Assembly: GCA_023663725.1 (NCBI GenBank)
Contig: JAMPGX010000006.1
Location: 62,001-126,000, forward strand
Length of the DNA: 64,000 nt
Direction of reading: 5' to 3'
From: a bacterium
GTDB taxonomy: Bacteria; Bacillota; Clostridia; Lachnospirales; Lachnospiraceae
This document shows positions 1 through 64,000 of this stretch, one piece after another. A program made the translations under genes and the position numbers. The notes under the pieces are model-generated. The model was not told where the DNA came from. It saw nothing but the letters and a program-made list of their open reading frames with translations, and ran no database searches. The stretch's first letter is position 1; the number at the start of each line of letters is the position of its first letter.

Positions 1-113
1 CCCGGCACCTCATCCCTGCTCAACCTTAGCAGGTATCGCATATTGCTGCAAATGCCATACTGTGGCTTGCTCTTTTGGTCTTTACATACTCGCATATCAG
101 ATTTTTTACTCAT
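1..113 (-). CDS. Partial CDS cut by the left edge (N-terminus only)
   Basis: Reading leftward from an ATG at 113 gives an open frame running off the window with 37 codons visible, beginning MSKKSDMRVCKDQKSK. A strong ribosome binding site (GGGAGGAG) sits 7 bases upstream of the ATG, so the start is convincing. Too little is visible for a domain call. A GHKL kinase gene lies directly upstream, and such kinases often precede ABC-transporter genes, so the N-terminus of a transporter is one possibility. That is inference only. Confidence 0.55.
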   Translation of the reverse strand, partial: MSKKSDMRVCKDQKSKPQYGICSNMRYLLRLSRDEVP

Positions 114-198
114 GATGCTCTCCTCCCAACTTGTGATATGGCGAATTACATTATAATTCTTAATCTGTGCTTAGCATATCACAAAAAAACAAAGGCAT

Positions 199-245
199 TA
201 CATTTCGGGGACGAAATGTATGCCCTTGGGGACGAATGTCATTTT
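199..245. promoter_or_regulatory. Palindrome and direct repeat ahead of the left-edge gene
   Basis: Bases 199-220 form a perfect 9-bp-arm inverted repeat (arm TACATTTCG, 4-base centre GGGA). A second partial copy of its right half, GGGGACGAATGT, follows at 229-240. The pair lies between the GHKL kinase stop and the start of the left-edge gene, where an operator or attenuator would sit. No regulator is assigned. Confidence 0.4.
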
Positions 246-255
246 GATAGCTAAG

Positions 256-918
256 TTATTGGGGCAATAGAACTTCTGTGGTAAAGGCTCCGTCCTCACT
301 TCCCCGTCGGATATACCCCTGATACCGCTCGATGATCGTGTCAATGCGCACCAGACCATAGCCATGGCCCTGGCCCTTAGTGCTGGCAAAACGCCCGTTC
401 TCCTGCCGTTGCTGCTTCTTCTGCGCTGTGGTATTGGTGAGGGAGATATAGAGCTGGGTATTCTTCATCTCCATATAGATGCGAATCATCCGCTCCTCCT
501 TGGGTAGCTGCATGCAGGCCTCAATAGCATTGTCAAACAGATTCCCCAGGATGATACACAGATCGACGCCGGACGCTGTCAAGGTCACCGGCACATGGGC
601 GTCTGCACGCACCTGAATATCCTTGGACCTGGCAAGAGATATCTTGCTGTTTAGGATGATATCCGTCATCCGATTGCCGGTCTTCAGGGCCAGATCCACC
701 GTATTTAGGTCCTTCTCCAACCCGTCCAGATACGTCTTGACTGCCTCCAGATCACCCAGTTCGGCATAATTCTTCAGCACCTGGATATGGTTGCGGTAAT
801 CGTGCCGCCATCCCCGGGTCTGATTGTACATATTCTCCACCTCGGCATAATGAGTGGAAAGCAGATCGCCCTGATAACGGGCGATCCGCCTGTCAATGAT
901 CCTGTCCAAGATAGACAT
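256..918 (-). CDS. GHKL-domain sensor histidine kinase, AgrC-like, no membrane domain
   Basis: This 220-residue protein has only the catalytic half of a LytTR-partner kinase. The H-box is RGWRHDYRNHIQ with the likely phosphorylated His at 39, the N-box NLFDNAIEAC is at about 126-135 and the G-box GHGYGL at about 184-189. It would autophosphorylate and pass phosphate to a LytTR response regulator such as the one at 3780-4472. No transmembrane or sensor domain is present, so input must come from another protein or from the cytoplasm. The ATG at 918 uses a ribosome site (AGGAG) inside the last codons of the Rpn gene, so the two are translationally linked. Similar short soluble GHKL proteins exist in Lachnospiraceae, so it may be complete rather than truncated. 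Confidence 0.85.
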   Translation of the reverse strand: MSILDRIIDRRIARYQGDLLSTHYAEVENMYNQTRGWRHDYRNHIQVLKNYAELGDLEAVKTYLDGLEKDLNTVDLALKTGNRMTDIILNSKISLARSKDIQVRADAHVPVTLTASGVDLCIILGNLFDNAIEACMQLPKEERMIRIYMEMKNTQLYISLTNTTAQKKQQRQENGRFASTKGQGHGYGLVRIDTIIERYQGYIRRGSEDGAFTTEVLLPQ

Positions 919-924
919 GGTGCC

Positions 925-2136
925 TTACTCTCCTAACAGCATTGCCATTTTCTCCGATACCTGTCTGGCATCCATCGCAAAATGCTGCATGACTGATTTC
1001 CGGATATCTTCATCACTGCTTCCCTGCCTCATCATACGCAGCATATGTGTGGCTATCGCTTGATTCAACTGAGCCTCTTCCGCTTCAAATCGAAACTCTT
1101 CCGCTTTATTCCGAAACTCTTCCGCCTCATTCCGAGCCTCTTCCGCTTTATTCCGAAACTCTTCCGCTTCATTCCGAGCCTCTTCCGCTTCATTCCGAGC
1201 CTCTTCCGCTTCATTCCGAAACTCTTCCGCCTTCTGCCGCTCAACAGCCACTTTTCTTCTTTCTTCCTGAATATCCAATTTCGCATTCTCAAATAACAAG
1301 CCCATTTTACGCTCCTTTATCTTGGCGACTGCGCCTTCCACCTCATTCTCCGGCAGATTCATATGATAGAGCAACGCCCGCAGCACATCGGACAGTATTC
1401 CCAGAAGATGCTCCGGCGTATCTTTCAGAATATGCTCTAACTGTTCTTCAGGAATATCGGTAAACGCCGACATATCCTCATAGGTCTGAATCTTGCCAAA
1501 CAACATTGCCAGCGATATTTCATCCCCCTTCGCCAGCAGCTCCTCATTGCTGTAGTCCTGCAGCGTTACCAGTTGATACTGGAAATGTGGCAGATATTTA
1601 CCCAAGAGCTTTCCGCAGAGTATCTTGTCAGCCAGATCCGTGGACGCCGTCCATCTGTCTGTACCCTCGTAATACACAATAGGCAGAATCGGCGGATACC
1701 GAAACTCTTTCCGCCTGCTGATACCCGGCCAAACTCTATCCATCTCCTTCTCGTAATCCTCCCAGATATGGACCATGTACCGCAGCAGTTGCATAACCAC
1801 ATTATACTCTACTTTGGTCTTATGTTCAACCAGAGAAATGACGTAAAGTGGCAGTCCTAGCGGGTCGTCTGCGTCCTGTGCCGGCAAATACCGTGAGAGA
1901 TTCACACGCTTGACTGTATCGCTGTTCCGCTCCGTACTATACAGAGGAACATAACGCTCGGACACATCCTCAATATCTTCAGGCTGGATATACCGCAAAA
2001 TCTCCATATCCGCATAGTCGCGAAGAAATTGCGAGCTGAGAATATTGTTGGCAAAGATGATTTTACTGCTGCTGTCCCTAAGTATAGGATTATTAATCTT
2101 TGTACTGTTAAAAACAGTTTGTGGCGTTTCGGTCAT
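925..2136 (-). CDS. Rpn family recombination-promoting nuclease / PD-(D/E)XK putative transposase
   Basis: A 403-residue protein of the Rpn/PDDEXK 'putative transposase' family, DNA endonucleases linked to recombination and, in some reports, phage defence. The core LPLYVISLVEHKTKVEYNV carries the E-x-K part of the nuclease motif, followed by the family-typical QLLRYMVHIWEDYEKE and PPILPIVYYEG. The start at 2136 is chosen over an upstream one because AAGGAG lies 7 bases before it. Near the C-terminus is a run of about seven NEAEEAR/NKAEEFR heptads forming a charged coiled coil, encoded by a 21-bp tandem repeat. The tail resembles the DEDIRKSV-type helix seen in relatives. A close but broken paralogue lies at 20675-21773 on the other strand. 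It overlaps no gene, and its stop is 4 bases from the GHKL kinase start. Confidence 0.88.
   Translation of the reverse strand: MTETPQTVFNSTKINNPILRDSSSKIIFANNILSSQFLRDYADMEILRYIQPEDIEDVSERYVPLYSTERNSDTVKRVNLSRYLPAQDADDPLGLPLYVISLVEHKTKVEYNVVMQLLRYMVHIWEDYEKEMDRVWPGISRRKEFRYPPILPIVYYEGTDRWTASTDLADKILCGKLLGKYLPHFQYQLVTLQDYSNEELLAKGDEISLAMLFGKIQTYEDMSAFTDIPEEQLEHILKDTPEHLLGILSDVLRALLYHMNLPENEVEGAVAKIKERKMGLLFENAKLDIQEERRKVAVERQKAEEFRNEAEEARNEAEEARNEAEEFRNKAEEARNEAEEFRNKAEEFRFEAEEAQLNQAIATHMLRMMRQGSSDEDIRKSVMQHFAMDARQVSEKMAMLLGE
1077..1223 (-). repeat. 21-bp tandem repeat inside the Rpn gene (7 units)
   Basis: Seven contiguous 21-bp units at 1077, 1098, 1119, 1140, 1161, 1182 and 1203 vary at a few sites (plus-strand core CTTCCGC...TTCCGA). 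Each encodes one heptad of a coiled coil, so changes in copy number keep the frame and only lengthen or shorten the helix. Confidence 0.9.
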
Positions 2137-2290
2137 AATAACTCCTTTCTGATCACAATTGTACCCGTCCGTCGATATACCCTGAAGAAACATTTCATCT
2201 ATACTGCCAGACAAAATTCACGCAAAATGAGTACAAAATGCCTCCAAAAGCACAAAATGCTTGTCCGTCATTTTAATTTCGGATAAACCC

Positions 2291-2328
2291 GGAACGAGAC
2301 GTTCCATTCACCTTCGGCAAAACCGAAG
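2291..2328 (-). other. Double hairpin in the leader of the Rpn gene
   Basis: Two perfect small stem-loops lie in the 235-base leader of the Rpn gene: 2312-2328 (CTTCGG arms) and 2291-2305 (GGAACG arms, 3-base loop). A similar hairpin, spacing word and downstream word occur in the leader of the second Rpn copy near 20521-20570. The leader is otherwise non-coding. Confidence 0.45.
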
Positions 2329-2371
2329 AACAGATACTACAAATGAATGTCTGATATTCGAATGTATATGG

Positions 2372-2400
2372 ATCATAACACTTTTATGGAGTAAATGCAA
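2372..2400 (-). promoter_or_regulatory. Candidate sigma-A promoter for the Rpn gene
   Basis: On the minus strand TTGCAT (2395-2400) and TATGAT (2372-2377) are separated by 17 bases, giving a leader of roughly 230 bases before the Rpn ATG. Confidence 0.55.
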
Positions 2401-2426
2401 GAAAAATTTTTAGACATAAGGCATAT

Positions 2427-2455
2427 AAAAAACAGAGGGCCGGCTTGCGGCTCCC
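2427..2455 (-). terminator. Rho-independent terminator after the XRE regulator
   Basis: On the minus strand an AGGG/CCCT plus GCCG/CGGC stem with one bulged A is followed by CTGTTTTTT. It lies just downstream of the regulator's stop at 2484. Confidence 0.6.
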
Positions 2456-2483
2456 TGCTTTATGCGTTCTCATAGACAGCTAC

Positions 2484-3593
2484 TCATTGATTCAGGCTGT
2501 CCGCTACCTTACAGACAAGCTGCTGGAAACGCTCCTGATCGCGCAATGGCGCAAAGCAGGCGTCCCGTTCCAGCCCCTGCAGGACAGCCAGCTTCAGCTC
2601 CCGGCTCATCTCCAGCTTCTCCGGCTCCGGTGCGATAGCGGGAGCAAATACCAGCGGGTTGGGCGGAGCCATCTTGTCATTGATCTGATCCGCCAGCTTC
2701 TCCAGATAGGCGAGCGCTTCTTCCTGTCTGCCGATGCGCAGGTAGACCTCAGCCAGCACACCGCTTCCCATATTACCACCTATAGAAAACATACTGTCAA
2801 TCTGCTCCAGAATCCTACAGATCTCCATAACCCTGTCAGGCTCCAGTCCCAACTCTTCCTCCAGCAGACTTACCAGACAGACCCGCAGATCAGACACCAG
2901 CTTATAAGTCTGCCTTTGCAATGTCCCCCAAGCCTGCTCCCGCTCTCCCTTTTTGAGATACAACCGCACCCACAGGGCCGTAAAATCCCCTGTCTCAGTC
3001 ACATTTTCCCTCAGCAGCTTCTCAGCCTCCGCAAACTCCCCCGATGCCAGACAGAGGGATACCAACATGGATACCGAGGGAAAATAGTATGCCGGATCGC
3101 CGCTATCGTGCAGAGCCTGTGCCAACTCCTTCTTCCATTTTGCCCAGCGCTCCCTGTCTGATACACTTCCTTGATGATGCTCCTCCGTCAAGCTCCCCTC
3201 CATGCCCAGCGCCGCATTCATCTCCAGAAAGGACAATGCGCCTATAGCGCTGAATTTCAGCGGAATATCGGAGGGGTATCTGTGCAGTAGCGCGCGCAGC
3301 TTCTCCTCCGCCGACGCCGCTTCTCCCTGCCTTGCCAGTTCAATGATCTCCGTCATATACTGCCCCAAGCTCTCCTGGGACAGCCCCTCCTCGAATGTCA
3401 ATAAATCATCCACATTGGTTCCCAGCGCTCTGGCCAAAGGGCAGAGCAGCGTAATATCCGGGTAGGAGTTGTCTGTCTCCCACTTGCTCACCGCCGGAGC
3501 GGATACGCCCAGTGCCGCCGCAAGCTGCTCCTGTGTCAACCCTTTTGCCTTGCGCAGTTCCATGATCTTGGTTCCTATTCTCAATTCCATCAC
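2484..3593 (-). CDS. XRE-family regulator with a long helical C-terminal region
   Basis: A 369-residue protein. Residues about 4-65 are a classical XRE/Cro helix-turn-helix (IMELRKAKGLTQEQLAAALG, then VSAPAVSKWETD). The remaining 300 residues are helix-rich with alternating charged and leucine positions, resembling TPR-like repeats that often bind a peptide or partner protein. No enzymatic motif is visible. The start at 3593 has AAGGTGAT just upstream. It sits between the LytTR response regulator and the Rpn gene, but the 186-base gap to the regulator and its own terminator suggest a separate transcript. Its target is unknown. Confidence 0.8.
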   Translation of the reverse strand: MMELRIGTKIMELRKAKGLTQEQLAAALGVSAPAVSKWETDNSYPDITLLCPLARALGTNVDDLLTFEEGLSQESLGQYMTEIIELARQGEAASAEEKLRALLHRYPSDIPLKFSAIGALSFLEMNAALGMEGSLTEEHHQGSVSDRERWAKWKKELAQALHDSGDPAYYFPSVSMLVSLCLASGEFAEAEKLLRENVTETGDFTALWVRLYLKKGEREQAWGTLQRQTYKLVSDLRVCLVSLLEEELGLEPDRVMEICRILEQIDSMFSIGGNMGSGVLAEVYLRIGRQEEALAYLEKLADQINDKMAPPNPLVFAPAIAPEPEKLEMSRELKLAVLQGLERDACFAPLRDQERFQQLVCKVADSLNQ

Positions 3594-3779
3594 TTATCAC
3601 CTTTCCTTATTTTGAGTTCCGCTTCTCCCCTCCTGGCACCTTCTCGGCTTGCCTTGGGGTTCGCTATTATAGAATTATATTTCGGCCGATAAGGTAAGTA
3701 TATGATGAAATCGCCCCGTCCGCAATGGAGGGGAAGTAAACTGTCAGGCAGATTTTCTTAACCGCAGGTAAAATCGCTG

Positions 3780-4472
3780 CTAAAAATAGGCGATCAGCGC
3801 CTGGTTCAGTCCATCATAATGCCTGCGGGACAGAGGCAGCGCCGTGCCGTCCTTCAGCGTTACCTGCTCTCTTGTGATCCGCCGGACAAATCGCAGGTTG
3901 ACAATGAACGAACGGTGTATCCGGTAAAAGCCTTCGTCCAATTCTCCCGCCAGCTCGTTCAGACTTCTTTTGACACTGTAGTCCTCCTTTGCGTGTATGG
4001 TAGTATAATTGCGCATAACCTCCAGATAGCGGATCTCATGCAATGGCAGTTGCACTACCCCATCCGGCAGGGGAAGCAGCATCATGCGATCCCTGATGCT
4101 GATACGCTCCATAGCCCGGTCCAGCACCTGTCCCAGACGCTCTCCTGTCACCGGCTTTAACAGATAATGCAATGCCTCCACGTCATAGCCCTCGGCAATA
4201 TAATCCATATAGCCCGTGAGAAAGATGATCTGCATCCCAGACCCATACTGCCGCAGGCGCCTGGCCAATTCCAGGCCGTTCATTCCCTTCATCTCAATGT
4301 CCAGCACCAGAATATCAATATCCTTATTTCCCTCCCAGGCAAATAACAGGGCCTCCGCCGTGGGAAAGGAAAGCAGCTCCGCGACGATTCCTTTTTGTCT
4401 TCTCCACTCTTCGATCAGGCGGCTGACATAGTCCGCGTCCGCGACATTGTCGTCGCATATGGCCAGCTTCAT
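3780..4472 (-). CDS. LytTR-family response regulator
   Basis: A 230-residue AgrA/LytR-type regulator. The receiver domain (about 1-120) has the acidic pair CDD at 6-8, the phospho-acceptor Asp at about 58 in LVLDIEM, the Thr in FLTGY and the Lys in LLKPV. The LytTR DNA-binding domain (about 130-230) shows the signature IRYLEVMRNYTTIH and FYRIHRSFIVNL. It probably receives phosphate from the GHKL kinase at 256-918, although an XRE gene and an Rpn gene now separate them. The ATG overlaps the stop of the upstream phosphoesterase gene by 4 bases, which implies co-translation, and AAGGGAG precedes it. LytTR targets are usually paired 9-bp direct repeats; none was assigned with confidence. Confidence 0.92.
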   Translation of the reverse strand: MKLAICDDNVADADYVSRLIEEWRRQKGIVAELLSFPTAEALLFAWEGNKDIDILVLDIEMKGMNGLELARRLRQYGSGMQIIFLTGYMDYIAEGYDVEALHYLLKPVTGERLGQVLDRAMERISIRDRMMLLPLPDGVVQLPLHEIRYLEVMRNYTTIHAKEDYSVKRSLNELAGELDEGFYRIHRSFIVNLRFVRRITREQVTLKDGTALPLSRRHYDGLNQALIAYF

Positions 4473-6175
4473 AGCTCAACTCCCTTCAATTCCACATACA
4501 GCGGCTCATGACCCACCGCAGGCAGGAATTTTTCCAGCAATTCTCCCATCCTCAGCCGAATACTGGAGGTGTTCATGCAGGGATGGCAGCCAAAATATTC
4601 CCCCTGCAGGATATCCCTGTCTATCAGCAACTGCACCTGATGCCCGGTATCATGCATCAATCCCATGACACTGACGCTGCCTGGGCTGATATGCAGATAT
4701 CGCTCCATATAGACGGCCTCCCCAAAGGACAGTCTGGAACTGCCGATCTGAGCGGAGAGCTCCTTGGTCTTGAACACCTTGTCCCCCGGCATCATCAGCA
4801 GATAAAATTGCGTCCGCTGGCGGTTGCACAGGAACAGGTTCTTACAGATCACTGCTCCCTGCAGCGCCTCATCCACCGCCTGACATGCCTCCATCGTGTT
4901 GGCCTGCATATGGTCTATCCGCTCATAGGAGATGCCAAGCTGCTCCAGCAGCTCATATACCGCCAACTCCCGCCGCCGGCGATGCGCCTCCTGCCTCTCT
5001 GGTCCGCCAGGCTGAAGCGCAAGACATTGCTCCAGAGGCCGTGCCTTTCCCCTATACCAACCAATCATGCCGCTTTTTTTACAGTAATATCCCGCGCTGG
5101 TCTGCACGATTACATCAAGCAGTTCTCCCGACCGTACCGCCAACGTCGTATCCGCATAGTCGCTGTAGTGGCATCCCCCCTCGCTGTCACGATATGTCCA
5201 CTCCATTGGACCTGCGAAAGTATCTCCTGAGGACAGCCTTCTCCAGACTCCCATATCCTCATTCTGCCTCAGTAACTCCACCTTGTTCTCGAAATACTGG
5301 ATATGTATAGTCGCCGCCAGGCCCTCCTGTTCCTCCAACGCCTCCACCTGAGGGGAGCCGTCATAGCCCATCCAACTGATCTCTTCCATATCCGCCTGAC
5401 TGCCTGGAATGATGACTCCGTTGAGCTGACCCGAACGCTTCAGGCCATTGCCGCCGTCAATACAGAGTATCCCCCTCTCTCGGTCAAACACAGGACTCAC
5501 ATCCTCCCTGTCCGCGCGGTACAGGCAGGTCGGCCAATGCCCCGTCACCACGATGTGGTCCCTGAACGAGTAACCCTGATTATAATAGTCATCGTTCTTC
5601 AGGAGAGCCTGTGGGTCTGTTCCCACCAGGCTTTCCACGTCCTCCGTCGGCACGCCGCCATGGACAAAAATATATTTACCCGCCGTCAGGATCGTAGGCC
5701 TGCTCCAGAGGAATTCCAGTTCTTCATGGAACTGCTCCAGCATCATATTGCGGTACTCAGCGGCTCTCTCCCCAGCCACCTGACTGACTGGTATTCCCAT
5801 GTCCGCCAGCATCTCATGAAAGAGGCTTCCGCCCCAGGTCCGCTGCGCCCAGCCCAGAAAACCTACCCAGTCCGTTACCCCCTCAGGAGAATCGTCATCC
5901 ACCTTCAATATCCGTCCCAAGTCCACGTTGCCCATGGATACATAGACAGGATGCTGCCTGGCCAAGTCCATCACATACTGCACCACACGCAGACTCTCCG
6001 GGCCCTTTTCGATCAAGTCTCCCACGATGACCAATATATCGTCCGCACTGTAATGCATCTGCCGCAAAAGCTGAATCAGGCGATCCAAGTGACCGTGTAT
6101 ATCGCTGATCGCCAGGATACGCTGGCCCGGCGCTGTGTCAATGTGTTGTATACTTGTCTTAATCTGATGTGCCAT
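4469..6175 (-). CDS. Metallophosphoesterase fused to a YbaK/ProX-like aminoacyl-tRNA deacylase domain
   Basis: A 568-residue, three-part protein. Residues about 20-270 are a calcineurin-like phosphoesterase with all metal motifs: DIHGH, GDLIEKGP, GNVD, FVHGG and TGHWPT. Residues about 280-400 look like an SH3-like or beta-rich linker (WTYRDSEGG, GYYCKKSGMIGWYRG). Residues about 415-565 match the YbaK/ProX family that hydrolyses mischarged Ala- or Cys-tRNA (LEQLGISYERIDH, VICKNLFLCNR, YLLMMPGDK, LSAQIGSSRLSFG, SPGSVSVMGL). The start at 6175 has GAGGAGAAGGA upstream and is preferred over a GTG 33 bases earlier. The phosphoesterase half resembles Ser/Thr phosphatase-like or diadenosine-tetraphosphatase enzymes; the true substrate is not visible. 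The pairing may couple nucleotide signalling to translation quality control, which is inference. Confidence 0.85.
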   Translation of the reverse strand: MAHQIKTSIQHIDTAPGQRILAISDIHGHLDRLIQLLRQMHYSADDILVIVGDLIEKGPESLRVVQYVMDLARQHPVYVSMGNVDLGRILKVDDDSPEGVTDWVGFLGWAQRTWGGSLFHEMLADMGIPVSQVAGERAAEYRNMMLEQFHEELEFLWSRPTILTAGKYIFVHGGVPTEDVESLVGTDPQALLKNDDYYNQGYSFRDHIVVTGHWPTCLYRADREDVSPVFDRERGILCIDGGNGLKRSGQLNGVIIPGSQADMEEISWMGYDGSPQVEALEEQEGLAATIHIQYFENKVELLRQNEDMGVWRRLSSGDTFAGPMEWTYRDSEGGCHYSDYADTTLAVRSGELLDVIVQTSAGYYCKKSGMIGWYRGKARPLEQCLALQPGGPERQEAHRRRRELAVYELLEQLGISYERIDHMQANTMEACQAVDEALQGAVICKNLFLCNRQRTQFYLLMMPGDKVFKTKELSAQIGSSRLSFGEAVYMERYLHISPGSVSVMGLMHDTGHQVQLLIDRDILQGEYFGCHPCMNTSSIRLRMGELLEKFLPAVGHEPLYVELKGVEL

Positions 6176-6230
6176 ATCCTTCTCCTCATCCCCAATTGTC
6201 AGCTTCACCGCTTACGCATCTCCAAAAGTA

Positions 6231-6262
6231 TACCCCATTCCAAGGAAAATTGGAATAGGGTA
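6231..6262 (-). terminator. Terminator-like hairpin after the GerA gene
   Basis: A near-perfect stem (TACCC-ATTCCAA paired with TTGGAAT-GGGTA, 6-base loop) lies 7 bases past the GerA stop. Only a short T-stretch follows, so termination may be partial. Confidence 0.55.
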
Positions 6263-6268
6263 TTTTGA

Positions 6269-7798
6269 TCACTGCTGTCTGGCCCCGGGCAAACGCCTGC
6301 GTATCAGCCGATTCCTCAGTTTTTTCCACCTGAAGGGAATCAGTGGATAGAGATAACTGCGGTGGGACAGCGTCTTGTTGCAGCACATGCACAGCCCCGA
6401 CACAAGAATGCCCGCTCCATAGCCCCAGACGCCAAACACAGCCGTCAGAATCAGCGTGATAATCCGCATGAATTTCAGCGCATAGCCCAGCTCATAGTTG
6501 GCCTGCGTATAGTTGGCGATGGCTACAAAAGCCATATACAGCATGACCTCGCTGGAGAACCAGCCGCTGTTCACCGAGAATTCCCCCAGAACCAGAGCCG
6601 CCATCACGCTCAGAGGCGTGCTCAGCATATTGGGCGTATTCACTGCCGCCAGTCGCAGGCCGTCTATCGCCAGCTCCAGAATCAAGAACTGCCAGACCAG
6701 CGGAATATTGGGCGCCTCTTTCAGCAGAATAAACGAAAAGCCCTCCGGAATCCATTGTGGATTGTCTATCAGCAGCAGAAAGGTGGGCGTCATCAGATAA
6801 GTCAACAGGGAGATGATAAAGCGGGTGAGCCGCAAATACGTGCCCGTCACTGGTGGGAAATAGTAGTCGTCCGCCTCCTCCACCACGTCAAATATAGTGG
6901 TGGGCAGGATCATGGCCGAGGGAGAATTGTCCACCAGCACTACTATATTTCCTTCCAGTACCTGAGCGGCGGCCGTGTCTGGGCGCTCCGTGTATTTGAA
7001 TTTGGGAAAAGGATTCCACCATCTGCCCGGCACCAGACACTCCGCCAGAGACTCCTGATTCATGCTCAGGGAATCTACCCGAATATTCTGAATTTTCTGC
7101 TTGAGCTCCTCCAGGAAATCATGATCTACCCGAGCATCCATATAGCAGAGTACGATATCCGTCTTGGAGCTCTTACCCGCGCTCATCATCTCCATGCGCA
7201 GATCCGCGTCTCGAATCCTGCGCCGGATCAGCGCCGTGTTAAAGACCACAGTCTCCACAAAGCCATCCTTGGAGCCGCGCAGCACCTTGTCCTTCTCCGG
7301 CTCCTCCACCCCTCTGGACGGATAAGTGCGGGCGTCGATCAACACAGCCTCCTGATAACCGTCGATCAGCAGCGCAAAGACGCCGGAAAGCACATTGGAA
7401 ATGATCTTATCCCACTGCTTTTCCTGATCTACCTCGATATAGGGAATGCTCTTTTTCAACAGCGCGCCTGCGTCCGAGGGCATATCCTGCGCTTTCATGT
7501 CCATAAAATACTGCAAAAGCTTCTGCAGCAGATCATCCTTGCAGAAGCCGTCGATAAAGTACAGGCTTGCCTCCCGTCCCCCGATTTCGACGATACGGGT
7601 CACGATATCAAAATTCCGCTCCGTGGCCAGCTTTTTGTCCAGATATGCACTGTCCCTGGTCAACTCACCGCTGACAGCCGTGCTTCCTTCCTGTCCGGAT
7701 GACTCGTCAGCTGTTTCCGAAGATGCCGGTCCCTGTTCTATTATAACCTCTTCTGGTCCACCCTGTTCTCTGTACCGCTTCTCTCTCTTGTTTAACAT
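6269..7798 (-). CDS. GerA/SpoVAF-family spore germination protein
   Basis: A 509-residue protein of the GerA family, inner-membrane subunits of spore nutrient receptors. After a polar N-terminus of about 80 residues comes the soluble GerA domain (YFIDGFCKDDLLQKLLQYFM, then DALIDGYQEAVLIDART, then ETVVFNTALIRRRIRD). The C-terminal membrane part includes the family landmark ADDYYFPPVTGTYLRLTRF and four or five hydrophobic segments. The start at 7798 has GGGAG just upstream and is preferred to a longer frame. It stands alone: no GerB or GerC partner is adjacent, as is also seen with SpoVAF-type homologues. It is probably made late in the forespore, though no sigma-G promoter was identified. Confidence 0.88.
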   Translation of the reverse strand: MLNKREKRYREQGGPEEVIIEQGPASSETADESSGQEGSTAVSGELTRDSAYLDKKLATERNFDIVTRIVEIGGREASLYFIDGFCKDDLLQKLLQYFMDMKAQDMPSDAGALLKKSIPYIEVDQEKQWDKIISNVLSGVFALLIDGYQEAVLIDARTYPSRGVEEPEKDKVLRGSKDGFVETVVFNTALIRRRIRDADLRMEMMSAGKSSKTDIVLCYMDARVDHDFLEELKQKIQNIRVDSLSMNQESLAECLVPGRWWNPFPKFKYTERPDTAAAQVLEGNIVVLVDNSPSAMILPTTIFDVVEEADDYYFPPVTGTYLRLTRFIISLLTYLMTPTFLLLIDNPQWIPEGFSFILLKEAPNIPLVWQFLILELAIDGLRLAAVNTPNMLSTPLSVMAALVLGEFSVNSGWFSSEVMLYMAFVAIANYTQANYELGYALKFMRIITLILTAVFGVWGYGAGILVSGLCMCCNKTLSHRSYLYPLIPFRWKKLRNRLIRRRLPGARQQ

Positions 7799-7895
7799 GT
7801 GAAAACTCCCTTCCCTGATTGCCCATTTACGGGATATTGTTCCATGGGGAGATTTTTTTATGCATAAAAGGAACTGATTACTGGGCAAAGTCTGG

Positions 7896-7912
7896 AAATT
7901 TGATACAATAAT
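7896..7912 (+). promoter_or_regulatory. Extended -10 promoter element of the first small XRE gene
   Basis: The stretch AAATTTGATACAATAAT contains TG-A-TACAAT, an extended -10 hexamer. Almost the same sequence (AAATTTGATAGAATAAAT) lies ahead of the paralogous gene at about 8232-8249, so both genes seem to share promoter and operator sequence. Confidence 0.45.
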
Positions 7913-7952
7913 ACCTGAAGTCATTTACTGTATTTCAGCGGGGAATATTGTC

Positions 7953-8147
7953 ATGAACTTTGGAGACATTCTACGCCGGCTGCGCACAGAGAAGGGAATT
8001 GAGCAGAAGCAGTTAGCAATGGAGGTTCAAGTCTCAGAAAGCGCCATTTCCAATTATGAAAATGAAATACATGATCCGGACTTGGATACGCTTCGTAAGC
8101 TATCAGAGTATTTTCATGCCATCGAGCCATTGGAGCATCATATATAA
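7953..8147 (+). CDS. Small XRE-family helix-turn-helix regulator
   Basis: A 64-residue protein that is essentially one Cro/C1-type helix-turn-helix (ILRRLRTEKGIEQKQLAMEV, SESAISNYENE, LRKLSEYFH). Such stand-alone domains act as dimeric repressors. It is divergent from the GerA gene and is followed 142 bases later by a paralogue starting with nearly the same residues (MNFGD versus MNFGE). The ATG at 7953 has only a modest GGGGAA ribosome site. It is shorter than the paralogue and ends soon after the fifth helix. Confidence 0.75.
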   Translation: MNFGDILRRLRTEKGIEQKQLAMEVQVSESAISNYENEIHDPDLDTLRKLSEYFHAIEPLEHHI

Positions 8148-8181
8148 GAATGGCTTGGGACAGGTTCACAAAAATTGGATT

Positions 8182-8243
8182 TTCTATCAAATAATTGGAA
8201 ATATCTAAAAAAGCATTTCTATTTTTCAAAAAATTTGATAGAA
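8182..8243. promoter_or_regulatory. 11-bp inverted repeat, putative operator for the second XRE gene
   Basis: TTCTATCAAAT at 8182-8192 and its exact reverse complement at 8233-8243 are centred 51 bp apart, close to five DNA turns. The right arm overlaps the likely extended -10 element (TGATAGAAT) of the gene at 8289. This layout suits repression, possibly autoregulation by one or both XRE paralogues. Confidence 0.5.
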
Positions 8244-8288
8244 TAAATCTTGTCAATATTCACAATATATAAAATAAGGAGCATATCT

Positions 8289-8522
8289 ATGAATTTTGGT
8301 GAAAATCTACAGCGATTGCGCACAGAGCGAGGCATCTATCCCAAACAGCTTGCTTCAGCGCTTCATATTTCAGTGGCAACCTTATCCAATATCGAAAAGG
8401 GAATCCTCTCTCCCCAGCCGGAAATCCTGTGCCGGATTGCCGATTATTTTCAAGTAACCACGGATTATTTGTTGGGCCGATCCCAAAGTCCCTCCTCCCA
8501 GCAGGATATCGAGCGGGAATAG
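8289..8522 (+). CDS. Small XRE-family regulator, paralogue of the preceding gene
   Basis: A 77-residue helix-turn-helix protein (LQRLRTERGIYPKQLASALH, SVATLSNIEKG, ILCRIADYFQVTTDYLLGR). The closing DYLLGR motif is the standard end of an XRE domain. The ATG at 8289 is chosen over an earlier in-frame ATG because AAGGAG lies 9 bases upstream. It is followed by a strong terminator. It and the gene at 7953 look like a tandem duplication that has diverged. Confidence 0.82.
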   Translation: MNFGENLQRLRTERGIYPKQLASALHISVATLSNIEKGILSPQPEILCRIADYFQVTTDYLLGRSQSPSSQQDIERE

Positions 8523-8562
8523 CTCCCCATATGATTTCATATGCATTTCCCTGCAGCAAGTC

Positions 8563-8602
8563 GGGCCAGAGATCATTTTCCAGTCCCTGGCCCGTCTTTT
8601 TT
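8563..8602 (+). terminator. Rho-independent terminator after the second XRE gene
   Basis: GGGCCAG (8563-8569) pairs with CTGGCCC (8587-8593) and is followed directly by GTCTTTTTT. Confidence 0.85.
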
Positions 8603-8619
8603 GCCTTCTGATATTGTCC

Positions 8620-9486
8620 TCAAGTGCGGCTTATCGTCCCCTCCGTGAAAGCTCCAGTCTCCCCCTCCTGCGGTATGTTATAAATAGTGACCCCAATGAA
8701 GGCAAGTGTCGCCACAATCCGGATAAACATGAAGATAAACGCTGCCGCCATCCGAGGGAACAACGACACTGAAAAGCTCATAAGCGACATCCCATTGAAC
8801 ATCATTGCAAACATATACATGGGCACCTTGGCATAAACCGCGATCCTGAATAGCTGCTCCGTCGGCAGCTTTTTCCCCATAATCTGCGCAATCACCATTC
8901 CTCCCAAGAGATAGACTGCCGCACTCAGGAAATACCAGATAACCCGAAGGCTAAAGTATATCACCAGCAAAACGGCTACACTGACCCCCATGACAGGGAG
9001 CAGTTCTTCCTTGAGCCAATCCTTAAAGATAAACTTTTCTCCTCTGTCAGCTAATTCTGTAAAATAACGTTCCTGATACTCCCCCTGCTGCAACACTATT
9101 ATTTTGTCCTGATCGACAATCAATATCTGAGTATAGCCCGATTGGGCGAGAGCCATTACATCCTCATATGTGTACGCATTCGCATCATTGGTAACCGACA
9201 CATAAGTACCGTTTTTCGCATAAAAATATTCTTGATCGATCTGCAATTTGCCGTCATCAATCACGATATCAGGAATTTTCTCCCACAGGGGCACTATATA
9301 GCCAACCCCAATTACCCCACCAAGCACTGCAAAGTCAGCCAGAGTGACTATCAGTACTAAAAGCACGACAAATGCTATCATTCCCCCTGTCTTGACCTTG
9401 ACGAGTTGCTGATACTTGGGCGGTATAAAGGCATAGATAAACGACTGAAAAATATTGGGCGCTTTCTGAACGTTTTGGCAGTCCAC
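8620..9486 (-). CDS. DUF1189-family membrane protein
   Basis: A 288-residue membrane protein. One hydrophobic segment at about 35-62 is followed by an outward polar region of about 120 residues containing YTYEDVMALAQSGYTQILIVDQDKIIV. Four more hydrophobic segments lie at about 165-275. The architecture and the phrases FQSFIYAFIPPKY near the start and IAVYAKVPMYMF match DUF1189, whose function is not established. The start is a GTG at 9486 with GGAGGG 8 bases upstream. A separate promoter lies at 9561-9589, so it need not belong to the lipoprotein operon upstream. Confidence 0.78.
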   Translation of the reverse strand: MDCQNVQKAPNIFQSFIYAFIPPKYQQLVKVKTGGMIAFVVLLVLIVTLADFAVLGGVIGVGYIVPLWEKIPDIVIDDGKLQIDQEYFYAKNGTYVSVTNDANAYTYEDVMALAQSGYTQILIVDQDKIIVLQQGEYQERYFTELADRGEKFIFKDWLKEELLPVMGVSVAVLLVIYFSLRVIWYFLSAAVYLLGGMVIAQIMGKKLPTEQLFRIAVYAKVPMYMFAMMFNGMSLMSFSVSLFPRMAAAFIFMFIRIVATLAFIGVTIYNIPQEGETGAFTEGTISRT

Positions 9487-9560
9487 GGCATTGTCCCTCC
9501 ATTTGCTGATATAGTTTGTCCTGGCCGCTCGCTCTATGGCAGGCTTAGGGGATTGACAAT

Positions 9561-9589
9561 ATTATAACCCTGTTCTTTTAGTCCTGCAA
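9561..9589 (-). promoter_or_regulatory. Sigma-A type promoter for the DUF1189 gene
   Basis: On the minus strand TTGCAG (9584-9589) and TATAAT (9561-9566) are 17 bases apart and point at the GTG at 9486. Confidence 0.65.
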
Positions 9590-9631
9590 GCAGTTTAATT
9601 GCCTGCCCCCTCCTTAATGACTCATAATATA

Positions 9632-11005
9632 CTACAAATATAGCGCCTGCGAAGCATCGCTAAACCCTCTTCCAACAGCAAATATAGCGAATAGACCCGT
9701 ATCTCCAGCCTCGTTATCATACAGATAAATACCTTCATAGGAAGCGTAGGTGGTACCATCAAACTCGACGCTTTCTCTATCGTTTTGGTTATAATCGGCC
9801 ACCTTTTGAAGCACTTCCGTATATGGCAAATCCGTTAGCACGGCTGCACAAATACATAATCTGAGCGGTTCCATTCTCTCCCTCAAATCCTGTAGCCATA
9901 CCTCCGGTTCCATATCCGACGGTTGAGCATAAAAAGCAAACCTGACCTGATAGGGGCTCACCTGATTGTCCCATGATAATTCCACCCGAACATCGACATC
10001 AGCATATCTCAATAGACAATATGCCCACTCTTTGATAAACACCTGCGGAATCCCCAGATCAACTCCCTGTTTTCCCGCCTCTTCCTCTATTCGTTCGATC
10101 AGTTCCTGAACACTTTCATTAGAACAATTATTGTCAAAAGCAAATCCCTTTCTGCCGTTTACAACTACCTCTATTCCACTGCTCGGATCTGGATTATCCC
10201 ATACAACGCCTTTGGAGCTTACCACCTTACATACAGACATTTCAAATGACAAGACATTGTTTTCATGCAACAAGGATACCGTCGGCCCATCAAGATATCT
10301 GATATCACAATAGTCAAACACTCCGAATACTTGCTCGTAAGAATGAAAATACTTCGGAAGATAGATGGCATCCTGCCCGTCCTCCAAACAGATTACTTCT
10401 CCATCACCAGACTTCGCAATGAGCTTGTATAACACGTAAATAACATTGTCTGTTTTTAATGAATTACTCCAATCTACCTGGAGCTTTATGGACGGGTACA
10501 AATTCTCAACCCCGCCATCTTCATAAAAATGCAATGTATTCACTCTGACTGGGAATTCTCCTTCTCCCTTATGACCGTCCACCTCGACCTGAGCATGCAG
10601 TCCCTGCGCACTGCCTTCCCATGCCGAGCCATCCGTAAAACAGACTTCTGAAACAACTATTGACAGTACTTTGGCATCCTTCAATGACACCTCATTCTCA
10701 TCTATGAAGAAGAGTTGATCCTTATTGCACGCTCCAGAGACAATACCATCAGGCTCAAAGCACTGACACTCAAAGGGCTGCTCTTCCTGATCACTGCAGA
10801 CAGACAGCGTTAATGCGTCGATCACTTTGTCTTCGGAGACATTTTTCCAGTTGAAATAAATTCCGATCTTTTCTCCACTGTCATACACACGGAATGCATT
10901 CAACTCTATCACTTCAATCGGAGGCTTGGTCTCTCTCCCACATCCAGTCACTAAAAGCAAAATCATGATCAGCAGCAACCATCCGAGTGTTCGTCCTTTC
11001 AACAT
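9632..11005 (-). CDS. Predicted lipoprotein of unknown function
   Basis: A 457-residue exported protein. A hydrophobic signal (WLLLIMILLLVT) ends in the lipobox LVTGCG, with Cys at about 21-22 the likely lipidated residue. The rest is hydrophilic, beta-rich and contains two similar stretches (VYDSGEKIGIYFNWKNVSED and PSIKLQVDWSNSLKTDNVIY), suggesting repeated Ig-like folds. No family was recognised. The start at 11005 has GGGGAGGAT 8 bases upstream. It follows the SMEK-domain gene by 19 bases, so the two are almost certainly co-transcribed and may form one cell-surface assembly: the partner also has a membrane segment with a large outer region. Confidence 0.7.
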   Translation of the reverse strand: MLKGRTLGWLLLIMILLLVTGCGRETKPPIEVIELNAFRVYDSGEKIGIYFNWKNVSEDKVIDALTLSVCSDQEEQPFECQCFEPDGIVSGACNKDQLFFIDENEVSLKDAKVLSIVVSEVCFTDGSAWEGSAQGLHAQVEVDGHKGEGEFPVRVNTLHFYEDGGVENLYPSIKLQVDWSNSLKTDNVIYVLYKLIAKSGDGEVICLEDGQDAIYLPKYFHSYEQVFGVFDYCDIRYLDGPTVSLLHENNVLSFEMSVCKVVSSKGVVWDNPDPSSGIEVVVNGRKGFAFDNNCSNESVQELIERIEEEAGKQGVDLGIPQVFIKEWAYCLLRYADVDVRVELSWDNQVSPYQVRFAFYAQPSDMEPEVWLQDLRERMEPLRLCICAAVLTDLPYTEVLQKVADYNQNDRESVEFDGTTYASYEGIYLYDNEAGDTGLFAIFAVGRGFSDASQALYL

Positions 11006-11024
11006 TTTTGTATATCCTCCCCTC

Positions 11025-12626
11025 TTAATCCATATCCAAAGACACGTTGCGAATACTTTCCGCCTGATAATAGTACTTCGCAAGAATCCTCTCTATCCCT
11101 ACTCGATCACCTGGTGAAAGCTGCACAAGCTCTCTGGTCAGTGAACCATAGGGACCAATCGCGCCATCTCTAAAAGCCGGAACCTCTACCTTCACAGTAT
11201 AAACCGGTGTCTGCTGAGGCTTTCCGTTTATATAGAAAACATTCTGACATTCGACTACACAAGATTTTGTGGGCGCTATAACCGTTTCAAGCACCAATGC
11301 ATCCTCCACAATGGATGTTGTATCCTGCCCTACAAAAGTTATGTTGGAAGGCTTACTGTCTACATCCAAAACAGCAAAAAGAGAGATATGGTATTCTTCT
11401 TCTCCCCTCCCGCCATAGCCCAAACCAAACTCACCGTTATCATAGGTCAGATAAGCCGACCAGGAAAAAGCAATTTCATCATCATACACTCCATGCAAAC
11501 TAATCACAAGACAGGAGCAACCAAATTCTTCAATTACCTCCTGATATTTTGCTCTGTCTATCACAAACTCAGCCAATGGCAGTACCTCTGCTGATTTAAT
11601 TGATGAGCGATCCGCCATATATGTGCATTGTGAAATCATATCTATTTCGCCAATATCTGAATACCCATCAGACACTTCGCTTTCTATCAAAACATCAAGG
11701 TCTTCCGCATCGCCCCAACCCTCGTTAAAGACATAAAATTTCAGCGTATTGCCAGTAACCGCTGCATCCAATATAAGCACTGGCTCTTCTATCGGCTCTA
11801 AGTCCAGAATACGCATGCGCACATCTTCTACAACGGAATCCTTCTCCCCCTCATTACGCAAACCGCTCACAATGGAAAATGCCTTTTTAACTTCCCTATA
11901 AGTTTGTTTTACAAATGGAACATCCTCGGCAGACGTATAATAACCGGCCGCCGTATATGGCTGTATCTTAGAAAAATATACTTTTCCTATTCTGCTATTT
12001 AGATTCCGATTGCATATGACAGAAATTGCAATGGAGCATAAGAAAATAATTGCAACCGCAACGCAAACTACTTTTTTTGCGGAAAATCTTTTGCCCGTAC
12101 TCTCCCGACTCGTAATCTCCAGCTTAACACATACTTCACTTTCAACATATTCATTTATTCTCTTCAACTGCTCCGTATCCAGCTTCGCAATATCTCTCGC
12201 CAAGTCCTTAAAACACCATATATCACGCTTGACGTCAAACTGAAAAATACCTTTTGTATCAAACGGATTTCTATGCTTCGTTTTATCACTTAACAGCAGG
12301 ATAACCAATCTTCCAGATTGACTATACAACTCATTTTCTATAAACTTATCTATCGTCCTCTGTATTTTTTCTCGCTCATGATCTGCCGTTACCTGTATAT
12401 AGATTCTTTTATCCTTATCAACCAAATCATATGCCGGCGTGTTTTGGACCTCGTGGTTCTTATTTACCAATTGATATCCGTACATCAGATTCAGCAGGCC
12501 GCAAACAAAGTCCTCCATCAATAGATTGATATCCGTCAGACCATTGATATCACACATTTCAATGTAGGATTTGAGCTGAGATAATCTGAGCGTTATATTT
12601 TTAATGTATTTTTCTCTCTGCAGCAT
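11025..12626 (-). CDS. SMEK-domain protein with one membrane span and a large outer region
   Basis: A 533-residue protein. Residues about 1-165 match the SMEK domain (LKSYIEMCDINGLTDINLLMEDF, GLLNLMYGYQL, YDLVDKDKRIYIQVTADH), found in predicted bacterial conflict proteins. A strong hydrophobic span lies at about 178-200 (VVCVAVAIIFLCSIAISVIC). The remaining 330 residues are beta-rich with segments such as LKFYVFNEGWGDAEDLDVLI. The domain would be cytoplasmic and the rest outside. It is followed at 19 bases by the lipoprotein gene. Its base composition and its place behind the HerA/SIR2 operon suggest it is part of the accessory island. The role of SMEK is stated from memory and is not experimentally firm. 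Confidence 0.72.
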   Translation of the reverse strand: MLQREKYIKNITLRLSQLKSYIEMCDINGLTDINLLMEDFVCGLLNLMYGYQLVNKNHEVQNTPAYDLVDKDKRIYIQVTADHEREKIQRTIDKFIENELYSQSGRLVILLLSDKTKHRNPFDTKGIFQFDVKRDIWCFKDLARDIAKLDTEQLKRINEYVESEVCVKLEITSRESTGKRFSAKKVVCVAVAIIFLCSIAISVICNRNLNSRIGKVYFSKIQPYTAAGYYTSAEDVPFVKQTYREVKKAFSIVSGLRNEGEKDSVVEDVRMRILDLEPIEEPVLILDAAVTGNTLKFYVFNEGWGDAEDLDVLIESEVSDGYSDIGEIDMISQCTYMADRSSIKSAEVLPLAEFVIDRAKYQEVIEEFGCSCLVISLHGVYDDEIAFSWSAYLTYDNGEFGLGYGGRGEEEYHISLFAVLDVDSKPSNITFVGQDTTSIVEDALVLETVIAPTKSCVVECQNVFYINGKPQQTPVYTVKVEVPAFRDGAIGPYGSLTRELVQLSPGDRVGIERILAKYYYQAESIRNVSLDMD

Positions 12627-12733
12627 ATCACCTGTCCTCGGTTTTTTATGAGTAAGTATGCGATGTCACGGAACCCTCCTGCACAGCTTCGCCATCATCG
12701 TTTCGGACTTCCTCTCAGTCCATGCTGCCTTAT

Positions 12734-13306
12734 TCATTCGATTAAAATTGGCGGTTCCGTATAGAAATCAAACAAACCATTTTCATTTATACCGCTCTTT
12801 CTGACGGTTTGCTCATATTTACGTCCTAAAACGTCTTTACATTCATATATGTAATATTCGTCGTCTTTTAGAAGCGGTACAAATATTCTAAATTCTTGAT
12901 TTCCTCCCAGACAAAAATGTTGATCCCATTTTAAAGTTTTACTTTCATTCTTTACAATATAGCCTTTAATATCACATGCCGCATATTTACCAAAATTAGA
13001 TAAAAAAGTATATACTATTTTTTTATGCTCATCTATTTCGTCTACTCGAAAATACAAATATGGCCTAAATTCCATTTTCAAGTCTTCTTGCCTAACTTTT
13101 TCATTATTTTTGATTTCCAGATTAACAGTAATATATGTTGTAAAAGCACCAATTAATGCACCAATATAGCCGCCAAAAAATCCGGCCCATCCTTCATTAG
13201 AAACAGATGAATAAACTCTATTTCTAAATACCACTAATTCTAATACGATTGGAATAATAACTGCAACAATAAAGATAGGTATTAATAATTTAACTTTCCG
13301 TCCCAT
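12734..13306 (-). CDS. Small membrane protein with two spans, unknown function
   Basis: A 190-residue protein. Two hydrophobic segments near the N-terminus (LLIPIFIVAVIIPIVLELVV and GWAGFFGGYIGALIGAFTTY) are followed by a short coiled-coil linker and a beta-rich cytoplasmic domain of about 110 residues. The GWAGFFGGYIGALIG phrase is typical of small membrane proteins found near mobile or defence genes, but no named family was recognised. The start at 13306 is chosen for AAGGATGAT just upstream; an earlier ATG at 13366 lacks a ribosome site. It lies 123 bases after the HerA gene in the same direction. Confidence 0.65.
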   Translation of the reverse strand: MGRKVKLLIPIFIVAVIIPIVLELVVFRNRVYSSVSNEGWAGFFGGYIGALIGAFTTYITVNLEIKNNEKVRQEDLKMEFRPYLYFRVDEIDEHKKIVYTFLSNFGKYAACDIKGYIVKNESKTLKWDQHFCLGGNQEFRIFVPLLKDDEYYIYECKDVLGRKYEQTVRKSGINENGLFDFYTEPPILIE

Positions 13307-13428
13307 GCGATCATCCTTCCTATGATTTATTGAAACTTTTTCTGAGTCTATAACAATTTTTGGCATGGTTGAACGACCGTTCTACTTCTATGCGATCCGC
13401 AATGCCTTCATATTTGAAAATTAAACTC

Positions 13429-14781
13429 TCAATATAAATGTACCTTGCAGTTTATACTGTTTTTCAGATAATCACTGACAATAATGCACTCCCCAATTTT
13501 TAACTCAGGAATAACTTTTTTATATATGTCATCATAAAAATTTGCATTTGACATGATATAATCAACATCATCCGGATTAGCCAGATTAAACGATACAATG
13601 CTTCCACACTGGGATAAAGTCGTGGGATCGAGATAACGCGGCCGCTGACTCAGCAACACAATATGAAGACCCAGCTTTCTACCCTCTCGCGCGATGCTGT
13701 TAATCACATCCTTGCAAAAGGAGCTTTTCGTACTAGGGATATAATTATGGGCTTCTTCAAGAAAAATGACAATCCTGTTGGGAACCTCTTCCCCCTCTGG
13801 CAGCATAATATAATTTTCACGGCGGTAATTCAGTAGCTGATTAAGGTACAAGTATATTAAAATTTCCTGTTCCTCAGAGGATAACTTCTGCATGTTAAAA
13901 ACATATGACTCTTTGGGAATCACATTTGTTTTTGCACCAATTTTCAAATCTACATCTCTTAGTTTCTCACACAGGGAAGCTAGGTAACTGCTTCGATCAT
14001 ATGCCTTTCTGCCAGAATAATCCACAACCTCCTTAGGCTTATAGAATTCCATTACTTTATCCGCCAGTTCCCTTGTTTCTATTGTTTTGGGCATTACTAT
14101 TTTATCCGTAACAGCCTTTAACAATGAAATCTCCGAATTGTTCAGGCGCAAAATCTTTTTTATCAGCTCCATATCCAGGGGAATAGAAAACCTTGTGGCA
14201 TCTATTTGTTTCGCATTTCTGATATTGATGTATTCATTGGTGGGGGTAAATACCATATATTGCATAGATATATTGCTTAATACAATTCTTGTAAAATTAC
14301 TCTTACCCTGCCCACTGCGACCGATCACGGCCATATGTGTCGTTAGAAGCTGCCGAAAATCCAGCCATACCGGAACATCCTCTCTCTTCTTCAGGTGCCC
14401 GATCTCCTGTGTGCCTTCCCTCTGGATGATTCCATGGGCAATAGCAATCTCTTCTGCCGAGGCTTTCACCACCTTACTTCCTGGAAGCGCTATATACCAA
14501 TAGTCTTCATATATTTCCTGAGTTTCATCGATGCTCGCTATGGAAACTGCATCTGCAACATAGATATTATACTTGCTGTAATCGTCACCCTCACCGATAT
14601 ATCTCACAAAATCGCTCTCAGCCAAACGCTTGTTGACCACTCTTACACTGCGAATCCGGTATATAGTCTTACGGCCATCATGCTCAATTTTTGCATAGTC
14701 TGTTTCTATTGCTCCTGAGGAATAAAAAGTCATTTCCTGAACGCCGCTTCCCGATGCTACGATTCCCAGTAAATTACTCAT
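13429..14781 (-). CDS. HerA/FtsK-superfamily hexameric ATPase (DUF87-like)
   Basis: A 450-residue ATPase. The N-terminal ~110 residues fit a HerA-type barrel. The Walker A motif GRSGQGKS is at about 154-161, Walker B RIVIFLEEAHNY at about 336-347, and the sensor/arginine region IAREGRKLGLHIVLLSQRP at about 362-380. Proteins of this kind form hexameric DNA translocases. In anti-phage systems they pair with a SIR2 NADase or a nuclease. Here the gene is directly downstream of a SIR2-HD fusion and one unknown gene, overlapping the latter by 8 bases (GGAG ribosome site), so the products are very probably made together. No NurA-like nuclease was recognised beside it. Confidence 0.88.
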   Translation of the reverse strand: MSNLLGIVASGSGVQEMTFYSSGAIETDYAKIEHDGRKTIYRIRSVRVVNKRLAESDFVRYIGEGDDYSKYNIYVADAVSIASIDETQEIYEDYWYIALPGSKVVKASAEEIAIAHGIIQREGTQEIGHLKKREDVPVWLDFRQLLTTHMAVIGRSGQGKSNFTRIVLSNISMQYMVFTPTNEYINIRNAKQIDATRFSIPLDMELIKKILRLNNSEISLLKAVTDKIVMPKTIETRELADKVMEFYKPKEVVDYSGRKAYDRSSYLASLCEKLRDVDLKIGAKTNVIPKESYVFNMQKLSSEEQEILIYLYLNQLLNYRRENYIMLPEGEEVPNRIVIFLEEAHNYIPSTKSSFCKDVINSIAREGRKLGLHIVLLSQRPRYLDPTTLSQCGSIVSFNLANPDDVDYIMSNANFYDDIYKKVIPELKIGECIIVSDYLKNSINCKVHLY

Positions 14782-15577
14782 ACTTCTTTTTCTCCCCTTC
14801 AATATAATTCTCGCAATCCGCCAGAATCGCCGGTAATCGAGTTTTCTCCGAGCCCTTTCCCCCTGTGATTGGCCATGCCTCCATTCCCTCAAATTGCATG
14901 AATACTTTTTGAATATGTTCCTTTTCCTGGTCTAATGTATCCTTTTTCAACATCTGGCTAAACAGGTTTATCCTGATTGGATAAATATCTGTATCATCAT
15001 AAGAGCAATAATACGTCTTCAGCATGGTGACTCCGTCATCATCAGGATATGGGCCTAATATCTTCCCTCGATATTTATCCTGAAACAGAAGATGTAGATC
15101 ACTCTTTGGGGGTACAGAATAATGTTCTATATAGTTTCCCATAAACGATGCCAAATGATAAGAGACAAACATAATATGAAGCCTCTGCATGGGTAATCCC
15201 AGATATCCCAATCTTCCAATAATTTTTTCAGACTCAAACTCATCTCGTATTAGAAAAGTCAGATCATCCTCCGGGTACTCACGCACCTTATCCAAAATAA
15301 TCGTACAAATATATTCGGAAATAATTCTCTCCTGAGCTGCCCGAGAACGTTTCTGCATTTCTTGGTAAAGACTATTCTTCTTTTCCAGAAACATATAGTC
15401 TGTCGCAATGTCACTACTACTGATCTGGAAATCAGTAGCACTTTGCATTGTTTTTACTTGTTCGCCTTTTTCCTCATATATAGCTATGGGATTGTAAGTG
15501 ATACTCCCCCGCACCGATATCTCATTGGCAGACGGTGTAGGCGTAAACAAATAGGAAATTCCAAACCATCGTTCCAT
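14774..15577 (-). CDS. Uncharacterised 267-residue protein of the SIR2-HD/HerA operon
   Basis: I do not recognise a family. The protein is soluble with no signal peptide or membrane span. It opens with a beta-rich part (FGISYLFTPTPSANEISVRG), has a helical centre (EKKNSLYQEMQKRSRAAQER), then an acidic stretch (YPEDDLTFLIRDEFESEK) and a C-terminal part rich in aromatic residues. Its gene begins 3 bases after the SIR2-HD stop, with the ribosome site inside that gene's end, and overlaps the HerA gene by 8 bases. That tight packing argues for an obligate partner, for example an adaptor or a highly diverged nuclease in the position where NurA normally sits. The function is unproven. Confidence 0.75.
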   Translation of the reverse strand: MERWFGISYLFTPTPSANEISVRGSITYNPIAIYEEKGEQVKTMQSATDFQISSSDIATDYMFLEKKNSLYQEMQKRSRAAQERIISEYICTIILDKVREYPEDDLTFLIRDEFESEKIIGRLGYLGLPMQRLHIMFVSYHLASFMGNYIEHYSVPPKSDLHLLFQDKYRGKILGPYPDDDGVTMLKTYYCSYDDTDIYPIRINLFSQMLKKDTLDQEKEHIQKVFMQFEGMEAWPITGGKGSEKTRLPAILADCENYIEGEKKKYE

Positions 15578-15580
15578 CTC

Positions 15581-18307
15581 TCACTGCTCCTTTTTACCTG
15601 CCAGCTCTTTCTTCAGCATATTGATTGCATAATTGCAGGCGACATCATCATTTCCAATTCTAAACACATGAAAGATAACTTTTTCCTCTTCCCTTTTATT
15701 ATTTGCCGAATATTCCTGTAAACCGATTTCAGCCCGGCTATTTTGATTGACCCACAATTCTTTTTTCCCACGGGGAATCAGTATCATCTCCTGTCCGCAG
15801 TCCGTTCCATCAATCCGACTATACGCCTGTCTTGATGAGGGAGAAGAAAAATATTTGGTCGGCGTATAAATATCAATCAATATCGTGCCGGGATAATTCA
15901 AAATGATTTTCTTCCTCGCCGCATTTAATTGCTTATAAGTAGCATTAGATACCAACTCATCCAATTTATCATCCTGCACTGGCGAATAATCATAATCCTC
16001 GCAAGAATCATCCGTCTGTTCATATTCACTACCCAAGAGCTGACTGTACATATACTTTAATATCCTGATCTCTTTGGGTTCAGCCGATCTACTTTTCTTC
16101 GCGTGAAAAACTAAATTCATACATTGCCTGATACTACTCTTTACTTCTTCACTGATCGACACAGACAAATCTTTCTTACTCTTTATATCATAGTCCCCGT
16201 CATCCCCAATCATATTGTATAAATCCTCAATCGCCATCAGAATATGGTAACTTCCCAGATCTTCGCTGATTCCTCCATCCTTCTTCCAGACAGAGGAATC
16301 ATTATACTTTTGAACAAAATACGTTGTAATAATATATTTTACCGCCGCTTCCAGAAAACGTATTTTAGCGTCATAATATAATTCTTCATACATACGTGCT
16401 CTTTCGTCTAAGAGACGAAGGGCATACCATGCCGATTTGCCATCCAAGGCAATCAATCCCTCCTGTGTAATATAGGCATCCTTTAACAGCTCTGTCAGGA
16501 ATTCCTCTCTTGTCAGTGCCAGACTTTTTTTGGCATTCTCCGCATCTGTAAAAATATATGCGATCTTATCCGCATCAATCGAACTGTTCATTATGGCATC
16601 CATATAACTTACGCCATAGTTTCCCTCTATACAACCAATTACCTCTTTGGTTTTAACATTATATTTCTTCAGAATTTCTCTCAATTGACACTCGTCATTA
16701 TCCACCAAACCCTCAATGATAATCTTAGTGTAATGACCATGCTTAAAGCTTTGTGTCTCACCTGCCAAGTGCCAGGACAGTTCGTCAAATACATCCTCCA
16801 GCAGATGAGAAAACGGCAGATGTCCACAATCATGCAGCAATCCTGCTGTATAGATCAGAACTTTCTCAAAAGGAGACTCCTTCTTGTTGCTGTTTTGACA
16901 TAATTGTTCATACATCTTTACGGCAATATCCGCCACTTCAATAGAATGATGCCATCTTTCATTTTCTTCCTCGGACTCCAGCCAATAGGATTTCAATCCA
17001 AGCTGAGAAACAGAACGCAATCTATTAATCTCCGGCATTTTCTCCAATGTGCGCTTCAACTGTTCCTGATAGTCTGGCTCCAGCACAATTTCCGGCGTAG
17101 GCTCCTGCCGTTTCTTTTTAGCCAGAGAATTGAGCTTTTGTGTCCCTTTTAAGGCAGTGGTGATATAAGCACAGCTTTCCAGATGACTTTCCTTCACCAC
17201 TTTATCAATAATATTGGAATGTCCTCCCTTTGCTTTGTCTGATAGATCATTTATGTCCAAAAGGGGAATCTCTCTCTCCTTAATCAATTGCAAAACAAAC
17301 TTTAACAATACATCATCCCAGTTACAGCTTAGTCCCACTGTAATAACCGCCGAGATCTTCGTAGAAATATACCGCCAGATAGCCGTGATAATCTCTCTCG
17401 TATTGTAATCCTTCTCATAAGTTCCGGGCATCGTCATGGTGACGGCCAACTTACTCTTACAAAACTCACATTTCAGATCGGCCATATTCCGCAAATTACG
17501 CTTGGTAAACGCTGGAACCTTTTTCCCAGTTTCCGGACAATATCCCTCCCCTTTCTCACCAGAACAAAACAGCCAGAAGACATCTCCATTAGCATGAAGG
17601 ACACACTGATTATATGGCGGATCCTCAAAGGGACTTTTCCCACGGCGGTTTCTCTTAAAATACTTTTCTGCCAGTCTTTTGTCAAAAATAGGAATACCAT
17701 TTCTGATATCTCCTGTGTTGATCAGGGCAAAGTTTATATAATTGTCAAAATTAGCGGACAGACAAAAGGCTCCCAGTGTATCATACATTTCGGCAATTTG
17801 CTCAGACGCCCTTGAAGTCTCTGTATTCAAGGCGCCATATGTTTTCCCATCGTGCTCTATGCACTTAAAAAAAAACCACTCACAATACTGTTCCCAGATC
17901 TCTTTGATCTCCTCATCAGCACTGCTTTCCAGAAAGGAAAATACTTTTCCAAGCCACTCCCGGTCAACATGGCGTAAGTCTTCTTCAACAGGGTTAAATA
18001 ATTCCTTAAACTCTCTGAACTTGCTCCCCGTCGCAGTTGATTGAACAACACATTCTCTGAGTTTCCAGATCATTTGACTCAGACAGGGAAGCCCCTCGGG
18101 TAAATACTCCCCCTGTGGCTCGTCATTCTTTATGGCGACATCGCTGGCTGATGCGCCAGCTCCGACAATGATCAGAGGGATCTTCCCCTTTTTCCTCTCC
18201 TCAAGCATATAGTCCACCAGTTCTTCCAGCTTGTACTCAAATCCACTGTCCCCGTCAGACTCCTTTACAACGGCATTCTTCCACTGTTCAAAAGAAAACT
18301 TCTCCAT
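15581..18307 (-). CDS. SIR2-like NAD-binding domain fused to an HD (dGTPase-like) phosphohydrolase
   Basis: A 908-residue fusion. The SIR2 part spans about 40-350: nucleotide loop GAGAS at 49-53, SANFDN at 184-189 (the usual T/S-x-N-Y/F-D site), a candidate catalytic His at 238 in VLHANGD, and a sirtuin-like zinc set Cys248, Cys257, Cys280, Cys283, closing with TVGLSCNWDD. The HD part spans about 430-700: WHHS at 452-455, HDCGHLPFSH at 492-501 and the late Asp in SSIDADKIAY near 580, the pattern of dGTPase/SAMHD1-type enzymes. The last 200 residues are unassigned. SIR2 proteins of defence systems deplete NAD and HD dNTPases deplete dNTPs; one chain may do both. The start at 18307 has GGGGGTGG upstream. 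The HerA gene lies two genes downstream. Confidence 0.87.
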   Translation of the reverse strand: MEKFSFEQWKNAVVKESDGDSGFEYKLEELVDYMLEERKKGKIPLIIVGAGASASDVAIKNDEPQGEYLPEGLPCLSQMIWKLRECVVQSTATGSKFREFKELFNPVEEDLRHVDREWLGKVFSFLESSADEEIKEIWEQYCEWFFFKCIEHDGKTYGALNTETSRASEQIAEMYDTLGAFCLSANFDNYINFALINTGDIRNGIPIFDKRLAEKYFKRNRRGKSPFEDPPYNQCVLHANGDVFWLFCSGEKGEGYCPETGKKVPAFTKRNLRNMADLKCEFCKSKLAVTMTMPGTYEKDYNTREIITAIWRYISTKISAVITVGLSCNWDDVLLKFVLQLIKEREIPLLDINDLSDKAKGGHSNIIDKVVKESHLESCAYITTALKGTQKLNSLAKKKRQEPTPEIVLEPDYQEQLKRTLEKMPEINRLRSVSQLGLKSYWLESEEENERWHHSIEVADIAVKMYEQLCQNSNKKESPFEKVLIYTAGLLHDCGHLPFSHLLEDVFDELSWHLAGETQSFKHGHYTKIIIEGLVDNDECQLREILKKYNVKTKEVIGCIEGNYGVSYMDAIMNSSIDADKIAYIFTDAENAKKSLALTREEFLTELLKDAYITQEGLIALDGKSAWYALRLLDERARMYEELYYDAKIRFLEAAVKYIITTYFVQKYNDSSVWKKDGGISEDLGSYHILMAIEDLYNMIGDDGDYDIKSKKDLSVSISEEVKSSIRQCMNLVFHAKKSRSAEPKEIRILKYMYSQLLGSEYEQTDDSCEDYDYSPVQDDKLDELVSNATYKQLNAARKKIILNYPGTILIDIYTPTKYFSSPSSRQAYSRIDGTDCGQEMILIPRGKKELWVNQNSRAEIGLQEYSANNKREEEKVIFHVFRIGNDDVACNYAINMLKKELAGKKEQ

Positions 18308-18402
18308 TTTTCCACCCCCGCATATCGCAAGCCTGCTTGCGATACTGCACCAATAAAGAGTTTGAAAGTTTACTTTCAAGCTTCCCTCTCTTTTGCATTC
18401 TT

Positions 18403-20223
18403 TTACACTGGATTTTTCTGCAAATGTCTCTTACATTTTCTGCCTTCCTCATCATCTATTTCTGCACGCATTTGCAACAATTCCCTCTTTTCTTCAGAAG
18501 ACCTATTTAAAGACAGAATAAACTGCAGTTTCATATGCGAGACGGATTTATTTTTTAAAATATTCATTGCCTCCCGTGCATTGAAATATTGTTGACAATA
18601 GAATGCATAATCCCTTGCTTTAAACGAATCTGTCTCCTCCTGTCTATAATATTCCTCTACTATATCCTGTGTATGGAACGTTAATCTCTCTATCGCCTTT
18701 TCTACATCCAAGTCCGTAATCGATTTACCATGAACATTTCGAATGGCAAAACCCCAGGTATTGCGGCGCATATCTTTTTCCAGTTCGATCTCTTCCACTT
18801 CCATATTGCTAAATAAAATATCAATTTCCTCTTTTCCCAACAGCAAATATCCGCTTTTTCCAAAAGGCCTTTCTCCCACAGACAACGTTTTACGTTCGCT
18901 AAATACCAGTACTCCGTTCTCTTTTAAGAGCGATAGTATCAGATTAAGTTCTTTGCACCACTCGTCAACTCCTATTTCATGCAGTACATTGTATAGCAAC
19001 ACTATATCCATCTGTCCTTTCAGTGCAGCGACGGCCTCCTCCGACTCAAACTTTTTGCCAAATACAAATTCACCGCTTACAAATTTGTCTGTCACTTTCA
19101 CATATTTATCATAGACATGATATTTTATCTTGGGCCATTCTACAGCTGGTCTTGATTCATAGTCCATCTTCATACACATGCCGATCCGTGCCTCGCCAGC
19201 CCCAAAGTCCAACACCTGTAGCTCTTCGCCGCCATTATGCTCTAACAGCTCCTTAACCACTTGTTTCATCTTTAAATACTGCGGATCATCCGCCTTTACA
19301 CGCTCAGAAACGGTCGGACGCTGGAAACACTCCGCCATATATTCTGCATAGGACCACGAGTCTACAGAGACTAATAACTCAGAGATGGAGTGATTGCCAT
19401 CTTTTCCATATACCAGTGTGTTCATAATATCCTGATAAACCGTTCCACTGACTTTTTTCAACTCTCCCTGTTCAAAATAACATATTTCCTCAAACTCAAA
19501 TTCGGGAAGCAGAAAAACCGAATGAGTGGCAATAAAGACACAACAGTTCACGTCCTTCAGATTTTCCCTGAACATCTTAAACAATTCCTGCAACACCGCA
19601 GGATGCAGATGGGTCTCAATCTCGTCGATCAACAACAAAGACGGTTTGTTTACATTGGCCTGAATATACAATAAGGCCAACGAAAAAATTATTATATTGC
19701 GCTCTCCGGGAGACAAGACCTCTACCTCCTGTGCCAATATATTAGCCTCACCTGTACTGGAATTGCTGATATAGATTTTCCCATTGTTGATATGTAATGT
19801 CCGTTCCAACATTTTGCTCAAATATCTATTTATTCCCTCCAGCAACCTCTCCGCACGTTCTGAAAAGTTGCTGCATAAGCCCTCCAATGAAACAATAAAT
19901 CTGGGCAGTTGATCCTTTATCTTGGCAAAAAGGTCTCCCTTGGCTTCCCTTGATAGAGGCTGATTAAAAATCAAATTATCGGTAATATTTTCCGACTCCT
20001 CAGAGGGGGAATCCGCCTTTTCCACGCAATCCAGAAAAATAATATCACACTCTCCCCGCTTCTCGGCCACATCTCTCAGAAATCTAAGCATTCTGGTCTT
20101 ACCGCTTCCGTTTTTACCGATGATGAGATTAAAATGACAAAAGGAGCTCCGCTTAAATACTTTTAAATAATTATTTTTCAATAATTCCTTCTCGTTCTGA
20201 CAATTTTCCAATATTTTCTTCAT
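18403..20223 (-). CDS. ABC/OLD-type ATPase fused to a methyltransferase-like domain
   Basis: A 606-residue fusion and first gene of the SIR2-HD/HerA operon. The ATPase half has Walker A GKNGSGKT at about 36-43, signature LSPGERN at about 170-176, Walker B SLLLIDEIETHLHP at about 195-208 and the His switch IATHS at about 231-235, as in AAA_21/OLD-like ATPases of conflict systems. From about 300 to 480 there is a Rossmann-fold methyltransferase-like region: LQVLDFGAGEARIG (SAM loop) and MDIVLLYNVLHEIG, followed by LKENGVLVFSER. The last 120 residues are helical. The ATG at 20223 has GGAG just upstream; an ATG at 20256 has no ribosome site. Plausible role: an invader-sensing ATPase controlling the downstream effectors. 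That role is inference. Confidence 0.85.
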   Translation of the reverse strand: MKKILENCQNEKELLKNNYLKVFKRSSFCHFNLIIGKNGSGKTRMLRFLRDVAEKRGECDIIFLDCVEKADSPSEESENITDNLIFNQPLSREAKGDLFAKIKDQLPRFIVSLEGLCSNFSERAERLLEGINRYLSKMLERTLHINNGKIYISNSSTGEANILAQEVEVLSPGERNIIIFSLALLYIQANVNKPSLLLIDEIETHLHPAVLQELFKMFRENLKDVNCCVFIATHSVFLLPEFEFEEICYFEQGELKKVSGTVYQDIMNTLVYGKDGNHSISELLVSVDSWSYAEYMAECFQRPTVSERVKADDPQYLKMKQVVKELLEHNGGEELQVLDFGAGEARIGMCMKMDYESRPAVEWPKIKYHVYDKYVKVTDKFVSGEFVFGKKFESEEAVAALKGQMDIVLLYNVLHEIGVDEWCKELNLILSLLKENGVLVFSERKTLSVGERPFGKSGYLLLGKEEIDILFSNMEVEEIELEKDMRRNTWGFAIRNVHGKSITDLDVEKAIERLTFHTQDIVEEYYRQEETDSFKARDYAFYCQQYFNAREAMNILKNKSVSHMKLQFILSLNRSSEEKRELLQMRAEIDDEEGRKCKRHLQKNPV

Positions 20224-20294
20224 GGTTCTCCGTTCCGCACTCAATGCTTCTCTCATTGGAGAAAACTCTCAATGTTATGTATAGTGTTGCAATT

Positions 20295-20323
20295 ATTATA
20301 CACTAATAATCGACGAAATTCAA
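20295..20323 (-). promoter_or_regulatory. Promoter of the ABC-MTase / SIR2-HD / HerA operon
   Basis: On the minus strand TTGAAT (20318-20323) and TATAAT (20295-20300) are 17 bases apart, 72 bases from the ATG at 20223. Confidence 0.72.
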
Positions 20324-20448
20324 TCTCAATCGATATTTCTTCACATTTCCTTAATAGGAGATTATGAGCAAGTGCCGGATTTTCCGTTCCCCCTAAAATA
20401 ACACTTTTTCAGATAAAATATAACTTGCATATATTGTACAAAAAACAA

Positions 20449-20477
20449 TTGCTTTTCGTTTCAAGTAATGCTATAGT
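20449..20477 (+). promoter_or_regulatory. Candidate promoter of the broken Rpn copy
   Basis: TTGCTT (20449-20454) and TATAGT (20472-20477) are 17 bases apart on the plus strand, giving a leader of about 195 bases. The leader contains a CCCGAT/ATCGGG hairpin near 20525-20540. The rest of 20257-20674 shows no gene. Confidence 0.5.
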
Positions 20478-20674
20478 AAATATAAATTCGTACTCCCATC
20501 TATCAAGGTACGATATCTCAGCCCCGATTTCATCGGGAATGTATAAGGGCGATTCGTCCCTGTTTTACCGACTTTTGACCAGCAGAATAAGTAGCGGTGC
20601 AGCTTATATTGCGTCTTGCTTTGTGCTGCTCTCTTGTTTTTATTCCGCAACCACACAACAGAAAGGAACTCCAC

Positions 20675-21773
20675 ATGACAGACGCGACAGACAAAAACCA
20701 GACTTTAATCAACAATTCCCGACTTCGGGACAATAGCAGCAGACTCATTTTCTCGGACAATATCCTAAGTTCACAGTTCCTGCGGGACTATGCGGATATG
20801 GATATCCTGCGACATATACAGCCCGAGGATATTGAGGATGTGTCGGAACGCTATGTTCCCCTCTACAGCACAGAGCGGGAAAGCGATACCGTCAAAAGGG
20901 TGAATATTTCCAGATACCTGAACCGGACAGAGGAAGAAAAGGATAGGTTCAATCCTCTGGGCCTTCCCCTCTATGTCATTTCTCTAGTTGAACACAAGAC
21001 AAAAGTGGAGTATAATGTAGTCATGCAGCTACTGCGATACATGGTTCATATCTGGGAAGACTACGAGAAAGAGATAAACCGGCTGCATCCCCATATCAGC
21101 AGCCGGAAGGATTTCCGATATCCGCCAATCCTGCCCATCGTGTATTATGAAGGAGTCACTAAATGGACGGCTCCGCTGGATCTGGCGGACCGGATTCTCT
21201 GTGGGGAACTGCTGGGCAGACCTGTTGGCAAAAGGCGACGAGATCTCTCTGGCCATGCTGATCAACAAGATCCAGACTCCGGAGGATATGTCCGCATTTG
21301 TCGGACTTTCCGGGGAACAGGTGGACGGGATACTTAAGGATACCCCCGATCATCTGCTGGATATCCTGTCCAAAGTACTCCGTGCGCTACTCTACAATAT
21401 GCATCTGCCGGAGGATGAGGTAGAGGATGCCGTCGCCAGGATAAAGGAGCGCAAGATGGGAAGATTGTTTGAAAATGTGACGATGGATATTCAGGCGGAG
21501 AGACGCAATACGGCCGAGGCGCGGGCGGAGCTGAAAACGATCTGCCAGAAACTGGATTCTGCACAGCAGGAATTGAGTCTGGTACAGCAGGAACGGGACT
21601 CTGTACAACAGGAACGAGACTGTATCCAGCAGGAACGGGATATTTATAAACACATTCTCCGTATGACAGCCCAGCACCGTGCCGATATCGATATCCTTGC
21701 ATCTTTAACAGAACAGTTCAACCTGACGAAAGAACAGGCAGCGGAGAGATTGAAACAGGCGTTTGAAGATTGA
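20675..21773 (+). pseudogene. Broken Rpn-family nuclease gene (internal deletion and frameshift)
   Basis: The first ~185 codons closely match the intact Rpn gene at 925-2136, including DMDILRHIQPEDIEDVSERY, LPLYVISLVEHKTKVEYNV and PPILPIVYYEG. Near 21222-21230 the frame is lost: after LCGELLG about 20 codons present in the intact copy are missing, and reading resumes in another frame at LLAKGDEISLAML. The rest of the protein then continues to 21773, ending with a QQERD-type coiled coil instead of the NEAEEAR repeats. The ATG at 20675 has AAAGGAACT upstream and the promoter still looks sound, so decay may be recent. Either fragment could in principle be made but not the whole nuclease. Confidence 0.85.
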
Positions 21774-21840
21774 GCAGATCAGTGTATTCGGCGGATCGTA
21801 CCCATACAAAACAGGAGCAAATTTGTATGATAGAAACAGA

Positions 21841-22099
21841 GTAAGCGCATAGTTTTGGGGGAGCCCCCAGCATCTCTGACACCACTAGTATTCGGACAGC
21901 CCACTCTGACGGCATTATGTGATAAGCCGGAACTGCTCATCCTGTGCGATACGTTTTGCTCTCATGTTGTTAGCCTCCCATTTTCGAAACAAAATGCTTG
22001 CATCTTACAAACATGCTGAGTAAAATGCAAGCATTCCCTGCTAACAATTATAGAGTAATTGGCGTGGGAGCGAAAGCCATCCTGAAATCATGCGCTTAC
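21841..22099. mobile_element. IS66-family remnant (259 bp, internally deleted)
   Basis: GTAAGCGCAT at 21841-21850 and its exact reverse complement at 22090-22099 form 10-bp termini beginning GTAA, as IS66 ends do. The interior keeps only the start of a tnpA gene. The 8 bases outside each end differ, so no target duplication is left. A perfect 11-bp inverted repeat lies inside, at 21993-22003 and 22025-22035. Confidence 0.65.
21880..21965 (-). pseudogene. IS66 tnpA remnant with premature stops
   Basis: From an ATG at 21965, preceded by GGGAGG, the frame reads MRAKRIAQDEQFRLIT then stop. Reading through gives ECRQSGLSEY, stop, WC, which matches the N-terminus of IS66 accessory proteins (EQFRLI..CRQSGLSDYQWC). 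Two nonsense changes and loss of the remainder make it inactive. Confidence 0.65.
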
Positions 22100-22103
22100 C
22101 ATT

Positions 22104-23063
22104 TCATCCATTTTTTCCAGCAGAATTGTATTTTTCTTTTATATATAATTTTATCTGCTGCTTTCCTTCTTCCAACACTTGTACATGACCATTAGACATC
22201 TCCCATAGTGCTTGTGCTGGCGTCATTCCAATTCCATTTTGTTGCTCATATTTAATATTAGCATCTAAAACCCCTTCCATGAGATTGGGAGAGATATCCT
22301 TTTTTTTCATTTCAAATATTATTGCCTTTAAGTCTTTTGGCAAACACCATAATCCAAATGCCTTGCCTGGCACTCGAGAGACTGTCTGAAACTTTTCTCG
22401 ATCCCCTATTTTTTCAATTAAGCGAATTATTTCCTCAACTTCAAGTCCAAGAGAAACAGCATACTCCAATATCTCGTTCCAATAAGATACGAGCATTGCA
22501 TCTATTGTATTTTCTATATATTTTAGTAATTCTACACTTGTCCGACTTTCTGTCACATATCTTGGTGCTGTGATATCTCGATATATTTCTTCCATATGCA
22601 TTACAGCTAATCCATGGCCGCCGATGGCTACTCGCTCAGGATGCTCTGTATCCTGCATTATACTCGATTTCCTCAGGAAAGACGGATTTACTCCATAAGA
22701 TATATTGTTTCCAAAGCACTTTGCATATCTGTCTGCACTGCCTGGCGGACAAGTTGAACGTTGAATCACTGATACCCGATGCTGATTATCAAATACCGAT
22801 GCCAAACCATGAACAACACCCTCATAAATACTCATATCAGCCGAACCATCTGCCGCAGACTCGGTAGGCACGCAAATATGTATGGAATCGCAGATAGCCA
22901 ATGTTTTTAGCTCATATGCCACGCAGGACTCCCCAATCGTTTTAGCAACTTTCTCTTGAACTTTCGGATCAATATCATATCCTAATACATCAAATCCCCT
23001 TTCTTTCATCCACATTAAATGTGCAAATCCAACATTTCCACATCCAATTACTGCAACTTTCAT
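22104..23063 (-). CDS. UDP-glucose/GDP-mannose dehydrogenase-like protein, short form
   Basis: A 319-residue protein. The Rossmann start is MKVAVIGCGNVGFAH with an acidic residue at the end of strand 2 (YDID), which suits NAD. The family landmark NPSFLRKSSIMQD and the dimer-domain helix follow. The catalytic-Cys motif appears as FGLWCLPKD at about 240. Usual UGDH enzymes are 390-440 residues; here the C-terminal UDP-sugar-binding domain is missing after the catalytic region. It may act on a different substrate or no longer be a two-step oxidase. The ATG at 23063 lies directly after the Nudix stop (GGGGAGAATAGAG upstream), so the two are coupled. It sits at the distal end of the polysaccharide locus. 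Confidence 0.75.
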   Translation of the reverse strand: MKVAVIGCGNVGFAHLMWMKERGFDVLGYDIDPKVQEKVAKTIGESCVAYELKTLAICDSIHICVPTESAADGSADMSIYEGVVHGLASVFDNQHRVSVIQRSTCPPGSADRYAKCFGNNISYGVNPSFLRKSSIMQDTEHPERVAIGGHGLAVMHMEEIYRDITAPRYVTESRTSVELLKYIENTIDAMLVSYWNEILEYAVSLGLEVEEIIRLIEKIGDREKFQTVSRVPGKAFGLWCLPKDLKAIIFEMKKKDISPNLMEGVLDANIKYEQQNGIGMTPAQALWEMSNGHVQVLEEGKQQIKLYIKEKYNSAGKNG

Positions 23064-23065
23064 CT

Positions 23066-23611
23066 CTATTCTCCCCACTTTAAAATGGCCAACGCTCCTA
23101 ACGTAAACCCATCCGTAATTTTATGTTCTTTTATCATTAAGCTAATCTCTTCTCGATCCAAAAAGCGCCTGTCTACAATTTCATCTACAGCTTCATCAAA
23201 TTTCAACGCATTGCTTGTTTCTTCCTTTGATAATTTACCGTAAAAAACAAATGCTTTCTGTGGTGTCAACCCAGGTACTGGATGAAATTCCCCGATTTTC
23301 TCTAAAACCACATGACACCCCGTCTCTTCTTCAAGTTCTCGAATGGCTCCCTCTGCTGGCATTTCCCCTTTATCTAAACCTCCCATTGGTAACTCCCAAG
23401 AATTTCCCCGAATTGGATAACGATACTGATTAACAAACAAAATTTTCTTATCGCTGTTCTCAACAATTATGATTGCAGAATCACTACGCATTACAACGCT
23501 GTATATTCCTTTTCGTCCATCTGTCTCCGTTTCATATTCAATAACCTTCATCCATGGGTTTTCGTACTTCATTGTTTCACTCAACACCTCAAACATTCTG
23601 TTTTGTTTCAT
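23066..23611 (-). CDS. Nudix hydrolase (ADP-ribose pyrophosphatase-like)
   Basis: A 181-residue hydrolase with an intact Nudix box, GGLDKGEMPAEGAIRELEEETG, at about 80-101 (it fits G-x5-E-x7-REUxEExGU). The preceding QYRYPIRGNSWELPMG and following PVPGLTPQKAFVFYGKL are typical of ADP-ribose or nucleotide-sugar pyrophosphatases. The start at 23611 is chosen because AAAGGAG precedes it; it lies inside the end of the upstream chimeric gene and the two overlap by 23 bases. It probably removes or adjusts a nucleotide-linked compound connected with the dehydrogenase encoded next. Confidence 0.87.
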   Translation of the reverse strand: MKQNRMFEVLSETMKYENPWMKVIEYETETDGRKGIYSVVMRSDSAIIIVENSDKKILFVNQYRYPIRGNSWELPMGGLDKGEMPAEGAIRELEEETGCHVVLEKIGEFHPVPGLTPQKAFVFYGKLSKEETSNALKFDEAVDEIVDRRFLDREEISLMIKEHKITDGFTLGALAILKWGE

Positions 23612-25619
23612 TTTTTCCCTTTCTCCTTTCATAGAAATAATGTATTAGTTGTAGCACTGCAAAATTACCAACAAATCCTATCGCTGCATTCATGTAAACA
23701 ATTTCCGTCTGTATGTTCTGACTAATTGAAAAAAAAACAATTCCTACAGCAAGCATTGCAGCATCAATTAAGCTTTGTATAAGAAGTGTATAATAATCTG
23801 CTCCATGCCTCTTAGTTGAAAAAATTTTATTTTCATACAATTTTGAAGGAATTACAGATACAGACTCAAATAATTCTGTCTGGATAGAAGATAAAAAATT
23901 ATATGTTTGTCTGTAATTTTTTCTCTGACACAAATATAATATATAAAATAAACTGCCCAATAAACAAGCAAATCCAAACATTATCCCAAGAACAAAATAT
24001 AATATTTCCTTTGTTACATTGTTTTCAAAAATTTTTAAACACAATGTCGCCAATGCTGCCAATGCACCTATAATAGTTAAATAATGACCGAACCAACGAT
24101 CTCTAACTTCTTGTTGCAACTTAACTTGTTCCAAGAGTACATCAAGCAAATTGCTCAAAAGACAATTTCTCTCATAAAATGTCATCTTGTAAGGCTTAGC
24201 TTCATATTCATTCTGTAATACCGTATGATGCCCATATTCCTCATGCCTTATAATATATTCCTTTTTCGCATGATTAGTTGCGTTCATTGATATCATACAC
24301 TTTGCTTTCCCGTTTTTTATTTTGGGATTGCAATGCCCTTGATGAGAACAGCTCCTGCAATGTTCAGGCGAAAAGATAGCAACAACCTGCCTTGCATTTT
24401 TCCTATATTGACATTTTTGGGGAGAATAGCCTCCAGCACATTTTTCAAGTTTTGTGCCATCTTCACTGAACTGAAAACCGTCAAAAATGTTTGGGTTAGC
24501 TTTTTCGGTCGCTGCAGTAGTCACAAGGACATAATCCCTCTTAGAGACAGGTTCCTCATCTTTGCTATTCCCATAACTACCGTCATTTACCAAGGGTACC
24601 ACATCCTCCGATATTTCGGTCTCTGTAGCGCTTTCCTGCAAGAACTGACCTTCGTTATAGAAGTTCTGTTCACCTTGGTTATAGATCGACACACCCACAG
24701 ATTCATCTATATCTGCGCTTCTTACTTGATGAAACTCCCCCACCTTATCACAGTAAGTCACCTTGTACTTCGATGAATCCTGAAACTTTGCGGAATTTAT
24801 AGTACCATCTTCTTTTGTGCGCAAACATCGTTTCCCATCTTCTACAATTGTCTGTTCTGACATGCACCGAATAAAGAGCTCATACTCAAGAATATTTTCA
24901 AATCCACAGCCGCACACTTCAAGCAAGGCATCACTATCATTAATAATCTTCTGAATTACATTATCCAGTCCCCCTTCTTGCTGGTAGTAAAATACTCTTT
25001 TAAATTCATCTGGGTCAATATAAACTCTTAGGGATTCTGTTAATAGCCCAGGATGCTCTTTTTCAAGGTACACGCAGAACTTAGCAATGCACGTGTATAT
25101 CAATTCCATCCTGCTAAATAATCTAATGCTTTCCACAATTCTTCCGGAATCCATACATTGAATTCGTCTGTTAACGCCTGCCATTTTGACAATCTTTTGA
25201 TTTAGGTCATTCACACAACTGCCGTAAAGATCAATATTGTAGATTCGTTCATAATCATAACACTGTTTACGAAAACGGCTCAAATCTTTACCAGACAAGG
25301 GCTGTTCCACAAAACCGGTTGTGTGAAGTGCAAACTGAAAATGCAGGTCCAGTATAAGGTTTTCGACAACTTCAGCATCAGAATAACCAAAAAACTCCTT
25401 AATGATCAACGCCCCGACAATCACTCTGATCGGTACATCCGGCTGTAAATCCTTATTACCATAAATAGTTAAAAAACGGCTTTCATCTATAGCCGGAAAT
25501 ATCTCACTGGCAAAAACTTTTGCCCAGGACCGTTCCAGAACCATTTGTTCCTTTTCAGTCACCCCTGATAAACTATCTGTGTCCATTAACTGTTGGCAGA
25601 GTTCTTCCTCAAAAGGCAT
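23589..25619 (-). CDS. Chimera: truncated IS1182-type transposase joined in frame to a four-span membrane protein
   Basis: A 676-residue open frame made of two unrelated parts. Residues about 1-480 are an IS1182/DUF772-type transposase: PDVPIRVIVGALIIKEFFGYSDAEVVENL, QPLSGKDLSRFRKQCY, CMDSGRIVESIRLFSRME and the CRSCSHQGHCNP cysteine cluster. Its C-terminal catalytic part is missing. From about residue 485 the sequence changes to MTFYERNCLLSNLLDVLLEQ followed by two pairs of hydrophobic segments and a charged tail, with much lower GC. The membrane part could still start alone from an ATG at 24185. The ATG at 25619 has GGGGGATG upstream. Most likely an insertion placed the transposase in frame with a resident membrane gene that belongs with the Nudix and dehydrogenase genes. 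Confidence 0.7.
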   Translation of the reverse strand: MPFEEELCQQLMDTDSLSGVTEKEQMVLERSWAKVFASEIFPAIDESRFLTIYGNKDLQPDVPIRVIVGALIIKEFFGYSDAEVVENLILDLHFQFALHTTGFVEQPLSGKDLSRFRKQCYDYERIYNIDLYGSCVNDLNQKIVKMAGVNRRIQCMDSGRIVESIRLFSRMELIYTCIAKFCVYLEKEHPGLLTESLRVYIDPDEFKRVFYYQQEGGLDNVIQKIINDSDALLEVCGCGFENILEYELFIRCMSEQTIVEDGKRCLRTKEDGTINSAKFQDSSKYKVTYCDKVGEFHQVRSADIDESVGVSIYNQGEQNFYNEGQFLQESATETEISEDVVPLVNDGSYGNSKDEEPVSKRDYVLVTTAATEKANPNIFDGFQFSEDGTKLEKCAGGYSPQKCQYRKNARQVVAIFSPEHCRSCSHQGHCNPKIKNGKAKCMISMNATNHAKKEYIIRHEEYGHHTVLQNEYEAKPYKMTFYERNCLLSNLLDVLLEQVKLQQEVRDRWFGHYLTIIGALAALATLCLKIFENNVTKEILYFVLGIMFGFACLLGSLFYILYLCQRKNYRQTYNFLSSIQTELFESVSVIPSKLYENKIFSTKRHGADYYTLLIQSLIDAAMLAVGIVFFSISQNIQTEIVYMNAAIGFVGNFAVLQLIHYFYERRKGKNETKQNV

Positions 25620-25950
25620 TGTGGCATCCCCCTCTCCAACCATATTTAATAAATATCAAAATATGGATCGAAATACTGCTAAAATGTAACCACATAACTT
25701 TTGCTTTGTCTATATATTTTATTTTAACTTTTTTAATTAATAATTTCAATACTTATATATCAGAAATTCCTCTTTTTTAATTACATTTTTGTTCTTTCCC
25801 TACTTTTTTAGGTAGAATGTACAAATACATTTCACAAAACGCTATGCTATTTCCAAAGAAAACAAAAAAACTTTTACTTAGTGTTTTTGTATGCCAACCA
25901 TCATTTAAGGCAGCATTCTAACCATCTATTTTGAGCGCATAAAACCCACA
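25620..25950. other. AT-rich gap with no gene seen
   Basis: About 330 very AT-rich bases lie between the transposase chimera and the GT52 gene. No open frame, repeat end or convincing terminator was found. It must hold the promoter of the chimera, if it has one. Confidence 0.5.
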
Positions 25951-26940
25951 TTAAAAATTGTACATATTAATGTTATTTATATCAATTGTTTTACGTTTAA
26001 GAAATTCATTATCCAGATTAATTTTATTTAATGCTCTAGAAGTAATAATGGCGCTGGTACATATACCTATGGCATATTCAAAATCCAATCCAATAATGTT
26101 TAACAGTTCACTTGGAATATCTTTTCCAAATATCTTGACATTAATAAAATTATACTTGCTATTATCTCTTGGATGTATCTTAAGGCATACTTTTCCATAC
26201 TGCGAATAAAACTCACATATTCTTTCATATATTGTAATTTTATCTTTCTCCTCTATATACCTATCTTCAGAAAGTGGCTGCGTATAAACAACAACCTTGT
26301 AATTTCTTAGATCATATACACTATCTTTGTTGCTTTCATTACTTAAAAAAACATCGGTAAGTACACGTACAATAAAATTCTTTTTTATAAAGCAATTAAT
26401 ATCTAATCTTATCAATTTATGTTGATAGCTTTCTGGATAGTACTGCGGTTCTACAACATATATCTGCTTTATTTTTCTATCTTTACCAAAGTCTGTCTTA
26501 AGCCCCAAAAATTGCTTTAATTTTCTTTTTGTAGTACTTCCAACTGAATTTGCATAGCTGGCGGCTCCATCCTCAATTAATGTTATTTCCTCTGCTTTTT
26601 TAAAATATACATAAGAATCCCAATATGTTGCTTCAATATTCCACCTAAAATTAACTAAATAAAATGTCTTTTCATTCAAAATTTTTTGGCATTTTTTTAT
26701 TATTTTATTATCCTTATAAATATCCAGAAGTACTTTTTTCCCCTTTTTTTCAACATTTATTATACAAAATCCATTGCTGCGACATCTATCAATTAATAAC
26801 TTGCGTTCTCTATTATTTTTTAATGGTCCCCCTTTAAAAATTATTATACTATCATTTTTAATTCCGCCATTTAGCATGTAAATTATTGCAATCATTAAAT
26901 GATAAGGCGTATTACACCGAAAGATATATTTTTTAGACAA
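25951..26940 (-). CDS. GT52-type glycosyltransferase (sialyltransferase-like)
   Basis: A 329-residue transferase. IFRCNTPYHLMIAIIY at the N-terminus, the central TLIEDGAASY, VVVYTQPLSEDRYI and the CMP-binding-like KIHPRDNSKY are characteristic of family 52 and related polysialyltransferases, which move sialic acid from CMP-sugar to a glycan. That fits the CMP-nonulosonate genes a few kb upstream in the same operon. The start is a TTG at 26940 with AAAGGAG 9 bases upstream. It would act at the inner membrane on the growing repeat unit. Which nonulosonic acid it uses is not visible. Confidence 0.78.
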   Translation of the reverse strand: MSKKYIFRCNTPYHLMIAIIYMLNGGIKNDSIIIFKGGPLKNNRERKLLIDRCRSNGFCIINVEKKGKKVLLDIYKDNKIIKKCQKILNEKTFYLVNFRWNIEATYWDSYVYFKKAEEITLIEDGAASYANSVGSTTKRKLKQFLGLKTDFGKDRKIKQIYVVEPQYYPESYQHKLIRLDINCFIKKNFIVRVLTDVFLSNESNKDSVYDLRNYKVVVYTQPLSEDRYIEEKDKITIYERICEFYSQYGKVCLKIHPRDNSKYNFINVKIFGKDIPSELLNIIGLDFEYAIGICTSAIITSRALNKINLDNEFLKRKTIDINNINMYNF

Positions 26941-26967
26941 ATTTATATACTCCTTTTATTATGTCAT

Positions 26968-28485
26968 TTAATACTTTTTTCTCTTTTTTATTATTCTTTT
27001 CACTACTTTTATCATATTGAAAAAATTATCTCTATAAAATAAAATTGAACTTATTAAAGTCACAGATGTTGCTACAAAAAATATAACAAGTCCATAAGTG
27101 ATCCAGGTAAGCCAATCATCTATTGAACTGGGTAAAATAATTTTACCTATTAGAACAATGATCAAAACATTTGTGATTAGCCAAATGTTTCGCAAAAAAA
27201 ATGAAGATATTTTTCTAGTCGGCAACATATCTTTAGAGATATACAACGCATATTGAATAGTTCTAAAACAGTTAGCTACAAACGTGCCAATTACAACGCC
27301 TATTATGTCAAATTTAAATATCAACACAAAAGAAATAGTTAAATTTAAAACCGCCTCTAAGTATGCACCACCTTTTGTTTCCTTGTATCTTCCCGCTGCC
27401 TGAACTGCTGTAATATAAGGAGACCTTAAACAAAATACTGCTTCTGTAGCAGTAGCTGCAAATGCGTACAGCGGAACTATATAGTTGACATCTGTAACAT
27501 TCCTTGTATATATAGATATAAATGGAAGAATTAGCAAACCACAGCAGCTGAATAAAATGGAAACAAAAGCATATATAAAAAATTCGTACCATTCAAGATT
27601 TTTTTCAAATTTATTTATTTGATTTGATGCCCAAAGTTCTCCAAATGCCCCTTCAAGGCTAGTAGTAAACACATTCTTCAGCTTTCGGAGAGCAGAAAGA
27701 ACCAAAGAATATACGGCATATACTGATACAACATTTGTTGTCGTAAATAGCGTCAATAAAATAATATCTACTTTTTCATGAATTGTATTTGCTACAGCGC
27801 TTCCCATTACATCTTTTCTGTTTGCAAGTACCTTGTCATCCGAATTTATATCAGTAATAATTTTATATTTTTTTCTGACAATTCTATTTAGAATTATTGG
27901 ACTGGCTACAAAGCACATAGAACAGCCTAACTCAACAGCATAAATACTTTTTCCATTTATGATTAAAGCTATTGCTAAAGCAGTACTAACTACTTTAGAT
28001 ACGGAACGAAAAAGATTATATAAATATAAATCTTGATTAGCCGTTAAGAACATTTTATATGTAATTCCAAAAAAATATTCAGCAAATATGCCAAAGGCTA
28101 TTATTACTACCAGCAAAGCCGTTTGAATCCGCTCAAACTCTTTTATCACTATATACGGATATACGACCATCATTATCAGTGTATATAAGATAAATGCCTT
28201 AGCTACATTTCTCATATGCTTTTCTGTGGTTTTTAATACTATGCTAATTTCTCGAATATCCCCGACAGCATTAGCTTTATATATTGCCACTCTTGTGGCC
28301 CCATGTAATCCAAGGGCAAGAATAGAGATATAGTCTAAAAATTTTGTTATTGATACGATCAACCCATTATAGCTTGACCCATAATAAGCCAGTATATATC
28401 GCGGTAATAACAATCCACATGCCATCGCAACGATCTCATAGCAAAATTGAGCTAATGTATTTTGAAATGCCTTTTTTGTTCTCAT
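26968..28485 (-). CDS. Wzx-type polysaccharide flippase
   Basis: A 505-residue MATE/Wzx-superfamily transporter with about 14 hydrophobic segments, beginning QFCYEIVAMACGLLLPRYIL and YNGLIVSITKFLDYISILALGLHGA. It should move undecaprenyl-linked repeat units across the membrane for Wzy polymerisation. The C-terminus is strongly basic (KVVKRIIKKRKKY). It follows the TagF-like gene by 30 bases in the same operon. Flippases diverge widely, so substrate cannot be read from sequence. Confidence 0.85.
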   Translation of the reverse strand: MRTKKAFQNTLAQFCYEIVAMACGLLLPRYILAYYGSSYNGLIVSITKFLDYISILALGLHGATRVAIYKANAVGDIREISIVLKTTEKHMRNVAKAFILYTLIMMVVYPYIVIKEFERIQTALLVVIIAFGIFAEYFFGITYKMFLTANQDLYLYNLFRSVSKVVSTALAIALIINGKSIYAVELGCSMCFVASPIILNRIVRKKYKIITDINSDDKVLANRKDVMGSAVANTIHEKVDIILLTLFTTTNVVSVYAVYSLVLSALRKLKNVFTTSLEGAFGELWASNQINKFEKNLEWYEFFIYAFVSILFSCCGLLILPFISIYTRNVTDVNYIVPLYAFAATATEAVFCLRSPYITAVQAAGRYKETKGGAYLEAVLNLTISFVLIFKFDIIGVVIGTFVANCFRTIQYALYISKDMLPTRKISSFFLRNIWLITNVLIIVLIGKIILPSSIDDWLTWITYGLVIFFVATSVTLISSILFYRDNFFNMIKVVKRIIKKRKKY

Positions 28486-28515
28486 ATAATTGTCCAGCTC
28501 TATTTACAATATAAA

Positions 28516-29694
28516 CTAATTCATAACTCTATAAATTATTTCTGCGACCTGTTTACACGCATTTCCATTCTCATATGACTCAAGTAAATTCAAATGTTCC
28601 CCTGCTATTTTGGCAAAATCATAAAATTTCATATTTTTTATTGCATCACACAATGTTTCTATATTTATACATGGAATTCCAGGCCACTTACTGACAGGCA
28701 ATATAGTTCCACCTTGATTATTTTCAAAATCATCAAGATCAGGAACATATAATAAACAAGGTTTTTCCGTTAATGCATAGTCCCATATAGATGATGAATA
28801 ATCTGTAATAAGAATATCTGTTGCACACAACAATTCCTGCATATCTGGATAACTTGTTAGGTCTATAATATTTTGAAAACTATTATTTTTGTTACAGACT
28901 GTAACATGAGCTCTATATAAGATGGTATGATCAATCTGATGTTTGTCTAAATATTTATTGACACTACTTATATCTAACAGGTGTTCAGAATTTCCTCTTT
29001 TATTTGATCCTGCACTTCTCCAGGTAGGTGCATATAATATCGTGAGCCCATGTATATTATATTTTTCTCGTACTTTTGCTCTAATATATGTATATTGCTT
29101 ATTGTCAAAAAAGATATCATTTCTTGGAGAACCACAATTAACAATGTTTCCGTGATAATTAAAAGCCCTGACTATTCCATATTCTGCATTCATTTTTGAA
29201 CTGGCCAGAAAATAATCAATCTTAGAGCACTCCGCTCTTTCTCGCCATTTTGTCACCCTTATTTTTGATTTATTATAGTTATGAGCCTCTCTTCCAACTA
29301 TTTTATATGCTCCGCCTCCGTGCCATGTCTCAATAAAAATTTGCCCTTTTCGTTTGGGAATATATATATCAGGTCTACAATTGGAAACAATAACTTTGGC
29401 AACACATTGATAATACAACCATTTAAGAGATTTATATTTAATATACTTCACTCCTTTCATTTTTTCTGGGAATTCTTTTATAGACCAAATATATTCATAA
29501 TCCATCTTAGCGTCATCTTTTAAGTAATTCATTATATACATAGGATTGTCCGATACAGCTTTTCCATAGAAGCTCTCAAACAATATACTATTTTTTTTAA
29601 TTGGAAAAATAAATAATATTCTTACAAGGCATCTTATCAGTTCTCTATACATGATAATAAAATAGCTTCCAGCCAAGTAACACAACTTTTTCAT
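28516..29694 (-). CDS. CDP-glycerol:poly(glycerophosphate) glycerophosphotransferase-like (TagF/TagB family)
   Basis: A 392-residue member of the Glyphos_transf family: IFIETWHGGGAYKIVG, FLASSKMNAEYGIVRAFNY, GSPRNDIFF, ILYAPTWRS, and ILITDYSSSIWDYALTEKPCLLY are all family landmarks, including the conserved His in TWHG. These enzymes add glycerol- or ribitol-phosphate to teichoic acid or capsule, so the repeat unit may carry a polyol phosphate. The IspD-like gene at 33703 could supply the CDP-polyol. The ATG at 29694 has AAGGAG 11 bases upstream; another ATG at 29727 abuts the previous stop. A peripheral membrane location is expected. Confidence 0.87.
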   Translation of the reverse strand: MKKLCYLAGSYFIIMYRELIRCLVRILFIFPIKKNSILFESFYGKAVSDNPMYIMNYLKDDAKMDYEYIWSIKEFPEKMKGVKYIKYKSLKWLYYQCVAKVIVSNCRPDIYIPKRKGQIFIETWHGGGAYKIVGREAHNYNKSKIRVTKWRERAECSKIDYFLASSKMNAEYGIVRAFNYHGNIVNCGSPRNDIFFDNKQYTYIRAKVREKYNIHGLTILYAPTWRSAGSNKRGNSEHLLDISSVNKYLDKHQIDHTILYRAHVTVCNKNNSFQNIIDLTSYPDMQELLCATDILITDYSSSIWDYALTEKPCLLYVPDLDDFENNQGGTILPVSKWPGIPCINIETLCDAIKNMKFYDFAKIAGEHLNLLESYENGNACKQVAEIIYRVMN

Positions 29695-29727
29695 TTGATA
29701 CGCTTCTCCTTTTTCATGCTGTGCCAT

Positions 29728-30909
29728 TTATATATACAATGATTTATTTATTATTTCTATCACTTCTCTAATGGCCCCTTCTCCGCCTTTAGCTTCTGTG
29801 ATATAATCAGCCACAGCTTTTACTTGAGGCATTGCATTGGCCGGACAACATCCATAACCCACAGCCTTAATCGCCTCCAGATCATTAATATCATCCCCAA
29901 TATAGCAGACATTCTTTATATTAATGCCATTCCGCTCACAGAGATGTTCTATTGCCTTTACCTTATCTTTACATCCATGTACAAACTCATTAAGCTGAAG
30001 CTTCTCTGCCCTCCGTCTGTTCAGATCAACGCTTTCACTGGTGATAATGCCTGTGATGATTCCCAATTCATGGAGAAGTTTAAATCCCATTCCATCATAA
30101 GTATTAAACCTTTTTAGTTCATCTCCATGCTCCGAATAGTACATACTGCCATCCGTTAAGCATCCATCACAATCTGTAAGAAACATCTTGATCTCAGGAA
30201 TCATTTCATGAGAAGCATAAATGCCCTTCTCTCGCATAAGAAACTCAACAATGCTCCAATCACTTGGCTCATCAATCTCATAGAAACTACTCTCATCCAT
30301 CTCTACAGCCTTGATGTTACCAGACACACGATTCTTTGTGAGAAGAAGCCTTTCCTTGGATGTAATGTAAAAAGCCCCATTTTCAACAAGATAACCTTTA
30401 AATTCCTGACGGCGTGGTCTGTGATATACATCGTAGTTTGTCGGTTTCACATTACCATTTTCCTCATAAGTCCAATTAAACCTCTTTTGTCTCACAAAGG
30501 ACATGACCGAATCTGTTGCCGGTTCTGCATAGACCTCGAATCCCTTGTCCAAATCACTGCTCCGTAGCAGCGGCGATGTGGCTTGTATTAGCACGAGATT
30601 GTCAAACTCATATTTTTCTGCAAATTCGAGCATCGTTGATTCGGTTGAAGCAGTATCCGAAGCGGACTCAGGAGAGCGTTCAATAACCTGAGCTTTAGCA
30701 AAAAGGTCCTTCTCACTACCTGTCCTGAATTCCTCCACCGTAGCCTTGATCTTATCATTATCTGTCGCAATATATACTTTATCGATATACTTACATTCGC
30801 ACGCTGCTTTAACTGTCCAATAAATTAATGGCTTTCCATTGATTGGCTTTATATTCTTCAGCGGTATAGACTTACTCCCACCTCTGGCCGGTAAAAATGC
30901 AACATTCAT
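29728..30909 (-). CDS. Bifunctional CMP-nonulosonate cytidylyltransferase / KdsC-like HAD phosphatase
   Basis: A 393-residue fusion. Residues about 1-225 are NeuA-like: LPARGGSKSIPLKNI binds CTP, then YIATDNDKI and LIQATSPLLRSSD. Residues about 235-390 are a type C0 HAD phosphatase: FLTDCDGCLTDG (nucleophile Asp), GIITSES, CKDKVKAIEHL and YIGDDINDLEAI. The phosphatase suggests a 9- or 8-phosphate intermediate, as in KDN or mammalian-type sialic acid synthesis, with CMP-sugar as product. It follows the NeuB-like synthase in the same operon and feeds the GT52 transferase. AAGGAACAGG precedes the ATG at 30909. Whether the sugar is Neu5Ac, KDN or another nonulosonate cannot be decided; no NeuC epimerase is in the window. 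Confidence 0.85.
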   Translation of the reverse strand: MNVAFLPARGGSKSIPLKNIKPINGKPLIYWTVKAACECKYIDKVYIATDNDKIKATVEEFRTGSEKDLFAKAQVIERSPESASDTASTESTMLEFAEKYEFDNLVLIQATSPLLRSSDLDKGFEVYAEPATDSVMSFVRQKRFNWTYEENGNVKPTNYDVYHRPRRQEFKGYLVENGAFYITSKERLLLTKNRVSGNIKAVEMDESSFYEIDEPSDWSIVEFLMREKGIYASHEMIPEIKMFLTDCDGCLTDGSMYYSEHGDELKRFNTYDGMGFKLLHELGIITGIITSESVDLNRRRAEKLQLNEFVHGCKDKVKAIEHLCERNGINIKNVCYIGDDINDLEAIKAVGYGCCPANAMPQVKAVADYITEAKGGEGAIREVIEIINKSLYI

Positions 30910-30945
30910 CCGTAAACCTGTTCCTTTCCACAGAAGGTTTGCTTT

Positions 30946-31827
30946 TTATTTGCCTCTTAACGATTCTCTCTTTGCCAGTTCACTTGTAAGAAGAACTTTC
31001 TCACTATTCCCCAGCGTCTCAAGACCGGAACATACCCGTTTTTTGAGCATTGCCATTGCCTGAACTTCAAGACTTGACCTTTGATCAGAACCCCACATAT
31101 TATGGTCGAGAGTGACATGTCTCTCTATAAGACAAGCTCCAAGAACTGCTGCTATAACAGAAGGCTCAAGATTAGCTTCATGTCCGCTATAGCCTACAAG
31201 ACAGTTGTACCGCTCCTTATAAGTGAGAATCAGCCTCAAATTGAGTTCGTTGTTCGGACTTGGATAACAGCTATTTGTATGGCAAATAATATAATTACCA
31301 TTGGAATACTTTTCCAACCATCTAACGGCCTGATCTACTTCTTCCAGAGTACTCATACCAGTTGACAAGATAACTGGTTTGCCGCTTTCACAAGTAGCTT
31401 TTATCAAATTCTCATCACAATTCAGCGCAGACGGCAATTTTATAAATGGTACATCATACTGAAGAAGAAACTCAAGACTTTGAATATCCCACACGGAGGC
31501 CGTCCAATCAATTGGTTTTTCCTTGCAATAAGCATCGATAATATCGTATTCAGATTTCTCAAATTCTACATACTTCTTATATTCCAGATAAGTCATCATT
31601 CCCCATGGTGTCTCTCGCAATATTGACTTCTGTGACTCTGGCACAGCAATTTCCGGGGTTCTTTTCTGAAATTTTGCACAATGCCAATCACACGCAAAAC
31701 TTGCATCAATAAGCTTTTTTGCAATCGTGATGTCTCCATTGTGGTTGATACCAATTTCTGAGATAAAATACGGTGCTGAGTTTTCAGATACACTGTAGTT
31801 CCCGAGTTTAATTACTTTGTTAGCCAT
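30946..31827 (-). CDS. NeuB-family nonulosonic acid (phosphate) synthase lacking the SAF domain
   Basis: A 293-residue TIM-barrel synthase that condenses phosphoenolpyruvate with a hexose-type sugar or its phosphate. Landmarks: YFISEIGINHNGD, CDWHCAKFQKR, FIKLPSALNC, VILSTGMSTLEEV, CHTNSCYPSP, VGYSGHE and ERHVTLDHNMWGSDQ. Typical NeuB and SpsE proteins are 330-360 residues because of a C-terminal antifreeze-like (SAF) domain; this one stops before it, at ELAKRESLRGK. The SAF domain normally completes the active site of the partner chain, so its absence points to a different subfamily. AAGGAG lies ahead of the ATG. It is followed directly by the CMP-transferase/phosphatase gene. Confidence 0.86.
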   Translation of the reverse strand: MANKVIKLGNYSVSENSAPYFISEIGINHNGDITIAKKLIDASFACDWHCAKFQKRTPEIAVPESQKSILRETPWGMMTYLEYKKYVEFEKSEYDIIDAYCKEKPIDWTASVWDIQSLEFLLQYDVPFIKLPSALNCDENLIKATCESGKPVILSTGMSTLEEVDQAVRWLEKYSNGNYIICHTNSCYPSPNNELNLRLILTYKERYNCLVGYSGHEANLEPSVIAAVLGACLIERHVTLDHNMWGSDQRSSLEVQAMAMLKKRVCSGLETLGNSEKVLLTSELAKRESLRGK

Positions 31828-31956
31828 TATTAAGTCTCCTTCCTTGCCACTATATACTTAGAGATTCACATAATCATCAGTTGATTGCTGCATCTATAAA
31901 TTAAAAAGTTTCGGCAAATATTAATTCAATTAATTGAATAGCTAACTATATAGGCC

Positions 31957-33072
31957 TTATTTTCTTATCCATAATTTATATTGATTACTTTCTATAAATT
32001 TGATTCCCAGCGTTATTAATACCATGTTTTTTGCAGAAAGAGATATATTATGGAAAGACCCTGCCGTAAACAGAAAAAGAAACAACCATTTACAATAATG
32101 CTTTTTTAAATAAAAATAAAACACGGCTAATAAACCTGTTAATCCGTACTCACACCAAATCATTAAATAGTCTTGATGTAATGGATAATGGTTGCTCCTA
32201 TTAAAATACGAAGTAACGAGCTGTTCAATATAGCCCCCCTTGTTTCCTATCAAAAATACCTTCATGCTGCCAGTAATTTCATTAATTGCCAATTTATATA
32301 ATGCAATACGTGTTCTATTACTATCCGCAAGCTTTAGCGCTGATCTTCTTATTGTCATTGCATTGTTTATTATTATATAAATATTTTTATAATTAATAGC
32401 GCAAAACAAAGTGCCCAAAATGGTCAAACCGATAAATAAACTTTTCTTGGAAGAAATTCTCCCAAAACAAATTAAATATGAAAGCAAATAAAATCCTACC
32501 ATTGCACATGCACATAAAAGGATTGTTCTGGTTCCCGAAAAGAAAATAAGAATTAATGAGATGGATATGTAAAATAAACTTCTCTTTTCTTTTACATTAT
32601 TAAAAAAATGAACAGTCATAAAGGAAAGGCAAATCAGCATAGTACATGCGAACTGGGGCCCTGAAATATCAAATCCAACCGCTCGTATATCTCCTCTTCC
32701 TATCTGTACTATTGAATAAATACCCCCACAAATAATTAAACACTTAATAATTTGCATATAGTTTTTAATATAAAACTCTTGATAAGAAATAATACATAAC
32801 AAGACCAGAAAATACCTAATTCCTTCTATATTTATAGAATAAAGTGCCGCTACAATAGCAATGGCAAAACAGATAATAGTTGTTTTATCAAAATTTCTAA
32901 CAAAAAGGCAATATCCCATTATACCTATTAAAGCTAAAATAGTTGTTACTAAAGCATTAGACATATAAAAGGGAAGTATTTTAGCATTAAACATTAAAAA
33001 TAAAAAAATTGCTATTAATGCGCCAAAATTACTTTTATTTAATGTTGTTGATTTTTTTAATATTACCCTCAT
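31957..33072 (-). CDS. Wzy-like O-antigen/capsule polymerase
   Basis: A 371-residue integral membrane protein with about 10-11 hydrophobic segments and a larger outer loop near residues 255-310 (AINEITGSMKVFLIGNKGG, NRSNHYPLHQDYLMIWCEYG). The H-x-D-Y-L-x-x-W-x-E-x-G phrase is typical of O-antigen ligase/polymerase proteins. It would join repeat units outside the membrane after Wzx export. AAGAGGT precedes the ATG at 33072. Sequence is strongly AT-rich like its neighbours. Confidence 0.8.
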   Translation of the reverse strand: MRVILKKSTTLNKSNFGALIAIFLFLMFNAKILPFYMSNALVTTILALIGIMGYCLFVRNFDKTTIICFAIAIVAALYSINIEGIRYFLVLLCIISYQEFYIKNYMQIIKCLIICGGIYSIVQIGRGDIRAVGFDISGPQFACTMLICLSFMTVHFFNNVKEKRSLFYISISLILIFFSGTRTILLCACAMVGFYLLSYLICFGRISSKKSLFIGLTILGTLFCAINYKNIYIIINNAMTIRRSALKLADSNRTRIALYKLAINEITGSMKVFLIGNKGGYIEQLVTSYFNRSNHYPLHQDYLMIWCEYGLTGLLAVFYFYLKKHYCKWLFLFLFTAGSFHNISLSAKNMVLITLGIKFIESNQYKLWIRK

Positions 33073-33136
33073 TTTTACCTCTTAATATGCAAGCTGGGCC
33101 TCTTTTTTTCCAATTCGCATACTCTGTTTTGCTTAA

Positions 33137-33706
33137 TCAGTATCCTGCGCCACATCTTAATGCCCACATCATCATATGGTCAAGTATCATATGAAGGTCC
33201 TCTGAAATCTGCATATCATTGATGTCAATATGGATGCTGTAGTCAGCCAGTTCTTTCATCCTGCCGCCGTTGTAGCCAACAATGGCAATGACTGTCCCGC
33301 CAATAGACTTAGCGTATTCAAATGCATTAACAATATTTTTACTGTTACCAGAGCCGGAAATGCCAATCAGGATATCTCCCTTCTCCATCTTATTTTTCAA
33401 CGGGTAGCAAAATACTTCATCATAGCTGATGTCATTTGCCACAGCCATCAAAGTGGCAATATTGTCGCTTAGACACTCAAATTTATACTTTATTTTAAGG
33501 TTTTCACTAATTCCTTTGTTAAAATCTCCTGCATAATGACTGGCTGTCGCTGCACTGCCCCCGTTACCGCAGATAAAAATGTGCCTATTTGCAAGTCTTG
33601 CTTCTTCCAAAACATTAATGACTGTGTTTACATCTTCAAGATTTAGATTCTGGTAAACCTCGACTTCACGGTCACGATATGCCTGTAATTTTTGTAAATA
33701 GTTCAT
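33137..33706 (-). CDS. SIS-domain sugar-phosphate isomerase (GmhA-like)
   Basis: A 189-residue SIS protein. IFICGNGGSAATASHYAGDF is the classical phosphosugar-binding stretch of GmhA, and GDILIGISGSGNSKNIVNAFEYAK is the second. C-terminal SEDLHMILDHMMM holds likely metal-binding His residues. GmhA converts sedoheptulose-7-phosphate to a heptose-phosphate; related enzymes isomerise other ketose phosphates. The gene overlaps the IspD-like gene by 4 bases, so the pair probably makes one nucleotide-activated sugar or polyol. GGAGGAATTG precedes the ATG. The exact sugar is open, since no heptose kinase is seen. Confidence 0.83.
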   Translation of the reverse strand: MNYLQKLQAYRDREVEVYQNLNLEDVNTVINVLEEARLANRHIFICGNGGSAATASHYAGDFNKGISENLKIKYKFECLSDNIATLMAVANDISYDEVFCYPLKNKMEKGDILIGISGSGNSKNIVNAFEYAKSIGGTVIAIVGYNGGRMKELADYSIHIDINDMQISEDLHMILDHMMMWALRCGAGY

Positions 33707-34470
33707 CTATCAATTCCTCCATTGTGCTCTTTCAAGAACATCTCTATATCGCCTGCGTATGACTCGGTACTTAATTTAGAACTATATTCAACCATTTTTC
33801 TATATAGATCCAAATCCTCTTTATATGTAATCTTTAAATTTACAATATGCGATTTTATAGCTTTAACCTGTGCATTTTGCTTTTTTGCCAAAGCTATGGC
33901 TGATGTCATATTTTCTAGTTCTGTAGTACTTGCAGATACATAACAATTATATATTTTTCCATACAAAAATCCTTCCGGTGAATATCCAGAGCTAACTTCT
34001 TGTCTCGGAATAACAGATATAATGTTGTCGTCACTATCAATTTGATAAATTGTGTGTACTTGTTCTGTTGTTAATACAGCATAACCGAATTGTTTAACTG
34101 TCATGATAACATCTCTTATTTGCTTGCTTGCCACTACGGGATTAGTGACATCATGTATCAAGAAAATATCATTATCTGTTAAATATTCATGTGCAAAAAC
34201 AACTCCATTGTATATAGATTTTGACATCGTATTTCCTCCTGGTATCACATCTAGGAGTTTATCTCCAACCACCTCTTCCGCTACATTCCTTGTAAAATCA
34301 ATCCAATTGGGATTAGAAACCAAGATATATTTATCAATGACACCTAATTTTTCATATTGTTCAAGAATCCAATAAAACAATGGATGACCGCATAGTTCAA
34401 CATACTGTTTTGGTATATTAGAGCCAAACCGATTACCACTCCCACCCATTTTTACAAGTAAACAAATCAT
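33703..34470 (-). CDS. IspD/TarI-like cytidylyltransferase
   Basis: A 255-residue nucleotidyltransferase. MGGSGNRFGSNIPKQYVELCG is the CTP-binding loop of the IspD/TarI family, with FLIHDVTNPVV as the metal-binding part and LKITYKEDLDLY as the C-terminal signature. Placement in a capsule operon with a TagF-like transferase favours a CDP-polyol or CDP-sugar product over isoprenoid synthesis. No TarJ-type reductase is present. Upstream of the ATG at 34470 is GGAG with 8-base spacing; a TTG one codon earlier is less likely. Its stop overlaps the SIS gene start. Confidence 0.82.
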   Translation of the reverse strand: MICLLVKMGGSGNRFGSNIPKQYVELCGHPLFYWILEQYEKLGVIDKYILVSNPNWIDFTRNVAEEVVGDKLLDVIPGGNTMSKSIYNGVVFAHEYLTDNDIFLIHDVTNPVVASKQIRDVIMTVKQFGYAVLTTEQVHTIYQIDSDDNIISVIPRQEVSSGYSPEGFLYGKIYNCYVSASTTELENMTSAIALAKKQNAQVKAIKSHIVNLKITYKEDLDLYRKMVEYSSKLSTESYAGDIEMFLKEHNGGIDR

Positions 34471-34540
34471 CAAATCATCTCCGTTTATTATGTTAAAATA
34501 TATATTTACTGCCTAAACTGATCTCGTGAGCATTTCCAGA

Positions 34541-35698
34541 TCAACAATATTTTTTTAAAACCTGTATCATTTTTGAAGGAAGTAAATTCTTAATCCTTTC
34601 TTTTAGCTGAAACCCAATTTTTTGTTCTCTTATAAAATTTTCATTATCAATATGCATATAGAACTCATCTCGACTTTGAGGTCTCTCACTAGGCTTAACT
34701 AAATTCCCCTGCTTCTCTACTCCCTCATCTAATGTCAACTCTATCGTTTCTGCCAATTCAGCTATTTCTCTATAAAGTTGTTGTCCTTTTTCTGTATTAA
34801 CAAATACACTGGACACCCCTTGAGAAGAATAAAAATCCGGATGACTATTTAATACTCCCCAAAAATCTCCTACCGTCATATCTCCTACACGCTTGATATT
34901 TGCATATTGACATTGATAGCAGCATTCTCGAAAACAATTTCCAGCCATGAAATTTTTACCATAACGGTCAAGAGACAATGTCTTTGTCTTTGTCTTTGTC
35001 TTTGTCTTTGTCTTTATTAAATATTGTGTTCCCCAGCCTCGTTTATATTTTGAACGAAAATTGAAATATATTATTTCCCCTTTTAATTTTTTTTGTTGAT
35101 ATTCAATATATTTCTGGAAAAATTTTGGAGAAGGTACTCCATGGCATATCAGATCAATTGTATATAGATTTTTCTGATCGCCACCCAAAAATGTATACAA
35201 TCCCGCAACTTGACAGGGCGTTCCGGTAAACAAAACCTTTTTCCCTTCTGCAAGCTGTTTTTGGATCTTTGAATAGCAATCTGCCACATCAGACTGCACA
35301 TATTTAGAGGACTGCATTTTTTTCCGCCCATCCTCATCAGATACTTCTATATGGCGAACCACAAAATTTTTATCATAGGCAGCACCATAGACAATCCCTC
35401 CCTTCCCAATAATTATTCTTGCCACAAGATCAGAGGCCCCTCCTGAAGCTGATCTCATAATATCCTGATCACTTTTATTTCTAAGTGCCCATATATGTAC
35501 TGGCTTATTTCTGTGTGCTTCTACATTATTAACCGGACATTTTTTTACACAAAGCCCACAATTATTGCATGCCTCTCCAATCTTTGGATATAAAAAACCC
35601 TCATTGCTGCTCTGCATGGAAATACAATGGTTAGGGCAAATTTGTTCACAGCTCCGACATCCTACACATCTTTTTCCAATTATCTGGATGTTGTCCAT
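34541..35698 (-). CDS. Coenzyme F420 hydrogenase/FrhB-like Fe-S protein of polysaccharide loci
   Basis: A 385-residue protein. Two 4Fe-4S motifs at the N-terminus (CVGCRSCEQICP and CNNCGLCVKKCP) are followed by FrhB N- and C-terminal domains (SASGGASDLVARII, FTGTPCQVAGLYTF, DLICHGVPSP, RVGDMTVGDFWG). FrhB homologues are common next to polysaccharide pyruvyltransferases, as here, and presumably perform a flavin-linked redox step on the glycan or a precursor; the reaction is unknown. A lysine-threonine run (KTKTKTKTKTKT) near residue 230 comes from a hexanucleotide repeat. GAGGAAT precedes the ATG at 35698, which is placed 5 bases after the upstream stop. Confidence 0.83.
   Translation of the reverse strand: MDNIQIIGKRCVGCRSCEQICPNHCISMQSSNEGFLYPKIGEACNNCGLCVKKCPVNNVEAHRNKPVHIWALRNKSDQDIMRSASGGASDLVARIIIGKGGIVYGAAYDKNFVVRHIEVSDEDGRKKMQSSKYVQSDVADCYSKIQKQLAEGKKVLFTGTPCQVAGLYTFLGGDQKNLYTIDLICHGVPSPKFFQKYIEYQQKKLKGEIIYFNFRSKYKRGWGTQYLIKTKTKTKTKTKTLSLDRYGKNFMAGNCFRECCYQCQYANIKRVGDMTVGDFWGVLNSHPDFYSSQGVSSVFVNTEKGQQLYREIAELAETIELTLDEGVEKQGNLVKPSERPQSRDEFYMHIDNENFIREQKIGFQLKERIKNLLPSKMIQVLKKYC
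34981..35015 (-). repeat. Hexanucleotide repeat inside the FrhB-like gene
   Basis: TCTTTG repeats five times exactly from 34981 to 35010, with a partial sixth. It encodes alternating Lys-Thr. Slippage by whole units would keep the frame and change the loop length. Confidence 0.9.
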
Positions 35699-35702
35699 CA
35701 CT

Positions 35703-36818
35703 TTATTCCTCTACGGTATATTTTTTCAGATATTCGTAACTCCTTATACGTTCCCTTTGTAGAATATCATCAACCACATCATAAAATATTATTTGTTCTT
35801 CAAGTTTTTGGGGTAATTCGCTTAGATCACTAATAATTTGCTGACTCAAACTCAACCTGTCCAAAAGATCTGTCAATTTCTCCGAATTACTATAACCAGA
35901 ATATCTAATTAGGGCTACAAACTGCCTGTGAGTGATTACAGAAAGAATTGTTCCATGGAAGGTATCTGTTATAACACATTCTGCATGTTGGAAATAGGCA
36001 ATCACCTTGAATGGATCACAATCAATAAAATTGTCGCAAGCGCTTTGTACCCCTCCAATGCAAAAAATCTTGAGTCCTCTGTCTCTCGCATATTCCCTGA
36101 TGCTCTTACATTCTTTTTTAGAGAATCTACCGGTATAACCATAAAGAAGCAGATAATTTTCTTCCGGTATTTTTTCAGGTATTTTATAACATTTCGAGAC
36201 AAAATCATATGCCAATACCGGGTCCAAATGATATTCCGGCGTTTTTCCCAATAGAACCTCTATAATTTGTACACTGTTGGCATCTCTAACAGAAATAGCC
36301 TGGAACTTTTGCAGCCACTCCTTTATCTGATCAATCACTTTATACTCACGTAATTTGATTTCCGTAGTGTTACCAAAGGACGCGGCATAAGAGATAAGTC
36401 GTTTTGCCTTGTTTTCTTGTCCAAACAGCTCTGGAGAAAAACCTACATTTGTATTGCTCTGTACACAATTGAAAACCTCATCACTCCCTATGACAAGCAA
36501 ATCCAATCGGGGAGAGTAATTCCTTTCCTTAGTGATGCCCAAAAGTGGGAAATAATTAGCTGCATAGTTCTTTTTATAATTTATAAACTTTAGCTTCTCC
36601 TTCATAGGCGCATTTATTATCAGTACGCCAACAGCTTTACAGATTTTTCTTCGGATTCCTATTCTACTGTCCGGTGACATCAAGGTTTTTCCTGGATGAT
36701 AATCAACAAACTCCACATTACATCCCAATTCCTCCAGGATTTTTTTTAAAGCATATGCCTGTAAAAACGAACCATAATTGGCAATCCTTTGCATTGACAT
36801 TATTCCGACTTTAACCAT
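35703..36818 (-). CDS. Polysaccharide pyruvyltransferase family protein
   Basis: A 371-residue protein of the CsaB/WcaK family, which transfers pyruvate from phosphoenolpyruvate to a sugar as a ketal. Landmarks: MSMQRIANYGSFLQAYALKK, LDLLVIGSDEVFN, SYAASFGNT, ISVRDANSVQII, YHLDPVLAYD and the C-terminal ECVITDTFHGTILSVI with the conserved H-G. The product adds acidic groups to the capsule. It lies directly upstream of the FrhB-like gene, a common pairing, and downstream of the PssD/PssE genes. The ribosome site ahead of the ATG is weak (GGGAAAAT). Confidence 0.87.
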   Translation of the reverse strand: MVKVGIMSMQRIANYGSFLQAYALKKILEELGCNVEFVDYHPGKTLMSPDSRIGIRRKICKAVGVLIINAPMKEKLKFINYKKNYAANYFPLLGITKERNYSPRLDLLVIGSDEVFNCVQSNTNVGFSPELFGQENKAKRLISYAASFGNTTEIKLREYKVIDQIKEWLQKFQAISVRDANSVQIIEVLLGKTPEYHLDPVLAYDFVSKCYKIPEKIPEENYLLLYGYTGRFSKKECKSIREYARDRGLKIFCIGGVQSACDNFIDCDPFKVIAYFQHAECVITDTFHGTILSVITHRQFVALIRYSGYSNSEKLTDLLDRLSLSQQIISDLSELPQKLEEQIIFYDVVDDILQRERIRSYEYLKKYTVEE

Positions 36819-36849
36819 ATTCTATTTTCCCGTTTTATTTTGGTGTTAC

Positions 36850-37344
36850 CTAAAACATATTATCAACTATCTTTGCCAGTTCTGCATTAAATCTAACATT
36901 GTTACTCTCTAATTTATTCTTTTTGCCACATATAATGGAATCATAATTTTGAATTGTATCCAGCATTTCATTCATGGCTTCCACAACAACAATTATTCCC
37001 ATCCGTTTTTCCACTTCTTTAGAAAAGGAAACTTGATGATCATTAATATGCTCATTATATTTTTTTTGCCTCGGCACAACAATTGGCGTCTTGCCAATCT
37101 GCAACGGCATAATAAAGCTAGAGGGCCCCCCATGGGTGATGACAATTCTGGCTTCGGCCACCAGTTCTGTTATTTCCTGATAAGAGAAAAAATCATGCCA
37201 TATACAATACTTGGGTTCATATGTGCTATATCCACTCTGAATGATTACATCCTCCTGAATCACATTGTCTCTTTTCAAACAATCCATATATTCCACCAGA
37301 CGATTGAATGGTTGCTCATGTGTTCCCACTGTTACAAAAATCAT
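36850..37344 (-). CDS. PssE/Alg13-like glycosyltransferase catalytic subunit
   Basis: A 164-residue protein matching the C-terminal half of GT28: MIFVTVGTHEQPFNRLVEYM and VITHGGPSSFIMPLQIGKTPIVVPRQKKYNEHINDHQ (nucleotide-sugar-binding pocket). It functions as a dimer with the PssD/Alg14-like protein encoded immediately upstream, the pair adding the second sugar to the lipid-linked unit. The start at 37344 is chosen for GAGGTGAT just upstream and falls 19 bases after the PssD stop. Confidence 0.87.
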   Translation of the reverse strand: MIFVTVGTHEQPFNRLVEYMDCLKRDNVIQEDVIIQSGYSTYEPKYCIWHDFFSYQEITELVAEARIVITHGGPSSFIMPLQIGKTPIVVPRQKKYNEHINDHQVSFSKEVEKRMGIIVVVEAMNEMLDTIQNYDSIICGKKNKLESNNVRFNAELAKIVDNMF

Positions 37345-37363
37345 TTTTGTATCACCTCGTCTT

Positions 37364-37813
37364 CTAGAATATGCTGCCAAGATTGATTGCTTTCGGATAT
37401 ATCTGCTTCATCTCTTCCCATTCCACTATAAATTTATCCGTGACGGGATAACACAATCTACCTGAGATTGTAGAAGCATCAATTCGATCAAACACTTCAA
37501 TATAAATAGTCTTTATCCCCAGCAACTTACCAATATAGAAAAAAGGAATTGCCGGAGCAGCTCCTGACGAAATCAGAAGATCTGGGCGCTCTTTAGGAAG
37601 GATTTTAATTGCAAGTATTGCATTAATGATAAGCGCCTTTATACTGCGATTACTCGGATAATGACAAGGATACATCTTTTCCCCCTGCAGGATGCTCCTT
37701 GCATCCTCCTTATCAAATGTCACCCAAAAACGTTCTTTATCCTGCCAGAAAGGTTTTAACATATATAAATGTGTAAGATGCCCTCCTGACGACCCCACTA
37801 AACATACCTTCAT
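37364..37813 (-). CDS. PssD/Alg14-like glycosyltransferase membrane subunit
   Basis: A 149-residue Alg14/PssD family protein: KVCLVGSSGGHLTHLYMLKP at the N-terminus, LLISSGAAPAIPFFYIGKLLG and YIEVFDRIDASTISGRL near the C-terminus. It recruits the catalytic PssE subunit to the membrane. It is the first gene of the AT-rich, serotype-specific half of the capsule locus, directly behind loaP and a candidate antitermination hairpin. TAGGAG precedes the ATG. Confidence 0.87.
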   Translation of the reverse strand: MKVCLVGSSGGHLTHLYMLKPFWQDKERFWVTFDKEDARSILQGEKMYPCHYPSNRSIKALIINAILAIKILPKERPDLLISSGAAPAIPFFYIGKLLGIKTIYIEVFDRIDASTISGRLCYPVTDKFIVEWEEMKQIYPKAINLGSIF

Positions 37814-37863
37814 CCTACGATTCTCCTAAAATACCGGTAATACTTTTTCTTGTAATTAAATAC

Positions 37864-37884
37864 GGCGCACCACTCTGGCACACC
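37864..37884 (-). promoter_or_regulatory. Candidate LoaP-responsive RNA hairpin between loaP and the glycan genes
   Basis: On the minus strand GGTGTGCC, loop AGAGT, GGTGCGCC forms an 8-bp stem with G-U pairs, extendable to about 12 bp. It is the only clear structure in the 118 bases between loaP and the first controlled gene, where LoaP recognition elements are found in other Firmicutes. Confidence 0.5.
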
Positions 37885-37931
37885 GCACGAAATCAATACA
37901 TTCATTACTGTCTCATATCCCAAATAAACTA

Positions 37932-38438
37932 TCACACTTTCCCCACCACTTCCAGCCCAAACCGCATCTCCACATCCCGCCCAAACATCTGAAGGCTGAT
38001 CACCCCATAGCGGTTATGTCGGTCCACGGCCTTGAGCCGTCCCTGATAGCCCGCAAAGGGACCCTCGGTGATGCGAATCTCGTCGCCACATTGATATCCC
38101 CTGCTCATGGGCAGCACATACTCCCCATCCAGATGCCGCTCCAGGAACCCCTGCTCCGCCTCTGTCAAGGGAATGACCTCCTGGCCGATCTTCAGCACCC
38201 TGGTCATCTCTGGAATCCTCCGCAGGCATTGCTCCACCGCTCGGATATCCTCCGTCACCAGGAACAGATACCCTGGGAACAGCCGTCTCTTCACCACCCT
38301 GCGAACGCCGCCTTTTTTGAAGGACGCCTCGTAAGTGGGATAAAAGCAATCCTGCAGAAGCTCCCTGTCAAAGCAACAGGAAATCAGCTCCCGCAATTCG
38401 GCCTCCCTGCCCGACATGACCTGCAACACATACCACAT
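37932..38438 (-). CDS. loaP: LoaP-type NusG-family antiterminator
   Basis: A 168-residue NusG paralogue. The N-terminal NGN domain (MWYVLQVMSGREAELRELI, RRLFPGYLFLVTED) is followed by a KOW domain (GDEIRITEGPFAGYQGRLKAVDRHNRYGVISLQMFG). Dedicated NusG paralogues bind RNA polymerase and let it read through long polysaccharide or metabolite operons; the LoaP branch in Firmicutes acts via an RNA hairpin in the leader. Its position between the conserved sugar-transferase gene and the variable AT-rich glycan genes, with a hairpin at 37864-37884, fits control of the 15-kb distal block. Three imperfect 60-bp repeats lie in its own upstream region. Confidence 0.87.
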   Translation of the reverse strand: MWYVLQVMSGREAELRELISCCFDRELLQDCFYPTYEASFKKGGVRRVVKRRLFPGYLFLVTEDIRAVEQCLRRIPEMTRVLKIGQEVIPLTEAEQGFLERHLDGEYVLPMSRGYQCGDEIRITEGPFAGYQGRLKAVDRHNRYGVISLQMFGRDVEMRFGLEVVGKV

Positions 38439-38515
38439 ACTCCGCCTATTCCTTTCCGGATTCCCGTATCAGAACATCAGAATATATCCTGTCGCATCTG
38501 TCTTTCAGCCTCCAC

Positions 38516-38700
38516 AGACATAGCTTCGTCGTCCAAACCACAGAGATTTTCCCTGCCCCCGCCAGACCAATCCATGGACATAGCTTCGCCATCCGGACCA
38601 CAGGCTTCCCCTGCACCCCGCCAGGTCAGTGTATAGACATAGCTTCGCCATCCGCCCCACAAGTTCATGAGGCAGCTCGCCCGCATCGATATGACAAGAC
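38516..38700 (-). repeat. Three imperfect ~60-bp tandem repeats upstream of loaP
   Basis: Units begin at 38516, 38576 and 38635, each opening with (A/G)GACATAGCTTCG(C/T)C and continuing CCACA...CGCCAG. Spacings of 60 and 59 are not both multiples of three, so a coding role is unlikely despite an overlapping 78-codon frame. The 319-base gap between loaP and the sugar-transferase gene contains little else. Confidence 0.7.
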
Positions 38701-38757
38701 ACTCCTGAAACACGAATCCTCGATGATTTCAGTTCGTTGTCTATTTGTTTCCTCCGA

Positions 38758-40218
38758 TCACATACTGCCCTCTCCGCGCAGCACGATCTGTACTGTCTTA
38801 AACAATATCTTCAGATCCCTGGAAAAGCTCCAGTCCTGAATATACTCCATATCCAGCTTTACCACTTCCTCAAAGTCAGTGATATTGCTCCGGCCGCTGA
38901 CCTGCCAGAGTCCGGTGATCCCCGGCTTGGCCGCCAGACGCGCCCTGTGATGCAACTCATAGCGCTCATATTCCTCCACTGTGGGGGGCCTGGTTCCCAC
39001 CAGACTCATCTCCCCCTTCAGCACATTGAAGAACTGTGGGAACTCGTCCAGGCTGGATGCCCTGAGCCAGTTGCCGATTCCCTTATGGTAACGTCCTGTA
39101 CTATCGAATCGCGACCCAATGATGCGGGGGTCCTCGTCCAGCTTGAACATGAAATCGCTGCCCACCCTGTTTTTTTCCATCAGCTCCTTCTTGCGCTCTT
39201 CAGCATCCAGGTACATCGAGCGAAACTTATACATCTTGAACTGTTTGCCATTCCTGCCCACCCTGATCTGGCTGAAAAATATGGGGCCGGGAGACTTGAT
39301 GTATATGGCAGGCGCGATAACTACCATCAGGAGTAATGTGATCAGACTTCCCACCAGGCCGCCCAGAATATCCAGGCCCCGCTTCATCATCTGCTGCCTG
39401 GCCGTCACATAGCTGACGCTGCTGGTCAACACGGCATAGCCGCCAAGCCGCTCGATGATCTGCCCTCGCTCGGACATGTAAGCCGCCTCAGCCAGCTTGG
39501 TATGTACCACTACTCCCATAGCCTGGAAATCCCTGATAATCTCCTCAGGATAGGCATTGTCCGCAGGTACGGCGAAGAAGACCTCGTCCACCCAATGCTT
39601 GCAGGCCCAATCCACCACATGCGCGGAGTCAGACACCACTGGAATCCCCTGAATCACCAGCTCCTCCTCCGCTCCACCCTCCTGATCGAGCAGGGTGATT
39701 CCCACCACACGGAAAGACTTGTAATTATATTTCCTGATGTTGTCAATCAGTGCGGGAGCCATCTCATCCGTCGTCACCAGCAGCAGGGAACGCTTCCCTT
39801 CATTGGCCTTGTAATGCTTCAGATACTGCTTCCACAGCAGGCGCACGCCCAGGCTGATCGGCAGCTGATAGATGCCCGTGAGATACAGCACAGTTCGGGA
39901 AAAAATATCCGCATCCTTGACTGTAAACAGGTAAAAGCTGATCAACAGCTCGATAATCGCGATCTGCTTCACCAACTGAGCCAATTCCTTCAGCACATTC
40001 CTCTTCAGTACATTCTTGTAGCTCTCGAAAAATATTGCGGTGATCAATTCAATCAGAATCAATACGATCACCAGATTACGGTATGTGATATTCGCATAGG
40101 GATTGCGCCACCCATGTCTTGTGATAAAAGCAAGCGCATAGGATATCTGCAGACAGATCACATCCAGCAGGATGAAGTCCAAGTGCTTGAGCCAGCCCCT
40201 TGTACTTTTTTTGTACAT
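38758..40218 (-). CDS. Undecaprenyl-phosphate sugar phosphotransferase (WcaJ/CpsE type)
   Basis: A 486-residue priming enzyme. Four hydrophobic segments at about 15-120 and a CoA-binding-like soluble region (LLVTTDEMAPALIDNI) precede the C-terminal bacterial sugar transferase domain: MMKRGLDILGGLVGSL, KSPGPIFFSQIRVGRNGKQFKMYKFRSM, WLRASSLDEFPQFFNVLKGEMSLVGTRPP and LAAKPGITGLWQVSGRS. It attaches the first sugar-1-phosphate to undecaprenyl phosphate and so starts the repeat unit. The start at 40218 follows AGGAG at 10 bases; 43 extra upstream codons have no support. It ends the conserved half of the locus. Confidence 0.9.
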   Translation of the reverse strand: MYKKSTRGWLKHLDFILLDVICLQISYALAFITRHGWRNPYANITYRNLVIVLILIELITAIFFESYKNVLKRNVLKELAQLVKQIAIIELLISFYLFTVKDADIFSRTVLYLTGIYQLPISLGVRLLWKQYLKHYKANEGKRSLLLVTTDEMAPALIDNIRKYNYKSFRVVGITLLDQEGGAEEELVIQGIPVVSDSAHVVDWACKHWVDEVFFAVPADNAYPEEIIRDFQAMGVVVHTKLAEAAYMSERGQIIERLGGYAVLTSSVSYVTARQQMMKRGLDILGGLVGSLITLLLMVVIAPAIYIKSPGPIFFSQIRVGRNGKQFKMYKFRSMYLDAEERKKELMEKNRVGSDFMFKLDEDPRIIGSRFDSTGRYHKGIGNWLRASSLDEFPQFFNVLKGEMSLVGTRPPTVEEYERYELHHRARLAAKPGITGLWQVSGRSNITDFEEVVKLDMEYIQDWSFSRDLKILFKTVQIVLRGEGSM

Positions 40219-40398
40219 ACCCTTTACGCTCCTCTCTATTTGGTTATCTGTACATCTCCATGCGGCGCGGCAAAAATGCATGCCGCCGCGCCATACGCAT
40301 TTCGATGCGCCACATGCCTGGTTACTGCATATCCCCTGCCTGCACAACCGCTAAAGCTGTACAGACAGGCTTATTCAAGGGGCGGTAGGTATGTAATA

Positions 40399-40407
40399 CC
40401 CCCCCCC
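40399..40407. repeat. Run of nine C residues in a hairpin
   Basis: A C9 tract sits in the gap between the sugar-transferase start and the stop of the surface-protein gene, inside a GGGG/CCCC-type hairpin. Such tracts are prone to slippage and may also weaken or tune read-through between the two genes. Confidence 0.5.
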
Positions 40408-40441
40408 GAATATTTTTTGACGTTTTACCGTTTATCTGCGC

Positions 40442-41209
40442 TTACGCGCGTTTTTTGGACATAAATACGGCTACTGCCGCGCCAGCCATAAAGATCACTG
40501 CCATGACGGAAACCATCACAACCATATCGCCAGTCTTAGGCGCCACTGCCGTAACAGTCACGGCAGGACTGCTGGGATTGTTGTTGGACGGCTGACTTGC
40601 CGGAGCCGCGGGCGTCGCTGCGACCTTCACCTTGACGATGGCATAGGGAGAGAATTTGTCAGAGGTAAATTTAACCTTGCCATTCTCGACCACGCCTACG
40701 ACTATATGATTCTCCGCAGCGTCAATCGCCCATATCTGCTGATCCGCTTCGGGAGCAGTGATACCCATTGCAGCCAGATCAAATTCTACAGTGATCGTAG
40801 CGCCCTTGACTTCGGGAGTAATCACGACAGGAAATACATTGCCAATCACTTCCGTTGCCGACTTACCGTCCTTCCCATAAGTCTGGGGATTGTCCAGTAC
40901 TACGGCCACCATCTTGGCTATGTCAACAACCTGTGTATCATTCGGTACTACAAATGTAGCCTCCTGCGTCGAAGTTGCGGCGCTGTCTACTGCATCCTGG
41001 CTAACCTTGCCAAGATCGATCTGCGCCTTACTTCCGCTGGTGCTTGCTATCTCGACCGTATTGGACTCCTTGTTGACGTTGACCACACTGCTTTCTCCGG
41101 CCGCCGACGAAATACCTTCAGCAGTCGGGCTGCCTGCCGCACAGACGTTCATGCACATCGCAAGTGAAAGTGTGACAGCGCTGACTAATGCAACTATTTT
41201 CTTTTTCAT
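40442..41209 (-). CDS. Sortase-anchored surface protein of the capsule operon
   Basis: A 255-residue exported protein. A signal peptide (KKKIVALVSAVTLSLAMCMNVCAA) is followed by a polar region with alternating Ser, Val and Thr, a proline-rich spacer (ATPAAPASQPSNNNPSSP), the sorting motif APKTGD, a hydrophobic span and the basic tail SKKRA. AAAGGAGG lies ahead of the ATG at 41209. No binding or enzymatic domain was recognised. The sortase B and LCP genes directly upstream suggest that it is anchored by that sortase, perhaps helping to hold or organise the polysaccharide at the wall. Confidence 0.82.
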   Translation of the reverse strand: MKKKIVALVSAVTLSLAMCMNVCAAGSPTAEGISSAAGESSVVNVNKESNTVEIASTSGSKAQIDLGKVSQDAVDSAATSTQEATFVVPNDTQVVDIAKMVAVVLDNPQTYGKDGKSATEVIGNVFPVVITPEVKGATITVEFDLAAMGITAPEADQQIWAIDAAENHIVVGVVENGKVKFTSDKFSPYAIVKVKVAATPAAPASQPSNNNPSSPAVTVTAVAPKTGDMVVMVSVMAVIFMAGAAVAVFMSKKRA

Positions 41210-41282
41210 GGGTTTGTTCCTCCTTTCCCAATAGTACATGTGGCATATATTAATCAGGCTTTCACCCGGTTAATACCTCTCA

Positions 41283-42470
41283 TCAATTCTCCTGCTGTTC
41301 CGGTTCGATCTCCCGGTAGAACAGTTGAATCATCAAATCCCGCAGGGCATCATAGTCGGGATAAAACTCCTCATATTTTTCTCCCCGCACCGTAGTGCCC
41401 TCCATCATATGTATGGCCTCCTGGTCAAAGCTGTAGCTGGCCAACTCGCTGGCCAGATATGCGAGCTCATCGGTAGTGACATCCGTCACCATATATTGTT
41501 TCAGCTTCCCATACAGATCAATGGGCAAGGTAATATTCTGTCTTGTGGCAGCGATGGCCTTCTCCATGAATTTGGTCAGATACTGCTTCTGTCTGGCAAG
41601 ACGTCCTCTGGCGCTCTCAAATATTCCCGTATCCCTGTATTTCACATACCAGAAAGCATTCATGCCCTCCAGATGCAGTTCCACACCTTCCTTGGCGCCC
41701 TTAATCATCCTGCTCATATCCTCCAGACAGGTCACATCCACGCCGCCCACAGCGTCGTTTATTTCCGGTATGGCCGCCATATTCACCGACACATATCCGC
41801 TGATGGGCAGATCGTAAAAGAGCTTGGACACAGCGTCCCTTGTCAGTTCACAGCTCAACTCCCTGCCGTCGCCAAATCCATGCTGTACAGCGATCTGCCC
41901 TGTGACTGTTGGCGAGGTGCCTCCTGCACCAGCATGATACGCTACGATATCTGTCATGGTATCTCGATTGACTGCTAAGATACGGATACTCCGATCATCA
42001 GGATTGGCAATCACCAGAAACAGTGCGTCTGACTGACCGCCACTGATCTCATCCTCACTCTCGGACACCTCCTCCATCTTATCGATTCCCATTACCAGAA
42101 AGGTCAGAATATCCTCGTTATATTCATATATCTTGCCCTGATAACGTATCCAGCCTTCCTTCCATACGACCTCTGACTGCGGCTCATCGCTTCCATTCCC
42201 CGCCCCGATATCACTCTCCGTCTCCAGCTCTGTCAACGCCAGATCAGGTCTGGCTCCGGCAGTCCTCTCACGGAGCCGCCTGCCGCCGCAGGAAATGTAC
42301 AGCGACATTGCCCCCACTGCCACAGCCGCGAGCAACACCAGCGCCAGCAGCCAGGCGAGCAATCGCTGTATCACTCTGCGCCTCTTGCGGCGGGACCGCT
42401 CTGCCTGAAGGCTCTGCCTCATATCCTGCTCCATATCACTATGTAAATAAGAGTCTGTTTGTTGATTCAT
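41283..42470 (-). CDS. LytR-CpsA-Psr (LCP) family phosphotransferase
   Basis: A 395-residue membrane protein. A basic cytoplasmic N-terminus (RSRRKRRRVIQRLL) leads into one span at about 38-60, then the LCP domain at about 125-330: LVMGIDKME, SDALFLVIANPDDRSIRILAVNRDTMTDI with the conserved Asp and Arg residues, and DAVGGVDVTCLED. LCP enzymes move undecaprenyl-linked polymer onto peptidoglycan. Its place in the capsule operon supports capsule attachment. The gene follows sortase B and precedes the surface-protein gene. Confidence 0.9.
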   Translation of the reverse strand: MNQQTDSYLHSDMEQDMRQSLQAERSRRKRRRVIQRLLAWLLALVLLAAVAVGAMSLYISCGGRRLRERTAGARPDLALTELETESDIGAGNGSDEPQSEVVWKEGWIRYQGKIYEYNEDILTFLVMGIDKMEEVSESEDEISGGQSDALFLVIANPDDRSIRILAVNRDTMTDIVAYHAGAGGTSPTVTGQIAVQHGFGDGRELSCELTRDAVSKLFYDLPISGYVSVNMAAIPEINDAVGGVDVTCLEDMSRMIKGAKEGVELHLEGMNAFWYVKYRDTGIFESARGRLARQKQYLTKFMEKAIAATRQNITLPIDLYGKLKQYMVTDVTTDELAYLASELASYSFDQEAIHMMEGTTVRGEKYEEFYPDYDALRDLMIQLFYREIEPEQQEN

Positions 42471-42489
42471 ATGATCGCCTGCAATCCTC

Positions 42490-43404
42490 TCACTGTTGTT
42501 CCTGCGGTACTATGGGCCATTCTCCCTCCGCCTCCAGCACCGCCTGAACAATGTAGCGCTTCTCCGGCTTCCTGTAAACGCAGGTCTCCAAGGTCAGAAC
42601 CTTATCCTCCGCGGATACTGAGACCTCCTCCAGAAAATTATCCCGCATGCCCTCAAGACCCAGCACTTCTTCCAGATACGCGGCAAATACCTCCGAGTCA
42701 TCCATATCCCTGGTGAGCAACAGATGACGGTTGTCATACTCATAAGCTCCAAATATGTGATATACCCGCACATAATTCTCCGAAAAAATATATATGTACT
42801 GGTTCTCCTCCAGAAATTCCAGATCTTCATAAAAGTGCAGACCGGCAAACATGCTTCCGTTCTTCATATTGTGCCCATACAGCACAGTGTTGGAATCCCC
42901 CCATTCCCTGTCGTTTAGATACTGACTGTAGATACAGCCCGGATATCCGCTGCTGCGGTCCACATTGTGATCTAAGTAGTAATCCAGGTCGGAGGAATGC
43001 TGCAGTACCGGATAGTCAATCACAGTTCCCGGCACCGTGATCCAGGCATAGATATCCTCATTCTCTTTTTCCTGCAGGGCCGCAATATCCACCTGCCTGT
43101 CAGGAATCTCATAGGCCAGCAATGGAGATGGCTCCGGTGTAGGCGAGGGGGTCGGCTCCGGTTCCTCCTGCCGCTCCTGCGGCGCTGTACTATCTGACCG
43201 GGCCTCGTCTCCTGCTACCGGCGTCACATATTTCTGGCGCAGACTCTCCACATTTTCCGCCGCTCTGTGGTTGTTTACGACATAGTAGATCAGCCATACC
43301 AGGCAGCACAGGAAACAGACACCGCAAACTCCTGCCACAAGTCTCCATGCTGACTTACCTCGCTGCTCCTCCCCTTTATCCCATTGTCGTTTATTGCCGT
43401 GCAT
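42490..43404 (-). CDS. Class B sortase
   Basis: A 304-residue transpeptidase. One N-terminal span at about 25-43 is followed by a Pro/Glu-rich linker (EEPEPTPSPTPEPSP) and the class B catalytic domain: EDIYAWITVPGTVIDYPVLQ, catalytic His at about 178 in LYGHNMKNGSMF, Cys at about 275 in LETCVY and Arg at about 283. It cleaves a sorting motif and joins the protein to the wall; the likely substrate is the APKTGD protein two genes downstream. Class B enzymes in Clostridia use P-x-T-G-like motifs, which agrees. It sits between the tyrosine kinase and LCP genes, unusual company for a capsule operon. Confidence 0.9.
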   Translation of the reverse strand: MHGNKRQWDKGEEQRGKSAWRLVAGVCGVCFLCCLVWLIYYVVNNHRAAENVESLRQKYVTPVAGDEARSDSTAPQERQEEPEPTPSPTPEPSPLLAYEIPDRQVDIAALQEKENEDIYAWITVPGTVIDYPVLQHSSDLDYYLDHNVDRSSGYPGCIYSQYLNDREWGDSNTVLYGHNMKNGSMFAGLHFYEDLEFLEENQYIYIFSENYVRVYHIFGAYEYDNRHLLLTRDMDDSEVFAAYLEEVLGLEGMRDNFLEEVSVSAEDKVLTLETCVYRKPEKRYIVQAVLEAEGEWPIVPQEQQ

Positions 43405-43492
43405 ATCTGATTTCCCTGCCTCTCCCTGACCTGTCTGTGCTCTATGCCGCAGTGCCTTACCTGTTTCGGTTCTACCCTTGCGCTATGCTGTC

Positions 43493-44227
43493 CTAGTCCT
43501 GAATGCCATAATTGCCGTAATACTGCCCATAATATTTGCCGTAGTATTTTCCGTAATACCGACCATAATATTTCCCGTAGTGACCGTACTGGCCGCCCTT
43601 GCTCATATTTACCTTGTTCAACACGCAGCCCAGAATCCGGCACTCCGCCTTATCCAGCTGTTCCTTGACCTTCTGTGCAAAGCGATAACTGATCTCCCCG
43701 TTGGCAATCACCAGCATTACGCCGTCGCACTGCTTCGCCACGATAGCGCTGTCGATCACACTTCCCAGCGGCGGCGTATCGATAATGATCATGTCATATT
43801 TTTTGCGTGCTTCCGCCAACATATCCTGAAAGCGCTTGCTGCCTAACAGCTCACTGGGGTTGGGCGGCACCGGACCCGCAAAGATCATATACAGATTTCG
43901 ATTATCCGTCTCGCAGGTGACCTCGTCCAGACAGTATTTACCCACTAGGCAGTGTACCAGGCCCAAACGCACCTTCCCCTTGAAATAACGGCGGATTAAC
44001 AGGGACTTGCGCAGATCCCCGTCAATCATCAGCACCTTCTTCCCGTTCTGGGCAAAGGAAGCCGCCAACTCATAGGATATGCTGCTCTTGCCCTCGTTTG
44101 GGGTACAGCTTGTCACGGCGACCACCTGGATATTGTCCCCTGAGAATTCCACGTTGGTCCTCAGTGTCTTGTATGCCTCTTTTGAGCGATAGTCCTGCTC
44201 CGTCTGTTTTAGCTGTATGGTCTGCAT
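43493..44227 (-). CDS. Capsule tyrosine kinase (CpsD/Wze type) with tyrosine-rich tail
   Basis: A 244-residue BY-kinase catalytic subunit. Walker A is TPNEGKSS, Walker A' VLMIDGDLRKS and Walker B YDMIIIDTPP. The tail is a striking run of tyrosine-glycine repeats (YGKYYGRYYGKYYG and so on), the autophosphorylation cluster of this family, longer than usual. The membrane-bound Wzz partner encoded just upstream activates it and the CpsB-type phosphatase removes the phosphates, so the three genes form one regulatory unit for chain length. GAGGAGGAG lies inside the end of the wzz gene and the start at 44227 is 5 bases past its stop. Confidence 0.9.
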   Translation of the reverse strand: MQTIQLKQTEQDYRSKEAYKTLRTNVEFSGDNIQVVAVTSCTPNEGKSSISYELAASFAQNGKKVLMIDGDLRKSLLIRRYFKGKVRLGLVHCLVGKYCLDEVTCETDNRNLYMIFAGPVPPNPSELLGSKRFQDMLAEARKKYDMIIIDTPPLGSVIDSAIVAKQCDGVMLVIANGEISYRFAQKVKEQLDKAECRILGCVLNKVNMSKGGQYGHYGKYYGRYYGKYYGKYYGQYYGNYGIQD

Positions 44228-44231
44228 CCTG

Positions 44232-45056
44232 CTACTCCTCCTCGCCCAGATCAACAATATCCTCCGCCTCGTCTGCGTGCGAACGTACATCTGCACTCAC
44301 AGCCTTATTCGCGTTGGATTTCTGCCTGGATCCGCTTCTACCCTTTTTGTTCTGACCGTTGTATTCTGCCTGTCCCATCGGGATCAATCCCAGCGTACTC
44401 AGGTGTAGGTATTTTTCAATATCCTCCGAGGACTTAATCGTATCGTCCAGCAGGAAACGCACCAGTACTACTGCGGCCGCCAGAAATCCGCCCAGCAGAA
44501 AACCGATCAGCGTCCATTTGATCACGCTGGGATTGGCGGGTCTATCCGGAAGATTGGCATCATCCACCTTGTTCACCGCCTGAATGTCTGTCACCTCCAC
44601 TATGCGCTCCGCCGCTATATCCCGCAGCGCATCCGCAATCTCCTTGGCCAGAGCGGGGTCTGGATCTGTAATCGTGATATCAATAATGCGGCTGTCTGAT
44701 TTGGTTGACACCTGGATCTTACTGAGAAATTTCTCATATGTACTCTCCAACCCAAACATGTCAATTACCTTTTCCACGACATAGCGCGACTGAATCAGCT
44801 CTGGATAATCTTTGGTCAGAGAACTGCCCAACTGCAGATCACTGTAGGTCAGATTACCGCTGCTATTGTCCTGCCGGTTCAGCACCAGTATGCGGGTGGT
44901 GGACTCATAGGTAGGGGTAATGACGAATTTGCTGAACGCAAAAGCCGCCCCTCCCACGATCACAGCCGCCATCGCTATCATCCAGGCGTAATGCAATAAC
45001 AGCATCAATATCTCCATCAAATCTATTTCAATTTCTTCATTGTATCTCTGTTCCAT
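44232..45056 (-). CDS. Wzz/CpsC-type chain-length determinant
   Basis: A 274-residue protein. It has two hydrophobic segments, at about 18-45 and 172-200, flanking an extracellular helical region (VEKVIDMFGLESTYEKFLSK, ITDPDPALAKEIADALRDIA). The motif DRPANPSVIKWTLIGFLLGG at the second span is typical of Wzz proteins. The acidic C-terminal tail of about 55 residues is cytoplasmic and probably docks the kinase encoded next. AGGAAGGAC precedes the ATG at 45056, which overlaps the CpsB gene by 20 bases. Confidence 0.87.
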   Translation of the reverse strand: MEQRYNEEIEIDLMEILMLLLHYAWMIAMAAVIVGGAAFAFSKFVITPTYESTTRILVLNRQDNSSGNLTYSDLQLGSSLTKDYPELIQSRYVVEKVIDMFGLESTYEKFLSKIQVSTKSDSRIIDITITDPDPALAKEIADALRDIAAERIVEVTDIQAVNKVDDANLPDRPANPSVIKWTLIGFLLGGFLAAAVVLVRFLLDDTIKSSEDIEKYLHLSTLGLIPMGQAEYNGQNKKGRSGSRQKSNANKAVSADVRSHADEAEDIVDLGEEE

Positions 45057-45825
45057 AACTGTCCTTCCTGTCGCCGGATAAGATTCTCCTGGCATTGCCT
45101 CCCAGAATATCCTCCACATATTCTGCCGGATATTTTCTCCGCAGCATCTTGACGCAGTCCTCTATCGCGTGGCTTCTGCTCCTGTCGCTATGCGCGTCCG
45201 TGGCGACAAAGTCAACCCACTGTTTTTTCAACAGATTATGTACGGTCTTTTTGGCCACAGGTCCCATCTTTCCCTCTATCGAATTAGCGTTGACCTGAAT
45301 CAGCACTCCCATCTCCCGCAGTTCGCCTATGCGATCACCGTTCTTCCCGCACAAGCTCATATAGCGCTCCACATGCGCCAGTATTGGCTCATAGCCTGCG
45401 GCTTGCAGTTCAGAGAGGGCATTGCGGATATAGCGGGCGTCATCCGCCGGCGAGAACTCCACCAGCACATAGCGACTTCCCGCCAGAGGCAGTATCTTTC
45501 CTTCCTCCAGAAGCTCAGGCACCTCCTGGTGATAATAGATCTCATTGCCCTCATATATCTCCAGATTATACTGCTGCAGGCTGGCATACTTTCTGAGCTC
45601 CTCTGTCAGCCTGCGCAGCGTCTCCGGCGCAGGGTGTCTCCCCTCCGGCATATAATGGGGCGTGGCTACGATGGCGCGGATGCCATTTTCCCAGGCTATA
45701 TCCAACATCCGGCAGGACTGACTCACACTGCGGGAGCCATCGTCCACGCCAGGCAGAATATGGCAGTGAATATCGACCACTCCGCTCGGAATATCGCTTT
45801 CTTTTTTCCTGCTTAACAATATCAT
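45037..45825 (-). CDS. CpsB/CapC-type PHP tyrosine phosphatase
   Basis: A 262-residue PHP-fold phosphatase and first gene of the capsule operon. Metal-binding motifs are VDIHCHILPGVDDGS near residue 18, ATPHYMPEG near 55, the EGNEIYY region, LAHVERY and FVATDAHSDRSR near 200. It dephosphorylates the tail of the tyrosine kinase three genes along. The ribosome site (AAGAGGG) is rather distant. Its 5' leader of roughly 70 bases ends at the left inverted repeat of the putative invertible segment, so its transcription probably depends on that segment's orientation. Confidence 0.9.
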   Translation of the reverse strand: MILLSRKKESDIPSGVVDIHCHILPGVDDGSRSVSQSCRMLDIAWENGIRAIVATPHYMPEGRHPAPETLRRLTEELRKYASLQQYNLEIYEGNEIYYHQEVPELLEEGKILPLAGSRYVLVEFSPADDARYIRNALSELQAAGYEPILAHVERYMSLCGKNGDRIGELREMGVLIQVNANSIEGKMGPVAKKTVHNLLKKQWVDFVATDAHSDRSRSHAIEDCVKMLRRKYPAEYVEDILGGNARRILSGDRKDSYGTEIQ

Positions 45826-45896
45826 GTCGCGCTGATGCCCTCTTCCGTCCTGTACCGTTTCACCCTCACTGCAGTCTCTTCATTCTGAACATCCTA

Positions 45897-46101
45897 AACA
45901 ACATAATTTGCATTATGTTGTATGCCCTATCCAGAATAAACAGAAATAAGCCAAATATAGAGCCTGACAATGCCCCACCTACAGGAGAATCCTGTAAATA
46001 TGTAAAGAAGTTAAAATAAAACGCTTGCATTATCCTGCAAAATATGGTATTTTAATGGTTGTTTAAATCAATATATACAACATAATGCAAATTATGTTGT
46101 T
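45897..46101. promoter_or_regulatory. Putative invertible promoter: 205-bp segment with perfect 27-bp inverted repeats
   Basis: The 27 bases at 45897-45923 are repeated exactly, in reverse complement, at 46075-46101. Each repeat is itself nearly palindromic: arms ACAACATAAT around the asymmetric centre TTGC (left) or GCAA (right), as expected of a tyrosine-recombinase site. The 151-bp interior has promoter-like hexamers: TTGCAT (46025) and TATTTT (46048) with 17-base spacing and a TGG extension, pointing away from the capsule genes. A weaker pair points toward them (TTGTCA at 45965-45970, 16 bases, TATTTC). A tyrosine recombinase gene abuts the right repeat. Confidence 0.8.
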
Positions 46102-46952
46102 GCTAAAACCATCTCCATGCCATCCAGTATCCTCCTGTGCTCCTCCCCTGTGGATTTCATATATATCCTTGTGGTTTCGATATTGCTGTGTCCGAGAATA
46201 TCCGCCAGCTTCACAATATCTCTATCCGTCTGATAGAAACAGATCGCGAACAAATGCCGAAGATTATGGGGAAACACTTTGTTTTCCTCTATACCCGCCT
46301 GACTGCACAGCCGTTTCATCTCCCTCCAGACATTACTCCTGTCTATTGGCTTGCCACCGGCAGTCTGGAAGACCGGCCCCTCCTCCAGAGCTTGTTCTTT
46401 TATATAGGCTTTCAACAATTTCTGCAAACTCTGCGGCAGCAATATACGTCTGAGCTTACCCTTGCAACGGATGTTAGCCATACCCCTGTACACGCAGGCC
46501 ACATCAATATATTGCAGTTCGCTGACGCGTATGCCTGTACTCCCTATGGTCTGGATGATCAATGCAAGCCTGCGGCTTCCCTCTCTTTCCGCCGTCTGCA
46601 CCAGCCGCTGATATTCCTGACGCGTCAGATGCCGCTCCTCCTCCCGAAAGGCCTCCTTCTGCATACGGATGGTACGCACCTTCAGATCATACCAGCCCAT
46701 CACCCTGCAAAAATAATTTGCCACTGCCAAAAAGCTGTTGATGCTGGCCAATTTGTAGAGTCCGCACTCCTGCAGATGACTTTTATATGCAACTAACCTT
46801 TCCTGATCCAGTTGCCTCCCGTCCAGATACGACGCCAGCTTCTCCAGATCCCGCATATACTTATCCATTGTCGCACGGCTCTTTTCATTTTCGCGCATCG
46901 CTCTGCGGAACTGCTCCTTTCTCTCCTGTGTGATTACCCTGTCCTCGTCCAT
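46092..46952 (-). CDS. Tyrosine recombinase, probable invertase of the adjacent promoter
   Basis: A 286-residue integrase-family protein. A SAM-like core-binding domain (SRATMDKYMRDLEKLASYL, about 25-100) precedes the catalytic domain. Catalytic residues read as Arg in STGIRVSEL, Lys in RCKGKLRRILLP, His-x-x-Arg in FPHNLRHLFA, His in LGHSNIETT and Tyr in TRIYMKS. Single-gene recombinases of this size beside short inverted repeats act as promoter invertases in gut bacteria. AAAGGAG precedes the ATG. Its last codons and stop (at 46092) lie inside the right 27-bp repeat, so inversion leaves the reading frame intact. Confidence 0.88.
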   Translation of the reverse strand: MDEDRVITQERKEQFRRAMRENEKSRATMDKYMRDLEKLASYLDGRQLDQERLVAYKSHLQECGLYKLASINSFLAVANYFCRVMGWYDLKVRTIRMQKEAFREEERHLTRQEYQRLVQTAEREGSRRLALIIQTIGSTGIRVSELQYIDVACVYRGMANIRCKGKLRRILLPQSLQKLLKAYIKEQALEEGPVFQTAGGKPIDRSNVWREMKRLCSQAGIEENKVFPHNLRHLFAICFYQTDRDIVKLADILGHSNIETTRIYMKSTGEEHRRILDGMEMVLATT

Positions 46953-47004
46953 ATCTTACTCCTTTCTGTAAATTGCCAATTTAGACATTTGCAAAATTCA
47001 ATTA

Positions 47005-47205
47005 CTATGCGAGTGTCATTGTACACATTGTACATTCCAACGCGGGCACGCTCTCGCTTCGTTCTCACTATAGCGGTACTAAGCTCGTGCCGAATGAATT
47101 CGGCAAACCTCGCTAAGTACCGACAGTTCGTGGTGTTACGGTTGAAAACCGTAACACGAAGCCTGCTTATGGAATATACAATATGTACAATTCGGTACTG
47201 GCAAA
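47005..47205 (+). repeat. Structured repeat element, copy 1 (about 200 bp)
   Basis: Its outer parts match copy 2 (47871-48031) in inverted orientation: TGCGAGTGTCATTGT at one end and ACAATTCGGTACTGGCAA at the other, each leading into TACAATATG/CATTGTA-type sequence that makes imperfect terminal inverted repeats within the element. The variable centre folds into hairpins (GTACTAAGC with GCTAAGTAC; TGCCGAAT with ATTCGGCA; GTGTTACGGTT with AACCGTAACAC). No open frame. The rest of the 352-base gap 46953-47304 contains only the dUTPase terminator. Confidence 0.75.
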
Positions 47206-47240
47206 AAATAGATTAGCAATCGCCTAAAATGCAAAATAAA

Positions 47241-47281
47241 AAACCATTCTCCAAAATAGTGTTACTTTGAAGAATGGTTTA
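47241..47281 (-). terminator. Rho-independent terminator after the dUTPase gene
   Basis: On the minus strand AAACCATTCTTCAAA pairs with TTTGGAGAATGGTTT and is followed by TTTATTTT. Confidence 0.85.
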
Positions 47282-47304
47282 TATTCGCGTTTATGATATC
47301 CTGT

Positions 47305-47820
47305 CTACTGTTTCGTCGTACTTCCAAATCCTCCGTTGCGGATTCCCTGTGCGTCATCGTCAGTGGTTATGCCATACTCCAGAAATATCCCCTGCATAAA
47401 TGCCATACCCGCACGGATCTCCAGAGTTTTCCCTTCCTTGGAATCATTGGTAAGCTTGGCCATGATATGTCCCTCATTGTCAGAATAAAAATAATCGCTG
47501 TCGATGATTCCCACTGTATTGTTCATCTGCAAGCGGTATTTGAATCCCAGGCCGCTCCGTGGATAGAGCTGAAGCACCCAGTTCTCCTCCATCTGTGCCC
47601 GTATGCCTGTAGGCACCTTGATGGACTCTCCGGGCTCCAGCGAGAATGCAAAGGGCGCGTAAAAATCATAACCGGCGCTTCCCTTTGTCGCGCGCCTGGG
47701 CAGTTGTACAGACGCATACATCTCCTGAAGCTCCGCCTCAGAGTACCTGGGGAACTCCTCCCTAACCCCCGCCAAAAACTGCTCCATACTTACCTTATGA
47801 AATGTGGCTATTCTCCGCAT
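47305..47820 (-). CDS. dut: dUTP diphosphatase (trimeric family)
   Basis: A 171-residue dUTPase/dCTP-deaminase fold enzyme that removes dUTP to protect DNA. Motif 1 is GSAGYDFYAP, motif 2 YPRSGLGFK, motif 3 NTVGIIDSDYF (catalytic Asp), motif 4 the AGMAFMQGIF region and motif 5 GGFGSTTKQ at the C-terminus, with Thr in place of the usual Gly in GSTG. The start at 47820 is chosen for GGAAGG 8 bases upstream; the longer frame runs into the repeat element. It sits between two inverted copies of a structured repeat with its own terminator, like a self-contained cassette next to the nrdD/nrdG genes. Confidence 0.88.
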   Translation of the reverse strand: MRRIATFHKVSMEQFLAGVREEFPRYSEAELQEMYASVQLPRRATKGSAGYDFYAPFAFSLEPGESIKVPTGIRAQMEENWVLQLYPRSGLGFKYRLQMNNTVGIIDSDYFYSDNEGHIMAKLTNDSKEGKTLEIRAGMAFMQGIFLEYGITTDDDAQGIRNGGFGSTTKQ

Positions 47821-47870
47821 CGTCGCACCTTCCCTTTTATTAAAGTTCCAAAGAAATTGCAAAACTATTA

Positions 47871-48031
47871 TTGCCAGTACCGAATTGTGCATATTGTATA
47901 TTCCATAAGTAGGCTCTTGAAAAACGTCAGTGCTTAGTGAGGTTTTTTCGAGCTTAGCACTGTTACGTTTTTCACGAAGCGAGAGCGTGCCTACGTTGGA
48001 TTATACAATATGCACAATGACACTCGCACAG
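47871..48031 (-). repeat. Structured repeat element, copy 2 (about 160 bp, inverted to copy 1)
   Basis: Starts TTGCCAGTACCGAATTGT and ends ACAATGACACTCGCACAG, the reverse complement of the ends of copy 1. The centre differs and forms a long stem: TGAAAAACGT and CAGTGCT pair with AGCACTG and ACGTTTTTCA. Conserved ends with a structured but variable middle suggest a mobile or selected RNA/DNA element rather than chance. Confidence 0.75.
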
Positions 48032-48060
48032 TAACCAAGTTTCGCAATCACCTATAAATC

Positions 48061-48624
48061 CTATCGCATATCGCAGGACGGCGCCACACAAGCCTCCACC
48101 CTCTTGCCTGCATCCGACGCATAATCCCCACAGTGCAGCACCGGATTGGAGGGGTCGGGCTGTCTCAGGGATGCCTGCACGTCGATCACCCTCTGATTGG
48201 AGCTGCCCTTCCATAAGAGCTTGGCATCCTTCTTGTCCACCTGGAACTCACCGTCCACCAGCACATCCACATACTGCATCATGGGATAGTACATGATATT
48301 TTCCCAGCGATCTCCTGTGTAAAGCCAGATCGTCTTGTTCGGATACCTCTCCTTGATCTGTGCCATCAGTCCCCTCACCTCCAACCGATTGGCCGGGTGC
48401 AACGGATCACCGCCGGAAAAGGTGATTCCAGAGATATACATCTTATCGAGCTGGGCAAATATCTCCTGCCTTGCCGCCTCATCGAAGGGCAGGCCGCCGT
48501 CCGGGTTCCAGGTAATCGGATTGTGACACTCTCTGCAACAATGGTTACAGCCCGCCACCCACAGTACGACGCGCAGACCATCCCCATTGAGCATATCATC
48601 CTTGGTTATATTATGATAACGCAT
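48061..48624 (-). CDS. nrdG: Anaerobic ribonucleotide reductase activating protein
   Basis: A 187-residue radical-SAM enzyme. The cluster motif is CNHCCRECHN (C-x3-C-x2-C), followed by GITFSGGDPLHPANR (SAM binding) and IWLYTGDRWE. It abstracts hydrogen from the glycyl-radical Gly of NrdD, encoded immediately upstream with 1 base between the genes. The protein works only without oxygen, consistent with an anaerobe. AAAGGAAGT lies ahead of the ATG. Confidence 0.92.
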   Translation of the reverse strand: MRYHNITKDDMLNGDGLRVVLWVAGCNHCCRECHNPITWNPDGGLPFDEAARQEIFAQLDKMYISGITFSGGDPLHPANRLEVRGLMAQIKERYPNKTIWLYTGDRWENIMYYPMMQYVDVLVDGEFQVDKKDAKLLWKGSSNQRVIDVQASLRQPDPSNPVLHCGDYASDAGKRVEACVAPSCDMR

Positions 48625-48625
48625 A

Positions 48626-50815
48626 CTACATGGACTTCCTTTCCGCGATCTCTGCCATCTTCGCTTCGTTCAGTCTGGTATCCCCGTGTACTCTGGAATA
48701 CGAAAGATAACCGTTCATGCGGTCAATCTTGGTCAGATTGCGGCTGCCGCATTTGGGGCATACATCCATCTCCAACTCCTGGTGTCCACAGTCATCACAG
48801 TAGGCCAGAGACAGATTGACTCCCTCGTAAAAGCCCATATCCATCGCACGATATATCAGTGTCTTGATTGCATCAATATTGTAATCAATCGGATATTTCA
48901 CATACTGGATCTTTCCGCCATTGCACAGATTCCAGAAGCGATCCTCCATGTCCTGCTTTTCTATCGGAGTGATCTCCTCCGACACATGACAGTGGAAGCT
49001 GTTGCTCACATATTCCCTGTCCGACACGCCCTCCACAATGCCGTATTTCTTGCGGAACTGCTTGACCTGCACGCCGCAGAGATTCTCCGCCGGCGTACCG
49101 TAGATCGCGTACAGATTGCCGTCCTCCTCCTTGAATTCCGCCACTCTCGCGTTGATATATTCCATTACCTCCAGCGCAAACGCGCCATCCTCCACCAGAC
49201 TTTTGCCATTGTACAGCTCCTGCAGCTCATTGAGGGCTGTAATACCAAAGCTGGCGGTTGCCGACTTGAGCAGGGGCTTAATCTTCTCTGACAGCTTCAG
49301 ATGACCGCCGAGGAACCCTCCCTCACAGTAGGCCAGCGGATTGGTGGACGCGCGCATCTCGCCCAGATACGCGTATGTGCGGATATGGAGCTGCCGGATC
49401 AGATTCAGATAATAGTCAAGCACCTCATAGAAATCCCTGCTCTCCTTTCTGGCCTTAGCCAGAATCATAGGCAGATGCAGAGAGATCGCCCCTATGTTAA
49501 ACCGCCCGACAAACACCGGCACATCCTGATCATCCGCCGGATGCATGCCGCCTCTCTCGTACCAGGGGGACAAAAAGGCCCTGCAGCCCATGGGGGAGAT
49601 GATCTTCCCATATTGCTTATAGATGCTGGCCACATACCCTTTACCAGTAAGGCTCAGCCAGTCGGGATACATGGTCTTGGCGGAGCACTGCACACCGGCC
49701 TCAAAGACATCCTCAAGGGGCTTGCCAGGGCCGTGCAGATTCTCGTCAAAGAGAAATACGATCTTGGGGAAAAGCACCGGCTTCTTACACTCCTTTTTGC
49801 CCTGGCCCTTCCTGCGCACATTCAGCATGGAGATAGTCGCCAATTTTGCGAAACGCCCAGTGCCTGTCCCTGCGGTCACTGTGATGAAGGGATAATCGCC
49901 GCGGCTGCTTCCCACGGTATTGAACTTGTACTCCCATCCCTGGAAACCCTGCTCGAACTCTCTCACCACATCCGCATAGGCCTCCGCCTCCGCGGTGTCA
50001 TGATCAATCCCCAGACGGATATACTTGTCCATACACTTTTTATAGGACTTCTCCGCATACGGCTCCAGGATCAGGTCCACGCTGGGAACGGTAAAACCGC
50101 CGTACTGCTGGCTGGCAGCGCTGAGCACGATATCGCCGATCACATCAAAGGCCACATCCAGCGTCTTGGGCTCATTGTACCATACATTGCCCATCTCAAA
50201 ACCGCCTCTGAGTACGTTCTCCACATCAAAAAGACAGCAATTCATGGTATCCCGACGGGCGGACATATCGTGGACATAGATATAGCCGTCCCGACAGGCC
50301 TGAATTTCCTCGGTAGTCATAAAAAACTTCTGATATAATTCCTTGTTCAGCTGGTTAAAAATCAGACTTCTCTTGGTGGACACCAAAGCGGAGTCCGTGT
50401 TAGCGTTCTCCTTGTCCCCCACATACATGATAGACTGGCTCTTCTTGTACACATCGTCCAGCATCCGCACGAAATCCTGTTTATAATTGCGGTAATCGCG
50501 ATAGCTCTTGGCTACCACTGGTTTGACCTGCTCCAAGGCGCTCTCAACGATATTGTGCATGATCGGAATCGGAATCTCGGCTTGGCCCAGTTCATTTACC
50601 TTGTCCACCACATACTGACAGATATGGCGCTTCTCTTCATCTGTAAATTTAGTGAGAGCCCTGTATGCGCTTTTACCCACGGCATCGATCACCTTCTGTA
50701 CATTGAAGGCCTCCTTGCTGCCGTCCTTCTTAATGACATACACCGTCTTCTCCGGCTGATATACAATGCCATAGTCCTCCGCGCTCTTTAATTCTGTCTC
50801 CATACTGTTTCCCAT
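48626..50815 (-). CDS. nrdD: Anaerobic ribonucleoside-triphosphate reductase
   Basis: A 729-residue class III reductase. An ATP-cone at about 20-110 (VYVIKKDGSKEAFNVQKVIDAV) gives allosteric control. The catalytic barrel includes YDIHDMS-like YVHDMSARRDTMNCCLFD and the C-terminal zinc site CDDCGH and CPKCGS. The glycyl-radical loop is RMNGYLSYSR near the end, followed by the family's G-x-T-R-x-N-x-x-K. It makes dNTPs from NTPs with formate as reductant and is activated by NrdG. The start at 50815 is preferred (AAAGGA 9 bases upstream); ATGs at 50824 and 50803 are alternatives. Upstream lie a consensus promoter and two NrdR-type boxes. Confidence 0.93.
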   Translation of the reverse strand: MGNSMETELKSAEDYGIVYQPEKTVYVIKKDGSKEAFNVQKVIDAVGKSAYRALTKFTDEEKRHICQYVVDKVNELGQAEIPIPIMHNIVESALEQVKPVVAKSYRDYRNYKQDFVRMLDDVYKKSQSIMYVGDKENANTDSALVSTKRSLIFNQLNKELYQKFFMTTEEIQACRDGYIYVHDMSARRDTMNCCLFDVENVLRGGFEMGNVWYNEPKTLDVAFDVIGDIVLSAASQQYGGFTVPSVDLILEPYAEKSYKKCMDKYIRLGIDHDTAEAEAYADVVREFEQGFQGWEYKFNTVGSSRGDYPFITVTAGTGTGRFAKLATISMLNVRRKGQGKKECKKPVLFPKIVFLFDENLHGPGKPLEDVFEAGVQCSAKTMYPDWLSLTGKGYVASIYKQYGKIISPMGCRAFLSPWYERGGMHPADDQDVPVFVGRFNIGAISLHLPMILAKARKESRDFYEVLDYYLNLIRQLHIRTYAYLGEMRASTNPLAYCEGGFLGGHLKLSEKIKPLLKSATASFGITALNELQELYNGKSLVEDGAFALEVMEYINARVAEFKEEDGNLYAIYGTPAENLCGVQVKQFRKKYGIVEGVSDREYVSNSFHCHVSEEITPIEKQDMEDRFWNLCNGGKIQYVKYPIDYNIDAIKTLIYRAMDMGFYEGVNLSLAYCDDCGHQELEMDVCPKCGSRNLTKIDRMNGYLSYSRVHGDTRLNEAKMAEIAERKSM

Positions 50816-50860
50816 GCTTCCCATTCCTTTCCACGATATATAGCCAATATCCTTTGCGAC

Positions 50861-50907
50861 ACACCATATATGGTGTGCATTGATTCTCACACATCCATAT
50901 TTAGTGC
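50861..50907. promoter_or_regulatory. Pair of NrdR boxes upstream of nrdD
   Basis: ACACCATATATGGTGT at 50861-50876 is a perfect palindrome fitting the NrdR consensus ACACWATATATWGTGT apart from the W positions. A weaker second box lies at 50892-50907 (CCATATTTAGTG core). Their centres are 31 bp apart, three helical turns, the normal NrdR arrangement. Confidence 0.82.
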
Positions 50908-50916
50908 CTATTTCTT

Positions 50917-50945
50917 AGTATAAGTAAGTACACGCAAAATGTCAA
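50917..50945 (-). promoter_or_regulatory. Consensus promoter of nrdD-nrdG
   Basis: On the minus strand TTGACA (50940-50945), 17 bases, TATACT (50917-50922). The NrdR boxes lie just downstream, where bound NrdR would block transcription. Confidence 0.85.
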
Positions 50946-51048
50946 CGAATGATCTGGACAAATATAGCTAAAAATAATTACCAAATTTTGTTGTTTTTTG
51001 TATTGAGGTTTGTGTTGACTAACTGAAGCCTCCCACAAATATGGGATT

Positions 51049-52047
51049 TCATGCCTCCCCATCATATTGCTTCAGAATATCACACAGCACTGCGCGATAC
51101 TGTTCACAAACCCATTGCGGCCCCAGGATACGTATCTGTCCTCCCAGCCCTGCAAGCCAGCCAAAAAATTGTCCGCTGACCGCTATATTCACTCTGGCCC
51201 TCAGATATCCCTCCCGCTCTCTGCGAAGCGCTGTTTCCCTGCCAAAGCGATCCAGCACCACACCGATCATATGCTCTGGCAGCTCCAGCTGTATCGTCTC
51301 ATTCCGACCGCCGAACATGCCGAAGGTCCTATCCGCATAGACCGCCAAATCAAGCTCGTCAAACTGTTTTCGCCCCTGTCTGCCTTCCGCGAGCGCCTCC
51401 ACATCCGCCATCTTATCCACCCTGTAATGCTTCATCATGCCAGTGCTATCATCCCAGGCGAGCAGATAGTAATTCTCCTCCCGCCAGATCAACGCCCATG
51501 GACTGACTCTGTATGGCCTGCCCTCCCTGCGCGGCACCAGACGCTTATGTTCATCCCATTCCAGATATTGGAATGTTATCTGACAATCCCCCTGAATAGC
51601 CCGATGCAGAGCGTCAATGCAATAATAAATACCTTCATTTTCCGCCTTGATACGGCCTACGACATGCACCTGGCGGCGCAGCTTACCCGCATCATAACGG
51701 CTTGCCAGCTTTTCCAGCTTGCTGATTAGCTCTCTGGATTTTTTCAGCGTGATGAATTTCGATGACTGCACCGCATCCACCAAAAGCTTTAACTCCGCCA
51801 ATTCAAAATCCCTGCTGGCCATGTAGTATCCGCCGCCCTGTCTGCTCTGCCGTTGCAGTATATCATATCCAAACTCCTGCAGACATCTGATATCGTCATA
51901 GATGCTCTTGCGCTCACTGCGAATTCCCTGTTTCTCCAACCGCTCTATCAACTCCTGCGTACTGAGAGCGTGAGCCTCGTCCGTCTCCTCCATCAATATT
52001 TTAATCAAAAACAATATCTTCATTTTTTGTCCCGATGTCCTCGCCAT
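51049..52047 (-). CDS. WYL-domain transcriptional regulator
   Basis: A 332-residue regulator. The N-terminal winged helix is KMKILFLIKILMEETDEAHALSTQELIERLEKQGI then RKSIYDDIRCLQEFGYDI. The WYL domain runs at about 135-240 (ITFQYLEWDEHKRLVPRREGRPYRVSPWALIWREENYYLLAWD), followed by the WCX-type C-terminal segment. WYL proteins sense ligands, sometimes nucleic acid, and control DNA-damage or defence genes. The start at 52047 has GAGGGGGAT just upstream; a longer frame overlaps the next gene and is rejected. It is separated by a terminator from the HAD gene upstream. No target site was recognised. Confidence 0.88.
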   Translation of the reverse strand: MARTSGQKMKILFLIKILMEETDEAHALSTQELIERLEKQGIRSERKSIYDDIRCLQEFGYDILQRQSRQGGGYYMASRDFELAELKLLVDAVQSSKFITLKKSRELISKLEKLASRYDAGKLRRQVHVVGRIKAENEGIYYCIDALHRAIQGDCQITFQYLEWDEHKRLVPRREGRPYRVSPWALIWREENYYLLAWDDSTGMMKHYRVDKMADVEALAEGRQGRKQFDELDLAVYADRTFGMFGGRNETIQLELPEHMIGVVLDRFGRETALRREREGYLRARVNIAVSGQFFGWLAGLGGQIRILGPQWVCEQYRAVLCDILKQYDGEA

Positions 52048-52119
52048 TTTATCCCCCTCATGACGTGAGCCTGCATCCTTTAATCGTTTGAACGCCCACC
52101 TCCAAACGCTTTTCCCTGC

Positions 52120-52165
52120 GATAAAATAAACCTGGTCGAACCTCTCTTCGGCCAGGCTATCTGTA
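52120..52165 (-). terminator. Rho-independent terminator after the HAD gene
   Basis: On the minus strand CCTGG-CGAA pairs with TTCG-CCAGG and is followed by TTTATTTTAT; it overlaps the stop codon of the HAD gene. Confidence 0.75.
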
Positions 52166-52849
52166 TATCCCCAGCACCTCATAGAGCTGCTGCAGAACCG
52201 CTATCTCATAATCTGCCTTGTAATCATACAGCTGCGGCTTTTCATCGGGATTATACCAGCAGGTCCTTATCCCTGCTCGCAGACCTCCCAGAATATCACT
52301 GGTCATGGAATCCCCGATAATCAGAATCCGATCCCGATCCTTCTCAGCCAAACGTTCCAGACAATAATTGAAAAAATCCAGACTTGGCTTGCCACAGCCA
52401 ACTTCCTCCGAAATAAAAATCCCATCCATAACCTCGAAAAGCCCCGATAGCTTCAGCTTGCTCATCTGAGTAGCCGCCACGCCATTTGTCACTACATATT
52501 GCCTGTACTGATCCTGCAAGGCTTTCACCACAGTCAGAGAATCGTCCATAAAAGCGTAATAATGTCCCAGCCCCTTCTGAAACTCATCCAGAAAAGCCTT
52601 CTCATCGTCCATCGCCAGCCCATACTCGGCAAAAAAATCCCGAAAACGGCCCACCAGCAACTCTGCCCTGGTAATCTCTCCCCGCTCCAAGCGTCTCCAA
52701 TAACCATCATTGATCTGGCTATAACGCTGAATCATCTCCTCCGTAATCGGCTGTCCGATTGAGCGAAAACACCTTTGCAGGGAACGTCTCATAGAATAAT
52801 CGAAATCCAGCAGTGTTCCATCCACATCCCACAGCAGCGTGGTGAACAT
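52157..52849 (-). CDS. HAD-family nucleotidase (YjjG-like)
   Basis: A 230-residue HAD hydrolase. The nucleophile motif LLWDVDGTLLDF is at 6-17, motif II is VVTNGVAATQ, motif III Lys lies in EEVGCGKPSLDFFNYCL and motif IV is ILIIGDSMTSDILGG. The YjjG subfamily removes phosphate from non-canonical or excess nucleoside monophosphates, which would fit the nucleoside salvage genes upstream. The ATG at 52849 has only a weak ribosome site; the longer frame has no better start. Downstream is a terminator overlapping the stop. Confidence 0.85.
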   Translation of the reverse strand: MFTTLLWDVDGTLLDFDYSMRRSLQRCFRSIGQPITEEMIQRYSQINDGYWRRLERGEITRAELLVGRFRDFFAEYGLAMDDEKAFLDEFQKGLGHYYAFMDDSLTVVKALQDQYRQYVVTNGVAATQMSKLKLSGLFEVMDGIFISEEVGCGKPSLDFFNYCLERLAEKDRDRILIIGDSMTSDILGGLRAGIRTCWYNPDEKPQLYDYKADYEIAVLQQLYEVLGIYR

Positions 52850-52853
52850 CTGC

Positions 52854-53003
52854 CTACTTCTCATCGGTCTGCTCTTCGCCCACAGGCTGTTGATTCTTTT
52901 TCTTGCGCAGTGTGATACCAATAAATATTGCTACACCCGCCACCGCTACAATCACCAACATAACCAGCAAATAAGATAAAAAAGAATTTAAAAATGCCAT
53001 CAT
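52854..53003 (-). CDS. Small single-span membrane protein
   Basis: A 49-residue protein: a hydrophobic helix (FLSYLLVMLVIVAVAGVAIFIGITL) followed by a positively charged patch (RKKKN) and a polar tail (QQPVGEEQTDEK), which puts the C-terminus inside. AGGAGG precedes the ATG at 53003, so it is very probably translated. It lies between the MutS-like and HAD genes. No family recognised; such proteins often regulate a membrane partner. Confidence 0.75.
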   Translation of the reverse strand: MMAFLNSFLSYLLVMLVIVAVAGVAIFIGITLRKKKNQQPVGEEQTDEK

Positions 53004-53065
53004 AGTGCATGCCTCCTGAATCTTTTGATCGCAATGAATATTATAGCAAGCTTTGTCTTCTCCCG

Positions 53066-54760
53066 TCAAGACAGTTTCCATATTCCCCGCTGCAGAAAAT
53101 CCTCCGCCTGCGTCTGCGCTCTCTGTATAATGGACGCATCGTAGCCCATGATCTCCAGCAGGCGTATGGCATTACGACTGCTCGCTCTGCCCTTGCGAAG
53201 CGTGTAGTTAAAGAGGATGTCCCCATCCCTGATCTCCTCCTCAAAGTGATAATTATCATACTGGCCACCTAAAAGCTCTGTCAGCTCAATGTCATGGGTA
53301 GCCGCAAAACACAGAAGCTTGTCACCTGTCAGGCTGAGCAAAATCTGGGTGGCAGCCGCGATCCGTTCTACGGTGTTGGTTCCCCGCAGCACCTCGTCCA
53401 CAAAGCACAACACCGGACGCTCCTCATCCTTCACCGCGGCGTCCAAAATACGCTTCAGGGCCTTGATCTCCACAATATAATAGCTCTCCCCACCCTCCAG
53501 ATCGTCCCGCAGGGACATGGAGGAATAAATGCGATACATGGGAGCGCTGTAACGCTCCGCGGGCACTGTATACAACGTCTGTGCCATCAGAGCGACCAGA
53601 GCAGCCGTCTTTAAAAAGGTTGATTTGCCGGAGGCATTGGAGCCTGTCAGCAATACGCCCCGTCCTGCGGTGATGCTGTTCGTTACCGGATTATCAATCA
53701 ACGGATGCCAGGCCTGCTCCACGTCGAAGACGGAGCCCTGCAGGTCTGGACGACACCAGAGCGCTCCCTCAGCCTCCAGGCTGGCCCTGTACATGGCAAT
53801 GCTCACCGCAGACTCCAGATACCCCAGCACAGTGACAATCCTGTCCACCTCGCTCTCGTGCATACAGATCTCCCGAAGCATTCGGTTAAAGCAGATCAAA
53901 TCCACATGAAAGGCCATCCGCACATAGTCCAGTACGATGTCCAGAGGACTTCCTCCCGTGGTATTACCCGCCTTGGAAAATACCCAAAAGGATCCTCTCT
54001 GAGATTTGTTCAGTACTTTTTTATCCCGCCTGAGCGCCTCATTCTCCCGCTCACACACTGAGAACTTCAGCTCTGCCGTCTTCTGTGCTGCCACCATCAG
54101 CCTGGCAATATAGGCAAGACTGATGATATATGGCTCTATCTCCCGCTTGGTCCCCATATAAGTAATGATATTATATATCATCAGGACCGCAATGCCAGCC
54201 AGACCCGCCGGCAGGTTAAAGAGCAGCAGGCAACCTGCCGGAAGATATAGCAGATCGACGATCAGCTCCCTGGTATTGGAACGCTCACCCAGCGTATGCA
54301 GATATTCCAGATAGTCGTACAGGGAATATCTGCCGGTATCTCCCAACTCCTTCATCAACTTCTGGAAATCCACTCTCTGTTTCGGATGCTCCGCAAAGAA
54401 CGTGACGATCTTGTCAAAGTACTGCAATTCCTCCTCTGACCTTCCCGTGGTGCGCAGCATATGATACAGTACCTCCTCGCCGCTGGAGGAAATCGTATAA
54501 TTAAGGCGCACAAATATCTGATCCATAGACAGATCATTCCAGGTGATATCATCTATCTGCTCCGGCTCCTTATGATGCTCATAATAACCCGGAATACGCA
54601 GAAAGCGCTCCACCTTATATTCCTTATCAGGACGTTTTCCATAGTCATCATACAACTTTTGCTCAAACTGCTTCTTCCGCCTGCGCTCTATCAGAATGCC
54701 CTGTCCCGCCATAAACAGCAGGAATAGCCCCATGGCCCCCCAGAAGATCAGATATTCCAT
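53066..54760 (-). CDS. MutS-family ATPase with membrane anchor (MutS-related)
   Basis: A 564-residue protein. A hydrophobic N-terminal segment (LIFWGAMGLFLLFMAGQGIL) and a second pair near 175-205 (LIVDLLYLPAGCLLLFNLPAGLAGIAVLMIYN) suggest membrane attachment. The C-terminal MutS ATPase domain has Walker A TGSNASGKST, Walker B RPVLCFVDEVLRGTNTVER and the following LCFAATHDIEL. The mismatch-recognition domains of MutS1 are missing, so it is not a standard repair protein; the related MutS2 and membrane MutS-like groups have uncertain roles. GAGGAG precedes the ATG. It lies after the NCS2 terminator, so it probably has its own promoter. Confidence 0.87.
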   Translation of the reverse strand: MEYLIFWGAMGLFLLFMAGQGILIERRRKKQFEQKLYDDYGKRPDKEYKVERFLRIPGYYEHHKEPEQIDDITWNDLSMDQIFVRLNYTISSSGEEVLYHMLRTTGRSEEELQYFDKIVTFFAEHPKQRVDFQKLMKELGDTGRYSLYDYLEYLHTLGERSNTRELIVDLLYLPAGCLLLFNLPAGLAGIAVLMIYNIITYMGTKREIEPYIISLAYIARLMVAAQKTAELKFSVCERENEALRRDKKVLNKSQRGSFWVFSKAGNTTGGSPLDIVLDYVRMAFHVDLICFNRMLREICMHESEVDRIVTVLGYLESAVSIAMYRASLEAEGALWCRPDLQGSVFDVEQAWHPLIDNPVTNSITAGRGVLLTGSNASGKSTFLKTAALVALMAQTLYTVPAERYSAPMYRIYSSMSLRDDLEGGESYYIVEIKALKRILDAAVKDEERPVLCFVDEVLRGTNTVERIAAATQILLSLTGDKLLCFAATHDIELTELLGGQYDNYHFEEEIRDGDILFNYTLRKGRASSRNAIRLLEIMGYDASIIQRAQTQAEDFLQRGIWKLS

Positions 54761-54826
54761 GTTATGCTCCTCATCTACACTGGATTATTTCCAGATAACG
54801 GTATTGCTCTTTTTATAAAACAGTCA

Positions 54827-54855
54827 GCAGGGCAGGCGAAAACCGCCTGCCCCGC
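54827..54855 (-). terminator. Rho-independent terminator after the NCS2 permease gene
   Basis: A strong 12-bp GC stem (GCGGGGCAGGCG with CGCCTGCCCTGC on the minus strand, 5-base loop) is followed by TGACTGTTTTAT. Confidence 0.7.
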
Positions 54856-54871
54856 AGTCTATGTTCCGTCT

Positions 54872-56236
54872 TTACAGGAAGATATACTTCAGCACAAAGA
54901 GAACTGCCAGAACATACATCAACACACTCACCTTGCCCTTGGCCTTGCCGCTGCACAGGTGCAGAATGGTCCAAGAGATCACGCCCACGGCGATACCCTC
55001 GGAGATGCTGTACATGAGGGGCATGGAGATGATACACAGGAACGCAGGAATTGCCTCCAGCATATTCTCCCAGTTGATCTTGGCCACGGAGCCGATCATA
55101 TAGAAGCCCACGATAATCAGGGCAGGCGCGGTGGCAAAAGAAGGGATAGTCAAAAACAGCGGTGAAAATACGATGGCCAGCAGGAACAACAGGCCGGTCA
55201 CCACTGCGGTCAGACCAGTTCTGCCGCCCTCGGTCACACCGGACGCGCTCTCCACATAGGTGGTGGTGGTGGAAGTACCCAGCACAGCGCCCGCGGAGGT
55301 TGCGATGGCATCCGCCAGCAGTGCGCCCTTGATGCGGGGCAGCTTGCCATCCTTGTCCAACATATTGGCCTTAGAGGACACGCCGATCAACGTTCCCAGG
55401 GTGTCAAAGATATCCACAAACAGGAAAGCGAACACAATGACGACCATGTCCAGTATCTTAACTGAGCTGAAGTCTGCCTTGAACAGCTGTCCAAAGGTAA
55501 GCCCCAGCGGAGAGAAGTCAAAGGAGATAAAAGCGGAGGGGATCACAGAGTACATGCCCAGATCAGCATTGGGTACATACAGCCCGAGCAGTTCGCAGAT
55601 GATGCCCAGCACCCAGGTAATAAGTATACCGAACAGGATACCGCCCTTGATCTTCTTGATCAGCAGAAAAGCGGTGATCAGCACACCGATCAGAGCCAGC
55701 AGTGCGCCCATGCCGACAGAGCTGAAATCCGTTTTAAAATTCTGATAGGAAACCAGCGTGGAATCGTTGTTCACAACAATCTTGGCATTCTGCAGACCGA
55801 TGAAGGCGATGAACAGTCCGATACCGGCGCTCACGGCAGACTTCAGCGTCATGGGGATGGCATTGAAGATGGCCTCGCGCACATTGGTGACAGACAACAC
55901 GATGAAGATCAGGCCCTCGATAAAGACTGCCATCAGAGCGATCTGCCAGGAATATCCATAGTTCAGTACGACAGTAAAAGCAAAGTAGGCGTTCAGGCCC
56001 ATGCCAGGCGCCAGCGCAAAAGGATAGTTGGCCAGCAATGCCATCAGCAGGGTTCCGATAAAGGAAGCCAACGCTGTTGCCAACAGGATCGCGCGCCCAT
56101 CCATTCCAGTCGCGGAAAGGATGCTGGGATTAACAGCCAAAATGTAAGCCATCGTCATGAAGGTGGTGATACCCGCCATGATCTCGGTCTTGACATTGGT
56201 GTTATTCTCCCGAAGTTTGAAGAACTTTTCTAACAT
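54872..56236 (-). CDS. NCS2-family purine permease (AzgA/PbuG type)
   Basis: A 454-residue transporter with about 12-13 hydrophobic segments. Family landmarks include TEIMAGITTFMTMAYILAVNPSIL, PFALAPGMGLNAYFAFT, FVDIFDTLGTLIGVSSKANM and GTSTTTTYVESASGVTEGGRTGLTA. This branch imports hypoxanthine, guanine or adenine by proton symport. It ends the salvage run that begins with purine nucleoside phosphorylase at 59038. AGAGGG precedes the ATG. A terminator follows its stop. Confidence 0.92.
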   Translation of the reverse strand: MLEKFFKLRENNTNVKTEIMAGITTFMTMAYILAVNPSILSATGMDGRAILLATALASFIGTLLMALLANYPFALAPGMGLNAYFAFTVVLNYGYSWQIALMAVFIEGLIFIVLSVTNVREAIFNAIPMTLKSAVSAGIGLFIAFIGLQNAKIVVNNDSTLVSYQNFKTDFSSVGMGALLALIGVLITAFLLIKKIKGGILFGILITWVLGIICELLGLYVPNADLGMYSVIPSAFISFDFSPLGLTFGQLFKADFSSVKILDMVVIVFAFLFVDIFDTLGTLIGVSSKANMLDKDGKLPRIKGALLADAIATSAGAVLGTSTTTTYVESASGVTEGGRTGLTAVVTGLLFLLAIVFSPLFLTIPSFATAPALIIVGFYMIGSVAKINWENMLEAIPAFLCIISMPLMYSISEGIAVGVISWTILHLCSGKAKGKVSVLMYVLAVLFVLKYIFL

Positions 56237-56312
56237 TTTTCCCTCTCATTTCCGCCGCTATCGCGGCATTTCGTTAGAATATGGTTGATAGTGTCTATTG
56301 ATGCCCGAGCTC

Positions 56313-57617
56313 TCACTCGGATAACATCCTCTGTACGATGGCGTTGCAGGCGGAATAGATGTTCTCCGGCCGCTCGCCCACATTGAATCTGCCGTTCAGA
56401 TACAGGATCCTGCCGCCGATCATCGTCATCCTCACATTGGCCTTGCTACCGCTGTAGACAAGATTCTTGGGAATATTATGTATGGGCTGCATATTGGGCT
56501 GATTCAAATCCAATAGGATTATATCCGCCAGCTTACCCTTGGCCAGCACATCCGCCCTGTTAAGACGCATGGCTCTGGCGCCGTTCACCGTGGCCATCCG
56601 CAGCACCTCCGCAGCGTCGATACTGGCAGCGTCCATCTCTCGGAGCTTGGAGAGGCCGGAGACCAGAAACATCTCTCGGAACATATCCAGGGCATTGTTG
56701 CTGGCAGCGCCATCCGTACCGATGGCAACCGGAATCTGTCTTCTGACAAAATCTCGGATAGGAGCTACTCCGCTGGCCAACTTAGCGTTGGAGGCGGGAT
56801 TAGTGATCACATACATCCGGTGCCTGCGAAATACGTCCATATCGCTGTCCGTCATATGCACACAGTGATAACCGCCGCCGCCAAATTCAAACATTCCCAG
56901 GGAATCCAAAAAGATAGCCGGCGTCATGCCATATTTCTTCTTACATTCCCGCACTTCATCCGCAGTCTCAGACATATGGGTGAACACAGGCGCCCTGTGT
57001 CTGTGGGCCAGGCCGGAGAGCTGTACCATCAGCGCCCTGTCGCAGGTGTATTCGGCGTGAAAGCCCAGCTGGTAGCTGATCAGGGAGTTTTTACGGTTCC
57101 AGTGCACGTACTCCTCTTCCACCTGAGAGATGGAGGAGGTAAAGTTGTTGAGACCGCTGACCAACACACAGCGCATGCCCATATCCAGACAAGCCCTGGC
57201 CGTCACCTCCGGACGCAGGTACATGTCAAAGATGGAGGTTATTCCGCCGCTTAAATATTCCAGAATGGCCAGACGGGTCATCTGATAGATATCCTGATCC
57301 GTAAGCCTTTTTTCCATCGGAAATACCTTGTTCTGCAGCCAATCCTGCAGGGGTACATCATCTGATGCGGACCGCAGAAACGTCATGGCTGAATGAGTAT
57401 GTGCGTTTTTAAACCCAGGCATCAGGAGATTTCCCTCGCAGTCGAGCTCGATGTCCCAGGAGATGCGCGGAACTCCCTCTCCCCGCCACTCCCGCTCGAT
57501 CTCCTCCTGATCAGCGATATAGACGATTTTCTCGTTTTTGACCCAGATTTCCCCGAAAAAGATATCGCGGCAGGGCTCCATGGTTAGTATTCTGGCGTTA
57601 TATAGTCTCAGATTCAT
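56313..57617 (-). CDS. Amidohydrolase, 5-methylthioadenosine/S-adenosylhomocysteine or guanine deaminase type
   Basis: A 434-residue metal-dependent deaminase of the amidohydrolase superfamily: LMPGFKNAHTHSAMTFLR (metal His pair), GFHAEYTCD, VFTHMSETADEV, the later His in HCVHMTDSD and the metal Asp in VAIGTDGAASNNALDMFREM. The closest family pattern is MTA/SAH deaminase, with guanine deaminase as an alternative. It sits between the purine permease and cytidine deaminase genes, supporting purine salvage. AAAGGAAAAC lies ahead of the ATG. Confidence 0.87.
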   Translation of the reverse strand: MNLRLYNARILTMEPCRDIFFGEIWVKNEKIVYIADQEEIEREWRGEGVPRISWDIELDCEGNLLMPGFKNAHTHSAMTFLRSASDDVPLQDWLQNKVFPMEKRLTDQDIYQMTRLAILEYLSGGITSIFDMYLRPEVTARACLDMGMRCVLVSGLNNFTSSISQVEEEYVHWNRKNSLISYQLGFHAEYTCDRALMVQLSGLAHRHRAPVFTHMSETADEVRECKKKYGMTPAIFLDSLGMFEFGGGGYHCVHMTDSDMDVFRRHRMYVITNPASNAKLASGVAPIRDFVRRQIPVAIGTDGAASNNALDMFREMFLVSGLSKLREMDAASIDAAEVLRMATVNGARAMRLNRADVLAKGKLADIILLDLNQPNMQPIHNIPKNLVYSGSKANVRMTMIGGRILYLNGRFNVGERPENIYSACNAIVQRMLSE

Positions 57618-57712
57618 GGTTTGGGTTTTCCTTTTTTACAATTGGGTCGATAATTGGGGAAAGCAAGACGTTCCAGGCTCTAACGCCAAGCGCAGTTCCA
57701 TGCAAGTCTCCA

Positions 57713-58135
57713 CTATGGGCCGAAGCTTTGGGGAAGCAGTTCCTCCAGGGTATACGCCTCATATTCCTCTGGCGATCTGGCTATCAGAATGCGGAAGTCA
57801 GGAGAACAGAACTCTCGCATCACCTGGCGGCATATACCGCAGGGATAGGCCAGATCGGGAAACGGATCTCCCGGCCGAGTCGTCCGGCTGCCGCCAGTGA
57901 TGGCGATGGCGCGGAAATGGCGCACTCCCTCGCTGACCGCTTTGAAAAAAGCGGTGCGCTCAGCGCAGTTGGTCGCCCCGAAGGAGGCGTTCTCGATGTT
58001 GCAGCCCTGATAGATAGTGCCATCCCCAGCAAGCAACGCCGCTCCCACCAGATAGTCCGAGTAGGGGGCATAGGCCCGCTCTCTGGCAGCCATTGCCACC
58101 TGTATCAGTTCCGTGTCGTAATCCTGTCTGTCCAT
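57713..58135 (-). CDS. cdd: Cytidine deaminase
   Basis: A 140-residue zinc enzyme converting cytidine or deoxycytidine to uridine. The zinc and proton-shuttle motif is CNIENASFGATNCAERTAFF (Cys/Glu) with the second half PCGICRQVMREF. The N-terminus (AMAARERAYAPYSDYLVGAALL) is typical of the tetrameric class. The start at 58135 has TAGGAGC; a TTG five codons earlier is less likely. It overlaps no neighbour and follows the PNP gene by 66 bases in the salvage operon. Confidence 0.92.
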   Translation of the reverse strand: MDRQDYDTELIQVAMAARERAYAPYSDYLVGAALLAGDGTIYQGCNIENASFGATNCAERTAFFKAVSEGVRHFRAIAITGGSRTTRPGDPFPDLAYPCGICRQVMREFCSPDFRILIARSPEEYEAYTLEELLPQSFGP

Positions 58136-58201
58136 CGCTGCTCCTATCAACTCGCCGTAGTGGGATTTTTCCCTGCAAATGTCCTACTTGTTGCCCATAC
58201 C

Positions 58202-59038
58202 TTACAGCTTATTGCCAAACCTCTCTACCGACTGCGTCACCAGCTGCTTGAAACGGGGAGCCGCCTCGTCAGCCGCCGCCTGCACTTCCCCGTGGCTAAG
58301 GGGAGTGGGTGCCATGCCCGCCGCCAGATTGCACACGCAGGAGATTCCGCAGATTCTCATCCCCATATGGGCCGCCGCCACAGCCTCCACCGCCGTGCTC
58401 ATGCCCACCGCGTCACAGCCCAGAGTGCGCAGCATACGAATCTCCGCCGGCGTCTCGTAGGAGGGGCCGGTGAGTTGGGCGTACACACCCTGCTGGAGAT
58501 AAATACCCTGCTCCTTTGCCGTCGTGCGGATGATCTCCTGAAGCTCCAGATCATAGACATGCGTCATATCCGGGAAGCGGGTTCCCAGCTCTTCCACGTT
58601 GGGACCAATCAGGGGATTGGGGGCAAAGCAGGAAATATGGTCGGTAATCAGCATCAGATCTCCCGCGTGAAAGGAGGTGTTGACGCCGCCGGAGGCATTG
58701 GTCAAAAAGAGGATCTCCGCGCCCAGCAGCTTCATCAGGCGTATGGGAAGGACCACATCGCTGATGTCATATCCCTCGTAGTAGTGGACTCTTCCCTTCA
58801 TGCACACCACGGGAACATCTCCCACATATCCAAAGATAAATCGGCCGTCATGTCCCGGAACAGTGGACACTGGAAAATTCTCAATGTCTCCATAAGGTAC
58901 CTGACTCTCCACGCGGATAGTATCGGCGTAATCTCCCAGGCCGGAGCCGAGAACGATGGCTACCTTGGGAATGAAGTCGGTGATTTGGCGGATACAGGCT
59001 TCACATTTTCTGAGTTTTCCGAAAGTAGTGGATGACAT
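58202..59038 (-). CDS. Purine nucleoside phosphorylase (inosine/guanosine type)
   Basis: A 278-residue trimeric-class PNP: IVLGSGLGDYAD (phosphate loop), VPVVCMKGRVHYYEGYD with the phosphate-binding Arg and His, FLTNASGGVN (base-binding), LTGPSYETPAEIRML and the closing CDAVGMSTAVEAVAAAHMG. It splits inosine and guanosine with phosphate into base and ribose-1-phosphate. First gene of the salvage operon, with AAGGAG ahead of the ATG and a good promoter at 59146-59174. Confidence 0.92.
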   Translation of the reverse strand: MSSTTFGKLRKCEACIRQITDFIPKVAIVLGSGLGDYADTIRVESQVPYGDIENFPVSTVPGHDGRFIFGYVGDVPVVCMKGRVHYYEGYDISDVVLPIRLMKLLGAEILFLTNASGGVNTSFHAGDLMLITDHISCFAPNPLIGPNVEELGTRFPDMTHVYDLELQEIIRTTAKEQGIYLQQGVYAQLTGPSYETPAEIRMLRTLGCDAVGMSTAVEAVAAAHMGMRICGISCVCNLAAGMAPTPLSHGEVQAAADEAAPRFKQLVTQSVERFGNKL

Positions 59039-59145
59039 GCGTATGGGACTCCTTTTTTGTGTGGGGGAACCGGCAGAATTGATTGGGGATTCTGACTAGT
59101 TCTGGGTGGATGGGTGCTTCGCTCGTCAAATGCATCAATAAGCAT

Positions 59146-59174
59146 ATTATACCCAATTTATTCCTAAAAAGCAA
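59146..59174 (-). promoter_or_regulatory. Promoter of the nucleoside-salvage operon
   Basis: On the minus strand TTGCTT (59169-59174), 17 bases, TATAAT (59146-59151), about 110 bases before the PNP ATG. Confidence 0.72.
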
Positions 59175-59206
59175 TTCTCTTATATAAAAAGTTTGGGACC
59201 GCCGCT

Positions 59207-59320
59207 TTATTGCGGCAGCCCCCTGTTTTTCCATCTCTTCAGTGTCGGGAATAGCTCCATCATCTTTTTTCGGACCTCATCCGGTGTTCCTGCTCTCAGT
59301 TTTTGTATTTGTCTATCTGT
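59207..59320 (-). pseudogene. Possible C-terminal gene remnant downstream of the HTH-glyoxalase gene
   Basis: A short open stretch ends DRQIQKLRAGTPDEVRKKMMELF, TLKRWKNRGLPQ and stop. The GTPDEVRKKM phrase recalls the end of uroporphyrinogen-decarboxylase-like methyltransferases, but no proper start or ribosome site is seen. It is followed by a GCCGC/GCGGC hairpin. It could equally be noise. Confidence 0.25.
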
Positions 59321-59321
59321 T

Positions 59322-59918
59322 TCAAAGCTCCGTATATCCGCCTGTGATCTCGCAGACATTGTTGTCTGGGTCACGGATATCAAAGTGATAATACCCCTCA
59401 TGCACTTTTTGAATCTCCGTCATTTTACCGATATTCAGTCCCTGCAGCCGCTGATACTCTCTCCGCAGATCCTCCACCCAGAAATTCAACACAAACTTAT
59501 GATCCCCGTCCACATAGTGATGGCCCGGCAGATTATCCTCGTTCATTAGAGCCAAACATTTGTTGTCAAAGAAAAATTCTGCAAATTTGTTTCCACAGTT
59601 TCTGGTGGACACCGCCATGGACAGCAGCTTTTCATAAAACGCGATAGACGCCTCAAAATCCCGTACAATCAGATAAACAGAGCCAAGATGTACCTCCTGG
59701 GTCCGCAGCTTCTTGACGTCCTCCGTCTCCAGCAGAATATCATCCGTACCCACAGAAAACAATCTGCTCATCTGTACCACCTTGTCAATCTCCGGCAACG
59801 ATTGATCCATCTCCCACTTGGATATGGATTGACGGGACACGGTCAGTTTTTCAGCAAGCTGTTCCTGTGTAAGACCATTGTCGATACGCAGCTTTTGAAT
59901 TCTGTTTCCAACGCTCAT
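59322..59918 (-). CDS. XRE helix-turn-helix fused to a glyoxalase/VOC domain
   Basis: A 198-residue fusion. Residues 1-65 are an XRE DNA-binding domain (IQKLRIDNGLTQEQLAEKLT, VSRQSISKWEMDQSLPEI). Residues about 78-198 are a vicinal-oxygen-chelate fold (LGSVYLIVRDFEASIAFYEKLL, LNFWVEDLRREYQRL, YYHFDIRDPDNNVCEITGGY), with the final Glu typical of metal-binding glyoxalase or antibiotic-resistance folds. The VOC half may sense a small molecule and control the DNA-binding half. The ATG at 59918 has GGAGGAAAA upstream. It stands alone. Confidence 0.85.
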   Translation of the reverse strand: MSVGNRIQKLRIDNGLTQEQLAEKLTVSRQSISKWEMDQSLPEIDKVVQMSRLFSVGTDDILLETEDVKKLRTQEVHLGSVYLIVRDFEASIAFYEKLLSMAVSTRNCGNKFAEFFFDNKCLALMNEDNLPGHHYVDGDHKFVLNFWVEDLRREYQRLQGLNIGKMTEIQKVHEGYYHFDIRDPDNNVCEITGGYTEL

Positions 59919-60370
59919 GTTTTTTTCCTCCGTTTTAGTTCCACATATTTCCTCCAACCGTACAATCTGGCGATATATGACTGGCCATTTTCTGGCATCT
60001 CGCCATATATCAGCGCACTTTTCGGAAATATACAGTTTTTAACTCTGCTTTATACTCGTCAGTATATATTCCATGGACATATTTTTATTGTACCTGTTCA
60101 CCCGAATATTATCTACCAATTATTCTTGGAATTTCCGCAACCACAAGTTGCTTCAATTTTACCGCTGTTCCCTCCAACTCAGTAGGCCACGGAAAGACAA
60201 AAAAACAATTGACATATCCCTCGATCCATGTCATACCGTCTGTATGAGTTATCTGTGAATCTTGTATTCTTTACAGTTCGGGCAGTTTCTGCCAGTGACT
60301 CAATCGTTACTATATAAATTGGCAGAGGCTGGGATGATTTCAGGTTGATACGGCACCTCTGCTTTGTTCT
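59919..60370. other. Gap with no confident gene
   Basis: No open frame with a ribosome site was found. The region holds two similar words near 59974 and 60002 (GGCGATATATGA and CGCCATATATCA). Its right part may belong to the decayed Rpn gene that follows: a YNG..RWDDF-like reading appears near 60310-60340. Confidence 0.4.
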
Positions 60371-60667
60371 TACCTTGGACATAATCAGGACCTGATGCGT
60401 CAGTGCCCCAGACTGTGGGAGTACGCCAGCCTGGTAGGGCGGATCAAGGAGAATCTGACCGGTGGGATTCCTGTAAAAGCTGCTGTGGAAGAGGCTGTAT
60501 CCTACTGTCTGGAACAGGGAATCCTCACAGATTTTCTCAGAGAAAACAGATCGGGGGTATTGGGTATGTAAGAGCGCTCACAGAATTTGATGAGAAAAAC
60601 ACATCCGGTTGATGAAACAGTACGCCAGAGAAGATGGACCCATATTGCCGCACACTGCGACAGTATA
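60371..60667 (+). pseudogene. Decayed third Rpn-family nuclease (C-terminal part, frameshifted)
   Basis: The plus strand reads GHNQDLMRQCPRLWEYASLV, RIKENLTGG, AAVEEAVSYCLEQGIL, TDFLRENRSGVLGM and then a stop at 60569. One base over it continues VRALTEFDEK, and another shift gives HIRLMKQYAREDG. These are characteristic of the C-terminal half of Rpn/PDDEXK proteins (RCP.LYEYA.FV, EEAV..., FL..NR.EV..M, EYDEE.H). At least two frameshifts and loss of the nuclease half make it non-functional. It belongs to a different Rpn subgroup from the two other copies. Confidence 0.7.
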
Positions 60668-60770
60668 GCTGATTTTATGAATAAGATCGGCTGGAACGGT
60701 TAAAACCTGCACCGAAAGACTGGGAGCCGTCTGAACATACCGGCTCCCAGTTATATCGACTATCCTGTAC

Positions 60771-62258
60771 TCAGATTATGATACAGATCATCCCTCCGTT
60801 GCTGTCGTTGACAATTTTCTGCATGGTATCCTGCAATTTTACCTGACATTCGTCACCGATCGAGGCAATCTTGGTGGCAATACCATCATTTACCAGTTGT
60901 TCCACCGATTTGCCAAAGATATTGGTCTCCCATATCCCCTCTCCCTCATGGTCGGTGTTATTGATGTACTGAATCAGATCCTCCGCCTGCTCCTGAGTGC
61001 CTACGATGGGGGCGATCTCCGTCTCGATATTGGCCTTGATCATATGGATGGAGGGACTCACCGCCTTGATCTTCACCCCATATTTGTTGCCGTGGCGTAT
61101 GACTTCCGGCTGGTTTAGTACGATCTCGTCCTTCATCGGCATCACCACGCCATACCCTTTCATCCGCACCATATTGACCGCCTGGAGCACCTTGGAATAC
61201 TCCGATTTCATCTTGGCAAATTCCTGCAGCTTGGAGAGCAGTTGATATTCGTCCCCGATATCCTCTCCAACCATCTCCGTAAGCATCTCATAATAATAGG
61301 CGTCATCTGCTTCTAACTGTATTCGCACACAGCCATCACTTAAGGATATCTGGTCTACCTTGGTTCGTTTTACATACTGACTGTCAATCGAAATGGGGTG
61401 TTCCAGACAGTCCCGCAGACTGGAATAGTCTTTCATGATCCCCTTCACCTGTTCGATCAATTCCTGTTTCATCCGATTGTCGGGGGGCAGCATCTCCACC
61501 CACTTAGGCATATAGAATTCAATCATGGAAATGGGGAATTCATACAGTACATTCTCCAATATCTTATGGATATCCTCTTTTTTTAGCTGCTCACAGTTGA
61601 CCGGCAGGACGGCGATACCGTATTTCTCCTGCATTTGCTCCGCCAGCGCTTTAGTCTCCTCCGAGTAAGGCTTCTGGCTGTTCAAAAGCACCAGAAACGG
61701 TTTATGTAATTTCTTCAGGGCGGCGATCGTCTTCTCCTCCGCCGGCAGAAAGCTTTCCCGGGAGAGCTCCCCGAAACTGCCGTCTGTAGTGATCACCAGG
61801 CCAATGGTGGAATGGTCATTCATGACCTTATCCGTGCCGATCTCCGCGGCCTTGGTAAAGGGTATCTCATTGTCGAACCAGGGGGTTTTCACCATCCGCT
61901 CCGCATTTTCCTCCATATGTCCCGCCGCGCCGTCCACCATATAGCCCACACAGTCGATCAGGCGCACATTCACCTCCACATCATCATTCAGCACCACATG
62001 AGCGGCTTCCTTGGGGATGAATTTTGGCTCTGTCGTCGTGATGGTACGTCCTCCTGCGCTCTGGGGCAATTCGTCCATGGCACGGGTCTTGGCGTGTTCG
62101 TCCTCCATGTAGGGCAGAACCATCACATCCATAAAGCGCTTGATAAATGTAGATTTCCCCGTGCGCACAGGCCCCAGCACGCCGATATATATATCCCCAC
62201 CGGTCCGCTGCTGTATATCATGATAGAGGTCATAAGTATTCATTGTATGATTTTCCAT
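60771..62258 (-). CDS. spoIVA: Stage IV sporulation protein A
   Basis: A 495-residue ATPase that forms the basal layer of the spore coat on the forespore surface. The N-terminal P-loop GPVRTGKST is at about 27-35, within TGGDIYIGVLGPVRTGKSTF; TITTTEPKFIPKEAA, LIDCVGYMVDGAAGHMEE and HSTIGLVITTDGS follow and are nearly invariant in the family. The C-terminus ends KIVNDSNGGMICIII, the conserved membrane-anchoring tail. GGGAGG lies 9 bases ahead of the ATG at 62258. Transcription is normally by sigma-E in the mother cell; no clear sigma-E site was assigned here. Confidence 0.95.
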   Translation of the reverse strand: MENHTMNTYDLYHDIQQRTGGDIYIGVLGPVRTGKSTFIKRFMDVMVLPYMEDEHAKTRAMDELPQSAGGRTITTTEPKFIPKEAAHVVLNDDVEVNVRLIDCVGYMVDGAAGHMEENAERMVKTPWFDNEIPFTKAAEIGTDKVMNDHSTIGLVITTDGSFGELSRESFLPAEEKTIAALKKLHKPFLVLLNSQKPYSEETKALAEQMQEKYGIAVLPVNCEQLKKEDIHKILENVLYEFPISMIEFYMPKWVEMLPPDNRMKQELIEQVKGIMKDYSSLRDCLEHPISIDSQYVKRTKVDQISLSDGCVRIQLEADDAYYYEMLTEMVGEDIGDEYQLLSKLQEFAKMKSEYSKVLQAVNMVRMKGYGVVMPMKDEIVLNQPEVIRHGNKYGVKIKAVSPSIHMIKANIETEIAPIVGTQEQAEDLIQYINNTDHEGEGIWETNIFGKSVEQLVNDGIATKIASIGDECQVKLQDTMQKIVNDSNGGMICIII

Positions 62259-62374
62259 ATAAAGAACCTCCCGCCTATACTGGTATATGTATATGCGGAA
62301 GGTTTCTCATTCATACCTTATCTTCAGCTATCGAGAAGATTCTTTTACGCTGTTTTCAGGCTAACTCCTCAGCG

Positions 62375-63595
62375 TCAGCAATGCACCCTCTTAAAGCTCT
62401 TCTTGCCCCGCTTGACCACTTTGCCCTCACCGGCAAAATCGGCTCTGGTATACATTGTCTTTATATCCGTCACCTTCTCGCCGTCCACTGTGACGCCGCC
62501 CTGCTCCACCGCGCGTCTCGCCTCGGAGCGGGAGGCGGTGAGTCCCGCCGCAGCCACCACGCCCACGATATCGATGGCGCCGTCTCTAAAATCAGATTCC
62601 TGCAGCTCGTAGGTGGGCATATTCTCAGCGTTGCCTGAGCCAAACAGCGCTCTGGCGCTCTCCTGCGCTTTCTGGGCCTCCTCCTGCCCGTGTACCAGTT
62701 CAGTCAGATGGTAGGCCAGTATCTCCTTCGCCTCGTTGAGCCTGCTGCCCTCCCAGCCATCCATGGCCTCGATCTCCTCCAGCGGCAGGAAGGTCAGCAT
62801 CCGCAGACAGTTCATCACGTCCGCGTCCGCTACATTCCGCCAGTACTGGTAGAATTCAAAGGGCGAGGTCTTCTCCGGATCAAGCCACACGGCTCCCTTC
62901 TGCGTCTTGCCCATCTTCTTGCCCTCAGAGTTCAGCAACAGCGTGATGGTCATGGCATATGCGTCCTTGCCCAGCTTGCGCCTGATCAGCTCCGTGCCGC
63001 CCAACATATTACTCCACTGGTCATCGCCGCCAAACTGCATATTGCAGCCGTATTTCTGATACAGGCACAGGAAGTCGTAGCTCTGCATGATCATGTAGTT
63101 GAACTCCAGAAAGCTCAGCCCCTTCTCCATGCGCTGTCTATAGCACTCGGCGGTGAGCATGCGGTTCACGGAAAAATGCACGCCGATATCCCGAATGAAC
63201 TCAATGTAGTTCAGATCCCTGAGCCAGTCCGCATTGTTCACCATCATAGCCTTGCCCTCGCCAAACTCGATAAAACGGCTCATCTGCTTTTTAAAACACT
63301 CACAGTTGTGATCGATCTGCTCTGTGGTCATCATGGTACGCAGATCGCTTCTGCCCGAGGGGTCCCCAATCATCCCCGTTCCGCCGCCGATCAATGCGAT
63401 AGGTCGGTTTCCCGCCATCTGCAGGCGCTTCATCAGGCACAGCGCCATAAAATGTCCCACATGCAAGCTGTCAGCGGTGGGGTCAAAACCGATATAGAAG
63501 GTCGCCTTCCCGTTGTTGATCAGCTCCTTGATCTCCTCCTCGTCCGTCAGTTGTGCCAGCAGTCCCCTGGCCTTCAGTTCGTCAAATACCGTCAT
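62375..63595 (-). CDS. tyrS: Tyrosyl-tRNA synthetase
   Basis: A 406-residue class I synthetase. The HIGH-type motif is [11 protein letters not shown] at about 41-51 after [12 protein letters not shown], the tyrosine pocket includes [13 protein letters not shown] and [12 protein letters not shown], and the KMSKS-type motif reads KMGKT at about 231. The C-terminal S4 domain ([33 protein letters not shown]) binds tRNA-Tyr. AGGAGAG precedes the ATG. It is controlled by the T-box leader upstream, so expression rises when uncharged tRNA-Tyr accumulates. Confidence 0.95.
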
Positions 63596-63721
63596 CTCTC
63601 TTCTCTCCTATTCTGAGTTCCGCAGGGACCCTGTCAGTACTGTCTCTGGCTCCCTGCCGTTTTTAAGTTACGCTGGCTCTTGTCGGAACTAAGTAGCTTC
63701 TGCTTGCTTCCTCAGACATAC
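63596..63721 (-). other. Spacer between the T-box terminator and tyrS
   Basis: Untranslated 126 bases. One hairpin (GCAGGGA with TCCCTGC, 23-base loop) lies near 63616-63662; no coding frame. Confidence 0.4.
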
Positions 63722-64000
63722 AAAAAGCCCCGTCCCACAAAAGGACGGGGCCAGTACCCGTGTTACCACCTTTTTTCCCACAAAGCTCACACTTTATGGC
63801 TCAGAGAGTATCCATCAATACTCACGGCCGGTATCGGGGCCTGCCGTCAAAGCCTACTCTGCCAGCCATATGGCCGTCACATTTCAGTTTGCTGCTCCGA
63901 GATGTATTCCTGTCAGGCTTTATGCGCCTCTCACCATCCGGCGGCTCTCTGTTTAAAGCGGATTGACAGTACTCTTTCTCTTCTTCGCATTAACTCTGTT
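63722..64000 (-). promoter_or_regulatory. T-box riboswitch leader of tyrS
   Basis: On the minus strand the T-box word GGTGGTAACACGGG lies at 63757-63770. It is followed by the terminator GCCCCGTCC/GGACGGGGC plus TTTTTG at 63722-63752; the alternative antiterminator pairs the T-box sequence. Upstream, the stem I region has GGAATACATCTC, where UAC is a plausible tyrosine specifier. It probably extends to or beyond the right edge. Uncharged tRNA-Tyr would stabilise the antiterminator. Confidence 0.88.

Follow-up and report, generated by a model that had tools for sequence, protein, structure and literature searches.

Do four adjacent genes in the genome of a gut bacterium of the Lachnospiraceae form one defence unit, and if so, which of their domains would act against the invader? 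The genes were read from the ORF list of the window (the whole 64-kb stretch of DNA analysed), where they lie at 13429-20223 as four co-directional ORFs on the minus strand in the order A-B-C-D. We describe here a cassette that looks like a relative of HerA-centred defence without an earlier description, in which a SIR2 domain is fused to a putative dNTPase. A second copy, in another genome of the family (L047), is used for comparison throughout. The features of the locus are as follows.

20295..20323, minus strand: promoter-like site TTGAAT-17-TATAAT upstream of A (consensus match only)
18403..20223, minus strand: gene A, ABC-type ATPase joined in one chain with a class I methyltransferase (LDFGAG, LLYNVLHEIGVDEW), from domains and motifs
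18308..18402, no strand assigned: A-B gap of 95 bases, mostly a copy of a genome-wide repeat, from repeat matches in the genome
15581..18307, minus strand: gene B, SIR2 (about 45-350), SAMHD1/dGTPase-like HD (about 415-690) and a C-terminal part to 908, from profiles
14774..15577, minus strand: gene C, protein of 267 aa without a known family (no Pfam match; conserved in L047)
13429..14781, minus strand: gene D, short HerA-type ATPase (DUF87 and PADLOC models), overlapping C by 8 bases

Layout and recurrence of the gene set

The co-directional set announced in a preliminary description of this DNA is present, with A starting at ATG 20223 (GGAG in front) and B at ATG 18307. We adopted the latter start because the genome-wide intergenic repeat lengthens the listed ORF of B (932 aa, from TTG 18379). 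By coordinates, the spacings are 95, 3 and -8 bases for A-B, B-C and C-D, the first having been given earlier as 96. A single promoter for A-D, also proposed at that time, is plausible; the consensus match before A is in its favour, but over the region scanned, sites of this type are only slightly more numerous than in shuffled sequences (31 vs 23.4, sd 5.1).

The gene order A-B-C-D, overlaps included, recurs in L047, a MAG of another Lachnospiraceae genus, with identities of 37, 56, 52 and 49% for A, B, C and D. The neighbours of the L047 cassette differ, and its downstream genes look like housekeeping ones. Because the same genes are found in the same order among other neighbours, the cassette is a conserved unit. 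Moreover, the fewest changes between the two copies fall at codon position 2, which together with the 37-56% identity indicates that the four genes have been kept together as proteins; the faster divergence of A fits a sensor role. All four genes are thus found together elsewhere, in another genus and beside other genes, but in one further genome only, of the same family, which falls short of the recurrence in unrelated genomes near defence genes that had been anticipated.

The cassette is rare, since full-length B was found in two of 378 family genomes, one of which is its own. Our first choice of scan patterns missed motifs, and patterns forced from the alignment then found L047. With the first patterns, which left motifs uncovered, no relative was obtained for A, B, C or D searched singly in viral contigs, nor for B in genome contigs. 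The two-copy alignments of B and D likewise found no relative in viral contigs, and neither did a motif scan of B. The combination of genes carries no name in the family libraries scanned or the literature searched, in agreement with the initial statement that it matches no named system.

The SIR2-HD protein and the HerA ATPase

The HD domain of B was matched by Pfam at E 8e-8. Its metal ligands (H454, H492, D493 and D580) and the dyad H501/E504 are intact in both copies and match by spacing H69, H117, D118, D242 and H126/E129 of CloA, from which the roles of these residues, metal ligands and catalytic dyad, are taken (available part of PMC12265719). At the same time, six residues conserved without exception in all 11 HD relatives (B 402, 457, 524, 583, 587 and 593) are replaced in both copies. 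We consider the domain to be SAMHD1/dGTPase-like and a putative dNTPase, and this HD dNTPase is probably the main effector of the cassette. Searches with B returned six records in the plasmid collection and nine in the phage collection, all covering the HD part only; three of the six plasmid records were viewed, and they comprise two full HD proteins near argS (Listeria and Staphylococcus) and a short HD ORF (Acaryochloris).

Gene D was identified as HerA by Pfam (DUF87, E 6e-14) and by the PADLOC models. Among 294 further genomes of the order, eight contain matches to D at E <= 1e-8, where the partner gene is SIR2 at five of the eight loci and Cap4-nuclease-like at two; the partners at these eight loci are mostly of defence type. 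In the tree, D forms its own clade (stem 2.45) beside, not inside, the SIR2/Cap4 HerA group, and it joins nine of the ten non-NurA HerA rows weakly (74/79), with a warning of long branches from the tree program. D is a separate HerA lineage, which the tree places weakly towards the defence-associated HerAs. The plasmid collection holds 571 records matching D, none covering more than 80% of it, five of which were viewed; a Paraburkholderia plasmid locus carries a SIR2 and HerA pair.

A defence function of the cassette is probable, and we give about even credence to the reading that it is one transferable anti-phage or anti-mobile-element unit built around a HerA motor, with the HD dNTPase of B as effector. 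In such a unit, D would form the usual HerA hexamer, pumping DNA or turning over ATP, and B would dock on it, most likely through the SIR2 part as in Sir2-HerA. C may serve as a linker or plug of the B-HerA assembly, and A would sense infection or gate the complex. The HD domain, once activated by assembly, would hydrolyse dNTPs, and phage replication would stop. The defence function, the assembly of the complex, the roles of A and C and the killing domain are what we infer; the four linked genes, their domains and the state of their motifs are what we observe.

The SIR2 part bears on how this unit might work. It was not picked up by Pfam, and it was found by profile comparison (hhalign 72.7 vs 27.8 for the best of 100 shuffles), so that SIR2 and HD do occur in one chain as first described. 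The motifs GAGxS and SANFDN (Asn = N186) are kept in both copies. The His-Gly motif reads H-A-N-G in both, which places Asn-Gly in the column and the His two residues earlier, whereas a pattern scan found LHGS in five of six SIR2 relatives, the sixth (L092) being without LHG. The Asn and the His-Gly are the catalytic residues of a SIR2 NADase. BLASTP of the SIR2 from a SIR2/HerA pair on a plasmid (L039) against B of L047 produced no significant match. The NADase activity of B is uncertain, and we tentatively suggest that a sirtuin fold without the classical NADase chemistry could be a docking platform for the HD effector, gated by A checking a modification or a small molecule. The preliminary description had favoured a dual effector, in which activated B would deplete both NAD (SIR2) and dNTPs (HD), with A as the sensor and HerA as the scaffold. 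The retained fold motifs, the intact HD ligands and dyad, and the known Sir2-HerA NADase (available part of PMC12198126) are consistent with this, but the altered His-Gly motif, found in each copy of the sirtuin domain, makes its NAD side doubtful, and we regard the dual effector as rather unlikely.

Genes C and A, and the surroundings of the cassette

According to another explanation, the cassette could be a DNA-end processing or repair module of the Mre11-Rad50-NurA-HerA type, in which C would be NurA-like and the HD domain would adjust dNTP pools. An ABC ATPase with HerA resembles the SMC-NurA-unknown-HerA operons of three haloarchaeal plasmids (two with a metallophosphoesterase gene in front), and the C-terminal half of C shows, by eye, a succession of motifs that recalls NurA. 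However, PF09376 (NurA) finds nothing at C in its own genome, although it matches in seven of 14 control genomes, and no SIR2 was seen in the three haloarchaeal operons. Comparisons of C with NurA by hhalign and HMMER were near chance; with four settings, 71, 18, 167 and three of 200 column shuffles reached the real score, and although the last setting is suggestive, its alignment differs from the motif pairing first suggested and is not claimed as a relationship. C also has no Pfam domain and no match in the plasmid collection. Since the rarity of the cassette is likewise at odds with a repair role, we consider this explanation unlikely.

For gene A, Pfam matched AAA_21 (E 5e-15) and Methyltransf_23 (E 5e-7), and we recognise Walker A, the LSPGE signature and Walker B; the ATPase and methyltransferase motifs are kept in both copies. 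Among the best 25 of 134 PADLOC matches, the ATPase is near the PDC-M01A, PARIS (AriA), HEC and Septu (PtuA) models. The fusion to a methyltransferase-like domain thus holds as described, but these nearest models leave the "OLD-type sensor" a conjecture. The two-copy alignment of A gave four partial ATPase matches in viral contigs. The ATPase further resembles plasmid ATPase genes, one adjoining an HNH endonuclease gene. The likeness to these genes and to the PDC-M01A, AriA and PtuA models, together with the 95 bases and the repeat (at least 34 further matches in its own genome, often partial) that separate A from B, would suit a locus made of two systems side by side, with A as a Septu/PARIS-like gene of its own and SIR2-HD, C and HerA as a separate set. 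Against this, both genomes have A in front of B-C-D, the gap being 46 bases in L047, and the idea appears improbable.

The surroundings agree in part with the first account. The GC content over the cassette is lower (0.36-0.42 vs about 0.46-0.56 in 1-9 kb and 38-59 kb), as had been stated, and that of the 22-38 kb block is lower than the cassette (mostly 0.29-0.39). The supposed IS66 remnant was not confirmed, the transposase domain seen at 23589-25643 being DUF772 (Pfam). PADLOC, run on two neighbours each at the window locus and L047, indicated no clear defence island around either copy: a SMEK protein beside the window cassette is a strong match, one L047 neighbour has two weak matches, and two of the four neighbours have none. 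A module that stabilises an integrated mobile element or serves it in competition, and is not directed against phages, would fit the low-GC region, the transposase domain and the genome-wide repeats nearby, but inspection by eye of the ORFs flanking the two copies revealed no integrase, relaxase or replication gene, and we think such a module improbable.

Comparison with known systems

The effectors known from HerA complexes are SIR2 domains or nucleases, and the cassette adds a methyltransferase-linked ATPase and a fourth protein, C, to this scheme. If the effector mounted on HerA and SIR2 is indeed a dNTPase, this would point to the HerA ring as a general engine that can carry different nucleotide-destroying enzymes. 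The cassette also poses a clean question, namely whether SIR2 serves purely as a structural part once its His-Gly motif is lost.

The ABC-type ATPase core of A is shared with Septu (PtuA) and PARIS (AriA), in which the partner of the ATPase is an HNH (PtuB) or a Toprim (AriB) protein, respectively. In contrast, A is fused to a methyltransferase, and the Pfam lists of A-D contain no HNH or Toprim match. With HerA-NurA, the cassette shares a HerA and an adjacent small protein, but no relationship of C to NurA is detectable. The HD metal ligands and the His/Glu dyad are common to SAMHD1/YwfO-type dNTPases, anti-phage dGTPases and CloA of Clover; the HD domain of the cassette differs from SAMHD1, YwfO and CloA in being fused to SIR2, carried with HerA and changed at the six invariant positions, and in contrast to the Clover system of CloA, no nucleotidyltransferase gene was recognised in the cassette.

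In HerA-DUF4297, two layers of six DUF4297 lie on a HerA hexamer (available part of PMC11291478). The cassette resembles it in combining HerA with a partner effector, but the Cap4/DUF4297 nuclease had no match in A, B or C with Pfam (to E 1), nor in B or C with PADLOC. With Sir2-HerA, a defence system also called Nezha, the cassette shares a SIR2-domain protein encoded beside HerA, as at five of the eight order loci and the Paraburkholderia plasmid locus. The Sir2-HerA complex has a dodecamer of SIR2 on top of a HerA hexamer (available part of PMC12198126). Whereas that system has two genes and a stand-alone SIR2, the cassette has four, with a SIR2 that is fused to HD and altered in the His-Gly motif, and with a shorter HerA that forms a branch by itself.

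The cassette and its second copy

The cassette comprises four co-directional genes, as the preliminary description held, all present as minus-strand ORFs:

20223-18403, minus strand: gene A, ATPase-methyltransferase (ORF; start ATG 20223 with GGAG in front)
18307-15581, minus strand: gene B, SIR2-HD (ORF; start taken as ATG 18307)
15577-14774, minus strand: gene C, protein without known family (ORF)
14781-13429, minus strand: gene D, HerA (ORF)

The claimed spacings of 96, 3 and -8 bases stand for B-C and C-D, and the ORF coordinates give 95 for A-B. B was listed as an ORF from TTG 18379; because the first residues of that version are encoded by a genome-wide repeat, we adopted the shorter start, ATG 18307, which agrees with the start of the second copy (alignment). 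The A-B gap (18308-18402) carries a short-repeat copy with at least 35 matches in the window's genome, its own copy included and many of them partial; 40 of 62 candidates were scored for this count. The repeat adds in-frame codons to ORF B, a trap for start calling. The proposed shared promoter is plausible: a consensus scan found a promoter-like site 5′ of A, such sites being hardly commoner here than in shuffles. Also upstream of A, at 20597-21773, a pair of plus-strand ORFs overlap in different frames and are perhaps one frameshifted gene, corresponding to the Rpn locus of the preliminary description; the second has no Rpn-type match in Pfam.

The cassette is real, conserved and rare. A motif-directed scan of a genome collection of 84,980 species returned 168 pattern stretches, two with a B relative: L048, a Prochlorococcus HD protein, and L047, the only full-length one, a locus of a Lachnospiraceae MAG from another genus. 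In L047 the gene order A, B, C, D is preserved, and by the listed starts the gaps measure 46, -4 and -29 bases. Identity between the copies is 37% (A), 56% (B), 52% (C) and 49% (D), and in all four genes changes are fewest at codon position 2 and most numerous at position 3. A B profile search matched 5 of 378 family genomes. Two of the matches are full length, one from the window's genome and one from G1330 (other genus; same contig number and coordinates as L047), while the other three cover the HD part alone. Searches with single B sequences found full length only in the own genome (1/61, 1/392 and 1/391 genomes), the remaining matches being the HD part or, within the window's own genome, the repeat described above. 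Because the genome draws overlap and the collection scan relied on two 7-residue patterns, two is a lower bound for the number of cassette-bearing genomes. The gene set and its order recur in one further genome, of the same family, which falls short of the expected recurrence in unrelated genomes.

The two parts of gene B

The SIR2 domain claimed for B was not detected by Pfam. With the N-terminal part as query, the search of 398 genomes gave, besides itself, one useful match, L042 (E 2e-6), and two weak ones. L042, a stand-alone protein that matches SIR2_2, aligns with B residues 47-327 (BLASTP E 2e-12 in a single comparison; hhalign 89.8%). A SIR2 profile built from six stand-alone proteins (L042, L089-L093) scored 72.7 against the two-copy N-terminal alignment, compared with 27.8 for the best of 100 column shuffles and 20.8 for the reversed alignment, and the claim is upheld. 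GAGxS is kept in both copies (GAGAS in the window, GAGVS in L047), as is SANFDN in the SIR2 part. The His-Gly motif reads H-A-N-G-D in both copies, with Asn in the His column of the ungapped alignment; in a pattern scan, LHGS occurs in 5/6 SIR2 relatives, and L092 has no LHG match. Because this motif is altered in both copies, NADase activity of B is uncertain. The earlier proposal that B depletes both NAD and dNTP is possible, its NADase side being the doubtful one.

The HD domain lies in the same chain, as described (Pfam E 8e-8). Its best solved relative is 2o6i (E 2.7e-9), with SAMHD1 chains among the next. Both copies retain residues H454, H492, D493, D580, R451, H496, H501, E504, H523, Y584, D588 and R636. 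According to the accessible part of PMC12265719, the metal ligands of CloA are H69, H117, D118 and D242 and its catalytic dyad is H126/E129; alignment, together with the distance from the HD motif, matches these to H454, H492, D493 and D580 and to H501/E504 of B, all of them present. The catalytic core looks competent, as judged from these residues. Six positions invariant in all 11 aligned HD relatives (11 of 21 entered the alignment) differ in both copies of B (family residue first, D402E, G457E, E524G or E524A, D583A, R587T and G593K), and substrate handling may differ.

Genes A, C and D

The fusion described for A is recovered: an AAA_21/AAA_15 ATPase domain precedes a Methyltransf_23 match (Pfam, 30.1 bits against a cut-off of 27; 21.9 bits, under the cut-off, in the L047 copy). 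GxNGSGK, LSPGE, LLIDExETHLHP, LDFGAG and LLYNVLHEIGVDEW are common to both copies (alignment). Among the best 25 of 134 PADLOC matches, the ATPase falls near the PDC-M01A, AriA, HEC and PtuA models.

For C, described as of no recognised family, single-sequence searches of Pfam, PADLOC, NCBIfam and PDB sequences found nothing, the weak best matches elsewhere being E 0.27 (profile, PDB) and E 0.053 (PHROGs, L047 copy). A NurA-like fold, suspected from the motif order in the C-terminal half, was not supported: PF09376 (NurA) found nothing at C, though it matched in 7/14 control genomes; a profile of 12 NurA proteins, drawn from the 15 of 79 genomes that matched, reached 0.5% in hhalign and 1.8 and 0.2 bits in HMMER; and column shuffles lent no consistent support.

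D is a HerA by DUF87 (Pfam) and PADLOC models, as claimed. The archaeal HerA model NF040937 spans it at nearly full model length (94 bits against a cut-off of 800), and solved defence HerA chains match its C-terminal part. D matches at E <= 1e-8 in 9/295 genomes of the order, a count that takes in its own genome. In the eight other HerA loci, the neighbour gene is SIR2_2 in five; in two it resembles a Cap4 nuclease, with a score under the Pfam cut-off; the last has a neighbour without family assignment and a kinase gene nearby. In L081 (2567-7523), the companions of a HerA gene are a protein kinase-TPR gene and two proteins that Pfam does not match, a context unlike the SIR2 or Cap4 pairings. 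In a 26-row tree, the two D copies form one clade (stem 2.45), which joins 9/10 non-NurA HerA rows at 74/79 with a long-branch warning from the program; this joining is weak. D is thus a HerA of its own lineage, not placed inside the Sir2-HerA branch. Separately, haloarchaeal plasmids (L036, L045, L046) carry SMC-NurA-unknown-HerA operons, in which the protein between NurA and HerA is conserved and without known family; a metallophosphoesterase gene precedes those of L045 and L046.

Neighbourhoods and known HerA systems

Neighbour genes differ between the two cassettes. Upstream of the L047 cassette are a GHKL kinase gene and a receiver-phosphoesterase gene; downstream of HerA, the first ORF listed on the same strand is by its sequence homoserine dehydrogenase-like, and no gene similar to the SMEK protein of the window was noticed there. 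Window features include:

11025-12626, downstream of the cassette: SMEK-domain protein (Pfam E 1e-39), also fitting an Argonaute-associated model (PADLOC E 7e-35)
12734-13366, co-directional with the cassette, 62 bases after HerA: 210-aa protein, hydrophobic in places and without a clear family
23589-25643: ORF with a DUF772 transposase domain, hydrophobic in the C-terminal region after it; the gene seems composite or decayed
25951-37813: low-GC block, mostly 0.29-0.39, whose genes look, by their sequence starts, like sugar-acid and surface polysaccharide synthesis
63738-63994, minus strand: T-box leader (RF00230, 109.8 bits)

PADLOC, applied to two neighbours per locus, gave one strong match (SMEK), none for the 210-aa protein, a weak one for the receiver-phosphoesterase and none for the other L047 neighbour. 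On these matches, a defence island is not established. In L047 (165-2797), a protein without clear family adjoins a receiver-calcineurin phosphoesterase fusion; both lie upstream of the second cassette copy and may be further conflict genes.

In the accessible parts of their reports, Sir2-HerA (PMC12198126) and HerA-DUF4297 (PMC11291478) are large complexes in which the partner is seated on the HerA hexamer and activated by assembly. Beyond gene and domain anatomy, the mechanism of the cassette is inference: by analogy, B would dock onto D via its SIR2 part with C as linker, the HD domain would be the main effector, and A would sense or gate. In agreement with the earlier claim of no match to a named system, the gene set is not described in the HerA literature searched (listed titles and abstract openings, mostly outside subscription papers and preprints, and the accessible parts of PMC13174449, PMC12198126, PMC11291478 and PMC12265719). 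With this coverage and a PADLOC-DB version of 2023, a named system may have escaped notice. We consider a new variant of HerA-centred defence to be the best reading. The cassette resembles Sir2-HerA in that a SIR2-fold protein is encoded with HerA, but its HerA is of a separate lineage, not placed inside the Sir2-HerA branch.
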